Assembly (NCBI GenBank): GCA_004794655.1
Contig: SMMW01000584.1
Coordinates: 1,538,501 to 1,602,500 of the forward strand
Length of the DNA: 64,000 bases
Origin: Marisa cornuarietis
Lineage: Eukaryota; Mollusca; Gastropoda; Architaenioglossa; Ampullariidae
Reading direction: 5' to 3'
This document shows positions 1 to 64,000 of the stretch, piece by piece; positions within the stretch are counted from its first letter, which is position 1; every line of letters begins with the position of its first letter. A program made the translations under genes and the position numbers. The notes under the pieces are model-generated. The model saw only the letters and a program-made list of their open reading frames with translations. It had not been told where the DNA came from and made no database searches.

Positions 1-1937
1 TCAGACAGTAGTGCTCAAACTCAAACTGTGCTTCCCTTTCTGTGCCATGTGATACTTGTTGGCTTGTGTCTTGAGAATAAAATTGTGTATTCATTTAGAT
101 TTGGGAAGTAACTTTATACAAACCTCACCCTTGTCATTTGAAGTCAAAATTAATGTGCATTCCACAAAACCTAGAGTTGACGCATTATCTTTGCGTGACA
201 AAACCATAAAAGTTTAGCTAAATGTGACATTTATGCTAGGTATTATATATGTATATTTACAGAACAGCAGTACAGAAGCCTTGTACAAACTCTCTGTGGT
301 GTTAACAGTCCTGGGTATGGTGACTTTAGGTAAGCCAGCTATTGTCACAGTTACAAGACAGACAAGCAGTTGTGATCGTACTTGTTTTCCATTGCAACAC
401 AAACATGTTTCCTCACTCTGAAAAACATTTTTTTAGATTGTGAGAAGGTAAGATACATGTGCTTTTGTTTAATCTGAGATACAGAACAACATACACTAGT
501 CTTATAAGTAATAATGCTCAGTTCTGATACAAAGTCGTAGAGAGAGAGAGATTTCAAACACTTGGAGTATTTCACTGAAACTTATTTTTAGGTCTACAGA
601 CAATAACTTTTTAACTTAGTAAAGATGAACTATTTTAAAGGATGTTTTGTCAAATTGCATCCATTCAATAAACATTTACCACATTGCTAGTGGCTGTAAA
701 TAATAATTAAAAACGAAACAAAAGCAAGTCCTTCCAAAATGTTAATAAAATGTTATCACTTCAGTCTTGCTTTTATTGTTTGGGTTGGCAAAATTTCAGC
801 TTATACCCTGTTCCAGCCCATGTCTTGCACAATTTGGCTGCTATACTTTAATTTTCTGCATCTTGCTTTGTTTTGCAGTGTATATTGTTGTTCTGCTGCC
901 ATTTTGGATCGCCAATCATATCAAGGTAAACTGTGTGCTAAACACAGCAGAAAGGAAAGGCATGTGCTATGAGCCAGTCAGGTGCTGTTCCTGCTTGTGG
1001 CACATATAAATCAGCCAAGATATTCCAGTAACACAGTGCAGTCTTGCAGTGATATGACATTCATGAAAAAAAAAATCATGGATATTTCAAAATTACTGGA
1101 AAGATTTGGCGAGGCTTGCATATGGATGGGAAAAGTAGATGCTTTGTCAGGACTTTTTGCCTTGTATTAAAATATTTTAACAAAATGCGAACAGCATAGT
1201 ATGTTCAGCTCTAAAGAATTTTTGACCACCTACGTGTGGGTGTGTACAGTGGCCACTCAGCATGGAAATACTAAGAAAACATTAGTGCCTAAGGTAAAGG
1301 CATTTGGACGACTCATGGATAGCAAGTGACTATACTCATGTAGATGTGTTCCATACAAAGGTCATCCACAAGTCTTTTTGGCAGCCTGTTTTGCAAAATC
1401 AGATTAAAATGGAATTACAAACACATCCAAACCTTACTGTATGTGATGTCCATTAATGTATTTTCTGCCCTTTGTATACAGATTGTTCAATAATGCAGTT
1501 TGTCTTCTTTATTCTTGAATAAATGTAATGCAGAATGGACTCCTGAAGCTCTTTTACCCCGCCACCAGTCATTTAAGAGAATACCAGTGTAACCTAAACA
1601 TTAATCTTGCACCAATTTCGAGATTCAGACTTCCACAAAACACATTTACTCTTCTCGTTAGAGCCAGCTTCATGTGAAGCCTCTTTGGAGAACTTGCTCC
1701 ACACACCACAAACATGACCAAACGAAGGCAGAAAAAAATTAACATAGTCTCCAAAATTCCCAAGATTAGAGATACCAGATGACTTACCAATGCTTTAATT
1801 CCCTACCCAGGTTAGTGTAGTCCAGTCTTGCTATATTCAGAATTAAAAATATGTTAATCACACAATTGCAACACTCTGACCAGTCATTGCAAACAATCTA
1901 CACAAAATTCAAGCCCATAATCTCGCATTGCTGCTGC
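1..1937. other. Left flank with no supported gene
   Basis: AT-rich sequence with several plus-strand AATAAA hexamers (near 77, 667 and 1518), which would suit the 3' UTR of a plus-strand gene ending here and converging on the Y-box gene. No open frame here has domain content or paired splice sites that I trust. A short hydrophobic frame at 767-1009 is discussed under rejected items. Confidence 0.3.
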
Positions 1938-1943
1938 TTTATT
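1938..1943 (-). terminator. Candidate poly(A) signal of the Y-box gene
   Basis: On the minus strand this reads AATAAA, about 670 nt downstream of the Y-box stop codon, and is followed by a GT-rich stretch (minus-strand ATTTTGTGTAGATTGTTTG). A second AATAAA lies at 2045-2050. Which one is used cannot be told from sequence alone. Confidence 0.35.
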
Positions 1944-2609
1944 TCCTCATGCAAAGTCAGTTGCGTCAAGATCGTTTCCATTGAAAGCTACAACAAAAGA
2001 TGGCAACATTAGTCTCTACAGAACCCAGTGTCTGCTGATGCTGTTTTTATTACAGATGTTGCAGTAAGGAACTGGGAAAAAACACCACGCAATCTCTCAA
2101 ACAAACTAGGAAGTTGTCTGTTTCAACTGTCGCTTAAAAAACAAAAACCTTTGGAAAAAAGTAGTGACTGCATCTGATGCAAAACCGAGAAATTGTTTTT
2201 TTTGGGTTAGTTTTCCTGTAGTTGACTTATTAAAATTTTTTTTTTACAGTACCGAAATTGCATAGCTTAATTCTGTCCTATTGACCGCTCCCTCAGTGTC
2301 GAAGGAAACGTCTTGTTTCTTGATGCACCCAAGTACACTGAAGCAGCCTGCGTAGGATAAAGATTTAGCTTCCCTGCAGGCCGCCAAGTACATAATTCCT
2401 ACCCAAAAACTGGCAAAACAATTGAGAAAATAGTTTGTTCATGTATGCAGTTAAGATGGTGAAGTCTGTAGTAGTGTTGTTGTGGTCAGAGTGTAGGTGC
2501 ACTATGATGGTAGGCAAAAAGTTGTTGTAATGCTAATTCAGCATCAGATGTACACCAGCGTCGGAGGATTATTGGCGGCGGTGGTGGTGTGGTGGTGGCA
2601 GCTTGGGTC

Positions 2610-2723
2610 TCACTCGGCAGTGTTGGCGCTGGCTGGCTCAGCTTTTGGGGCATCTCCACTGCCCTTACCCTCTTCCTGCCGGGTCTCTTCTTGGTTATCC
2701 CTGTTTTCCTTGTCTGCATCGCC
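2610..2723 (-). CDS. YBX1: YBX1-like exon 8 (C-terminus and stop)
   Basis: Encodes [20 protein letters not shown], then [17 protein letters not shown] and TGA at 2610-2612. The acidic Ala/Pro-rich end resembles the human C-terminus, which ends AEQGGAE. Confidence 0.9.
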   Translation of the reverse strand, partial: GDADKENRDNQEETRQEEGKGSGDAPKAEPASANTAE

Positions 2724-5700
2724 CTGTACAATCAAGGTTATGTTATTAATAAACTATCACATTCTACAACTGCTCCCTACCCCTCCAGAGAAACATGCAA
2801 AGACTAACACACAAAGCCACACACATATATATATGATCCCTCCTACTGTGCAATGAGAACAATTTACATACAGAAGGCTATCCAAAACTGCGAACACAGC
2901 TTTTGTTCTTTTTGTGTCAATTAAAAACAGAAAAAATATACCTTGCTCTGAAGGCGAAGTTTTTTTCAATCAACCATCTATGATTCTGGCCAACAGACTT
3001 ATAAACCCCAAAATAAATACTTCCTTATAAATTCAACGATCTTCACTCACCGCATTCTTCTTATTTCGGGTACCTCCACGCCCACTTGCACCTCCTCGTC
3101 TACGTCTAGGTGGACCTCTTGGTGGTCCACCACCACGCTGATATGGTGGGTAAGAATAGTCTTCATAGTAGCGACGAGGGGGTTGATAATAGCTGCGGTA
3201 GAAGGGGCGGCGACGTCGGAAGGGAGGTGGACCCTACAAATTAAAACAAAACCACCATGGCTACAGTTGTGGTTTCTCTAAATAAAGTGACTGAAACAAA
3301 GGCAGTTGCTGCATTTTAGTTAACAGTTTTGTCTCCAGCACTAAATTTTTTTCTTGTATCAGATAAATTCAGGTACATAATTTCAATAGTCGTTTTAACA
3401 GATTCTATAACACACCTTCCTTAGCCAAGTATAATTTAAAAAACTTGATTAAAGGTTTACAAAATAGCACAATACAATGACCATCATCAGCCATTACTTA
3501 CCTGACCTACTTGGCCCTGCATGTAATAGTCTGCTTGCATACCATTGTCAGGTACATAGCGACGAGGTGGCCCACTGTAGTAGCGGCGACGGGGCCAGAA
3601 TGGGCGGCGACGGCCTCTCTCCTGACCCGGAGTTTCCTTTTTGTCTCCTACTTCTTCCCCCTCTGCTTCCTCTTCACCCTCCTCTTCACCCCGGCTGCCT
3701 TGCTGCTGCTATTTAACATAGCGAAGATCAAGGACATTAAATTTAAATACATCACATGACATTTAATCTTGATACCATAAAAGCAGGTATGTATTCAAAG
3801 CAATAGCCATATTCTTACCAATGTTGAAAAATATCCTTACTAGTACAAAGATAAAAATATATTTACATATTCTTTAAAGTTACTAATGTAAACAAGTGAA
3901 AAGGCTGAACTAAGTATTAAGGCAAGATTCTATAAATAAAAAGTATCAAAACATCACTGTACCCTACGGTTCCAGCCTCGCCTGTAGCCCCGGGGATACC
4001 AGCCACCCCGGCGAAAGCGGCGCCTGTCAGCAGCATATTTGCTGCCCTGTACATTGGATCCGTCTGGTCCAGTGACGTTGCTGGCTTCGTTTCCCTTGAA
4101 TCAGAATATTTTGTGCATCAGCTTATGCTTCTGACCTCCATTTTGTAAAGCATTTTCATGTGCTGTCACCATGTGTTTATGCCCACAAATGTGTCTGGTG
4201 ATTATGAAGAACATAATTGAATTTTTGAAGGCACACACCCATTTTTTTTGGTAATCTGTCACAAGTAATTGTTACCATAATATTACCAAATAAAATTAAA
4301 TGCATTGGGCATAGTTTGTTATTACTATCAGAGCAAACAAGTAACTGAAGAACAATAATAATTCTGCAATGCCTATCTAAATGCGTGTGCTCACAAACTT
4401 CACACCCTTCAGCCAAATAATTTTCTGCATGACTGCATTATTGTGCCACAAAGAATACCCATAAAACTTGTTTTGTCGCTCTGAGCTTGCACACATGGAA
4501 AAAATGTCTTTATTTGTGAGTTACCGCTAATCAAAATATATTTGCCTTAACTGCATCATCAATGTTTGAAAAAAAAAGGTCTATTATAAATAGCAATGTC
4601 TAAACCAGCAGGCGGAACTATTCTGCTTTTGTGTTTATTTCAATCCATCATATTCACTGAGTGTTACCTTTTCACCCTCCACTACGTCAAATTCAACCTT
4701 TTCCCCATCACCGACGCTCCTCAGGTACTTGCGGGGATTATTTTTGACTATAGCAGTCTGAAAAAATAAGGAAATGGCTTGAAACATCAAAGTCAGAGAT
4801 CACATCACCAACACATTAAAGAAAAAAGTGCTATGGTTATGAAGTATAATTTTCATATGATTCCCATTTCTTTACGCTACAAGCTAAAGACAACAGGAAT
4901 TTCATGTAAATTATTATATAAAGAAAAAAAGAAAAAAGAAAAACACAATTAAGTTTTGTTACCTGATGTACAAAAACATCTTCTTTGGTGTCATCCCTGA
5001 AAAGAGAAATTTAGATGCTTACTGGAACATACCACTTACTGGAACATACCAATGAACACCTTACTAAATATGGCACTGTTTAAAGAAGTGTGCATTATAT
5101 ATATATATATACATAGAAAAATTCAAGAGACATTTTATTAATAGCTACCTCTTTTTGATGGAAATGAAACAGCTCTGTTCAAGTAAACTGACATGGTGTT
5201 GCATATGCCATTTGAGTAATGCATGTGAACCACAATCCAAAGGATAACAATCAATTATTTCATAAACTGTTTGTACATGTTAGTCTCTAGATTGTAGTAA
5301 AGTTTGTGACTTAGGTCTTTGACTTTTGAAATTTTAGTACAGGGTAATGGTAAGAAAGATTCCTTTGAAAAGAAGGGAGTGGAGAGTAGGGTGCCTTTAA
5401 CAGACCAGGTTTATAATGGCCACCGACCCTTTCTCTGTAATGAAACAAAAGACTACAAACCAACAAGTGGCAGTAAATTAACCACACCACGACAAGTGTA
5501 CCAATGAAGAACTGAGCAGTAGGTGGAAGAGTTGACTATTTTCCTAAAGAGGTGGGTCCTGAGGCTGGACAGACAGTTGAGTTGTCAGGAGGGAGGAGAA
5601 TTTCAAAATAGTTTAGCTAAATGGGCAGTTTGTGGCTAAGCGCCATTATGTCAAGATACATGGATGTTTACTGAGCAATCCACATTTGCAAAAGCAGGAA

Positions 5701-6741
5701 CTATTTGATGTTTACAGGTCGTCCTATTTACAACTGATAATACTCTCACTAAGGGGAAAATTCTGTGCTCTCCAATATTACGTCCAGCCATGATAATACC
5801 GAACACAGGATAACCTCATGGACTATAGGATATTTACCAGACGTGACCTAACACGTTCCGCCCCTCCCGCCCCCCAAACCGCCAAAAAGGATTAAACCAA
5901 TCCACAGTAGCACGTGACAGCATGTTCCACCATGCGCATGGTGCGAGCTAAGCAGAACACGAGACGGCCAGACAGACTGGTGATTTGCAGTTTGACCTAC
6001 TTCACCGGCGAGACGATCACGACGACCGACATAGCTGAAGTAGCTTAGAAGTGGCGAGCTTATTAAAACCTGCATTTACATTTACACTGTATATACTGGA
6101 CAATCTATTTATTAAAAACTGCATTCGTTCCCCTGGCCGTCCAAATCGTAAGAACTTGAGCTAACGCAAAAATCGGGATTTGGGGGGGTGGAGTTGAAAT
6201 GAGACAGGAAAAATGCCGTTTTAGCGGCATTCCAGAACAAAATAGATGCTGGGTATGATTACAATCATTTCGTTGAGGTACTGTCATAAGAAAACGATCA
6301 TATTTTCAGGTGTTCATGTCACAGGTGCGTCTGGCACGTGGGGGTTACTAGGAACATGACCGAACTGGGACAACTTTTACAATGACTAATGCTATGGCTA
6401 GACATAGGATCAAGGTAACTCACCGGTTGATGAAACCGTATCCGCTCTTCACGTTAAACCATTTTACAGTGCCAGTTACTTTCTTGGCTGTAACAAATAA
6501 GCAAAAACAACTGAAATTAATATAAGATACACAGTAAACATGTTTCAAATTCCAGAATTAATTTCGTCAAAGAAGCGAGGCGTGTTGACTTAGAAATGAA
6601 ACCACGCGGTCCACGTTTCCCTCAGACCGGCGAGTGAAAAAAGCCACCGAAAAAAATGGAAACGTTCTTACCTATTATTTTCTTTTCAACTTGTACTTCT
6701 TCCGCCGGCTTTTCCTCCGGTTGTTTCTCGGAGTCCGACAT
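2610..6741 (-). CDS. YBX1: Y-box-binding protein (YBX1-like), complete, 8 coding exons
   Basis: Nucleic-acid-binding protein of the vertebrate YB-1 family, which packages mRNA, controls translation and stability, and acts in transcription. Assembled exons: 6672-6741, 6424-6487, 4963-4996, 4668-4757, 3963-4094, 3502-3708, 3051-3233, 2610-2723. All junctions are GT/AG and in phase, giving 297 aa (human YB-1 is 324). Residues about 24-86 form the cold-shock domain, with [12 protein letters not shown] (RNP1), DVFVHQTAI (RNP2) and [10 protein letters not shown], nearly identical to the animal Y-box consensus. The rest is the typical C-terminal tail of alternating Arg/aromatic-rich and Glu-rich islands. 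The chosen ATG lies in an acidic Glu/Pro/Lys-rich N-terminus. Introns are short except intron 2 (2.4 kb before the CSD core joins is split as 1.4 kb at 4997-6423); I see no other gene in them. Identity is very secure; YBX1 versus YBX2/3 naming is not, since invertebrates usually have one or two such genes. Confidence 0.96.
3051..3233 (-). CDS. YBX1: YBX1-like exon 7 (second basic island)
   Basis: 61 codons of Arg/Tyr/Pro/Gly-rich sequence, including [12 protein letters not shown] and a [15 protein letters not shown] end. It corresponds to the human stretch ending RPKNKKNPK. Phase 0 at both ends. Confidence 0.92.
3502..3708 (-). CDS. YBX1: YBX1-like exon 6 (acidic then basic island)
   Basis: Encodes 69 residues: [20 protein letters not shown], then an Arg/Tyr-rich stretch with [18 protein letters not shown]. 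The 5' end is a tandem acceptor (AG CAG CAG CAA), so isoforms with one, two or three Gln are possible. Confidence 0.92.
3963..4094 (-). CDS. YBX1: YBX1-like exon 5 (first basic island)
   Basis: Encodes [20 protein letters not shown] and an Arg/Trp/Tyr-rich run ending [10 protein letters not shown]. The opening matches the EAANVTGPGG...SKYAADR segment that follows the cold-shock domain in animal Y-box proteins. 44 codons, phase 0. Confidence 0.93.
4668..4757 (-). CDS. YBX1: YBX1-like exon 4 (end of cold-shock domain)
   Basis: Encodes [20 protein letters not shown] and then [10 protein letters not shown]. It starts and ends in phase 0 and is 30 codons long. Confidence 0.95.
4963..4996 (-). CDS. 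YBX1: YBX1-like exon 3 (RNP2 micro-exon)
   Basis: A 34-nt exon encoding [11 protein letters not shown], which contains RNP2. A micro-exon at this place is shared with vertebrate Y-box genes. It is too short to be seen as an independent open frame. Confidence 0.94.
6424..6487 (-). CDS. YBX1: YBX1-like exon 2 (cold-shock domain, RNP1)
   Basis: Encodes [20 protein letters not shown] followed by NR. This is the first half of the cold-shock domain with the RNP1 aromatic residues. The acceptor is ttgttacag and the donor gtgagt, phase 2. Confidence 0.95.
6672..6741 (-). CDS. YBX1: YBX1-like exon 1 (start)
   Basis: Encodes [20 protein letters not shown] and three more residues, then a split Gly/Ala codon (phase 1) before donor gtaag. 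The minus-strand context CTTGCCATGT is a fair Kozak site. Confidence 0.93.
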
Positions 6742-6990
6742 GGCAAGATGGTACGATGCCGGTACGGTCGTGAAGATGTTATGTCACTGGACTTCTCTCT
6801 CGTCCCCTTTGTTCGTTCCTTCTAAGATGGCCTCTGCATGCTGTCGATAGTTAAAGAGAGAACACGGTGTCTGATAGGACAGCCGCAGACTGTACTCGAT
6901 GCTGATTGGTCCCTTTCTCGAGGTTGCTAAAAATTTGCTTCGGATGATTCATCCGGAACGAATCAACTACGGAGAAACCGTCGCTCACAA
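6742..6990 (-). promoter_or_regulatory. Probable YBX1-like promoter and 5' UTR
   Basis: This is the segment upstream of the Y-box start codon. It is richer in CpG than its surroundings, lacks an evident TATA box, and carries a minus-strand CCAAT box (plus-strand ATTGG at 6905-6909) about 165 bp upstream of the ATG. The transcription start was not located. Confidence 0.35.
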
Positions 6991-9900
6991 TGAGCATGAA
7001 TATGCAATGAGAAGATCAACGAGAAGTTTTCTTTGTCCCGGGTGAAATTATTATTATACTTAAAAAAAAAACAACAACAGAAAAACCTAATCGAGCAAAA
7101 GCAAAACCAGCACTCGAAATCGTTACATTAAAAGCAAATCACAAGCTATTGTAAAATCGGCTCCTCTGTATCCGAAATGTTATTTCAGACATCTTTTAAC
7201 TATTTTTCCCCTTGCTGTACCTTTTCTTCGTACGGCTGAGCAAATAAAATCTACAGATGACATCCACGAGAAAAACGAGCTTTAGACCTAATGCAAATTA
7301 TTATTTCGGTACTAAAGCTCCGGATTTCTGGACTGATGAAAAATATTATTCCATTATTAAAACTGGATCTACATTTCAATTTAATTTTTAAATCTCAAAG
7401 CAGCAAGCAACATTCGATCATTTGTTGTTAATACAATAGTTAGCATAACGAATAATATATTATGCTTACTTTCCTTATTTAATCAAGGGGGGTGTAAAGA
7501 AAAATAAAATGTCATCTTTAACACATGGAAATTTTTTTAAAATGTGATATCTTCACTGGAACTGGTAGTGATGATGGTTGTGAGAAGGTATTACTTGAAG
7601 GCAAAGAGAAAAAGGGGTGTGTGGCTTGATTTTTGATGTTGTACTATATCATAAAACCTGACAAGAATACGCGAAAGCCTTTACTTTATGAGATCAGTAA
7701 TGCTAAACGTTTTCTTTACTAAGATTTATGCTGCCTCACATGCATGTACGCATGCAATCACGAAGGGACATGGAGCACGATGTTTGATTACCTGTTGTAA
7801 GTACGGTTAATTTGGTCTCGCGGTTTTCGATTTCTCTGCCTCTGGACCAGACCGTGTCCACCCTTTATCTGCCCCAAGGTGTATTCTGAGAGACACCATA
7901 TACTTCTAATAACAGTGGGTAAAAACTGCAGGAAAATAACCCAAAATTGATGTTCGATCGCCGTGATCGAGGGAGGAGTATTGGTTCAGCCCAGCTTTGT
8001 TGTTTCAACTTGAGAGCTCACAAGCGTGACAGATGTAACATTTGTGACCTGTGCAGTCAGCGTTCTCGGTCTGCTGTTTGCTGCGTTTGTGAGAACACGT
8101 CATCGAAACATACACATTTGCATTCAAATATTGAACAGGACAGTTTACAACAAATATACTTACATATGCGTAAAGAAAGCCTGAACAAAGTTTTTTAAAA
8201 TTTATTTGAAGAGTTATAAACCTCTTTGGTGATGTTTATCGTGACATTCCTTCGTCTACATGTGGAAAAACACGAGAGACTTAACGTACCTCTCTTGAGT
8301 AACGCGAACACCACTTAGCCGAATCTGCGAGTCTTCATAAATATGTTAATTATGACATACAAGTACAAAAGCCATTAAAAATGACGGGTGAAATGTGATC
8401 GAAAATGTGTACGTAAACCCCGTCAAGCGGTAGTCACCACCAGAAGAGACTGGAATGTATCAGCTGTCATGACACTTTCCCTCCCACATGGTCGACCAGC
8501 CCCCTTCCCCATAACCTCCACAAACGCAATCGAAAAATAGCCAGATTAACCATAAGCTAGGACCATTAATACCAATATAACCATCCATGCAGTTTCACCA
8601 TGGGAAAGAAAAGTAACCATTAACCTGACTTTTTAAAAGGCACAAAAAGATCAGTTTTCCTTAGTCTAGTCATTTCGAGTAAGAAAAGTCAACACTATAG
8701 TCAGAATGCGATTACACGGTAAATACTGTAAACAAAAGCACATCAGTACGCAGCTGTACGTGAAAATGGATTCACCCCCCCCCAACTCTCCCACCATCAT
8801 CGTAATCATCAGACCGAAACCCTTACACTACCAGTGGTTACATCAGATATTCCGCTCGCTACCCCCAGTCATTGTACGACAGCAAACCTGCACATCGTTT
8901 TCTCTGCATAGAGAGGACAGAGGCCACCCGCCTTTTTCCCCTACTACATTCCCAGTACAATCACCAAAATGAAAGTCCATCCAGCAAATGGCATTCTCCC
9001 CCACCCCACCAATGGTCAACTTTGCTCCTGTTTGACAAGACCATTTCTCGTTAGGAATGAAAGAGGTGGAAGGGGAAGCCTTTGTGCCACGGAGAATAAT
9101 TGATGCTTCGTTAGCAATCGTGGAAGCTCAGGCGACAAGTGGTAACTAGGGCCTAAGAGTGATGCAAACGACCAGTGAAGGCCGAACCGCGCTAAGAGTG
9201 ATCAGCTGTTACGACGCGACGCCCTTACGCCACGGAGTTCTGGCGATGAACCAGCCAGTGATGGATGCTCTCGCGGGTCAAAGATGATAAACACTTGGCT
9301 GAGGCTAATTTTTTTTTTCAGTGGAAGGAGCTCATGAAGGTGAACTGAGTAATTCGCCGAACATCTGTATCTAGCTGGTAAAGCCAATGTCATTTCGATG
9401 GGTTTAGCCAACCTGTTACCGTCGAAGATAAACGACCCTCATTTTCCTCAACTCTCACATAGAAATGCCGTCATCAAACGACTACTGTCGGAGATGGAGA
9501 ACATTAAGTCTATATAGACGAACGTTTGAGCAAGTTTGACATAGTGTTTACTTGACGGTTATATATATACGTTGCCGAACTTCCTCAAACGTTCCTCAGA
9601 TTAACCCGTTACTCATATGCTTCGGAAAAATACTTGGGCTATTACAATCATCGATCTAAAGGTAACTTTCAAGTTCGGATGGTATGACGCTCGTGTCACT
9701 ACTGCCATAAGGATCATTACGTTCAGACCTCGTCTTTGGGCACGCGTACTTCTCTCTGGACCTGACACATGCACAAACTGACCGCAGGTGGTTCGGCTTC
9801 CTCCCCCTTTAACCCCAGTGCGAAATCACCGCTTGATGGACGCACTCTATCGAATAAACCAAGCAGCTGTACCTGTTTTTCATAACTGTGCCTGACTCTA

Positions 9901-10293
9901 CATTTGTGAGTAAGAAAAAAACCTGAAATAACAATCTCCACTGGCGACAGCTGCCAGACACATCTCTGACTGTACTCGGACACTGGATTAGCAGTCTAGA
10001 GGCTACAATGCTGACGCCCAGATGCTAGGATTACTTGAGGATAATTAAAGTAGACTTAATTGTCAAGAAACATTTTGAAAAACCCGCCTTCCCAGAAGCG
10101 AGCAAGCAGCAAAGAAAAACACTGGTAAGTGGGAGAGAGAAGACATACAGATGCAGACACGCCCATCATAGGATCACAGCTCCATAGCTGGCTAGTGAGC
10201 AGATACGCCCAATGAACACGCGGGGCAATGTGTCGACGAATGCACGGTGTTTGAAGATATGCAGCTACCACACACACACACACACACGGATGC
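6991..10293. other. Intergenic, no feature seen
   Basis: No supported gene. Open frames are short and have no recognisable domains or splice context. Confidence 0.5.
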
Positions 10294-10301
10294 TTTTAAG
10301 G

Positions 10302-10460
10302 CAGCGTTTCTCAACCTTTTACTTGTGACGCCCCCCCAGACGAATAAAGGTACGTCCGCGCGCCCCCCTTAGCCACTAATACCTATATGAGATATGAGAA
10401 AATGACCGCCTTTGCGGCCCCCTTTTCAGCAGCTTGCGCCCCCCAGGTTGAGAACCGCGG
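10302..10460. mobile_element. Short hAT-type MITE, copy 1 (159 bp)
   Basis: Starts CAGCGTTTCTCAACC and ends GGTTGAGAACCGCGG, which are imperfect terminal inverted repeats. It is flanked by a perfect 8-bp duplication TTTTAAGG (10294-10301 and 10461-10468). The C(A/C)GCGGTTCTCAACC-type end plus an 8-bp duplication is typical of hAT-superfamily non-autonomous elements. A second copy is at 39435-39613. Confidence 0.88.
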
Positions 10461-10468
10461 TTTTAAGG

Positions 10469-12156
10469 GATTAGTGGAGTTTTTCATTATTCTTTTCTGA
10501 ATGAAGGCATTGAATATGGCTTTAAAAAAAAAAAACGTTTTCTCCAAATCTGAGTTAATAGCACATCTCCATTCTCAAGACACAGACCTACAAACATCAA
10601 CGCGTACAGAAAGAGGATAAACCTGTGACGTCACAAATGACCACGGATACTACTTAACATAGAGCTAGGTCTCGAGCAATGTAAAAGGTCTATACATTTT
10701 CTGTCATTTAAAAAAAACCCCATTTTTTCGCGCGTGAAGATGTTTGTCGTTGTGTATCTCGGTAAGATTAGTTTCCCACTGAGACTTTGGTAAATAGTAT
10801 TTTGTATCGAGCTCAAAGCTGTTATTTGGGGTTTCGGGGACGGTTACCCCTTTAAAACCTTGATGTGCGCATTATACATAAGGATCGGTCATTTGACCAC
10901 GAAATCTCCACATTTCAGCATGTCCCATGAGCTGGTGCATCGAAAAATAGTTGTCATTCTAAACAAATTTTGAAATATTGCTAGTGTGTTGGTTTCATAT
11001 TTTTCTCCCCAATTGTCGAAGAGGCAACGATGGTCAAAAGGAAGACAAACACGCACGCCAACTTGTCAGTTGTTGATGTGAGGCTCTTGAGGGAACCGAC
11101 AAATCCGAACCACACGACCTCGGGTTCAAACAACGTGCTAGCTGAGAACGCAGCTTTAGATGGCAAAGTAGTTACAGAAAGAAAGGTCATATAGCGTGGA
11201 AGTTTGGGTAGCGACAAAATAAACTAAAAACCAATGATGTAGTTAGATTACACACGTATAGCATTATCATTGCCCAAACACCTGCGACAGGGGTCTGTGC
11301 ACCTCTATTTATGGGTAGCATAAATCGTTGACTTTACCTTTCATTACCGAAGTTACCGTACGTTTGCGAGGACAAATAAGCAATTTGTAAGTTCAGCAGC
11401 ATTTTCATCAATACGAAGAAAGCTACTGACATATGGCCGATCCAGTCCAGGATTTTGTAGCTGCACGATGACACTGAATTTGATGATGAGGAGGGTGGGG
11501 GTGTGTAGTTAAACCAACGAACTTGACAAGAATTTGAAAGACAGCGAGATTATGTATTAGTTGAACAGCAGAAGCAGTGGAGAGGAAGAAGAAAACAGGC
11601 AATGTATGGAGAACTTAAGTGCATAATGAACAACTCGTATGCAGCAGAAATCTGTAGATCAGCAACGAGTACTGCTGGCAGCGTCCCTTGCTTATTAAGC
11701 CAATGCAGTCGTCAGCATAAATTAGAGCGTCAAAAATTTAAAAAAAAACCTGCGTCTGTTATACCGTCTGAGGTGTCACTTCATTTTGACTGAGCATGAA
11801 GCAGCTCTGAGTGCGCTTAAGACGCAAAGCCAACGGTTACAACATTTACTCGTATTTGCTGTACAGCCAAATGCAGTCGCAATTTTCTAGCATGCTTATG
11901 TAGAAAAGATAGGTTTACCGCGTTTAAATAAAAAAACTCTTAGGCGTTTCCTACTCACCTCTGCGTTCCCGCTGTTGGAACTGACTTCAGGCTTCGTTTT
12001 TCATCACAGAAAAAGACTGATTAAAACGTCTCGACGAAGCGTCTCGCTAGGATGACGTATAGTTGCATAGATTATGACGTAATGCAGACTTGACGTCATC
12101 CGATGGTGAGGGCAGTTTTGTGCCGCTCTGCACCCACCCCACCCCCCATCCCTGTC
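10469..12156. other. Intergenic, no feature seen
   Basis: No supported gene or repeat was recognised in this stretch. Confidence 0.45.
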
Positions 12157-12222
12157 ATATGATGATGATGATGTCGATTAATAATGCGCAGGTATCCATT
12201 CAAAAGAATGCTCATTGCATAA
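12157..12222 (-). repeat. Inverted fragment of a LINE 3' tail
   Basis: The minus strand reads TGCAATGAGCATTCTTTTGA and continues ATGGATACCTGCGCATTAT before an ATC repeat. It matches 12902-12960 on the plus strand nearly base for base, so it is a second, truncated copy of that retroposon end in opposite orientation. Confidence 0.7.
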
Positions 12223-12230
12223 TAATAATA

Positions 12231-12540
12231 ATAATACATGAAGATTTTTATAGCGCATATTCACACTCATAGAGAGCATGCTCTTGGCGCTTAAAACGGG
12301 GAAGAGACATGGACTAAATGGATAAAATAATAAACATTACTGACGACAAACAGAAAACAAAGATAGAAAACACAAAAAAGGCACCAAGTAACAGGAACAG
12401 AGAATATAGTGATTCTGCAGAGAAAGATGGATAGAAAAGTAGCAAGAGTGTAAGCGGGGAGGGTAAAAAGGACGAGCATTGTATGGACTGTGTTAGGAGT
12501 AATGCTCAAGGAAGGGGTGCGTTTTCTGGCTCCCAGCCAC
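12231..12540 (-). mobile_element. LINE 3' end, minus strand
   Basis: On the minus strand the segment ends GAGCATGCTCTCTATGAGTG...GCGCTATAAAAATC...TATTATTATTA. It aligns over about 300 bp with the plus-strand segment ending at 37345 (shared landmarks: a CTTCCTTGAGCATTACTC-like block, ATACAATGCTCGTCC, GCATGCTCT). The unit is 3'-anchored with an ATT tail, typical of non-LTR retrotransposons. No intact reverse transcriptase is present. Confidence 0.65.
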
Positions 12541-12584
12541 GCTTGTCTCCCTGCAGACAGGGAACACAAACAAAAAGACAATGG

Positions 12585-12962
12585 GCTTTAGTTCTTTCTT
12601 AAATGTTGCCCCGCTTCTGTGGAACTCGCTTCTCCTCTCGACCAAGGAGTCTGCGAGTCTTGCAACTTTCAAGAAAACACTGAAGACCCACTTGTTTCAA
12701 ATAGCTTTTTTTTTTTTTTTTGGTCTCGTGTCTCATCATCTGCATTTTGTTGTTGTTTAAATGTAAATGAACTTCATCATTTGACCTGCAGTCTGGTGGC
12801 TGTTGGGATCATTGCGCATTGAGCAACCTAGCACCACTTTTGTCTTAATTATTTTTTTTACTTTCCTGTTGTTTTATTTTTTCTTCTCTTCTGTTTTTGC
12901 TGCGCAATGAGCATTCTTCTGAATGGATACCTGCGCATTATAAATCATCATCATCATCATAA
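12585..12962 (+). mobile_element. LINE fragment, 3' end of ORF2 plus tail
   Basis: The plus strand encodes the sequence LWNSLLLSTKESASLATFKK followed by TLKTHLF, the usual end of jockey/CR1-like LINE ORF2 proteins (APKLWNSLP...FKKxLKTHLF). It continues into an AT-rich 3' UTR ending TGCGCATTATAAATCATC and an ATC repeat. 5'-truncated and dead. Confidence 0.75.
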
Positions 12963-13382
12963 TCAATCAATATCCTCCATCATCAGTGCAGATTTGAAAA
13001 ATTCAGTTGTAGGAAGGTGGCGGATATGGAAAGGAAGAGAGTTCCATTGTTTTGCTGCACAGTAGGCAAAAATCCTGTGACCATATGTTGTTGTTCTGGT
13101 GACAGGAACAGTTAGGATACGGTCATCAGACGAAGAGAGTAGTTGTCTGGCCTGAACGTAAGGAATGAGAAGTTCGGAGAAAGTCAGGACAAGAGCCTGC
13201 AAAGAAATTAAAACATAGCACAGACAGTTTGTACTGATTGCGAGAACGATGGGTAACCAATGTAGAAAACGAAGGAGAGGAGTGACATGGTCCCGTTTCG
13301 TGGCTCTAAGCACCAAGCGTGCAGCGGAGTTCTGTTCTTTCTGGAGTCTCTGAATGAGGTATGAGGGGCAGCCTGCGAGCAA
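12963..13382 (-). pseudogene. LINE reverse-transcriptase C-terminal fragment
   Basis: A 139-codon open frame on the minus strand with YLIQRLQKEQNSAARLVLRA, HVTPLLRFLHWLPI, and AKQWNSLPFHIRHLPTTEFF, the conserved C-terminal landmarks of non-LTR retrotransposon ORF2. It lacks the polymerase core, and the usual FKSxLKTHLF end is altered. It abuts the plus-strand LINE tail end to end. This is a relic, not a host gene. Confidence 0.85.
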
Positions 13383-13487
13383 GGAGTTGCAGTAGTCGAG
13401 AAAGTGACGAATGGCACCGATCTACGGAGCTCATAATAGTCCACATAAACACAACAATTTTCATACATTTTATACACCTTTTCAAGT

Positions 13488-13493
13488 TTTATT
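13488..13493 (-). terminator. Candidate distal poly(A) signal of the p53-family gene
   Basis: The minus strand reads GTAGAATAAAACTTG, with GT-rich TTGTTGTGTTTATGTGG about 25-45 nt downstream. It would give a 3' UTR of about 6.4 kb for the SAM isoform. Nearer AATAAA hexamers on the minus strand (14087-14092, about 15317, about 15558, about 19277) are alternatives. Confidence 0.3.
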
Positions 13494-16400
13494 CTACACA
13501 AGGCATACAGAGTTCAAAGAATGCAAGCAAAATACACACAGGCGGACCTCTTCTTAAACAAAAAATCTTTTCTCGTGCAGTTCACCTGTAGGCTCGCTAC
13601 CAGCACATGGTCCTTCAGTGTGTGCATAAATCTGTACAAGTTTCTGTACAAAACATAAAAGAACGGGCAGACTGGTGGCTTCTGCCCACAGGAATGAACA
13701 CAGCTTTTTCACTGCTATAAGCAATGAAACGACACAGTGTGTGCACTGGTCAGTGAACACAAAGACTTCTGGAATGATGACGATGAAGAGAGAGAGAGAG
13801 AGAGAAAACCAACATAGAGATAAACAATGTTACCATAATACTTGCCTCACCACATCCATCAGTTCCCCTCTACCTCCCCTTAAGTTTGCCAAAGAGTATT
13901 CTAGTAATAACAATGACAATAGACCCACCTACTATACATGTTCTATCCAGTACTTTCAAGTCTTTTAGGATGCAAAGAAAAAAGATGACTTAAAAGCTGC
14001 AAAAACTGGCGCCCCTTCACAATGGTTAAAAAAATGGTGGGCAGATTATATATGCAAATACATGCAAACACATGTATAAATCTGGTTTTATTCCATTGTT
14101 ATAATTAGATGTATTTTAAAAAATAATTTTCATGCCTACTATTTCTTACTACCCTACATATCGGGGAGTGGGTGAAAAGTGAAGGAAAAAGAGAACGGTG
14201 AAACTGCAGCTCTAACAGCTTGGCTAATGAACTAAAATTATGAGACAAAAGCAACAGGACTTTAGGGGACTACTACATCCAACAGCAAAAACATATGGTG
14301 AAAGAAAAGAAAGAAATGCAATGAAAATAAGCATATCATACAAAACTGAAATGGAAAAAAGCTAAAAGCAAGTAGACAACATCTGAGGCATATTTTCCTT
14401 CTACAACTAAAGATTGAAAAAAAAAATCAAAGTGGTGGTCTTAGACTGCAAAACACAGTTGCCTCCACTGTTGTGTACAACAGATAAATGCACAGAATGT
14501 GGACCATTTGTGGCACAGACAACTGTTTTGATACTTATGCAATGGTAAGAAGCAACCTGTGACCTTTGCGAGTGTGGCAGATGTGCCACATAGTTGCTTT
14601 ATAGTTGGCAGTGCACATTGGAACACAGCAAAATCTTGTCAGCAAACAAAGAAAAATGTCTTTGAGCACACGCTCTTTAAGAGCACCAAGAACACCAGCA
14701 GATTGTTTCTTCTAATAACTGTGCTTCTAATACAAAATGTCAAGACGCAAAGGAAGACATCTCCTGCTAAAATACCTCAGTGAGATGTTTCTGATAATTA
14801 TTATCTAACCCTGTATACCTAATGACAATGCATGAGACTGACTTCTGGTACATTTCTTCACAAAATGCTTTCTTTGTAACCACCAGTGCTCTTATCCAAA
14901 CATCTAGTTTCAGTTGCTTTAGTTGGGGGGATAAGGTACTATTAAATAACAATTTTCCCCATCCCACAAAAACACCAAAAAGCAAATTAACATGGAACTG
15001 CAAGCAATGTCATATCAAGACACAGGGATGTTCTGCAAGCGTCTTTTGCATTTTGGCAGTCTGTGAAGACATACTGCTGACATGCACCTCAACATTTTTA
15101 TGTAAGACATTAAACTGGGCTTTTGCTTGTATTCAAGAGATTCAAAATTAGTTCTATATCGCTAAATGATGAAAGAAACTGAAACTATTAAGCTCCACAA
15201 GCGACCAGTAAACCACATGAACCTGGAAATTCTTTGAACAGGTCATTCCCTACATCCCACAGAGCCAAAATAAGTAAATCTTTTCTCTTGCAAGTAAAAG
15301 GGAACGCCTAGTCTAGATTTATTTTAAATGTATGTTACATTGATGCAGTTGAATTTTCGGCATACTAGTCAACAAATTCTTCAAAAGTAGCTACTTTGCA
15401 TAGGAAGAATGTGTAAAATCCTGTTGGAACCAATGTTTTATAAAGCCAGCAAAGTGCACCCTTAAAATAAATACCCTTAACACAAATATAAAATTACCTG
15501 TACTTAACAGGTACACAAATCTGAAGCACGTGATTTAAATTATAAAGTACTACTCAATTTATTCCAGTGCCTGTAAGCAGAAAGGCTACAGCCCCCACGA
15601 ATTTTAAATCTTCTAAAGGCAAAAATCATTTGGGACAGACAAGTATCATCCATGCACAGAAGGTGCTCAAGTTCTTTTAATTAAAAATCTAATACTGTGC
15701 CAAATCTGTGTGAAAAAGGGCATTTGTGTCGTATTCCAAAAATTTTCAATCTTAAAATCATTGGTCCTGCAAACTAATTAATCTGCATGGGACAAGGACT
15801 GGAGGTGGTGGTGCACAGGAAGCAAAACCGAACAAATTAAATTCACACATATAACATACCTGATTATGCATTTAATCAGAAATTGAGTGATATTAATGAT
15901 TATGTACATCTGCCTTATACATTGTATGCAAAACTAAGAACACAAAATTTGTAGGGCTAACAAAGAATTGTGTTGCCCAAAGTTACTGCAAAAAGTGCTA
16001 ACACCTCTTCAAAATGCTGCATCGCTGAGTTCCACAAACATTCTCATCTTTCTTTCTCACAAGTTAAAGTGTCCACAAATGTCAGAATATAAAAAGTTAC
16101 CACATGATCTGTTCGTCCTTTGAAATCTATGTGCAATGTCAGGAGAGAGGAAACCACATGCAAAGCAGCTCAGAAACCTGGTGTAAAAATGGCCACAGAC
16201 CTATCTATTTGCAAATATGCAAAAATACCACAGCTTTGGATGCCACATCCATAAACCCTTTTCTGTGCTTTGCTCATGCTCTGTGAGATGTCTTTTTAAT
16301 AATCTGTGAAAAGGGATTTCAAAGAGGGTCAAGTAAATGACAATTTCACGTTTCTACCCAATCATTTGATGCACAACATTTAGAACACTTTCAACCAAAT

Positions 16401-19400
16401 ATATTATGATCAACACACACAGGTACACATCTAAAAATCACGAAACCTCAACACCATAAAGAGCAAAGTGAGTTGTCACGACAATGTGGTTTCCTTCAGA
16501 ATTTTTTTTATAAAAAAGGTGAGAGTTGTCAAAAGTTGTTTCAGGAAAGGTATGAACAGAAGCACCATTCAGAAACATTTAAAATAACTGCAATTTAAAA
16601 GAAAATCCTATGTGAAGAGGGCATAGAAGCCTTGCTTTCTGAGCTGTTGGGTTACCTAATTAGGTGCTGGTTAAATGAAACTCAAGATGTGGTTGGAAAA
16701 AAAACCCACAAACACTCCATGTACATGCCCCCCACCCTACAAAAACAGCATAACATGTTGACTTCTCTTATTTATGTATGGGAGAGAATATGACAGTAGC
16801 ATCTTATAAAAATTATTCACTTAACCAATGGCACACAGAACTCAGAACAGTAAGGAACATAAATGCACCGAGGATAGGCCAGTGACAAGGAAAGCGTTTA
16901 CAATCCTGCCATGCAAATAACAAAATCAAGTATGCATCAACACACGACCAGCCATTTGATGCACCAAAATGGTGGCCTTCTGGATGATACCAAAACCAAA
17001 AAAAATCTTGCACTTGGGAATGCTGGTGGGAGGAACTATTTCCCATGCTTCATGTTATTCTGATGTGGATGGTGGTTTAAAACAAAGGACAGCAGGAGCA
17101 AGGGGTAAAATGGGCAAATTAACAAGCAGTGTTAGCTGCATCAGAGGATTTCTAAGAGTGAATTATAGTGTTAAATGCAAGCAGGCAAAGAACTGCCCAC
17201 AAGAACAAGCCAAGAAGAAAGTGTGAGAACTTTGCAAAGTGCACAATATGTATAGTTTGGTGTAAGATTTTAGTAGACTGAGATGACAGAACACAGAAAA
17301 GGAAATACTGAAATCGTTTACATCTGCCTGAAGCATTTTGTCTGGAGAATCAAATGGTGTTAACCTCTCTTCATTGTTATTTTGATAATAGAAACAGGTT
17401 GCATAAAAGTACAGTTGTGGATTTAAAAAAAAATCAAACACTCAACAATTATTATTAACACGAGTATACCTGTTTGTCTTATAAATTTTCTTTGATAAAT
17501 ATTCATTTCATGAACAACAGTCACAATGCAACCAAACTTACATAGCCAATATATATCTCTCTCTAGAAATGCACTCAACAACAACAATGGATATATATAT
17601 CTGAAATTCTTGAATACACTTTTCAAAACATGGAGCACTTTCAGAAACCTTTGAACACAATTTGCTGTGGGAACATGCAGGTCTCTTAATCACTGAAGGC
17701 GTGCAGTGTTGCTAAAAGTAATGTTGATCATGCTAAATGTGATCAAAATCATGAAATCATTTAGTCTCTTTGAACATTAATGTCTATGGGTGGACGGAAT
17801 GACAGGATTAAAGACAAGAATGCACTTTCCTGACTACTGACCACAGACATGTTTGAGTATACCTCACAAATGATTTAGAAGAATTAAATTTTGATCAAAG
17901 TGGTAGTACAAATGACAGTTCTTGAAAAAAATCTACACATTTGCTTTGACTGAAGGCACTTCCTTCATTAGGCTGACCAGTCAATTATAGCCATTAAAAA
18001 AAATTTTAACAAAAAACTCTAGCTCAATCTGGACTTCATGGCAACATATTCATCACCCTCCTTTGCCTGAGCTCTCAGAAACTAGCTTAAAGCGACATAA
18101 CTTTCCTTTCTCAGATTATTCTAACCCTTCTGTTATACATCATGCGTCACACAAAGTATTTTTCTATTATAATCCCTCTGTTGTGTCCTAAGCTTTCATC
18201 TTTGCCTAGTGGTTAGTGAGCTTGACTTAAAAAGCAAATTTCCTCGTCAAATCTCTAGCAGGCATGTGAACGAAACATTTTTTTCCTACCCAGTTCATAG
18301 ACACCTTGTTCATCTGAAAAGACAAAAGGAAGCAGAAAAAAAAGGGTTGGATCTTGCCTTTCATGCCATGCTCTAAGCACAGTGAACCGAACCACCCACA
18401 AATCATTATGACCACTATGTTAGGTGACCCTTTGTCTTCTTAATACTCTTTCCTCTTTTCTATCATACATCATACAAGTTGTACAATTTTCTAATTTGTT
18501 CCACTATAGACAACTACCACTATCTTCCTACTAATAACAACGAAACTCCAATAACCACATATGGATGCATGTACCATAGCTGCTGGTATTTAAGATTAAC
18601 ATGTACTAAAGACTATTGCAGGAAAACGTTAACAAGGATGCATCAAATCCTGCAAGCTGCTGGTGCCAATACATTTTTTAGTTCAGGACGGCAGGGTCAA
18701 TGCAACAGTAATAACGATACACTGATGTTTTTCAAATGATTGCAAGTTCCAAGATAAAAAATATTACATCACTATAAAAAATATGCATCTGATTTGTATT
18801 TATGGAGATACATAATTTGGTGACCAAAAGCTATGTACAAACCCCTCTCCACCCAACAAGGTCATACAAAGTAAATGCAAGTGTTGTAAACAAAGATTGT
18901 TTCATTTTTTGTTTAAAAAGTAACAAAATACCTATTTTTCAGCTAGCGAAGAGCTAAATTTATGTCATTTCTGAAGGGAAGAATGATACACTTGTGAAAG
19001 CTAAAATGCAAAACAGCCAACCACATGAAAGTTGACTGAAGCTTCCCTAAAAGGGCCAATGTTTCCTCAAGTCCGATTCAGAGTACCCCAGAGACAAGGT
19101 TTTTAATACTCCATTTGTGATGCACAAAAGAAAGATTACCACAAACCCTGAGGAAATTCTATAGGTACAAGGTCTTAGGCTTTTTATGCCACTGTAGATC
19201 TAAGAAAAAATAAATTCTTTCCTTAGAGAGCAAATCCGTGTAAGATGTAGCAATCCTCAACAACCCTTAACGTTCACAGTTTATTTAAGGGTTACATGGA
19301 TGGAAATTTTCTGATTTCTAAAGATATTAACATACATTTTATATATTATATACATGATGACTGACAACAATAAATGTGCAAGTACATTAAATATTAGCAG

Positions 19401-19842
19401 GAGGCTCTGTTAAATCAAGATTTAAACAAGCGCCTCTGGCTAAACATCCACTCAAGTCCAAGGAGGCAAGTTTAATAAACATCTCAACATCAGAAAAATC
19501 AGCAGGGTCTTTAGCCAATGTCACTAAGAAAGGTCAGTCCTTCTAAGTTAAAGATATTCTCTCAAGAGATGGGCATAATCAAGCCTTGAAAGTGCTACCC
19601 TTCAGTCAGATTTCCTCTTTCTGTATAGAGCACCACTCATGTTAGATGGCTTCTCATTCAGTGGTTACCAGGCAGGCAGTGACGGCAATGAATTTTGGGA
19701 CACAACAATACTCTATGTCTTTGGGCTTAATAAAGCAAATCAAGAGATGGCCAAAACACAGTTCCCATCTCACACACTTCAGCAGATAGCAGCTGTATGG
19801 ATTAGCACCAAGCAAGTCCAGTGGATGATGACTCGTGCCATT
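13494..19842 (-). other. Probable long 3' UTR and downstream region of the p53-family gene
   Basis: Evenly AT-rich, with no coding frame of note, directly downstream of the SAM-isoform stop. No clear transposon was recognised. I read it as 3' UTR grading into intergenic DNA; the boundary is unknown. Confidence 0.35.
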
Positions 19843-20145
19843 TCACTTGCTGCAGTTACTAGAGTTCTTTTTGCGAAGAGGGTGACCATCTAAGTTTGAG
19901 CTTGATAGAGAGATAGTCTGCTTGAAGGTGTAACGTGTCACCTCATAGTAGCCAGGGCAGAAGGAGCTTTGCTGAGAGATGCTGCCCTGAGAGGCAAGAA
20001 GGGTATCGGTGGAGGCAGAGCTGATGGAGTGTTGCAGCAGCTGTGAAGCATCTGTCACAGCACTGCTTATGCTTTCACGCCACTCAACAAGAGCCCTCCA
20101 GATCTTGTTACGGTGTCCTATGCCAATTTTCATCTGGGCCAGATC
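19843..20145 (-). CDS. p53-family exon: SAM domain, second half, and C-terminus
   Basis: Begins [20 protein letters not shown] (SAM helix 5; compare LGALKIPEQYRMTIWRGLQDL of p73), then a Ser/Thr-rich tail of about 70 residues ending SSNCSK and a stop at 19843. 100 codons. Confidence 0.93.
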   Translation of the reverse strand, partial: DLAQMKIGIGHRNKIWRALVEWRESISSAVTDASQLLQHSISSASTDTLLASQGSISQQSSFCPGYYEVTRYTFKQTISLSSSNLDGHPLRKKNSSNCSK

Positions 20146-23100
20146 CTGATAAAATAAAACACAACATTGCTGACAGATTATTTTTGTAATCCAGGGCTTC
20201 TGCTAACGCAAAAAAATGCGTACAGTACGCATTAAAAGTTCGGATGACCCCTTTAATTTTCGTCAGTGGGGTCCCAGGGGACCCCTTCAAATTTGGGCGA
20301 AGAACAGATACAAAATTGGGTAAGTGTAGTGTCTGACATCATAGCCCAATCTATTGTTGTCGTCTGCTACAAGGTGAGAGTAACTTCCCTTGCACTGAGT
20401 TTTTTTCCCTTACCGGAAAGAGTTCCAATAACCTATTTCCGAGATGTCGTTGACAGCGTGGATAAAATCATCGTTGATTTGTTGATTTTTTTTCACATTG
20501 TAAAGGGACCCCTTAGAGTTAGCCTGGGACCCCTTAGAAATCTGAAGAAGGGGTCCCTGGGACCCCAAAGAATTTAGCCTTAGCAGAAGCCCTGTAATCA
20601 ACTTAAAATTTTGGGGTTTCGATGCTACAAATTCATGAAAACTTGCACAATCTACTACAGAAGCCATTACTTGGCAATCAGTTCCCTTTGGCTGCAAGCA
20701 TGTGAGAATCAATGCTTTTTATTTGAAAATAACCATCCAATTTTTAATGCTATGAAACGTGAATATTTTTCTTGATTTTTTACTCTTTTGATCTTAGAAG
20801 GCCACTTGCAATCCAGAACCCAATACATGCAAAGAAACAGACATAAAGAAACAAAGAAGCAACAAAAAAAAGCTGCATTTCATTCTTCATTTAAACACAA
20901 CTCACATCCATGTTGAAATCATCAAGCTGGAAGAGGTTGCTTAAACCCTTTTGATGAAAGTTATCAATGTATGCTGATAGTCCCATCCTGGTCAGCCAAC
21001 TAAAATGAGAAAACAATAATGAAATATTAAAAAAAGCTTAGATGTCAACACAGCCGTCCACATAGTCCCTACCTTAACTTTGGACATCACAGCAGGAGCA
21101 AAAAAAAAAATTTTTTTGTTAACTGGGTGAAAAGCATGATGAGAAACAACACTCACCTGGCAATGGTGTGGTCCTGCACATGGTCTTGCAGTCCAGCATT
21201 TTCATTTTTGATGACAGCCACATCACCAGTATTACCATTTGCTACCACATCTAGCGTCAGCTGGGAGCTGCTGACGTCAGCATCAAATGGCATAGTGGAC
21301 TGACGTGTGGGGTCCACCATGTCTATAGCACAACTGCCATTGGCTAAAGAGGGGCCATCACAAGAAGGAATGGATATCAGCTGTGGTGTGGAACCAACCC
21401 TGCAAATGATACCCAAATTAGCATAGCTGTCTTTTCAGCCCCAGCACTGCTACAGCTCATCCCTCTCAGCCAGTTTTCTGTTTGTTCTGAATTCTATATA
21501 ATTTATGGAGTCCCTTTATAGTTAAAAGATTTGAGGTCAACTCCAGCAAGCTAAGCATTTTTCTGCAAAAAATTATTGTCAAATATTTTCAGCTGTAATG
21601 TATTCTGGTCTCTTGACATCTTACATTATATAATATGCTGTTACAAGAACCCCTCTCAATTTCTGAGACCACCAAAATGTCTAATTACAAAACAAGTTTA
21701 AGTTATAGGCATGTCATCCAAAATAACCTATGGATGACATAAAGTCCTTCTCTTCTGTGTGCACAGGTACCAATGCCAAGGCTTCTCCAGCTGAAGACAT
21801 AACTAATAACCTTTAAGAAAACAACCAAGTGTATTCCTTGTTGACAAAATTAAATCCCACCACAGAATAGCTGAGTTTATCTCAAGCTGTTACATAACCG
21901 GACCATATTTAATAGGTAGTGTAAAAATTTTGCAAATGTTTGCATCAACTATGAATGCACTCTTAAAAAAAAGAAGGAAATTTGCATTGCTGGATGAAAG
22001 ATCGAATGTTGCACGTTGCTGTATGGCCCAAGAAATTATTTTTTCCCCTCACTTTAGATAAGCTTATACTGCAGTGGTTGGTGCCTAAATCTGTGTATCC
22101 ACCCACTTCTAAATGGTTTATTAAAAACAATTTGTTCATATATGGTACTTGTGTTCGCACGTGAGAATGTTTTTGCGGGAACAAGGCACTGATAATCTAA
22201 GAAATCTACAAATTATTTCTTAAATACTACCACCTTATAGTTGTAGATTCTATGAAATACTACCCCATAAGAACCCTTCTATCACCAGTGAGGTATGGGT
22301 ATATGAGAACACAAAGTCTATGTCTGACCCATTAACTTTTAGTACTCAAAGAATAATGGTGACGAGTGCACCAAGTGTGTGTTTCTCATGAAGATAACTT
22401 CTAGACCAGAATAAACAGGAAGAGGAAAAAACAAAATTATATACCTAACCACACCAACATGGACTGGAGTAACTAAAAAAACAGGTTTTGTAAACAAGGC
22501 ATTTCTTTTTATTTGATTAATTTGTCACAGGGACATGATTTATCCTGTATCGGCAAGCAAACAATCAGATCTATTTACTAATACAAAACTAACATGTGGC
22601 CACCTGCGCAGAACAGAGATGTATTCAAAAGTAACCATCAAAATCCAGGGGATACATAGACAATGTAATGATCTGGAATCATTTTTAGTTTTTGTTAATG
22701 ATGGGTGAACATAAGAAATAAATAATAATGTGTATGCTACAAATGAAAAAATTACATGATGTACAAATTAAACAATCTGCAGTATAATGGTCAAGAACAG
22801 CCAGGAGGACTACAGGAGAGAAAGTGGGAAACACTGTCATCAGAGACAGGCGAACTGGACGGCATGCGTAGCCCCACATACTGATCTTCACTTTTTACTC
22901 TCAAAATATGTTCTAGAATAAATAAAACTTAAACATGCAGACATTTGTTTCATTTGGAACAAATGTGCTAAGTTAAGAAAAGACTTTTACACAAATGAAA
23001 CCAAAAAATTGGGCAAAGCCTGTATTAAAGCTTTGCTGGTAGTTAATTTAACGATTCCCCCTTACTGTTTTATCGACTAGCTTATGTAGTAGTATCAAAA

Positions 23101-26100
23101 TGTTAAAATTGACAAACAATATATAAACAGAACATAAAATAAGATTTTATGTCATATAGCTGGACAACCAATATTTTACAGAAAATAAGATTTCATGTAT
23201 TTACAAAAAGTAGCAACATATGGAGTATGCCTTCCGGGATGCCAACACTGGGTGTCATGGACCACATTACTGACCCAGCCTCCTTGACCTCAGTATTTAA
23301 ATGTGCCTGAAAACTAGCATCCGCTCCCCTAGCATAAGCATCACCCTGAGCACACCAGACTTAGTATCCCTTAAACTCACGCAAATAGAGTTAACTTCAA
23401 TCAATCTTTTCTGGTGCTGTATGCAAGAAAGCCAGGTGGATAAAGCACGAGATCACTGTAATAAAAATTACTTTTCAAAGCAACTTCTCCCTTAATCTCT
23501 CACAGCACACACACATGCAAGAGAGACTGAGAGAGACTAATATCACAATTTTTTCCATCTTTTCTTATGTCAAATAGATGCACAATATTTTTAATACCAC
23601 TCCATATATCAAAACTGATTTCTCCTCTAATGCTCCTCAAAGAGACTAATATCACAATTTTTTCCATCTTTTCTTATGTCAAATAGATGCACAATATTTT
23701 TAATACCACTCCATATATCAAAACTGATTTCTCCTCTAATGCTCCTATTCCTAAATATTCTACACCAAAAAGAAATAGTTACTATGACAAGTGGTGCACA
23801 ATTGATAAGTGTTATTTGATTGCTTATAATGCACTCAACACTTATAACACCATGAGGAAGACAACAATGAAAACCCATGTCAATGCACTGATGAATATCG
23901 CTCACTACTGTATTATCAACTGAAGGGTGTGTGTAGTGATTACATGAGGCACAGTGGATTGGTGGGCAAATGGGTTGAGGCCACCAGCTAAAGAACACAA
24001 ATCACAATAGCCATGATATGCATTTTATGCACTCTGTGGCTTCAATTGCTTCTACAAGAAGCTAATGAAATCCTTAAGACAGTGATGGTGTGGATACGCA
24101 AAACCGACTCTGCAGGTCTGACACCTGCAGGATAATTTTTTTTGCATGCTGTCCAAGGGCTTCCATGGTTTGATAACTTCAAGATGCTCTAAATGCAAGT
24201 TTTTCAATCATTCCTGCACACATCTCTTTTACAAAGATAAAGATCGTTAAAGGTGGCCAAACCTTCTAGTCTCTCAAACTAACCTAGGTCACTTCATCAG
24301 TTGCAATGCTTTATATGGACCTGAGCACAAAATTTCCGACAGGCAAGCTAGGGAAAATGCCAACATGTGGATGGCAGCTGTCCACTTAGTTCAACACCAA
24401 GTCTCCACAGCTGTTGCTAGCTAGCAAACAGAAGCCCAAATGTGTGCCATTGCAAACCCTAATTTGTCCATGAGGATGAGTTTAATGACAGGACTTAGTA
24501 GAGTCTCCGTCCCAAAACTCAGGACCGCCTGATGACCTTGTGTGGTTTTGGGGGCAGCTTTTTCTTCTTGGGCGGCAGGACCTTGCCCTTGTTATCCTGT
24601 GCCAGCATGTAGGTAAGCCACCTGCAAGCAGCCACAATAACTACACTTTAGCCAGCAGTAGCCCATCTACAGCAATATCTCTTAGGTGAGGGGGTAAGGG
24701 TTGTCATACATATGGCAATCACAACAAATATCTGTTGAGCACCAGAATGGCTGCTGGCAGGTGGCTGCTTGCAGAGCTCAGTGAATCAACTTTCCATTCT
24801 AGGCGCTCCTCTTGAGCTACCAGCCAGATAAGGGCAAACGTAACAAATGAGTAAGATGAGAACCTTCCAAAGACCAATGTTTGCGCACCTGACAGTTAAA
24901 ATTCCCCCCAAAAACTGGAATAAAAGCATACTTTTGACTGGATGTGAGCTTTCTGTATTGTAATGGACTGAAGAGAAGCTGTGAAGAGTCCTGCAACTAT
25001 AATCTATATAAGGACGAGCAACAAACCATGCCTCCATCGCTTAAGACCTCTCACATGGGTCTTCCTCAATGCAAGTGGCACTGGTAACAAATAAGGTAAA
25101 ATGGCTGTCTTGCACCAAATTTTTGCTCCCCTTCACACTGAAGCAACCACCTTTCTGCTGCCTGATCGTTTTATTTAAAGTGCTGCATGACACAAAGGTA
25201 ACCAACCCCTATTTTATTTTATCTTCTGTAATATTCGTGAGGTGTTGTTTGGTTATGCACATATAAAACAACCTTCATATAATGAGTTAAAGAAATCTGG
25301 ATATCATTATAATATGAACGTTGTACTTCTTGTACACTCAATATGCCTTTTGCAGTGCTTAGGTATTACAAATACCGGCAAAATACATGCTCCATGTTCC
25401 TGTGATTCAAAATAGCAGGACAGTACAAAATGCAGAGAACACTGATGTGTGAGAAGCACAATCCTTTTATATGTTTGTGAGCCCTTTCTCTCTCTTTCTC
25501 TCAACTTTAAGGGAATCAACAGACAGTTTGTGATGGTAGGGAGAAAAGTGAAACATTTCTTACGTGCACATAAAATGTAAGTTTAATTTATACTGTGATG
25601 TTCCAAAATTCATTTTGCAATTTGATTCATTTGCTAAGACACAAATGCTTTTAACTCTAAATCTAATACCATTTTCTTACCACAAATAAACGATGTCACA
25701 GTAAAAAATCCCTACCACCCTCAGACATAAAATATTTTACTGTGACTATGAATGTACTGCACGTGAAAAGGCAGATGTCACTTTAAAATAAAATTTTCCT
25801 ACCCGGATATGGTTCCAAACCACAGCTCAAAGAGCCACGGCTGTTCCATACATTTAACTACAATAGTGTGTAGTAAGAGGGTATGGAAATCACTTTAATT
25901 TACCCTCATCTGCAAATCAATTCTGTTGAATATATATATATATACTTGTATTTGAATATACCCAAATATAAATTTATTTAGAACACCTCTAATATAGGAA
26001 ACACAAGGCAGTACCCACCGTTGCTGCATCTCCAGCTGCTGTTGCTTGTAGGACTCCAACGTCTCTTGTGGGACCCGAGCAGAAAGTTCCAGTGAATCCC

Positions 26101-29100
26101 GAATTTTCCTTAAAACGTCATAGTTTTCTCGGCCGCAGACCTGTCATGGTGAGTAAATGTGGTTTCCATTAAAATTTCTTCAAACATGCTGAAGTCCTGA
26201 AAATCTAAACAATTAATGACTGCATATGCCCTGGCAAAAGGTTTACTTGATACAATTAGCTTAGCATAAGAAGTAAAACTCACTGTCAGAGTATAAATCT
26301 CCTCATGCTTCCGCTTCTTGCCTGTCCCAACGGTGCCAATGGATGTTTCGATGGAAATTTTGGACATACCTGAAGAAGACAAAGCCACTAAAAATTCATA
26401 AAAATCAACCAAGCATTTTAATGTGAGCAGCCACAACAAAATTCCAAGCAAAAGATGTACTACTTTAAAATTCTTATGCATTTTATGTCTGCATGTCATA
26501 CACAATCTACAGAAATAAATCAATACATTCTGATGCAATATCCAGTGTAAAAGAAGCCAACTAAATTGCTCAAGAAAAAGCAATTTTTAAATGATGCTAT
26601 ATTTAGTTTTTTTTCTCTTAATATACCATTCCTTATCTTACCACCTTAGGTAAATTCCTCCACCTCTAACCCCCAAATTATGTCACTAAACCTCCATATA
26701 GCTATGAAACATTATGCTACTTATCTAGACACAACAAACCAACCTTTTTTCACCAACTGTTTTGATACTGGCTGTGCAGCTCTTTCATCAGCCTTCCGAT
26801 CACGCCCTGGACAGGCACAGATTCGAACCTCCACAGCCCGTCGACCCAACACCTGATTGTCACACTCCAGAGTAAACACAATTTGAATAGGCCGACGGTT
26901 TGGGCCACCCACACAGGAACCCAGGCACATGAACTGAAATGTCAGATGTGGAAAAAGTTGTCCACAAAAAGGGTGTAAGAGAATAACTGGCAAAGAAACA
27001 CTCCCATTCTCTTTTTCCCTTACATATGGATAACTCATAATAAAAGAGTATGATTTAAGTTATATTAGATCAACAGCTACACACTTTCCCAAATATCACC
27101 TTGCTTAGATAGTTTTACACAATGGTGTTTTTTTTAACAAACAGAATGATATATATATATATTAAAAATGTGTAAGATACCCATGAGTGGCAGACTTGAT
27201 AAAAATCCGTTTACAGAGGTAATTCTAGGATTTCAAAAATACGGCCCTGGGCCCTCTCAATGGAAAAAAAGGGGCCCTTCAAATGAAACAAGGGGTCCCT
27301 CGAAACAAACACATTTTCACTGCTTTTTCTGATAAATATTTGGTATACAACAAAATACTTTATTAATCACAAGAAATTTAAGATTAATCACATAGATATC
27401 TGTTTCTTTTATATCGATAAATTATCTTTCATCATCATTAGTGTGATCATAGCATCCTAAATTTGCAAACCAATTAGTCTTTGTGTCCATCTCATTGGGC
27501 TATGAGCTAATGTTTAGACACTTTTCATGTCTCATTAGTCCAGGGGGTTAAATGTTTCTCCTCGAGGCAACTACTACGAGAAGACTTTTATTAGGTTTTG
27601 ATGGCTGAAGCCCCCTCTCACAGCCTGCATTGTGGTATAGCATAAGGTGGCACAGCTTTCCAAGAACCAGCAAATTGGGAAATGAATCCCTGTAAAAATC
27701 AAATAACAGCTTGTGGAATCTCTCCGATATGCATTCTGCGTTACAGTTTCTTTGACCACAATCCATTACTCTAAACATGCTTGTTTGTCAAGCAAGATTT
27801 TACTGAATTTGCTGCCCACTTGTGCTGGTTTTCCAAAGAAATCTGTCAAGATATTTAATTCTTTGTCTCCATAGGGTGTTTTGTCTTCTGTAGACAGGAA
27901 AAAGATGGGGCGCATGGAAAGAACTCAAAATCCAGAGACAACATCACCTGCATCTTTTGGGAACCTGTCATTAATGTTCTTGCACAGATTGTCGCAAAAG
28001 CAACCCTGACAGCTTCTGTGTCCTGTGATGTTGTATCAAGTTTGCAACACGTTATTTTTAAGTGTTATATAATACCGCCGGCATAAGTTCCGAAAAAGGT
28101 CACGAGGACAGAAATAAATTAGAATTGAAAACAGTTTAACTGGCTGAAATCTTTCTGAAGAATTTCAGCCTCCAAAGGGTGCCTGTGGTCGGAAGTCTGA
28201 ATGTCTCTGCAGCGTCCTTGTTCGGTACCTAACACACCCGGGGTTGTAAACGCGTTATTCTGATTGTTTTAGGCAACTTTACATCTCAAGCCTTCCACCT
28301 CGTTCATTAGCCAAGGCCATTTCTTCAGCCATTCACAGACAGGTTCTCTAGATGCGTAGTTTTTACGTGCGGTCTCTGTCTCAATTTGTCTATTTCGTCG
28401 TCTATATTTTCAGTTCCAACAACGTGTGCGGCACACTCTGACGAGTTTCTGTTTCTCTGTCCTTGTCGATTTCTACGTTCGGGGCATCTTCTGCTGTTCT
28501 CGTCGTGAACGAAAAGTCAAACAGAGTTGACAGCCGCGTTCACTTCGTTTTCAACTCGCTTGCTTCCGATACCCCTTGATCTCTCCTGCCCCAAATGTTT
28601 TCGCTGTGGGCGCGTCAACAATTTATACTTCCTGGCGCGAAATTTGGAGCAGGTTGGATCAGATGGACAACAACTAGTCAGTTTGAAAACTGTCCAGTCA
28701 TTATAGCATTGTGGGTCGGTTTCAAACCAGCGCAAAGAATGACAGTTATTTTTGAAGTGCCGCATCGCGTGTTCAAAAGTGCGCCAGACACGGTATTTTT
28801 GCGGGCGCATGGTCGCGCTGACTTTCAGACTATGCGCCCCTCAGCGAAATTTTGCGGGAATCCCGCAATGCCGCAGCCTAGAATTACCTCTGAGTTTACA
28901 TTCTACCATTTCTGAGTTTTATGTGATGTGGGTCACATGCCTATTCCTGTTCACTGGTTCTAAATAGTGGGCTTCAGAAACACCACCACCTTACTGAGAC
29001 ATTTCCATCATTCATATCAATGCAGTAAGAACTCTGTTCACCTGGAAAAGATTTGTGACCCACTCAGAGCCAGCCTGTGGGGTCTCATATGGAATGATGA

Positions 29101-32100
29101 CAGACTGCCGCTGGGTATATGGATCTTCCACATATTTTGCAATCTTGTGTTCACATCTGACAAGATGCGTTGGGGCTGGGTGGTTTTCATTGTGTTCTCT
29201 GGTTGTGGCATGGTTGGGACACCTTTTAACAACCTGCAAACAACATATCACCACCATCAACATTTCTTAAAGCCCCCACTACGCCATGCAATGTAACCTG
29301 CTCACATTCACCATTTACCAAAGCCTATGTCACACAACCACAAACAGGCGGTCTGGTGGCGCAACGGTTAGCGCCTGTCACCAATACAGTGAAGGTTGGC
29401 TGTCCTGGGTTCGTTTCTCGTCACGGGCACGCTGTTCTTTCTCTGCATATGGCATCTGTTTACAGGGCTGGTTGCCTTGCCGTGATATAGCCTTAGTTGC
29501 TGGTTCGGTGTAAAACACTAATTCCCCCCCCCACACACACACAACCACAAAAATACTGCTTGGTTACTATATTAGGAAAAAAAATATCCCAGCTAAAAAC
29601 CCAAACTTTTTTAATAGTAAGATTTACATATATCTTGTTTGAAAAGGTATCATCCTTTGTGAATGAAACATATCAAACAATTGCAACAGCATACTAGACA
29701 GGGGAGAGGAAAAATGACATTACACAACATGGTTTTCACTCATGTAGTTTTAAAACCAATGCATTAAAAAAAAAATACAACCCTTTATCATAACCACAAC
29801 ACTAGTAACACATGCCTGTCAACTCTTTAGTCATGCCATATTTCAGGGACTTCAAATAACCATATTGGTTAAGAAAAGTGAAATGCATTTTAAGTATAAA
29901 TGGGGGATGGGCATGGTGGAGAAGAATGGAGTTTGGGGAACCAGTTGATGGAGTAAATTAAGGGACTACTGTACTTATCTTTAAAATTTCACACACACAA
30001 ACCCCACTCACATCCACACAGAGGGACACTTCATAAACACATTATTTTCCTCCCGACAAACATTACATTTTGTACAAAGACTCCTGCACTGTCTGGAAGG
30101 CATATCTTAAGCACTATCACATATTTTCCTAAGAAACTGACAGGTCTCACCTCTTGAACATGTTCTGGTTTCATGAAAATTGCCATGGCACGTATGATGC
30201 ACTGTGATGATGCTGGGCGCTGTGTTCGAAACCTTACGGGACATGTTGTTGCCATTCGTACGTACAACTTCTTGAGCATCTCTGAATACTGTCAACAGCC
30301 ATGAAAAACATTTCCTGTAAGTTCTAAACATTTATATCCTGCCAACCAAATGTTTATCGTTTTTTATGGCTGATTTTTAATTCCAAAAATATTAAAAAGT
30401 ATAAAGATTAATACACCTTTCCTAAATAATGAGAGTAAATCATGTTTAAAGTGCTTACTGTCCATGTTGTCGACTTGGTCTCTTTTGATGGTGGCGCAAA
30501 AGAGATTTCAAAACCATAATCTCCTGCATAATCATTACTGAAACAAGACAACCACAAAATCTGCTAAATTTGCAAAAAGCTATGACATGCTCAGGCATAA
30601 AACACTATTTTAAAAAAAAACTCAGTAAACTTGAAATAATATACCCCCCCCACCCCCCCAAAAAAAAACACTTATCAAGAGCTGCAAGCACAGAAATCCG
30701 GCCTGTCAAAATAAACAATTCACGGAATGATTACTAACCTGGATGGGACGGAAGGAATTGGTGAGGTGACACTCGTGTGAGGTGAGTATGGTGGAGGGGA
30801 AGTAATAGCACCATCATTATAGGGACTGGAAGAAGAGCTGCCAATGATGTTTGTCTGTGAATCTGGGCTCATACCAGAAGCAGACGTCTGAGGTATGATT
30901 GGATTCAGCTGCAGATAAAAAGCAAAACTATAATGCTGCAGTGTCTATATAAACGTCTTGTTTTGAAACTACATCTTAATGGATAATACATTTGAAGGTA
31001 GAGAAAAGGGATTAAAAAATTGCATGTGACATCTTAGATAAGCTATGCTCTTAAACTAATTTTTCTGTTTTCTATTACAATGGCACGATCTGTTAACAAA
31101 AAAGCGGAACTTTAGCTGATGGACCTTACCAATCTCTCATAAATTCAAGCAAATTTAGGTCACTTGCCACTCCTACTTCACACACTCTCCTGCAAATTTG
31201 TCCTTACTTGTAAAACTTGTAAAACTGTACTTCCCAAACTCTGACCATCAAATGATTTCCCCTTTTACCCCCCCCCCCCAAACATGGGAGTGACAGTGTT
31301 CCTGCTCAACAAAATCCCAACTGCAAAACTGTAACAGTTATGGCATCACACAGCAAATCTGGCTTCCCTTAAACAGGCTTATTAAGTTGCCTGTTTGTCA
31401 AGCCAATAAAGCTGGCTCTGCATCTCCAGTAACAGGCCAGCCTTACCTGTGGCAATTATTATCCCATTTTACTATCAACCACTGTTTATATAGTCCCTTC
31501 TTTTACAGTGCCAACAACTACACAAATAAGCAAAAATAGATTTTTTAAGAACTTTCACCATTAATCAGTAACAATCTTATCCAATAGTCATGAACGGTGG
31601 ATGTGCCCGTAAACAGATGATGCCAAGAGTGCCACTGAGGAAAAAGGGCATTGATCTGTGGCCATCATGGCAAGACCAGAATCCTGTGATCAATACTGTG
31701 GGCCTAGCTCCCAGATGGTGGCCAGTTCTGTCGCTTCTGCTGGTGCAACTATTTTCTCTTTCCTTGTTCACACATGGCCACCAATAAAGCACTACTGTAC
31801 ACTCCCAGCCCATCTCGAGGTATTTGTATAAGAGCTGATAAAACGGTGTCTACGTTAAGGTGGTTACAGAAAAGAATGTTGAAAAATTTATAGATCTATC
31901 TGATTGGTCAAAGTTATAAACAGATTTTGGTAGGTAGAGATAATATATAGTCTGTAAATTCCAGCATCTGAAACACAGTGATTTATTTACTATCTAATTT
32001 CAAAGTTGAAGATTTGCCCCTATAGCCACCAAGTCCTGCAAAATCTTGCTCCCACATGACTAATATGCAACATCACAGCCGATGGCCCACACACTGTGCC

Positions 32101-35100
32101 TTGGTAAGCATATGACGGCCAGAAGGTGGGGGAATACATCGGGTTACTCAGACAATCTTCACTTATCCTGCTATAGTACTGAAATCATGTGTGAAACACT
32201 GTTCTCTAATCTTGAAGGTATTAAATCTTACATATTTGAACTTGAGGTTCAAGCCCTAAACACAATATGCTGAGGAAGAAGATGATGAAGAACGACTTCA
32301 CAATACGATGGGGTAACCACATGCGTATTTATCACGCTATAGGTGACCATAACAATTTTTGTCCATTTACTTACTGTTGCAAAAACCTACGTTGTAAAAA
32401 TGTACCATTGGGATTGATTTGCAAGTTTATATTAACATAGTCGCTCATAAGGTTGTGTAAATAATGGTAACAAAAAGACAGACATTTACCTGTACAAATT
32501 AAAACAAAAAAGTAGAGATATATTTTTGGGAACGCTGTTGAAAATAATCATTTACTGTGAGCATGTTGCTGACAACATATTGTGTTGACAATCACAGCTA
32601 TAATAATGTGGCCTGAAAAGTCGAATCTGAAGTAGATTTATCAAGATAGTTTCAGGTGTTGTACAGCAGTGCTGTTGGATGAGAAAAAGCATACGTCTGC
32701 ATGGACCGTGGAAGATGTTTTTGCAATGCTCAAAACCCCATTTTTTCAGTGTATATATGTTACTGGGTAAAAAATCAGCAGAAATGTAACATTTGCACAT
32801 GAAAGTACTGTGTAGGCTAAGTGAAATCAGCTCCACAAGTTGATTTACTGTCTTCTCGACAATGAATCATCTGGGAACATGCACATACTTATTCAGTCAC
32901 TGTATTTTTCTGTGGATTCAAATAGTTTTCATATCTGCACATGGGCCTTTCGAGATTCGTTACTTCATGGGAAACTTGTATCAACCAGGATTCCAACATT
33001 CAGGCTTAAACGGAGATGAGGAACTCATTTTTACTTAATTTCTTGAGATTTGTGTTTCTCCTTGCGATTTCCTGTTTGAGGCATTAATAAGTGATTCGAA
33101 AGGAGTCTTTAGAGCGTGATGTTTTACTAATCATGTAAGTCTGTGAGAATCTGGTCCTCTTTTAAACATGTTTCAGTTCTCAAACACCATAGCTACAACT
33201 GTGTAAATGATTACTACAAGCAAGAGCTCATACAATACTTTCCTACCAATCCTTTGTCACACCTTTAGAAAAATAAAGATATGGTGCAGTATACTCATCT
33301 TTAGTGTCACAAAGATAACTGTCTCCTTCTCATAGCTTTTCACCTCCCCACCACCGACCCCACAACACACATCTATCTCACTTACACATGACATTTTGAG
33401 TACAAGCTCCTAGAATATTCCTATAGGTTTTACTTGTTTGTGTTAAGTTGCAGGCTACTACATTTGGCAGGGTTACCCTGCTACAAATCTCATTCCATCC
33501 TTATTATTCTCCATGAAAAAGACTGGGGTTAGTTGCATGATGGCATGATCATCTCTAAAGTATTCTTAACCCTCCTGAGTCCACCACTAGCCCATAGGCT
33601 GGCCCCACCTATACTACAGGCAGGCCGAGGGACAGCCAACAGCAAAAGAGCAAAGGCAACATGTCCAAACAGCCTGCAGTGATACAGCATCTCCAATGTA
33701 TACTCACACGATATGTCGTGAAGCCAGTCCTCTCCACCTTGATCATCATGGACGGAATGATGAGGGACGCAACAAGAAAAAACAATGCCTGATGAGAACT
33801 CTCAGAGCACTAACCCACCATGCCGTGGGGAGCCAGAAAATATTCTGGCCACAAATTGGACAATGTTTAAGGGGGTAAGGGAATGCGACAGTCAGGCTCT
33901 TGTGGGGTGGTTCCTGCAAGTCCGATCACGTCTGGTACCAGCGCCGGGAAAAACAAGCCACGACTTGCCCACGGCGAAGGTGAATGAGTAGATTAGTTCG
34001 CCTATAGGTAACGGCAGATCTGATTATGATAAACAGCTGCACACGCATTCAAGTACCAGTCCCGTTACACGACACACGGGGTCAAAGCCACACACGCACG
34101 CAGCAACCGTTAGAAATCAATCGGGCACACGCACGCAGCGACACAAACACGGCGCACGGGACACCTTGACGGGAAAGAGAAGTGGGCCCAACCGCCCCTC
34201 CCCCGTTCAATATGTGTTCGCCAGCCGCTCTGTGCGAAGGAAGTCCGTCGTCATGGTGACGCCCAAGCGACGCAGTCTTTCGTCCGCTCGGTTCCGCTGC
34301 CTACTTTAGAGCCTAAAACGTCCGAACCAGAGAGAATGTAACACACACAGAGCACCGCACCACAGTAAAGATACAGGGTCTTTTTTTTTAGCGTACCAGC
34401 CTTCAGACAGGTGTGACACGCTACATCATCTATATTCTTAGCTACACCCGCAGATATTGATCGGTGTCGACCGGCGAAATCTTCAACTCTAGAATGTGTT
34501 CGGCCAGAGTACACAGTAATCCTAGGGGGAAAGGGGGAGAATAGCTAACGGTTATGTTGTGGGGAAAGGTGGGCTGGGGGTGCCAGTAAAGTGTGGATGT
34601 ACGAAGGCCAGAAAAAAAGAGCGACTAAATAAAAAGAAAAACTGCAGGTACACGGACTCTTAGAACTTCACCACATACGTCCCTAAATCCCCTCAGCATT
34701 CTTCATCCAACAAGCAAGTCACATTTCCTCATCCCCCCCCCCCAATTCTTCCAGTTCATTTTCGTCGTAGCCGTAACCGAAATGTTTTGGAGTTTGGTGT
34801 TTCCAAAGCATCGTCTTTCATAAGACATTAATCTTATCCATATCTACTTAACATCAAGTCCTCTCCTCCATATACTGTCTCAGATTTTAAGATTATCATT
34901 GGACTGTCCGTCACATTTTCTCATCGACCCGAAAACATTAGGTAAACTGTAAACTATAATACTAAATTTAATTTCCCTCTCTCACCACACACTAAATTAC
35001 ATAAGGCAGTCGTGATGTTTATACTTCAGGCCTTACACATTTGTGGGACAAAGATTTGTATTCATAAAATGCACTTGCACACACGGTCTTACACGCGCAG

Positions 35101-38100
35101 TGCAGTGAGGAGATGTAATAGGGTATAGTGCACAACACAGTGCCTACGGGATCCTTCCTTGGTCGCCGTGGTTTAAGACACTTCCTGCGGCGTCGAGTGC
35201 CATGACAACTGTTCTGAAAGACGAGCACCCGGCCAGTACCAGATTGCATTTACGGGTTCTGTCGGCGGTGAGGCGCTGGATCCACTACAAGTCCTCCTCT
35301 CAGACACCAGCGACCACGGAGGTACCACGCGCAACACTCACTAGTCGCTGGTAAGTTGCCCTCTCGATGTGGCCCATGACGCTCGCATGGTTCCACGCGG
35401 CAGTGGGAAATGCACGGTGAAGGGCATATACTCTTCGCGTTCTAAAAACGCCCCCAGCCCCTTCTCCACCCCAATCGCCTGATGAAGACTGTCAGCATTT
35501 TGGCCCGAGGACGCGAAAGCTGCTTTGTCAAGTTAAACACACTTGCCAGTTCACAATCATAAGGCCATGTCCAATCAACGGTAACAAATCAATGCATTGT
35601 TCATGTAAAGCTCTGTAGAGTCACAGGATTGAAATCGGCAGTGAGAAAGAGAGACGCGTGAAGGTCTGTTCTGCCAACCTGACCTAACACACACAATCGG
35701 GTACAATCAGAGGGTGGGCGGAACACAAGCCAACACTACAGTCTTTGAAGCCAAACAAGCAACAAGCAAACCTGAGCAAGGCTGGTGGACTGTCCAGTGA
35801 GTTGTCATTTGTACCGGTTTTTGACGAACATATTCTTGAGCTAAGAATGCATGCAAATAACAAGGTTCTTAGGGACCTGGGGCGATGCCAAGTAAAGAAC
35901 CTTGCAAGAACGTTCAACACAATCATAAGGATAATCAAAAATTATAGCAGTGGTCAAAACTACCAGCACAAAAGCCTGACATTTTCCAGGATAAACTTCA
36001 TTCTTCAGTCCTCACTGTCAACCATGATCTTGGTGAAACACACAAGAGTCTTATGCCCTTTCCAGCAATTATTATAAGATTTTAAAATGTAACCATTTTT
36101 CACCAATATCACTTTGTTTCGGTGTATCTGATGTATAGAAGAACACACTGGAAAAAATCTACAAATAAATGAAATCAGATACACAAATTTCTTTATTTAC
36201 TGACATGCCATCATCCTTCATTACTAGTCACTACCAATAGTCTGCACTGGGCAGCCAAATGCAGATTTGCCAGCCTTCTTTTTTAAAATTATCTTCAACA
36301 CTCCTCTAGCCAAGTCTGTTTCAGAACCCATTCACTGCATGTTTTTTCACTTTTACTTTCTGCCAGCTCTGGCGGGGAGGTGATACATTGTTCTACTGTG
36401 TTTATTATTTTTTTCAACACTGTAGGATTGTAGAGATTATCTACTGTTCCCTATTACTTACATAAGAACTGGTTATTTGTCACATCAAACTGTTTTATCT
36501 TTAATTTCCCATTATATTCACATTATCGATTTCTGTCACACTGTATGGGTATGGTACTATCCTTTCTAATGCAGGGATACTTACTTCCCCATCCACCCTA
36601 CCTTCTCTCTCATCTGTCAACTCTCTGGGCCCTGCATCGATCTTTGATCTTGCCCATCCCTCTCTCTCACTCCTGCTCTGTCGGCACACTTTAAAGCGTT
36701 TTTAGTCCCAGCCTCACCACATCATGTTTTTTTCTTAACCTTTAGGGACAGTGTCAAGTTACATAGCAAGGGTTAATGATTCACTGAGTTCCTTCCCCAA
36801 AACTTAAAGCTGGTTGGTGAAGAACAGTTAATGATTTAAAAGCTGTTCAACAATTCTAGATGGTGGTTTCAATACCAACTCAAAGAATGTAAACCATTAC
36901 GTTCTGCACTGTCTAAATGTGCGCTCTGGTAAACTCTGCATCAGTGTGACTGTTAACTGAATCAATAGCAGTGTTTGATAAATTCCTTCCTTACCAAAAA
37001 GAGTACCCTTGAAACTGGCAGACTGTCCAATTCTTTAAATCCGTACTGAAAAAGCACCACTTCCTTAAGCATTACTCATAACAGTTCATACAATGCTAGT
37101 CCTTTTTCACACCCTTCTCCCTCATTTCCACTTATTGCTACTTCCCTACTAATCTTCCTTTGCAAAATCACTCTTGGGCCTTGTTACTTGGTTCTTCTTT
37201 GCCCTTTCTCCTTCCATTGTTCATGTTGTTAGTTCTTCTGCCCCTCATATGTTGTTCATGTCTTGGTCTAGTTCTTAAGAGCTAAGTGCATGCTCTCGGT
37301 TTGAGTATGCCCTATACAAATCTTGCTTTTATTATTATTAAGCTTGTTTTATTCTACAAATGCATATTCTCTTAGCCAAATGCCTAGTTTGGCTCTTTAA
37401 AAAATTAGCAAAATAACTTATTTTAAATCAAATTTCTGAACTTTTCCCCCCTAATTTTTAATTACTTCAATTACTTCCAGGGACTGGAAATCATTTTTCA
37501 AAATATACTGACTTTTCAAGCTTTTTTCTGACTTGTACAGATTCTATATAGTATTAATGCCTCAGCATTTCAAATATGCAGCTCATAAGGGGGATGGTTG
37601 CTTGATTGTTTGTGCGTACCAAAATGTCAGCTAATGATGCTGCAGTGTAGCGACAAACTAGTAAAACAAGGTAAACGTCCATGAAGAATAGTGCTAATCA
37701 TTAGTCTTCTCCATATATATTGTACAAAGTGTATTACGGGTTACTGGGAAAGTGGGGAATTATTTCTGATGCCTTTGTGTCAGTACTGTATAAATCAAGC
37801 TGGAAAAGTTTCATCTCCATTCATATGGACCTCACGCTGCCACATCAGTGAAGATCAGTCATGTAACTGTAGCATGAAATATAACTCCCACTTTTTTTTT
37901 AAGTATTGGGGGGTGGGTGGGGTGGGGAGAATACAAATACCTGAAAATGACGTGCCTTTCATCTTTCACTCTTAAATAAGCAAAATCACACCTGACTTCT
38001 TTGCAGCACAATGAACCCCCTTTCCACACAAAACCTGCAACTGCGTGTTAAATATACTATCTTTACTACTAGCTTACAAGCTCTATGAGCAACACACTCA

Positions 38101-41100
38101 CTGTGGCTTTAGTTATTACTGGAAACACACAATGATATATGTCTTTCTTCTGTGTGGATGGGGAATGGAGGTGGCTGTTAAAACCACCATCATTACTTTT
38201 TCATACACATTGTATGTACTTCAAGTATGCTACCTGTGACCCTGACCTTAGGGGTACAACTGATAACAGATTTCTCTTATCGCAATCCTAGTTTACATAC
38301 AATGCTACATCTACTGTAAAGCAATGGCTAGAAGGCTATTTTTCTAAACATAAACTAGCAAGAACAAGGCCACTGCTACTTTCTGAAGGCTGGTGAGATC
38401 CTGTTCTCAAAAGCAGTCATAGCTGTCAGGCATGCATCTTTTTAGTGACCATGTCACAAAGGTTCCAAAGAGATCAGCGTTCATGAGACAATCTCTCACC
38501 AAATCACAAAATATAAAGATGTGTGCAGTTACAAGATAGAACTTATTTCCCTTTTTCACTAATTTCAAATAGTTAAAAGCTAATAAAAATATTGTTGGCA
38601 TTAAGAATATCTAACAAGCCCTCTGAAGTGAAAACAATCTGTATATTATAAATGCCTTCCGATGAGCTGTTTCCTGAAAATAAACCAAACAATATTCTAG
38701 CACTGGTAATTTCAGCATAACACTGGCATCACAATGTGATTTATATGTCCAATAATATGATTCACTCAATGAAAAGTTTTATTACGGGAATGAGTAGTAT
38801 TTACAGCAGTAATTTCACTTATACTGACAGCTACAATGTGGCAAATTTTGAAGAATAAAGTGCAAGTAGCTTTCCAGCAAAATGTCAGTGAAGAACATTC
38901 AAAGCTATATTAGAGTGAGGACAAACCACCCAAGCATGTTGTCCATGTCCAGTAAGTATTTGTGTACACAATGTACAAGGCATGCTTTTTGGCAAATGTG
39001 ATCAGCTTCATTGCCAAAGAATTGTCTGTGTGTCATTAACACACATTATTCTTGTTAATCTATATAGTGTTAACTGATGTTTAAGTGTATGACCAACCCA
39101 TTTACTGTTTTCAGAAGAATGAGCCTACAGAGAATACAGCAAATCTGTAAGAAACATGGGCAAACTACCACCTTAACTGTTACTGAGTTTTACACCACTG
39201 ATTTACTCCAGTAAATACGCTTTTGGCCCATAAAACATGTAACTGCACAAAGTGGGTGGGACCAAGTAATCTTTTTCATGCTCAGGGTTTTAATTGATAA
39301 TAGGAAGTTTGAGATTCAGCGCTCGCACGACGCGCGAGGGAGCGGCAACCTGTAGCATCACGGGAATTTGCGCCTTACATCATCACGTCCACAAAATCCA
39401 ACCAATCGCTTTCTCACAACGGGTAGGTTTAAAGCAGCGTTTCTCAACCTTTTACTTGTGACACCCCCCCCCAGACGAATAAAGGTACGTCCGCACGCCC
39501 CCCTTAGCCACTAATACCTATATGAGATATGAGAAAATGACCGCCTTTGCCGCCCCCTTTTCAGCAGCTTGCGCCCCCCTTGGGGGGCGCGCCCCCCAGG
39601 TTGAGAACCGCGGGTTTAAAGGCTCGCTGTTCTCGTTGCCACACACGTCTCCCTACGCGTCGTGGATCTCAAACTCTCTAATATCTTATCTAACTTCAGA
39701 GATAAAAGTCCCTAATCATGAAATTTTAATCCGCATATTTCAGGCATTTATAATATACAAAACTGATTAGTAACAACTGCGCTTCTTCAGTTATCCCATT
39801 ACATAAAAATAAAAGATAAAATTGTCTTTCACCGCTATTTATGTATGCATGCAAAGTAAAATTTAATTACGAATGATAGAGTTTGTTAAAAAAATTAGTC
39901 CAAAAATTGCAGCCGATTCGTTTTTTAAGCACAATTTTACATGCCACACCTGATGAAGAGGTGCTTCATGAGTAAAGGTATGCAAAACTATGGGCATCAA
40001 ATCTTTTAAAACAGGCCCACTAACCTCTATTATTGGAACTGTTGTTTTTATAAGATTTTATCTTCAGTTAATTCTGTTACAGACTTCGCAGATAAACCAT
40101 ACCATATAAACACAATTCATTTATTTTTAAATAAAAACTCATTTACATGACCGTGCATATGTATGTGCAGGTCCTTCAGCAATTCAACACAGCGGGCCAC
40201 ATATACACACATGCCATGCTCAACCATCTTTACCCTTAAAGTACACAAACAACAAGGGATAAAATTTAATCATCTGAACGGAATTAGATTCCTATGCAGG
40301 GAAACAGAAGGATGGTGATTTGAGGATCTGATCCCTCCAACCATCAACCATAAAGATCAGATATTACAATGATCATTCGTTTTATTTAACTTGTGCCAAC
40401 ATTTTTTGAAAACGTTATTGCAGGAGTAAGGGGAGATGTACATGGTAAACTGATTACAGTAAATATTTATGAAAGAGAAAGACTTTAAATCCTGACAGGA
40501 AAGCATGTAGTGTCTCCACGCTACAAAGAGACAAGAGATGGGGCATTCCAAATACTAGGGCCAGTAAAAGAGACTGAGCAACAGCCGAACCTCTTCCGTC
40601 TGATAGGTGGAACAGTGAGAAAACTGGTGTTTGTGAACGTAAATGGTAAATGAAAACATTTACTCACAATGTCTGTAATGCTGTTGGATGGGGAACCCAT
40701 GGCTGGCTTTCCTGTATAAAGCTGAAAACGCTCAATGTGAAGCGAGGCCATGTTCTCCTCCTCCTCCTCCTCAGAGCCAAGATGGAAATCCATGTCACGA
40801 GACACAACACGTGTAAATCCCCTGTGATGATAGAGATGTAATGTGACAGCATTTTGCACATAATCTTACCTTTTCATGTATAATTTTTTTTTTTTGCAGT
40901 TTAATATGAAAGAGAAATTTCCCTTGTAACATTTGTTCAATGGATAATTGTTATAATTACAAACCTAAAGCCACTGCAGGATGAGTGTTAAAAAACAATT
41001 ACAGCATTACACAAAGCACTATAAAACAGGGTATGTCAAAAGAAACCACTTGAGATTTCTTGCTCATAAATGTTAATAGGCTGACTGCAAGGGAAAAATA

Positions 41101-41503
41101 AAATTATAAAAGACAGGGTCAGATCGAAGGCATAATGATCTTATGGTTAAAAATATACTTTTTTCTTTCTGGAATGTGAAAATAAATGTTTAAGTGGCAT
41201 GTCAGAAAATGCAAAATCAGTATTATTACATCACCTGTCTGCAAAGTTGGATCAGCAGATAAAGCAGGTTAACACCAAATTTAGTTAAATTTCAGCAAAA
41301 CCTTTGCACAACCAAAAGAAGGGAGCCATTGCATGCAAGCAAACACAAAGGTGCAGCAGAAAATCCAAAGTAACGGAAATGGTAGATATCAAGGATGCTT
41401 ACCCACTTTCGTTGATTTCCCCAAGTGATTGCCATAGTGTTTCAAATGTGTCCTGAGACATAAGGTTAGGTGGTGTACAGCTTGCTGCTGAAGCTTGGGA
41501 CAT
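19843..41503 (-). CDS. TP63/TP73-like: p53/p63/p73 family protein, long SAM isoform (623 aa)
   Basis: Sequence-specific tetrameric transcription factor of the p53 family, acting in the nucleus in damage response, germline protection and differentiation. Exons: 41403-41503 (from ATG), 40668-40821, 30739-30908, 30459-30537, 30151-30288, 29042-29233, 26744-26933, 26284-26369, 26019-26140, 21157-21399, 20906-20999, 19843-20145. All are GT/AG and phase-consistent. Domains: transactivation/MDM2 box (F20, W24, L27), PPPY at 123-126, DNA-binding domain about 143-340, tetramerisation about 366-400, SAM about 493-545. Zinc ligands are C219, H222, C281 and C285. DNA contacts equivalent to human R248, R273 and R282 are R291, R315 and R324. 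Junctions before YSEM and before VVK agree with vertebrate p63/p73. It lies head to head with WRAP73. One locus serving both p53 and p63/p73 roles is known in molluscs. A further upstream exon may extend the N-terminus (see 47162-47752). Confidence 0.95.
20192..20594. mobile_element. MITE (403 bp) in a SAM-domain intron
   Basis: Terminal inverted repeats CAGGGCTTCTGCTAACGC and, at the other end, GC(C)TTAGCAGAAGCCCTG. A possible 5-bp duplication TAATC flanks it (20187-20191 and 20595-20599). The interior contains inverted GGGGTCCC/GGGACCCC blocks. Superfamily not assigned. Confidence 0.75.
20906..20999 (-). CDS. p53-family exon: SAM domain, first half
   Basis: 31 codons, [20 protein letters not shown] then [11 protein letters not shown]. 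The pattern W-L...L...YI..F...G...L..L is the SAM fold seen in p63/p73. Confidence 0.93.
21157..21399 (-). CDS. p53-family exon: linker before SAM domain
   Basis: 80 codons from [18 protein letters not shown] to [11 protein letters not shown]. It is Ser/Thr/Asp-rich and probably disordered; [20 protein letters not shown] may be a short inhibitory or activation segment, but I cannot assign one. DVAVIKNEN is close to a SUMO consensus (V-K-x-E is only approximated). Phase 2 at both ends. Confidence 0.85.
23532..23746. repeat. Tandem duplication of a 109-bp unit
   Basis: The block starting AGAGACTAATATCACAATTT at 23532 is repeated from 23641 without a mismatch over about 106 bp. Two copies only. 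It is a recent duplication or an assembly duplication. Confidence 0.9.
24519..24621 (-). CDS. Alternative last exon giving the p53-like basic tail
   Basis: Acceptor cttgcag, then [20 protein letters not shown] and [14 protein letters not shown], with TGA at 24519-24521. No good donor is visible before the stop, so it acts as a terminal exon rather than being spliced onward to the SAM exons. Confidence 0.85.
24519..41503 (-). CDS. TP53-like: p53/p63/p73 family protein, short p53-like isoform (444 aa)
   Basis: Shares the first nine coding exons (transactivation, DNA-binding and tetramerisation domains) with the SAM isoform, then uses the terminal exon at 24519-24621 in place of the three SAM exons. 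The result has p53-like architecture: no SAM and a Lys/Pro-rich basic tail with [13 protein letters not shown], comparable in character to the basic regulatory C-terminus of vertebrate p53. Both acceptors join the tetramerisation exon in the same phase, so the choice is a clean alternative-last-exon decision. Which isoform dominates cannot be read from DNA. Confidence 0.88.
26019..26140 (-). CDS. p53-family exon: tetramerisation helix
   Basis: Encodes [20 protein letters not shown], then [20 protein letters not shown]. It matches the RGRENFEILMKLKESLELMELVP block of p73. The residue equivalent to human p53 R333 is Cys. It ends in phase 2 and feeds both alternative 3' ends. Confidence 0.94.
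26284..26369 (-). CDS. p53-family exon: linker and start of tetramerisation domain
   Basis: 28 codons, [20 protein letters not shown] then [13 protein letters not shown] is a probable nuclear localisation signal. EEIYTLT is the beta-strand that opens the tetramerisation domain. Donor gtgagt. Confidence 0.92.
26744..26933 (-). CDS. p53-family exon: DNA-binding domain, second zinc half-site and DNA contacts
   Basis: Begins [16 protein letters not shown], with zinc ligands C281 and C285 and DNA-contact R291. It includes [15 protein letters not shown] with R315 and R324. The donor AAG|gttggt was chosen because it alone gives the phase 1 required by the next exon. Confidence 0.93.
27215..28891 (-). 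mobile_element. Decayed hAT-like DNA transposon (1.68 kb)
   Basis: Inverted ends AGAGGTAATTCTAGG and CCTAGAATTACCTCT, flanked by GTTTAC on both sides (27209-27214 and 28894-28899; 8-bp windows CCGTTTAC and GAGTTTAC differ at two bases). Internal minus-strand frames are transposase relics (27548-27778 and 28517-28810). It sits in the p53-family intron between the two zinc half-site exons. Confidence 0.7.
27548..27778 (-). pseudogene. hAT transposase C-terminal relic
   Basis: Encodes [20 protein letters not shown] then CERG in one frame and [10 protein letters not shown] in the next, together the hAT dimerisation signature (ACERGFSxxNxIK) broken by a frameshift. The N-terminal relic at 28517-28810 on the same strand is separated by stops. 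Confidence 0.65.
29042..29233 (-). CDS. p53-family exon: DNA-binding domain, first zinc half-site
   Basis: 64 codons beginning [17 protein letters not shown]219 and H222 are the first two zinc ligands (human C176, H179) and R218 matches human R175. It ends SEWVTNLFQ. Confidence 0.95.
29345..29537 (+). mobile_element. tRNA-derived SINE (193 bp)
   Basis: Pol III A box TGGTGGCGCAACGGTTAGCG (from 29354) and B box GGGTTCGTTTCTCG (from 29408). It ends GGTTCGGTGTAAAACACTAA and a C-rich run, and is bounded by a perfect 14-bp duplication CACACAACCACAAA (29331-29344 and 29538-29551). It sits in a p53-family intron, antisense to the gene. Confidence 0.88.
30151..30288 (-). CDS. p53-family exon: DNA-binding domain, YSEM...MKPEHVQE
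   Basis: 46 codons, [20 protein letters not shown] then [10 protein letters not shown] and [16 protein letters not shown]. It covers the strands around TCPV and the RAMAI segment (human p53 VRAMAIYK). Confidence 0.95.
30459..30537 (-). CDS. p53-family exon: start of DNA-binding domain
   Basis: Encodes [20 protein letters not shown] followed by KSTTWT, the N-terminal strand of the DNA-binding domain. It matches DYPG...F.VSFQQSSTAKSATWT of p63. The junction after TWT is the family's conserved one. Confidence 0.95.
30739..30908 (-). CDS. p53-family exon: Ser/Pro-rich linker with PPPY motif
   Basis: Encodes [20 protein letters not shown], then a Ser/Pro-rich stretch with [10 protein letters not shown]. 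PPxY is a ligand for WW domains (YAP, Itch-type ligases). In vertebrate p63/p73 the PPxY is C-terminal to the tetramerisation domain, so its place here, before the DNA-binding domain, is unusual. Donor gttagt, phase 2. Confidence 0.9.
36990..37345 (+). mobile_element. LINE 3' end, plus strand
   Basis: One frame reads [19 protein letters not shown], a decayed LINE ORF2 terminus (FKxxLKTHLF). It is followed by a 3' UTR ending GTGCATGCTCTCGGTTTGAG...CCCTATACAAATC and an ATT repeat. Same family as the minus-strand copy at 12231-12540. Confidence 0.65.
39435..39613. mobile_element. Short hAT-type MITE, copy 2 (179 bp)
   Basis: Same ends and interior as the copy at 10302, about 20 bp longer because of an extra GC-rich palindromic run (CTTGGGGGGCGCGCCCCCC). 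Perfect 8-bp duplication GTTTAAAG at 39427-39434 and 39614-39621. Confidence 0.88.
40668..40821 (-). CDS. p53-family exon: acidic linker
   Basis: Encodes [20 protein letters not shown] and on to [22 protein letters not shown], 51 codons with a six-Glu run. Phase 2 in, phase 0 out, donor gtgagt. Likely the second part of the activation region. Confidence 0.85.
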
Positions 41504-41531
41504 TTTGTTCGTTGTCTGGTGTTTAATGTAC
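41403..41531 (-). CDS. p53-family exon with start MSQAS and MDM2-binding box
   Basis: The ATG is at 41501-41503. It encodes [20 protein letters not shown] and then [14 protein letters not shown]20, W24 and L27 match the F19/W23/L26 triad of human p53 that binds MDM2, and the block resembles TTFEHLWSSLEP of p73. The 28 nt between acceptor (tttgcag) and ATG is open in frame, which allows a longer N-terminus from an upstream phase-2 exon. The donor is gtaagc, phase 2. Confidence 0.92.
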
Positions 41532-43254
41532 CTGCAAACAAAATTGTCTGATATTAGTCACGGCACATCTGTATGCATGCATCCACGCCTGAATTGAAGA
41601 AGGTACACACCTGCTGCACTGCTTCAGTACACTGGTAAAGTCTAGAGAAATCACATATAGTCCATTCTATTTTACTTCATTCTATTTTACTTCACATTCA
41701 GTCTCATTTATTTTAATAGCAATCATTCTTGCTAATCTTTTGTGAAGAATGTATACACTCTACCTGGATTCTTTTTATCTTTTATACATAGGCCTATATC
41801 ACTGTATTTAAATGTACAGTGATTTGCTATTGGAGTCAGAAACTGGTAAATGTCCTTTCCTCGAATATAAAACTAAATCAAGTGCACAAAAACACTTCTG
41901 ATACTGAGAACAGCCTCCATTCACAGGGAGATATTAAAGGCACTGTAAACTGTTAACATGTGCATTTCAAATTAGTGACGAAAGCCTATCTTTCCTCATA
42001 TTTTGCCTGGTTTGTTCTGACATCCATCAAAAGTTAAATCAAACGATGTATGACACTGAAGATTTCACCATTACTTGTAAAAAAAAAGTTATTTAGATAA
42101 TATTAAGTCATTTTATCAGATCTGTGCATAATTTCAATATCTGATCGTAGCATGACCCGCCCTCTCAAGAATACCCGTATCCCACCCCATAATGTGAACA
42201 TTTTGCACCACACGAAATGCTCTAATAAAGTTATGAATGTGTAGTTCTATTTCTTCTAACATAGTGACTTTTTCAGTTTAATATCTACTCATGCTGAACG
42301 AAAACATTCCTCTGCCTTTTCCTATGAATTTTGACCATTTCAGTATTATGTTAAAAAAGGGGGGGGGGCACAGTATTAACTTAATGCGTAAGAGTTTTAT
42401 TTCTGTGAATGAAAATTCTGAACTACAGAAAAAAAATCAGTTTCCTGTTCTGGAAAGCGAAACCTGCAAGGTACCCGGTGCATTTCTATTCACTGCGGAA
42501 GCCATTTTGAGCCTGGCTTATGGAATAGCCCAGCACGACATGAATGGGCTATAAGGTCACTACAGATACCGTTATCATGCTTTGACGCTGAGGCGACATA
42601 TGAGTGAATCAACTCACTGAAACAAATGACGATGATCCAGTGCCCGCTTAGCGCTGGGCTTTATTCCACTACTGTTGCAAACTTTTCATAACACAAACAT
42701 TCCCATAGTTTTCTGATTTGCTGAATCGCTGGATAACACGAGGCGCGAAAGCGCGTGCGAATATCACTCCGCTCAGTAGATTTAGTGACGTGAGTTTTTA
42801 TTACTGAAAACGCATATAAATATACTAAACTAAAGTTAAACAGTCCTTTTTACTTCTTTAAAAGATATTTAGTACTATTTTTTCAGTAGATTTTTATAAG
42901 TATTGTGACAGGTAATTGGAACTACTTTTTAGATACAAGAAATTTGCAACTAGGCATTTACCCGCGAAGCTTTCCGAGGTAAATGCATGAACAAGTCATG
43001 TTTTTATTTTATAAAAAATAAAAGATACTATATCTTGACACTCATCACATTTATTTCTGGAAATTAATTTTATAAAGGATATGAATCAAAACTGAAGATT
43101 ATTGTCATTTGTTCCGATCCTACGATAGGCGCATTTTTCAAAATGGCGTCGTCGCATGTCAACACTTGCTCTACGATATGACAATACTTGCGTTTGTAGG
43201 CGAATCGCGCCTTATTTTTGAGTTTCATCAGAAAGATACTATCCTTTCAAAACC
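41532..43254. promoter_or_regulatory. Head-to-head spacer between the p53-family gene and WRAP73
   Basis: 1.7 kb between the divergent start-codon exons. Near the WRAP73 end is AAAATGGCG (43140-43148), a YY1-like core often found in TATA-less promoters. At 42495-42510 is GCGGAAGCCATTTTGA, an ETS site next to a YY1-like site on the minus strand, a plausible start for the shorter p53-family transcript. Start sites are not proven. Confidence 0.4.
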
Positions 43255-43323
43255 ATGAATTTTTCTGAGTTATTTAGGCAGTCACATCAACTCTGCAGAT
43301 TTTCTCCTGATGGAAAATATCTT
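43255..43323 (+). CDS. WRAP73: WRAP73 exon 1
   Basis: Start AACCATGAAT. Encodes [20 protein letters not shown] then KYL. Donor gtaagt, phase 0. Confidence 0.95.
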
Positions 43324-46300
43324 GTAAGTACCCGGAGGAGTTGGGATTTTTTGAATTGTATGAGAGAGGGGGAATATTGATTCCCTAACGCAGCGAAAGC
43401 AAATATGTATGAATATGTATCAGCGGTATATGTGTAATGGTATCTTAAGACATGAAACAGGATTGTATGAAATTATTCCTATCCTCACTGGTCCCCCCAC
43501 TTTTTCGCATGGACCTAACGTCGCCTAAGCGAGGTATTGGTAATGTGGTTTTCATTAATGGAGATAACCAATATTACAAGCTACCCATATAACGGACCGT
43601 TATTTACAAAGAGTTTATTTTTCAGGCCTCAGCCATTGACTATCGTCTTGTTGTGCGTGATGTGGAAACCCTACAGATTCATCAGTTGTTCTCTTGCCTT
43701 GATGCAGTCCAGTACATAGAGGTGTGAACTGGAAGTTGCCCCATAATACACATTCAATACCAGAAGACAGTTTTCTGTGTATATATATGTGTGTGTGTGT
43801 GTGTATAAATATATATTACAATGTCATAGTTTGGAAGGCTGTAGTAGCAGTTTTTGTCATCATTATCATCATTCCTTGTTACTCGTCGAGGAGCATAGGG
43901 CCAGGCAGTTTTTGTGAAGAAAGTATATGTCCTCCCCAGAAGACAAGGAACACATAATTTTTAGTATCGTTCATGTTTACTTACTTTTAAGTCACTTATA
44001 TATTAAGCTGATCTCATTCTAATTGGTCTTAGGTTTGTTAAATTTGATCAGGTTTTTTTTTCAAAGAAGTTGCATAAACTTTTTCTGTCTACCCTCTTTT
44101 GTGCTGTCACCTAACAATTGAAGCGTCCATAGAATGAAGCAGACTTGCATGTTAATTTATTTGATAAAGAGGTAGTCAGAGGTTTTTTCTTCTCATTATT
44201 ATATTTTTCTGATTAGTGGTCTTTAATGTGTTGCAGTGGTCCCCTGACTCACTTTTTGTTCTTTGTGGAATGTTCAAGCGAGGAATAGTGCAGGTAAGAT
44301 GACACTCAGCCTAAGAATCAAATGTTAAAAATAAGTTGTTGGTTTTTTTTTTTGCTTCTGTGACTTAGTTTTATATATATATATATAATAGTACTAATTG
44401 AATTTCTAAAGCACATTTCCCTTTGTGGAGGCAGCTTAGTGGGCTCTGCCACAAGACTACAAACCAACTGTTAAATATACAACAAAGCATACAACTAAAA
44501 ACTTACACAACAGCACACACGTTACACAGCAGAGAAAAAGAGCAGGACAAGGACAAATATGTGAAAGTTAGGAGTGATGTGAGCAAAAGAGCCTGCAGGT
44601 TTCCATAAGGTATTTCAGAAGTAGGTAAGGACTTCAAATGAAATCATAGGATTAGTCAATAGTCAATAGTTATGTCAAAGACTAGATAGTACTCCTCTTA
44701 ATAGCTATTATTGGTAAAACTGCATCAGGATGTTTAAAGAAGTTTTGAATGGGTTATGTTTGGACAATGGCATAATCGTTGTAGTAACATTGCAGATAAT
44801 TTGATCTGTTCCTAGGTATGGTCATTAGAAAACCCAGAATGGCAGTGCAAAGTAGATGAAGGATCTGCAGGTTTGTGTGCTGCACGATGGGCGCCAGATG
44901 GCCGACACATCTTGACTACAGCAGATTTTTATGTGAGTACCTTGTAAGGAACATTTCAACGCTTTTGGTGGCACCAGGTTGAAACATAATGTGAAGACTT
45001 CTGAATATTACATGAATACAGAAATGAGGAGTGCGTACAGCAGGCTTTCGTTGTATTAAAGTACTTCCTCCACTTCCTTCAACAGGAATTGTGGCTTCTA
45101 GGTTTTGCGGTAAAGCATTGCTCAAATACTTGTAAAACTACTATTGCACAAGATGGTACAAAGAACTAGTGAAGTTTATCAAAGGGAAGCAACTAGGGCT
45201 GATCTCTGTTTATGGAACATATTTTCATTCTTTCCGGCATTTTTTTATTTACAGATTTAAAAGGGGACTTAACACATCATACATAGCTTGTTTCTAGCAT
45301 GTCATTAGTGCTGCCATAGTACTTTTTGTAAAATTCTGTAGATAGCTGACGTGCCAGTTGGATATGTTAAGATAAAAATGACCAAATATAGCATAAAGAC
45401 CACTGAAAAAACAATTTTTTGATTTTTTTTCTGTAACAGTTATGAATAAAGAGTTGCAGAAAGAAAAAATGATGTTTTTAAAATGTTTAGGTCAGAGAGT
45501 GTATTCACTTCAGTTTGATTTCTAACTCGTGTTGATCTTATTTTAGTTATTAATGAGAGAAAGTAGGTACATTAATCAAGTGGTCTGATACTACAATACT
45601 GACACAAATGTTTCAACAATGCACCACCAACTTCAAGATCAACTTAGAGATTCCACTTATCTTGGGGCCAGCTGTTTTGAGGGCAGTGCCTGTCTTCTTT
45701 CCTTTGCTGCATTACTTTAACTCTGTGAAAAGGTACCCATTCCACAACTGGGTCAACTGGGGGAGGTATCGTGTGGTACGTGGGTATTAACTGGTTAGTG
45801 TGTGCCTTCGGGTTAGAGTGCAGTTGCTGTAACCACTAGGCTATGTGCTTCCCTCACAAATTTAGATTAAGGATAACAGCAGATATCCATCCGTGTTAAC
45901 ACAAGTTAAATGGAAAGAAATGTTGAGCGTACACATTGATTAGGGTGACACAAAAAGTCGTTGTATTTTATGTACACACTATGTTTAAAAAGTAACATTT
46001 AGGATGGGAAAAAATACTAAAAATAGTAACTTGAAGGCTGACCAAAAAAACCTATATTGTTGGTAATTATTTTTCTGTAACATTGAGTGTGTCTTTGAGA
46101 TGCGGAAACTAGTGCGTTATAAGATGACATCAATGAACCAAAAAACAGTATGTAATTTTTAACATATAAAACTGAACTTTTATAAATATGGCAGCTGCGG
46201 ATCACTATTTGGTCACTGGTCACAAAGTCTGTTTCCTACATTCGATATCCCAAGCAGTGTCAGAAAGGTAAGACATTTTAAAAGAAGTTTTGCTTTCCTG

Positions 46301-49300
46301 CTCACTCTAAATGACACAAATTTATAATTGAACAGAGAAAAGCTTAAAAACAAATAAAGAAAATGTTTGAAGGAAAAATGTTAGAGATGACTGACATCAA
46401 TGTTAGCGATCATGGCTGGCTTGTGGAGTGGAGAATTTCATGAAAAAAATGAGAAGAATTAAATCAGAATATGTGGAAAGAAGAAAGCAAATATGATAGG
46501 AGACAATGTCAAATGCTATAAGGTGATTCTGTTCAAGGTTTGGACTTCAGTGACAAAGGCAAGTACTTGGCACTGGCAGAGAGAAGGGATTGTAAAGACT
46601 TTGTCAGCATCTTTGCTTGTGACACCTGGTCTTTAGTACGAGTGAGTGAGCTTAGCCTCTAGTTCTCAGTAACCTAGAGAGTGGTTCATTTAGCCTCTGG
46701 CTTGAGTCTGTAGTATCTGTTAATTTAGCCAGGCAGCACCGGTTTCATATAGCTGTAATTGTTTTCTTGCTACCAGATACCACTATGAGAAAGAGGCCTG
46801 TGTCAATTGTACCATGTAGACGTCATCCTGCCTTTATATTGTATCCTGGGCTTTTGTATAGTTTTCTTCCTGCTTCTGACTTGCTTTTCCTAAATCTTTT
46901 ATGCACTGTGTCCACAGCACTTTCAGACTGAGACAGATGACCTAGATGGATTAGAGTGGTCACCCGATGGGCGAGTCCTGTGTGTCTGGGATTCATGCCT
47001 GACTGTAAGGTTTAAATCACTTTGCTTCCTTTGTGCATGTTTGTTTGGTGTTACTCCTAACAGTATTTAACATACTTACTATTGGATAAGGAAAATTAGA
47101 GAGAGGTTGTTTAAGTCTAGTAAGAACTAGTGGCAAAATGAAAGTGGTGGAAATCTCTTACCTACTGTTACTGTTGTCACAATTGTGCATGATGTGGAGC
47201 TGGTTCTGTTGTGGAAGCATCTGATGGTGCTGTTCCAATATTGGTGGCAGTGAGGGAGCAGGCATCTGCACATAGGACCTGTGGGTGAAGTGAGCTTCAA
47301 CTGTGTGGGACTGGAGATGCCCCATGTAACCTGAGATTCCTCTGTGAGGTGCTTGTGCTGTATGGGTGGGCAATGCTGCTGTAGACCTTGCTGGGCTTGC
47401 ACTGGGAACGGCTGCTTCCTGGATGGGGTGGATGTTAGGGTGGACAATATTTTGGTTGTCGAAGAGTGACTGGCTGTCACCCTGGCAAGGCTGAGGGTCA
47501 TTTGGGTAAGGGAAGGTATTCATGTTGGAAATTCTCTGAGGTTTCTGGGGGTGAGCATCCTCTTCAAAGATGTTTTTGCAGCTGAAGGTCTGAAAGTTGT
47601 CTGAACAGTAGCTTGTGCTTGTGTGATCATTACCACTTGTTATACCCTGAGAGTAGGTTGTTGAACACACTGGTATGGAGGCAGACATGGTACTTTTTCA
47701 AGGTGGATGGCAGTTTCAGCAGATTGAAACAGATTCAGGAGATTGATCTGTGCTGGGAAAAAAAAACAACTTTCTTTCCGACAAACAAGTAGTGTTGACA
47801 CATCTCAATACATATCTTGTGAATATGTGCATGTACCAGCCATTCACACTATTGTGAGTTCATGGATCACTGGACTCCCTGACATAAAAGTTACAGATAG
47901 TAATCAGCAGGTAAGCATGAGGGAGACATGCAGTGGTGCACTGTTCTCGCTTTGGTAGAGATGACAATTAAACCTGGCAGAGATTTGACATTGTACATGA
48001 TCTCTCTAAATTGAAGGGATTGCAGTGGTGCTATATATATATTCACAGTATTATTAAGTATATGTCTTTGACTCACTGGACACTGGCAGTTTACTGCATT
48101 TTTTTGTAATCAGATTAGGGAGTGACTAAAGGTGACTATGTATACATGATATAATGTGTTAAAGGTTGTATTTTGTTTCATTTGGTGTTTGCAGTATCAG
48201 TTACTTCTGTATTCTCTTGATGGAAGATGTGTGGCCCGATATTCAGCTTATGATTATGCTCTTGGGATCAAGTGCATTGCATGGTCCCCCTCTGCACAGT
48301 TTTTGGCTGTGGGCAGTTTTGATGAAAAGGTAAGTGTTCACCTGTCTTTGTTTGAACATTTGTAGATTTGGTTGAGCATGTACCAGTGTACTTTGTGTCA
48401 AGATGTACCACATGCTTTCCTAATTCTTATGTGTGCTCAGTAGCGGCTTTAGCAGTATCCAGGGCTCTGCAGGGCCCTGGGCGAGTGTCATATGTGGGGG
48501 CCCCAGTTGGCACCCCCAAAGGCCACCTCTGTATGTGCCATATTGCCTTACATACCCTTTTGCTTCTTTGGTTATTGGATTTTTGTTTTTGTTGCTTTGT
48601 CTGTTTATGTCATGAAATATTTAACTACATTTCTGCATTCTTTGTCTTGTGGTGCTTGTGGTTACAAACACAATACAGGTGACACAGATTTCAGCAGTGC
48701 CAAGATCAGCATTTACTTTTGAAAAGGCATGATGCACAAATTATAGTATTGAAGATAACTGATCAATGTTGCGGCACTATGCTCCTCGAGGAGTAAAAAG
48801 AAATCATGATGATGATGATGATCAACGACACCAGTTTTCTCTTCTCTGTGTGTGTGTCTGAAGGACAATGGTCGCCAGTGGGTAGATTACTGCACCATTT
48901 TATAGCTGTCTTATTGTGTGTGTGTGTTTGTAAAGGACAAAGGTGACCAGTGGGTAGACTATTGTACCATTTTATGGGTTTTCATGCGCGTGTGTGTGCG
49001 TACGTGCACGCACGCGCGCCTACAAATCCATTTTTTTTTTAAATCTGCCATTCGGCGGCCGCAAATGGGATACGATCATCCTATGGTGCGGCGAGTTACA
49101 GGACGCGGCACACAAGCATTGGCAAACTTTCAAACAGAACGACAAAAAGGCACTGGCTTTCCACAACTACCTTTGTAAACCATCTGCTTGAAGACCGAGG
49201 GAACATCTGTCTGGGAATTACCTTCCGTTTTGTTTTCCCCACTATCCATAGAATGTGTCTTGACATGCAGATGCGCGTGCGTGGTAGCAGGTAAATAGAT

Positions 49301-52300
49301 GTTATATACGCATACCCAGTGGCGGCGGTAGCGCGCTGTTGGCGGAATATGTCAAACAGTGTTAGGTGTATAGGCTACGAGAATACGTCAGACAGTGATC
49401 GAAAAGTACGGGTTTGGGGTGGGGGAAAGAAAAGGCTGTTTCTTACCTCGTGTGCGGGCCTTGACCGCCTATAGTTATACGGTCTCACGCGCGCGCGCGC
49501 GTCACAGCGTGACGAAGAGGCAGGCACTTAGTTACACAGTGGCTGCCACCGGTGGGCAGCGCACCGAGATGCTGATGATAGCAGCAGCTCCCTTGAGCGT
49601 CGTAGATAAACCGAACGATGAACCGCCAGAGATGTTTGCAGAATCATCGGAACAAGGGGCAGAAGCAGTTTGTCAGGAACCGCGCCACTGCCAGTCACCA
49701 CTGGGGTCCGCACGGAGGGGCGAGAGAGAGAGAGACTTAGCTTGCACACCGACCGCCGGGAGCTGTAGCTACCCCCTACTCGAAACAGCCACCTGTCGCA
49801 GTCACAGTTGCTGTTTTGGCAGAGTTGACGCAGCCCAGCTCCAGGTTTGCAGGGGGTGAAAAATAAAAGAGTGGAAGGTGGAGGATTGGGGAGGGGAGAG
49901 GAGGTGGACGTTAGCTGGCTCGTTTCTACTTTCTCGGCGTCACCTGTCTCAGCCAGGCGTGACCGCCGTGTATCATCTTCGCTAGAATCAAAACCGCCGA
50001 TGGCGCCGTCGCTACGCGCCTACGTGGGTAACCTTAGTCGCTGAGCTTGAGTGGTCCCGTTAGCATTTCTAACGGTTTGTCGGGTGGCCGCGTTGGGTTT
50101 GAAGGGTAGCCTCAGCCTGCAGCACCTGAACGTAAAACATTTTTCAACATTTTACTATTAAGAAAAAGAAGTTTTTAACACCTTCGCATCACGATAACAG
50201 ATTGAAAAGTACACACAATTGCCTTCTGGTTATCGCAGCTGTTCGAGATAACGCATCCGAGATTGATTCCCAGATCGTTTATCTCACGGTGAGTACTCGG
50301 GGTAGTGTATCGTGGTGTTAGGTGTGGGTGGCATATCACGCTACAGAGAACAAGTCCCCCGCGAAGAGGTCTGTGACGCGGTTTGAAAAGGCTAGATCTG
50401 CTAGCTTCCGGGTAGCATAGCGCGGAGAACCACGGCTCCCTGGAAAGCACGTCTTCCTCTTGGTTTCTGTAGACAGCGGCGTCGCACCGGCAAGCGCGAG
50501 ACCCTCGATGGTAGTACCCCTGCACATCGCATGGCACACCCTCGATCACATGATAGCGCGGCATGTTGCACGGTGTGCTGACAGCAACCTTTATGCACGA
50601 CACTGCTCGCATTTACAGAACAACTTACTACCAGAGCACTGCTTGCCATCACAGCACAACTTACTACAAAAGCACTACTTATTATCACAGCGCAACCTGC
50701 TGGCACAACATTACGTATTATCTCAATAATTACTTACTCTTATATCAAATTCTGAACAGCAAGATCCATTATTACGACGGCACTCGTGTCACGCAGGAAG
50801 TTCCACGATTTTTGTCAGATCAGTTTATGGCTTACAGACGATTCAGAAATTTTGAAAAAAAAACAGGTTTCACTGCCAGGTTTGTTGCTCTTCTTTCATT
50901 ACGAGTATCGCTCCCAAGGATGTAGGCCTTGCTGAATCTTGATAGCCGCGAGTTGCAGCATAAGACAGACCTAAGGGTTCTGCTAGTACGACCTCGTGTT
51001 GCGTTAGGCTAATGCGTCACACATGGGGAGGCTAGTTTGCCGTTCGCACTGTTGTTATCGCGGATCCCCCCCCCCCACACACACACACATTCCTCAACTC
51101 TCCTCCGTGCCTTCTGCTGCACCGCACTGTCGGGTGGAGGGGGGAGTGAAGAAGACGCGATTTATCAAGTTAGCGATGTGACAGGTTGGGGGTTGAGCGC
51201 ATCAGATGAGGGATGTCGTCACAGCAGTGGTGCCGATAGTGTTTGAGTGTGCTACTAAAGACGTGATGGCTCTGATATTTTTTTTTATAGCAGATCTTCG
51301 TGGTAAGTATTCTCGAGAAAAAGCATTACTAATTTGCTTTTCCTTTGTGGCATTTGACGTCGCGAAGGTACATGGATAGTATTACCATACGAATGCTACA
51401 TAGGCCTACAATAGCTGGGAGCACATGTTAAGTGGCATATTTAACATCTAACCCATTTCTATTCATGTTATAGAGGCTTGTATCTCGAGAACCGAAAGAG
51501 ATTGTTCACTCAGATTTTTAGAAATAGAAGCACCCAACGAACTTAGCCAGTCATTCGACAGTATATATTTATCTTTGGTTGTTGTTTTGCTAATGCTTGT
51601 TGTTTTACTAATATCACGTATACTTGGTGAAAGTATGTTCACCTCTAAAACCCACGGGAATAAACTGACGTCTGGTGCCACCCTTGATATCCTGTTCTCT
51701 ACACTGAAAATTACCATGTCATGGATCACTACCTGTGTTAACCAGTTAACATTCGTCCTTAATTAATTCTTTCAGGATAACTGCAGTCTCTGGACATTAG
51801 TAGTCAGTAGTTTCAGGATCTACGGCGTGGATCCCTTTTTTACTATATGCTGAGTTTCGGATATTTACGGGTCGTTCAAGTCGGATTTTGCTCTAGTGTT
51901 CTCTTTTAAAACATAGCTGTTAAATGTGAAAATTTAGACCCGGGAGCGAGGTGTTTAACGTCGTTGACCAGAGAGGGTGGTGGGGTGGTTAAATAACGGT
52001 ACAGTCATGGCAGGAAAGGGCCTCTATCTTTGCTCTTAGAGATAGTTACAGAGTGCAGAGATAACCGCTGTTTTCTGCGCCGACGTTGGAGAAATGCCGG
52101 GGTGGGTTAAGATCTCAGTCAGAAATCTCCTTTTAGTAATTGCCCGAGCTAACGGTCACTGAGCTGCATGCCCATCCTGCAGTCGTACGGATAGGGAGAA
52201 AGGAAAGAGAGCGGGTGTGGCGGAGGAGCTATCGACCCGTTGCAACAACCACTAAGCGAGGACACGAACCAAGGCCGCTGCCGGTTCCTAGCTTAAACCA

Positions 52301-55300
52301 GCAGCCTTTAGCGATATCCCGAGATACCGAAAAGGCGTCTCAAACTCAAACATGAAAGAGCCGCCATAGAGGTAGGGAGGCTACCGTGGGTAGCGGGGCG
52401 AGGCCCGCGGACATGAAAGAGCGGCAATGGAGGCGATCAGGCCTGACGTCCCTCCTTCGGGGTCATTGTCGCCGTTGACAGCATCGAGGGGACTGTCCGA
52501 CGAGCTGGGCGAGGGTGAAGGGTAGCGATAAGACGGACACGGGACGGCACCCCAAAATTGACAAGCGCTTCACCTCTTCACCTTTGGCTTGGTCTTGTTT
52601 CGATTGTTCTCCGGTGACCCTGCCTCGAAGCTCTTCAAACCCGCCTGCCATCAGGAATGTAGGTCGAGTGTGTAGAGGCATCCCCGGGTCCTTCACACCC
52701 GCTTTCAGATGTCACCCCACCCCTCACCCACCAACGCACGATCTCCCACCCAGCCCCTCGCAGAACCCGGTGCGAGATGACCCGGCGAGTCTTGAGTTTG
52801 TAACGGAAGAAGTGTTTGAATTTTTACGACCATTGTTATATGTTGCCGTTACTAATCTGTTTGTAAAGGATTTTTTTTTTTTGAATGGAGCTGCGCCATG
52901 ACCCGTTCTTGTCGGCGCTTGAGGTAGGCCACTCGAACCGAGGAGGCCCCTTGACGACGGTGTGTGTTGGAGACTTCGCGTTTCGGCAAAACAAGAAAAA
53001 AAAAAGGGGGGGAGGGAGAGATGACGGGGGTGATAGAGAGGGCTAGGGTGGGGCAGCCATGATGAAAATTTTTCGGTCACCTATCCAAGTGACACAGAAC
53101 ACCTGTGTGGTTGAGGGATCCATATAGAACGGGAAATATTGTGGGGTGGGGTTACGAAGGAAAGATATCAGTTTTTTTTTAACGTGGACATGGAGGTTTT
53201 CATTGACAACGTAATAATTTTCCCTTCCTGCACTTATCTCGAAATAATTTCATTTAACAGGAATAAAGTAAACCCCTCATCCACACACAGACACACACAA
53301 CCAAACATGCTACAGTGTCGTACACATTTCATAGAGAGCTTAAAACGAGATCTCGTGTTTCGGTGCCCTCATACTAGGTGCCTCAGGCAGAGGTCTATGT
53401 GACGCCCAGAGGGGAATTTTCATATTTTTTTCTCTCTAGCTATACAATTCATTTTATAATTATAGAAAGGAAACTATAGCCATAGAATTGAATTGTATAT
53501 ACAAAATGAATTGGATGGCAACTTTAAGGCATAATATAAATGAACTATTTTGGTTTTACCGAAATTTTCTATCTCTAGTTATAGAATGAATTGGATAGAA
53601 TAGCTAGAGAGAATTATGAAAATTCTCCTCTTCACGCCTCATAGAGGTCACTACCGTCTGGGTTGGCTGGGTGACTGCGTAGTCCGTAGCGTTGGCTGCT
53701 GAGCAAAACAGCATTTTATTATTATTATTTTTTGAATAACGCGTCTTCATGGCGGCGAAGTGGGCTGTTATAGGTGGCACTGTCACTGTAGACGCTGTTT
53801 TGAGAAGTCAGCCATCTGTAATTACCTTTGTAACTCGGCTTTTTCATATTATGGACGGTGTAGTATTGAAACATGGTGGGTGGTCGCTTGATCGGGTGAG
53901 AAAAAATTTAGCAGATTTGGGGTATTTTTTAGTCCTGGTCGATAAATTTATAATTTATGGCTCTATGTATAGATACAACGAATACCTCAAATTAATATAA
54001 TAGCCGTACAATATGAATATAAAAGAAAAGAAATATATATTTCAAATATATGTAATGCGTATCTAAAATACATGTGCACTCATAGAATGTATACGGAGCA
54101 GTTTTATCCGTTCGAAATCTTGCTGAGATAGAATATTAAAGCTTCAGGGGAGTACAGATTTACGTTCAATATTATTGTGATAAACACCTAGCTTTACTGC
54201 GGTGAAGAATGGGCGGGCACAAGAAATACATAACGAGAAAGGTAGAAAGGAGCAGGTTTGTGACGCTGTTCATTTTCCTGGCGAATTATTTCGTCGAAGA
54301 TCTTAATTTTCTGAGTGTGAGGATTTAGCGAAATCGTTTTTTTTTCTTTCTCAGGCTTTGTTCAGTATAAACGTGGTGAACACCAAGATGTTTTCATTTG
54401 TGGTTGAACGCATGTCGGCCACCAATGCCAAGCCCTATTTTCGTGAGTTTTTTTTTTTTATCTTCGTCGCTCAAAGAATGCAACCCTCTTCCCTCCCCAT
54501 CACACATTTTTGCATCTTTTTAAACAGGGGTGGGGAAAGTACGGCCCTTCAGCCAAAATGCGAAGTGAACTTTTTCAAAAATTTAACTTAGGTTAATTTG
54601 ACTGATAATTTATTAAAATACGACTTATAGTGTGAGAAGTCATCAGTCTGTAACAGAAAAAGTACAAAAATAACAAACGTCTGATGGAGCTGTGAGAGCA
54701 TCGGCGGCGGCTGCCTTAAAATGAAAGACGGTTCAAGTTTTTATTGTGAGCGAATTTAAACAGCTTCACTTTTCGCATCAAATTTGGTCAGTGATCATCG
54801 TGTACGCATTTCCATCCCATTTTCACTAGGTTTGCTGTGTAGTCACGGCAAAGGTTTTGGGTATGTTACCGGCCCGCCGCGTAGTTAGGAATTTTGAGAC
54901 CGTCCCACAAAAAGTAAACGTTGCTCACCCCTTTTCTTATGGGATGCGACATGCCAGCTTGCCCTCTGGCGTGAAGCTTATCGTGGCCTTTTCTCTGTTT
55001 CGGGATACTTTTCTCTCAAGCACATTAGCTTCTGGCATGTTAGGTATAATCTCCAGGTGAGACAACCTTTTTCCATTCCTGGATGCGAGATTTTTTTCCT
55101 GAGAAAGTCCTATAGAAGGAATAAACTTCATGCCCCTTCACTTGCAGTATTTGAGCCATTTCTGCTTGCTTCACTGAAGCAGTTGACGGAGGTTAGATAG
55201 GGGGTTAACTACATGACGAAACTTCATCATGTTTTTTGTTTTGTTTTGTTTTTTGATGGCACGAATGTTGCAAAACGGACACCAGACAAGTAGAAACAGA

Positions 55301-58300
55301 ATTTACTGATAGACGATGTGAGGAGAGTAACTAATGGTGGAGTGTAACAGAAGCTGCCACTTGACAGGTAAGGCTTTCTTCGCAGCAAAGTGGCGAGAAC
55401 CGTGCGGTCCCTATCATGATTGCTGACTCATAATCCTATTCTTGATTTTAAAAAATTAAAACTAAAGGACCGTCCTTTGTACTTTTAAAACGACGATGGT
55501 GATAATTCTCGCCTCTAACGCACAAAGGGCAGCTCAACGAGTCGCAACGTGTGCTGTAGGCGAGTTATCTGCCCATTGTAAGATAACCTATCTTGGTGAG
55601 CCGCTGATGCCGCGCTGGTCCCGTTAGACCCGAAACCCAATCACCGTACGAACTGGCATAAAACTGCAGCGAGGAAAAAAAAAATCCTCAGCGAAAAGGA
55701 TGTTTGGTGGAGGGAAGATCCGGCTGGGGGCTAAGAGATAGATGCAATCGGCGTGCAACGTCGAGTCGCAGATATGACGCATACCACTTCTCCACCTTGA
55801 TGGCAGTGTTCTTATTTGGGGGAGGAGACTAACGGGATGCATGGAGGCGCGCGCGCACACACATACACACACACTCTCTCTCTCTCTCACACACACAGAC
55901 TTTGACCGTTTTATTAATTCTACCATTGGGTTCATATCAAGGGGTAAGTCATCGATATTTAAAAATTGCACTGGATCGTTTGGCAATGACAGAGAAAAAG
56001 GGGAGAGGAAGGAATTACATTGTGAAACACGAAACACGGGGCGTGAGCAGCTAGTGGGCCAGGTTTTAGAGGCATCCTGCTGCGACCGCGACAGACGATG
56101 CATTCAGACTGTACGTCTGTAGCCAAAAGACTGTGTCGGGGTGTAGAGTTCCACTCCTGCCGTGACAGTAGCGGTTTCCCCAGTCTTGTATAAGGGAGGA
56201 GGTGAGTGGGGTTGGGTGCGGTGAAGCGTTATTGTCGCCCGACTTGACACTGAATGTCCCATCATTGTTTAGTCCTTGTCTTTCTTTTGTGCACCAGTGG
56301 CTCTTATCCTGTCTCTTCCCCCCTCCCTCTTCCCCCATCCCCCTAGTATACTTCCCAGCCTTCTGCCTCCCAGTCGGTGCAACTCGACGCTTGGGCTGTC
56401 AACAGAAGCAAAGAAAGGTTGCGACAGCTCCTGGAGATTCGAACTACCCGTACACCCCTCCAGGTGTCTGCCCTCTTGGGGTGATTATCCGCGTTGCTTT
56501 CTCCGATCCAGCTCCGGCCCACCCCCTTCCACCTGTCGTCCACCACCCGTACTATAATCAGGAGTTGCCTAACTCTTCTCTCTCGACACCCAACCCTTTT
56601 AGCGTTTGTCGTGCACTCCCCTTTCGTATACTCAAGCTCTATTCTTAATTAAAGATTTGTGAGAAAAGGCAGGGTTGGTGGTGGCTGTGGTGGTGGTGGC
56701 GGTGGGGAGACGATAAGTATGTTGTGATGTTGTGATCGACGCGCGATACAGAGGTTTATAGGCGGGTGGGAGGTACCTTTGGTGACGACGGCAGCATGTT
56801 TGTATTTGAATATGTTATTAACATTTCCATCTTGTCATATTCAGAATCTGGCGCAGGGTTTAAGGACCCGGTTGGAGTCTCAGCTTTCGCGTCTGTTGGG
56901 GCGTGACCGGTTCGAAACTCAGACACCTTGCACTCAAGCTATAAGACGCGGCAGTGTTGTTGATGGTGTTTTGGAAGTAAGAGAGGCGGGTGGGTGGGGA
57001 AAGATGGTAAGGAGGGGGTGTTGTCAAGTCGTAAAAAAAAAAGCTCGCTCTACGCCTTCCACACGTTTTGGGTTTTGATAGCACCTGACAAACAAATCCT
57101 ACCAGTGTTTTTCACCTGCACGTAGCATTGTCACTGCCGTCACCTGTGAGGCTTTAGAAGAAAAGACGTCATCATGGAAATAAATCCTTTTTTCACCTGT
57201 TGAATTTTTACCTGCAACTGCCAACCATTTTATTACTGATCTGCAAAGGACGTGTGATGACTGTTATTTGGTTGCTGTGTCCGGAATTAGCTGTCTTGTC
57301 ATCGGAGTGTGTTATTCACGACGTTTCGAACTCTTACTTAGCTCTTTATGTTCAGAATCGTGGTAACGGGTAGTTACAGTGACGCCACTTGACCTGTTTG
57401 AATGTTGCCGCGTGCCAACTGCACAGCAGACGTGCACATTGCATTGAACTGTCGGTTGACCGTGACATGCTGCAGTGGACTGAACTGTCACCTGAGCGTG
57501 ACAATCTGCTCTGACCTGCAACCTGACGTTGACACACTGCTATGAGCTGTCACCTAACCGTGGCACGCTGCACCGACCTGTTAGTTGAGCGCAACACGCT
57601 GCACTAAACTGTTACATGAGCGTGACACGCTGCACTAAACTGTTACATGAGCGTGACACGCTGCACTAAACTGTTACATGAGCGTGACACGCTGCACTAA
57701 ACTGTTACATGAGTGTGACACGCTGCACTAAACTGTTACATGAGCGTGACACGCTGCACTAAACTGTTACATGAGCGTGACACGCTGCACTAAACTGTTA
57801 CCTGAGCGTGACATGCATATTTGAACTGTCACTATGAGGTGTCAGGTTGGGGGAGGGGCGGTTTGACCACCCATGTAGCGCCCTCTTCTCTCCACGTCCT
57901 TTTTGTTGCGTGTTGTACTACTGCCACCCACTCCTACCTGACTCCCAAAGAAAGAAAGAAAGAACTAAACGAACGAAAGAAGGAAAAAGAGAACGAATAG
58001 TTCGTTTTCAGGAGGGAGGCTAATGCACTAAGAACAGTTTTAAGAGTGAATATCGTTAGAATAAACAGTCTGGTCGCTTTTCACCAAACTTTCGACGCGA
58101 AGAAACGGGTGCTTGCTGGTGGAACGAATTGATCCTCATTCTACATTTGGGAAGAAATGCCCGTATGGGACACCATGCAGTCCTTTCAGCCTAACCTCTA
58201 GGGTCTTAAAAACCACATGCAGTGAGTATGGCAATGCAGTGTATTAAAAGTCCACCCCCACCCCGCCTTTATTGGCGTAACCCATACCTTTTCACTTTTT

Positions 58301-59427
58301 GAGACTGGATGTGACGTGGAGCATAACATGTCTTTCCAGGAAAGCATTTGTTCTATAAAGATTATGTTCACAAATATCGTCACAATTGAGTATGAATTAA
58401 GGAAATATTAATCGGAAGTAGGCATTCTGAAATAAAATATGTAAGTGACGTTTGGATGAAGGAGGGATAGGTTTTCCTGCAGTTGCATGCTGATGATGGG
58501 CCACGAGTTCTCTCGAAACCCTGACGCGCATGATCAAATGTGTGACTCTGTTTAGCATATTTGACATCCATAGAATATACTAGCAAAATATAGTCACCTA
58601 TTTGACCAAATGGGTACGGTCAAGAAGGTACTTGTTACCATCGACTGCGAACATTATGAAATTCTTTTTCTCGACGATTTTTTTTAATACTAATTGTGCC
58701 TTTAAATGGACATGATTGTTTGAATGTGAGTGTATTTTGTTAATATGATGGTCAAATAAAAATGGGTCCAGCATAGCCGCGTGTTTGACCCTATATCAGG
58801 TAGGGTTAAAAAGATTTTACAAGGCACCGTAACCCTGGCCATCACGTTTTTCATATCGGATGTGCCTTTACCAACAGGCTCTGCTGTCGCGTAGCCCTTC
58901 TTGGCCTGTGAAAAAGGGTTATAACGTTGTTTGTACCTGTCGCTTGCCTGTACCCAACCCCTCGACCTCCCCTGCTCATTAAGACTTACGCTATGCAGCC
59001 ATCAGCTCCACCCTCCCGTTCTGTCGGGGAATGGACGTAATTACAGCCTGCTAGCTCACCCGCCTCTTCCCCCATCCCCCCTCTCTCTCTCTGCTTGACT
59101 GGCATAGGAAAATGCGGATACCCGGGGTGCGGCTTAGCACGGTCCCGCAAGTTTCTTTTCTGCTCTGCGTGTGTGTGTTTAAGGCTTCCTAGTTTCTCAT
59201 CAGCACCGGAGATGTAGGGCTACGTGACCTCCCTGCGGCGACAACGGTTCTTTGTAGAATGTCCGGAAGGAGACGAGGGGAGGGGAAGACGAGAAGAGTG
59301 TGCTAGGCTAATAATAATAAAGCACTTTTTATAAAGCGCTATTCCTGCTAAAGCTCAACGCGCTTTAATACAAGTAAACACAAACAGCACATCCACACAA
59401 ATAATGAAATGCATATATACAATTTCA

Positions 59428-59489
<62 letters not shown>

Positions 59490-62400
59490 ACCGTATAAAT
59501 GAATACGTTGCACAACAAACTAATGGAAGACAATTTATAAAGACGCCAGACGAAAGAAAGAAGTTTTTAGCTATTATTTGAAACTGCGCAGTGTATAGAC
59601 AGCTCCACATTCTCGGGGGCAATAAAATCGAAGGATAGGTGTCCAAAAGATTAGCGTTTAGGATCATAAGGAGTTTTTTTTTTTTTTTTTTTTGCTGCAG
59701 AGCGGAGACAGTAGGTAACTAAAGAAGCTGACATGTAGGTGAAGAGAGTCCTCAACATGACGGTGGGCAACTACAGCGATCTTGAACTGTTTACTGAAAG
59801 GCAGTTCTTTGAGCAACCTAGCTACGTCCTCATGATTCGATTTCCGTGCAGTTAAGTTTTGCGGAACTGTGTTGAAGCCTTTGCAAGAGAGCGAGCATCC
59901 TGTAAACCACCCAACCGAGCTAAGTCCGGTTCAGAGCTCACCGTTAACGCCTGTGCTACTGGAAAGGCCCCCTGACGGCCTAGGACACTAGGTAATGTGA
60001 ACATATCCTGCCCTTGCGTTGTGCCGTCACCCCGGGGCAGATGTCGCGCGTATGTTGACGTCTTGGAGGCCGGTGACCTGCAGAAGACTTCGTAGCGGAA
60101 CGCGCTTTTTACCTCTAACGAGAGACAGGCCATCTGAGTTATGGTAGCCTTTAACTTTTATCCTGAAGCAGGTGACAGAATCACCCGGATGTTCATCCTT
60201 CTTACCAGTTCTCACCGCTGCAATCTGTCGTAGAACTTTAAAATAATAATAAAAAAAAGTCTGAACTGGGTGCAGGTGCTGAAGCGACTTTCATGGTTAG
60301 TTGTGATTGCGTCAAGCTACAGCGCTGAGTGGTGGTAGTCGGTTGGGAGGTGTAGGACGCAGGCTGTGGCGCTTGTGCGATGCAGCAGGCTGGCGTGACG
60401 GTGGGCCCTGTCCGGACACGCACCTGCTGCCACGCATTCCGCGAGCGGCGCGAGGCGTGACAGACGAGTAGAACCAGCCTGCTGCTTGACGGGCCCACCA
60501 CCAGAACGCCCTCCCGTGCCAGAGCTACGGAATTTACAACGGGTATGGAGCACGCCGTATCGTCACCACCCTCCTCCCCACAATTCTCTGGAAGGGCGGA
60601 CCCATACCTACAGCCCGTTATATCCTCCTTCTCACTGGTGGTGGCGCCAGGTAATACAGGCGTTTGACACAGCCTTGCGTTACTAGACCTTCCCGCTTCC
60701 CTGTCAGAAAGGGGACGCCAGGATTTAAAAAAGATTTGATGCTATGGTTATGGTAGGATATATGGTTAAGTTTTCAGAAAGTCGCAGAACCAACAGCGAT
60801 GGAAAGAAAAGATGTCAGACATTCCGTACAGATCAATGTTTGCATAGTCTTGGACTTACTCCTTTGTCTCACTTCCAGGGCTCATTATATATATATATAT
60901 ATCTATGTGTGTGTGTGTGTTGGACAAGGTGAGCTAGTGTTAGATGAACTCTGCCGAGAATTGCTTGAATATAGTCTACTATCACGTTGAGGAAAGCTGA
61001 GGTTTAACTGTGGCCGCTACCACCTTTCGGTAACCCGGTAGTCATGTCACCAGATGCGGTGGCTGAAAGCTTCGAGGCTCAGAGTGCTTCGGGTGTTTCT
61101 GAAAAAAACACCCCACCCCTACACAATGATCACTTACCCCTACCTATTGCTAATTGATTACCTGGCGACACCCCTCCGCTTTTTGACACCAAAAGGTAGA
61201 AGGTGAACTAGTATGTTAGGAGGGGTATTTACAATCTGTTCTGTGGGTGAGAAAAAGAAATTAAATTGTATGAATAATAATAATAATAATCATCATCGTC
61301 AGATAGGAAGCGCACCTTCTCAGTGAGTGAGAGCGAAAGGCCTGCATGAATTTATGTTTTGTTGAAAATGCTTACATTTAAAAATGAAGGGCAAAACCAC
61401 AGAGGTCCAAGTGTCCTGCCATGAGCCATTGCCAGACATGCATCAACTTATGTATTGGAGTTGCGCAGTTAGTAACCAGCTGGTGCACCCTCAGTCCCTC
61501 TGTGTGGCAGGGGTCCCCAGTCTCTATATATTAGCACAATTGGGTGGTGTAATGAAATTTGTTGGACATTGTGAGCACCTGATAGGTGAAGACCTCATAA
61601 GGTGTACACCAAGTGTATCAGAGAAGGAGATCTGGCATTAATGTAATGTAAGCAGATTAAATGCAAGGCAATCTTATTCTACCCCAGCTCTAGTCTTTGA
61701 CAGCTGTTCCCTCCTAAAAGACACTAAAAGGTCATGTATGTACTTATGTATATGGACACACACATGCACAAATGCACATAAATCCATGTGTCCAGCCCCC
61801 CTCCCCATTCTCAGACGTAGAAGGAAACGAAGAGACAAACTGACTTGTGTCTGCAGTACACTTGCATGCCATACAACATGGTAACATTTCACCCACCTCT
61901 TATAGCCATCTTTATATCACACGTGACAGTTACAGACTGCATCTTTACGATTGATTGCCGGTCACTAGTCACCAGTCCTTACCATGTGCTTATCACATGC
62001 TTAGTTGTATACTTAACCTTATGCTCGTGCAACAGTTACTCTGTAAGCAGATTATTGTTTGTTTGTTTTTTTACTTGGATGAAAGGAACACTGCAAACAG
62101 CTTGTGAACACATTGTAGGTATGATATGGTGAATGTGTGTCTTGCATGCAAGATAGTTTTTATTTTTGTGAAGGTAGCATATTAATCATCAAACATCATC
62201 TGCACTCTTCCCTTCAGCTGTAGAATTAACCCCCTAAGTGCAGAACCTTATTCACGCAAGTGCCATCTGGAAACCAGAATGAAGTCTCATGAGCCGGTGT
62301 AGTAACTACTGAAACATATGAGCACTGAGCTGTATCAAAAAGTAGAATTAGGAATTCACTCCACGTTCTTACATTTATTATTAATGAAGAACGAAGACTT

Positions 62401-63894
62401 GAGAAAATCACTAGACTGACATTGGATTTTTACTTTGCTTGCAAGATAATATGTTTGCATGACATCAGTTTGTAATTTGTACCATGATGCCAATAGAGCT
62501 TTTTTTATATAATGTACTCATACTAATCATGCTTTTCTTAACAGTTTGAAAAGTGAAACAACAGATTATCACCGATGTTAGTGTTATTTTTCATTTTCTC
62601 CGTGCACTTTTAACCCGCTGAGTCCATAGAGCCAGTTTACTGGCTTACCTGGCAGAGAACGATCGTGATTCTGTCTTAGCACGATAGGCCACGATTGTGG
62701 TCCTACCGTCAGAGAACGATACACTTACTATCGTGGCTCGTGCTCCATGTCGTGGCTCTGCAGTTTCACTATCATCTTCAAAATCATAAATTTTAAGCCC
62801 ATGTTTCTGAACATAGAAATATTCGTTCACATTCCAATTTCCTTGCTAGACAATAAGGTTAGTTGTAGAATAATAAATAAAACTAGGCCAGGTTCTTTTG
62901 CAGTGAGTCCACTAGTCTCAAGAACCAGGTTTGATATCATAGGTCACCATGAAAAAATAAATTACAGATAAACTATAGTAAGATGATTTCAGAAAAAGTG
63001 GTTGTAAATTTACTATAACTTCATACCCAAGAATCATCTACATAAAGAAGTAGCAAATGTGACAGTACCAAAGAGGTTATTTGGCTTTTATAAGTGGTGG
63101 CATTTTTGCAGTGCTGTTAAAACATTTTGAACTAGGAGTCTGCACTGAAAATCTATTCGTAAATGATGAAGTAAATGTTTCTCAAGGTACATGTAGTTGT
63201 CAGAAAGAAATATGAAACCTGACAATTAAAATATTTACATTTGCTGTTTACTCTCTGCAAGCCTTCCATCATGTGTAAGTGTTGACAAAAGACGACAGAC
63301 ATAGACTTACCATGTGTCATATAAATAGTATGCATAAATTAAATAATTTTTAACTTTATTTGAGTTATTCAGTTCTTCAGAGTTCTTCAGCTGTACTTGC
63401 ATGTATTACGATTTTATTTATTTTATTTATTTTAAACTGACAACAGACCTGCCATACACTCAACACAGTGTATGTCTTTTGTCTCCAAATTGTCTCTGGT
63501 TTAAAGGTTTTAAAGTTTTTTTTATCCCTTGTCATGCATGAATAAGGTCCATTTTAGATGCTCATTTCTTCCATTTTTCATTTCGTTTTCGTGTTATTTT
63601 ATTGGCTCTAAGCCCAGGGGACATTTTTAGCCATAAAATCAGATAAGACATACTTATGTTTGTGTGTGTGTGGTGAATTGTGTGGAAATGGGCTTGACAC
63701 TGTATTGTAATAGTGAATTCTGGTGGCATTTAATTTTGCAGGGATAAATCAAGCATTATCATTGTCTTCAGGGTTGCTGAAAGATGTTTCTCCTTTTTTT
63801 TTTTTTTTGAATCAAGGTTCGAATCCTAAATCATGTCACATGGAAGACAATCTGCACCCTGTCTCACGCCACCACAGTCGATGGCAGTAGTGTG
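43255..63894 (+). CDS. WRAP73: WRAP73 (WDR8), 5' part, 9 coding exons, runs off the window
   Basis: WD40 protein of centriolar satellites and spindle poles; with SSX2IP/Msd1 it anchors microtubule minus ends and supports spindle assembly and ciliogenesis. Exons: 43255-43323, 43626-43721, 44237-44293, 44816-44932, 46195-46267, 46538-46641, 46918-47004, 48195-48329, 63817-63894. All are GT/AG and in phase, 272 codons of a family length of about 460. The start [20 protein letters not shown] matches human [20 protein letters not shown]. Further landmarks are [33 protein letters not shown] and YSLDGR. About five WD repeats are covered. Exons 1-8 span 5 kb; intron 8 is 15.5 kb. Exons 1-7 lie antisense inside the proposed long p53-family transcript. 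Confidence 0.96.
43626..43721 (+). CDS. WRAP73: WRAP73 exon 2
   Basis: Encodes [20 protein letters not shown], then [12 protein letters not shown] (human: [27 protein letters not shown]). Phase 0 at both ends. Confidence 0.95.
43857..43925 (-). repeat. Retroposon tail, minus strand (palindromic core)
   Basis: The minus strand reads GGCCCTATGCTCCTCGACGA and on to an ATG/ATT-rich tail. It is the inverted partner of 48773-48822. Family not named. Confidence 0.55.
44237..44293 (+). CDS. WRAP73: WRAP73 exon 3
   Basis: 19 codons, [19 protein letters not shown], donor gtaaga (human: WSADSLFILCAMYKRGLVQ). Confidence 0.95.
44816..44932 (+). CDS. WRAP73: WRAP73 exon 4
   Basis: 39 codons, [20 protein letters not shown] then [19 protein letters not shown]. 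Donor gtgagt. The most conserved part of the protein. Confidence 0.95.
45770..45865 (-). repeat. Possible decayed SINE, minus strand
   Basis: The minus strand reads GCACATAGCCTAGTGGTTAC, which looks like a tRNA-type A box. The B box is not clear, so this is weak. Confidence 0.25.
46195..46267 (+). CDS. WRAP73: WRAP73 exon 5
   Basis: Encodes [20 protein letters not shown] then QCQK, phase 1 out (human: [25 protein letters not shown]). Confidence 0.95.
46538..46641 (+). CDS. WRAP73: WRAP73 exon 6
   Basis: Encodes [20 protein letters not shown] then [15 protein letters not shown], donor gtgagt. Phase 1 in, phase 0 out. Confidence 0.95.
46918..47004 (+). CDS. WRAP73: WRAP73 exon 7
   Basis: 29 codons, [20 protein letters not shown] then LCVWDSCLT, donor gtaagg (human: [29 protein letters not shown]). 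Confidence 0.94.
47162..47752 (-). CDS. Candidate 5' coding exon of the p53-family gene, inside WRAP73 intron 7
   Basis: Longest open frame in the window (ATG at 47686-47688, 175 codons plus a split codon). The exon has a strong acceptor (T-tract then cccag, exon from 47752), in-frame TGA codons between acceptor and ATG that fix the start, and a consensus donor AG|gtaaga at 47161-47160. The donor is phase 2. Joined to the acceptor at 41531 it reads through the 28 nt upstream of MSQAS without a stop ([15 protein letters not shown]), giving an 808-aa SAM isoform or a 629-aa short isoform. The encoded sequence is Ser/Gln/Pro/His-rich and looks disordered, with acidic-hydrophobic patches ([23 protein letters not shown]) of the kind found in activation domains. 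I recognise no domain. The alternative is an independent antisense gene. Coding nature is likely; membership of the p53-family transcript is inferred from phase and strand. Confidence 0.6.
48195..48329 (+). CDS. WRAP73: WRAP73 exon 8
   Basis: 45 codons, [20 protein letters not shown] then [20 protein letters not shown] and SFDEK. Donor gtaagt. It lies 3' of the antisense exon at 47162-47752. Confidence 0.95.
48773..48822 (+). repeat. Retroposon tail, plus strand (palindromic core)
   Basis: GGCACTATGCTCCTCGAGGA, then GTAAAAAGAAATC and an ATG repeat; it contains the perfect palindrome CTCCTCGAGGAG. Same family as 43857-43925, in the opposite direction. Confidence 0.55.
49000..50700 (-). promoter_or_regulatory. 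CpG-rich block, candidate promoter and non-coding first exon for the long p53-family transcript
   Basis: Visibly dense in CG dinucleotides (for example CGCGCGCGCG at about 49490), unlike the AT-rich surroundings. On the minus strand a consensus donor GAG|gtaagaaac occurs at 49447/49446. An exon ending there could splice to the acceptor at 47752 of the antisense coding exon, which needs an upstream exon. Inference from sequence only; a plus-strand nested gene could use it instead. Confidence 0.35.
50619..50726 (+). repeat. Three tandem 36-bp repeats
   Basis: Units at 50619-50654, 50655-50690 and 50691-50726 share the pattern CAACTTACTAC...AGCACTACTT...CATCACAG. In one frame each unit encodes a 12-residue NLLxxHxLxSQ-like repeat, but there is no sign of a gene around it. 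Confidence 0.7.
53396..53643. mobile_element. MITE (248 bp) with long inverted repeats
   Basis: The ends are TATGTGACGCCCAGAGGGGA...TTTTCAT...CTCTCTAGCTATACAATTCA and their imperfect inverse at the right side (GAATTGGATAGAATAGCTAG then AGAGAATTATGAAAATTCTC). Inverted repeats of about 60 bp occupy half of the element. Target duplication GAGGTC at 53390-53395 and 53644-53649. Family not assigned. Confidence 0.75.
53749..53895 (+). CDS. Candidate exon of an unknown nested gene
   Basis: The ATG (TTCATGGCGG) opens a frame [20 protein letters not shown] and on to HGGWSLDR, with a possible donor CGG|gtgaga at 53896. The frame continues to 54000 if unspliced (83 aa). No family recognised. It is in phase with the exon-like segment at 54355. 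Confidence 0.22.
54355..54442 (+). CDS. Exon-like segment, unknown
   Basis: Strong acceptor (T-tract, ctttctcag) and donor gtgagt enclose 88 nt open only in phase 0, [20 protein letters not shown] then SATNAKPYF. It could follow 53749-53895. Not recognised. Confidence 0.22.
56845..56976 (+). CDS. Exon-like segment, symmetric, unknown
   Basis: Acceptor catattcag and donor GAA|gtaaga enclose 132 nt, open in phase 0 as 44 codons: [20 protein letters not shown] then [20 protein letters not shown] and GVLE. It would keep the WRAP73 frame if included between exons 8 and 9, but would interrupt a WD repeat. It may be a cassette exon, a nested-gene exon, or chance. Confidence 0.25.
57400..57830. repeat. 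31-bp minisatellite
   Basis: The unit is GCACTAAACTGTTACATGAG then CGTGACACGCT (31 bp). About seven nearly identical units run from about 57600 to 57815, preceded from about 57400 by diverged units (CTGTCACCTGAGCGTGACA variants). Confidence 0.9.
59300..59345 (-). repeat. Retroposon 3' tail, minus strand
   Basis: The minus strand reads GCGCTTTATAAAAAGTGCTT then TATTATTATTATT, the same kind of tail as the LINE ends elsewhere in the window. The body could not be traced. Confidence 0.4.
59430..59485. repeat. CA microsatellite
   Basis: About 28 uninterrupted CA units. Confidence 0.95.
63817..63894 (+). CDS. WRAP73: WRAP73 exon 9
   Basis: Encodes [20 protein letters not shown] then VDGSSV, donor gtgagt (human: [23 protein letters not shown]). 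In phase with exon 8 across a 15.5-kb intron. The remaining exons lie to the right of the window. Confidence 0.93.
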
Positions 63895-64000
63895 GTGAGT
63901 GGTGAAGTTATTGCAATAATTCATACTGTGGGGAAGGTGTGTAGGAGTGATCTGTGAGAGATGACTTGCCTTGGGAAACATGGTTTGCAAACTTCGATGT
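63895..64000 (+). other. WRAP73: WRAP73 intron 9, start
   Basis: Sequence after donor gtgagt of exon 9 up to the window edge; nothing else seen. Confidence 0.8.

Follow-up and report, generated by a model that had tools for sequence, protein, structure and literature searches.

A putative upstream coding exon, antisense within WRAP73, of a TA*-like p53-family form in the apple snail Marisa cornuarietis

The single p53/p63/p73-family gene of Marisa cornuarietis very probably has a genuine coding 5' exon, E1, at 47752..47162 on the minus strand, whose upstream start would give rise to a long, TA*-like form of the protein. Confidence is higher still that E1 is real and linked to the exon at 41531 (E2), which carries the start MSQAS. 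Spliced in phase to that exon, E1 would yield a long form with 185 extra residues ahead of the MDM2 box; this extension abounds in Ser, Pro, Gln and His, and disorder is predicted for it. A gene model of Pomacea canaliculata (P0001) begins at the identical methionine and joins E1 to MSQAS at the identical split codon, which bears out the earlier proposal that the exon belongs to the p53-family protein. Positions refer to the window, that is, the whole 64-kb stretch of DNA that was analysed.

Anatomy of E1 and of the two genes around it

The putative exon is bounded by recognizable splice sites on the minus strand:

47162..47752, minus strand: E1, 5' exon of the putative long form, coding at 47688..47162, with a matching exon in P0001
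47753..47770, minus strand: E1 acceptor and pyrimidine tract (GTTGTTTTTTTTTCCCAG), from splice-site scoring
47156..47164, minus strand: E1 donor, TAG/GTAAGA, from splice-site scoring; the Pomacea-like protein P0041 ends at the equivalent place

The coding part of E1 comprises 175 codons plus 2 nt (527 nt), translated as MSASIPVC...NSNS followed by a split R. Its ATG lies at 47688 with an in-frame TGA four codons upstream, in agreement with the preliminary description, and no earlier ATG occurs within the exon (47752..47162, minus strand) before 47688. Measured from stop to stop the frame spans 179 codons, and indeed none of the other closed frames listed for the window (112 in all, of at least 80 aa) is as long. 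Length was nevertheless rejected as proof of E1, because 10 of 60 windows simulated with a first-order Markov model, whose longest frames average 160 codons, reach 179; at the composition of E1 itself, a frame of this length arose in 56 of 5000 random trials. Splice sites were scored with matrices derived from 20 other modelled sites of each kind, taken from the window. With 3864 AGs scored, the acceptor is among the best 0.08%; it also outscores 18 of the 20 modelled acceptors and is as strong as had been claimed. The donor has the consensus-like sequence described earlier and belongs to the best 1.7% of the 4038 GTs, yet just 5 of the 20 modelled donors score lower, which makes it adequate rather than strong. 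Its GTAA doubles as a stop for the unspliced frame. The phase proposed for the junction also stands: the last two bases of E1 (AG) combine with the G at 41531 to form an Arg codon, and the 28 nt preceding the MSQAS ATG are open in frame and encode YIKHQTTNK.

A single copy of E1 is present in the genome, and the exon has no Pfam match at E values up to 10; comparison with PDB sequences returned six matches, every one at E 0.55 or worse. A long invariant block of 34 residues within E1 was considered as a motif and rejected (p = 0.16). Structure prediction with AlphaFold2 took P0001 together with 26 relatives as input, 27 proteins out of the 41 retrieved. Per 10-residue block, pLDDT is 29-40 over residues 1-190, and no helix is predicted before that of the MDM2 box at 200-211, so that the 185-residue extension is predicted to be disordered.

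Downstream of E1, the host gene was modelled as follows:

41403..41531, minus strand: E2, with the YIKHQTTNK leader, MSQAS start and MDM2 box FETLWQSL (exon modelling)
40668..40821, minus strand: E3, acidic region (exon modelling)
33708..33749, minus strand: Delta-N start exon, coding part; the Pomacea model P0024 has the same start
26744..30908, minus strand: E4-E8, proline-rich region and DNA-binding domain (exon modelling; PF00870 matches)
26019..26369, minus strand: E9-E10, putative oligomerisation region (alignment to P0001)
24519..24621, minus strand: short exon encoding an alternative C terminus, WLTYMLAQ...KVIRRS-stop (phase set by eye)
19873..20999, minus strand: putative SAM-domain exons E13 (20999-20906) and E14 (from 20145; exon modelling, with the end of E14 approximate)

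In the 534-Mb genome (7 candidates scored) PF00870 exceeds its cut-off at three places, all of them in this locus and nowhere else; the p53-family gene is thus single, its locus being the sole one with a PF00870 match. The sequence FETLWQSL, following the TA start in E2, conforms to FxxxWxxL, defined as the MDM2-binding motif in the available part of one article (PMC5543598). E9-E10 align to P0001, a protein with matches to PF07710, PF00536 and PF07647, and the translations of E13-E14 resemble its end. A trial exon at 22912-22813 was dropped, as it breaks the frame. A CpG-rich stretch at 34001-36000 lies directly upstream of the Delta-N start exon. Similar GC-rich, repeat-like stretches, which gave chance tblastn matches, occur at 39467-39511 and 10317-10376 (minus strand), the former in the intron between E3 and E4.

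The second gene at this locus is WRAP73, which was traced with a probe taken to be the human sequence:

43255..63894, plus strand: WRAP73 exons 1-9 within the window, from matches to the human WRAP73 probe

Exon 1 lies at 43255, exon 7 ends at 47004, exon 8 begins at 48195 and exon 9 is at 63817, with matches extending past the window to at least 67.3 kb. Intron 7 (47005..48194, plus strand) contains the whole of E1 in antisense, as the preliminary description had placed it. Intron 8 (48330-63816) is 15.5 kb long, and a tandem array with a 31-nt unit in 10.8 copies is found in it at 57479-57813. The p53-family gene and WRAP73 lie on opposite strands with divergent starts; provided that transcripts of E1 exist, the two genes would overlap at their 5' ends, with E1 inside WRAP73 intron 7. 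The p53-family protein P0038 of Plakobranchus ocellatus is entered in the database as 'WD repeat-containing protein wrap73-like', which hints that the p53-family gene and WRAP73 may be adjacent in that species too.

Relatives of the extension and constraint on E1

The protein nearest to the E1 form comes from Pomacea, a member of the Ampullariidae. With the first 200 residues of the predicted long form as query, one match was obtained among 134 candidates, namely P0001 (89% over 100% coverage), an 805-aa Pomacea canaliculata protein entered at NCBI as 'LOW QUALITY PROTEIN: tumor protein 63-like'. E1 and P0001 differ at 21 of 174 residues (12%) and by one in-frame gap of two residues, the frame being open in both. 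A divergence of this size points to a different member of the Ampullariidae as the source of the window. The nine-residue leader encoded by the 28 nt of E2 is identical in the Marisa window and in P0001. A shorter E1 query likewise gave one match, among 36 candidates: P0041 (174 aa, 6 members, source 'lgn'), a Pomacea-like E1 frame that ends at the stop supplied by the GTAA of the donor. Because P0041 stops at this place the E1 donor appears to be conserved. P0041 itself looks unspliced, being what genomic or intron-retaining reads would give, and the long mRNA is suggested by one gene model, P0001, with no spliced read of E1 among the sequences retrieved; flagged as low quality, P0001 could be partly ab initio. 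No further relatives of the E1 sequence besides P0001 and P0041 were found in these protein searches (134 and 36 candidates). The proteins searched are representatives of 90% clusters, among which more extended isoforms may be hidden. P0024 (C0Q70_03634), the other model from Pomacea canaliculata, begins at Delta-N. The deposited P0024 model takes part of intron 6 as coding sequence and continues into E7 one base out of frame, and its DNA-binding domain is wrong for this reason.

Constraint on E1 was judged from protein-level differences between the window and the Pomacea models, with two neutral yardsticks, both short: the intron-6 read-through of P0024 and the third positions of E7, which are visible through its frame shift. 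For the same pair of species the read-through differs at 11 of 32 residues, and the proportion in E1 (21 of 174) is lower (Fisher p = 0.003). Third positions of E7 differ at 8 of 53 sites, while the E7 protein in its true frame is identical in P0001. When E1 was evolved neutrally at the E7 third-position rate, none of 2000 simulations kept to 21 or fewer changed residues, and a stop arose in 1819 of them. The outcome depends on the divergence assumed, such that 21 or fewer changes occurred in 2 of 1000 simulations at a divergence of 0.10, in 137 of 1000 at 0.07 and in 682 of 1000 at 0.05. In variability E1 stands between the DNA-binding exons E5-E8, which change least (0 to 2.2%), and E3, which changes most (16 of 50). 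From these sequence comparisons E1 appears to be constrained as protein, on evidence that is good, if not overwhelming given that the yardsticks are short.

Residues ahead of an MSQ-like start are frequent among molluscan p53/p63/73 models. A query made of the junction, the TA region and the proline-rich region retrieved 40 molluscan proteins among 498 candidates, with the longest extension in P0001. Among the 39 others, 12 carry an extension of 20-120 residues before the MSQ-like start (11 detected by script, Dreissena by eye), 7 have no MDM2 box and 20 start at or near MSQ, including the caenogastropod models from Batillaria (P0002) and Littorina (P0031), which start at MSQ and have no extension. 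One extended protein, P0010 (652 aa, with a 60-residue extension), lies on contigs of at most 2474 nt and is therefore very probably derived from cDNA or RNA. The extensions of Ostrea, Sinanodonta, Haliotis, Lymnaea, Physella and others resemble that of E1 in preceding the MSQ-like start. They differ from it in being shorter, at 20-120 residues, and in a motif, recognized by eye, of the form [FY]G[KRSN] situated 5-13 residues before the start; it is present in 12 of 12 shorter extensions and absent from E1. The preliminary description, which knew of no N-terminal form this long, needs softening on this point. Judged by sequence, the E1 form is the longest seen of a recurrent TA*-like arrangement, an extreme case and not an isolated one.

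The start of the long form and competing readings

The strength of its acceptor suggests that E1 is preceded by an additional exon and that transcription starts further upstream. The next domain in that direction is CpG-rich:

49001..60800, no strand assigned: CpG-rich domain (observed/expected ratio 0.90), where the long form may have its promoter

This domain fills most of WRAP73 intron 8, in a gene body that elsewhere is poor in CpG, and lies 1.2 kb upstream of E1 in the direction of the p53-family gene. Its CpG observed/expected ratio of 0.90 compares with 0.22 at 43701-48700 and 0.06 in E1; values of 0.99 and 0.77 are reached at 42301-43600, flanking WRAP73 exon 1, and by the Delta-N start. 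Ten of its longer frames yield no gene, with one Pfam match below cut-off (DUP, E 0.0025, 18.4 of 23 bits) and no transposon domain, and the window has no Rfam match at gathering scores. Transcription of the long form would initiate upstream of E1, most plausibly within the CpG-rich domain, a placement that is favoured among the readings considered and yet is tentative, at somewhat less than even odds. Were the start in intron 8, the long pre-mRNA would run antisense through WRAP73 exons 1-8.

About as much may be said for the CpG-rich block being an insertion of young or unmethylated repeats with no promoter role, the long form starting elsewhere, and this too is a serious possibility somewhat short of even. 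Tandem arrays are found inside the block, and comparable CpG-rich stretches at which no promoter is known occur at 6-12, 28 and 39 kb. Against an origin in repeats, however, the block contains within the window local tandem and inverted repeats and a single 46-nt match outside it, the ten frames scanned in it are free of transposon domains, and it is the next such block upstream of E1.

It is also conceivable, though rather unlikely, that E1 is real but rare, with most TA protein starting at MSQAS, from a noncoding exon in a CpG-rich bidirectional WRAP73/p53 promoter around 42.3-43.6 kb, and with little function for the long form. The ratio of 0.99 in that interval and the half of the molluscan models (20 of 40, two caenogastropods among them) that start at or near MSQ are consistent with such an arrangement, whereas the conservation of E1 at the protein level argues for a functional extension.

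Far less probable is a separate small or nested single-exon gene, antisense in WRAP73, in which the 174-176-residue frame would be translated unspliced to the stop made by the donor and the join in the Pomacea model would be an annotation artefact. P0041 gives the unspliced frame as a separate protein, and in the window the frame is intact, as are its start and stop; yet E1 is flanked by a strong acceptor and a usable donor in phase with E2, the nine residues encoded by the 28-nt leader do not differ between the two species, P0041 is explicable by genomic or intron-retaining reads, and E1 matches no Pfam family. That the frame is a chance stretch, picked by a gene predictor in both species, is scarcely credible despite a length that chance can supply in a 64-kb window (10 of 60) and the flag on P0001, given conservation above the neutral yardsticks, the lack of any stop or frameshift and the equal start and splice sites.

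The preferred reading thus remains a coding 5' exon spliced to E2. Its extension would act like that of TA*p63, as an extra weak activation segment that may also tighten control of the TA form, a mechanism proposed by analogy to which slightly less than even weight is given. A more elaborate scenario is speculative and on balance doubtful: the 12-kb CpG island of intron 8 would be a regulatory domain, long pre-mRNAs would run antisense over eight WRAP73 exons, the 175-codon exon would be an expansion particular to apple snails that supplies a lineage-specific activation domain, and p53 and WRAP73 would be physically locked together.

Comparison with known systems

No paper on E1 was found in the open-licence literature among the matches listed, nor any there joining Pomacea, p53 and p63, or Spisula, p120 and the p53 family. 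The accessible part of an article on p53-MDM2 evolution (PMC10303687) contains no mention of 'Pomacea', 'gastropod' or 'extension', and WRAP73 does not appear in that of PMC12028249. The exon is nonetheless not undescribed, as had been stated, since NCBI model P0001 already includes it; it is new to the papers found and not to gene models, the variant being already in automatic annotation. Many molluscan models have residues before an MSQ-like start, which suggests that control through the N terminus may be ancient; the snail E1 would show how far such an extension can expand. With a coding exon deep in WRAP73, a deep p53/WRAP antisense arrangement could also be tested in an invertebrate whose p53-family gene is single.

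In vertebrates the activity of p63 is tuned by extended N-termini. The following comparisons with p63 are drawn from PMC6746776. The 39-residue extension of human TA*p63 stabilises a closed dimer and, once the dimer is open, provides a further activation domain, with weak binding to p300 Taz2 (PMC6746776). As in the putative snail form, an upstream coding exon is spliced to exon 2, the leader is translated in frame before the internal start and the added residues precede the transactivation helix (PMC6746776). The likeness is one of exon layout, with 39 extra residues in TA*p63 and 185 in the snail, and dimer stabilisation and transactivation have been shown for TA*p63 (PMC6746776), whereas the snail form is known from sequence and models. 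GTAp63, found in the testis of humans and great apes, is likewise an extended TAp63, in which an alternative coding exon lying upstream, U1, is joined by splicing to exon 2, but U1 derives from an ERV9 LTR (PMC6746776) whereas E1 is single copy in its genome. The closest parallel for the gene pair is the cis-antisense arrangement of TP53 and WRAP53, as given in the available part of PMC9882892, in which a p53-family gene and a WD-repeat gene again occupy opposite strands and overlap at their 5' ends. There the start of WRAP53-1alpha corresponds to TP53 exon 1 (PMC9882892), while in the snail a coding exon lies in WRAP73 intron 7 and the overlap would be deeper.
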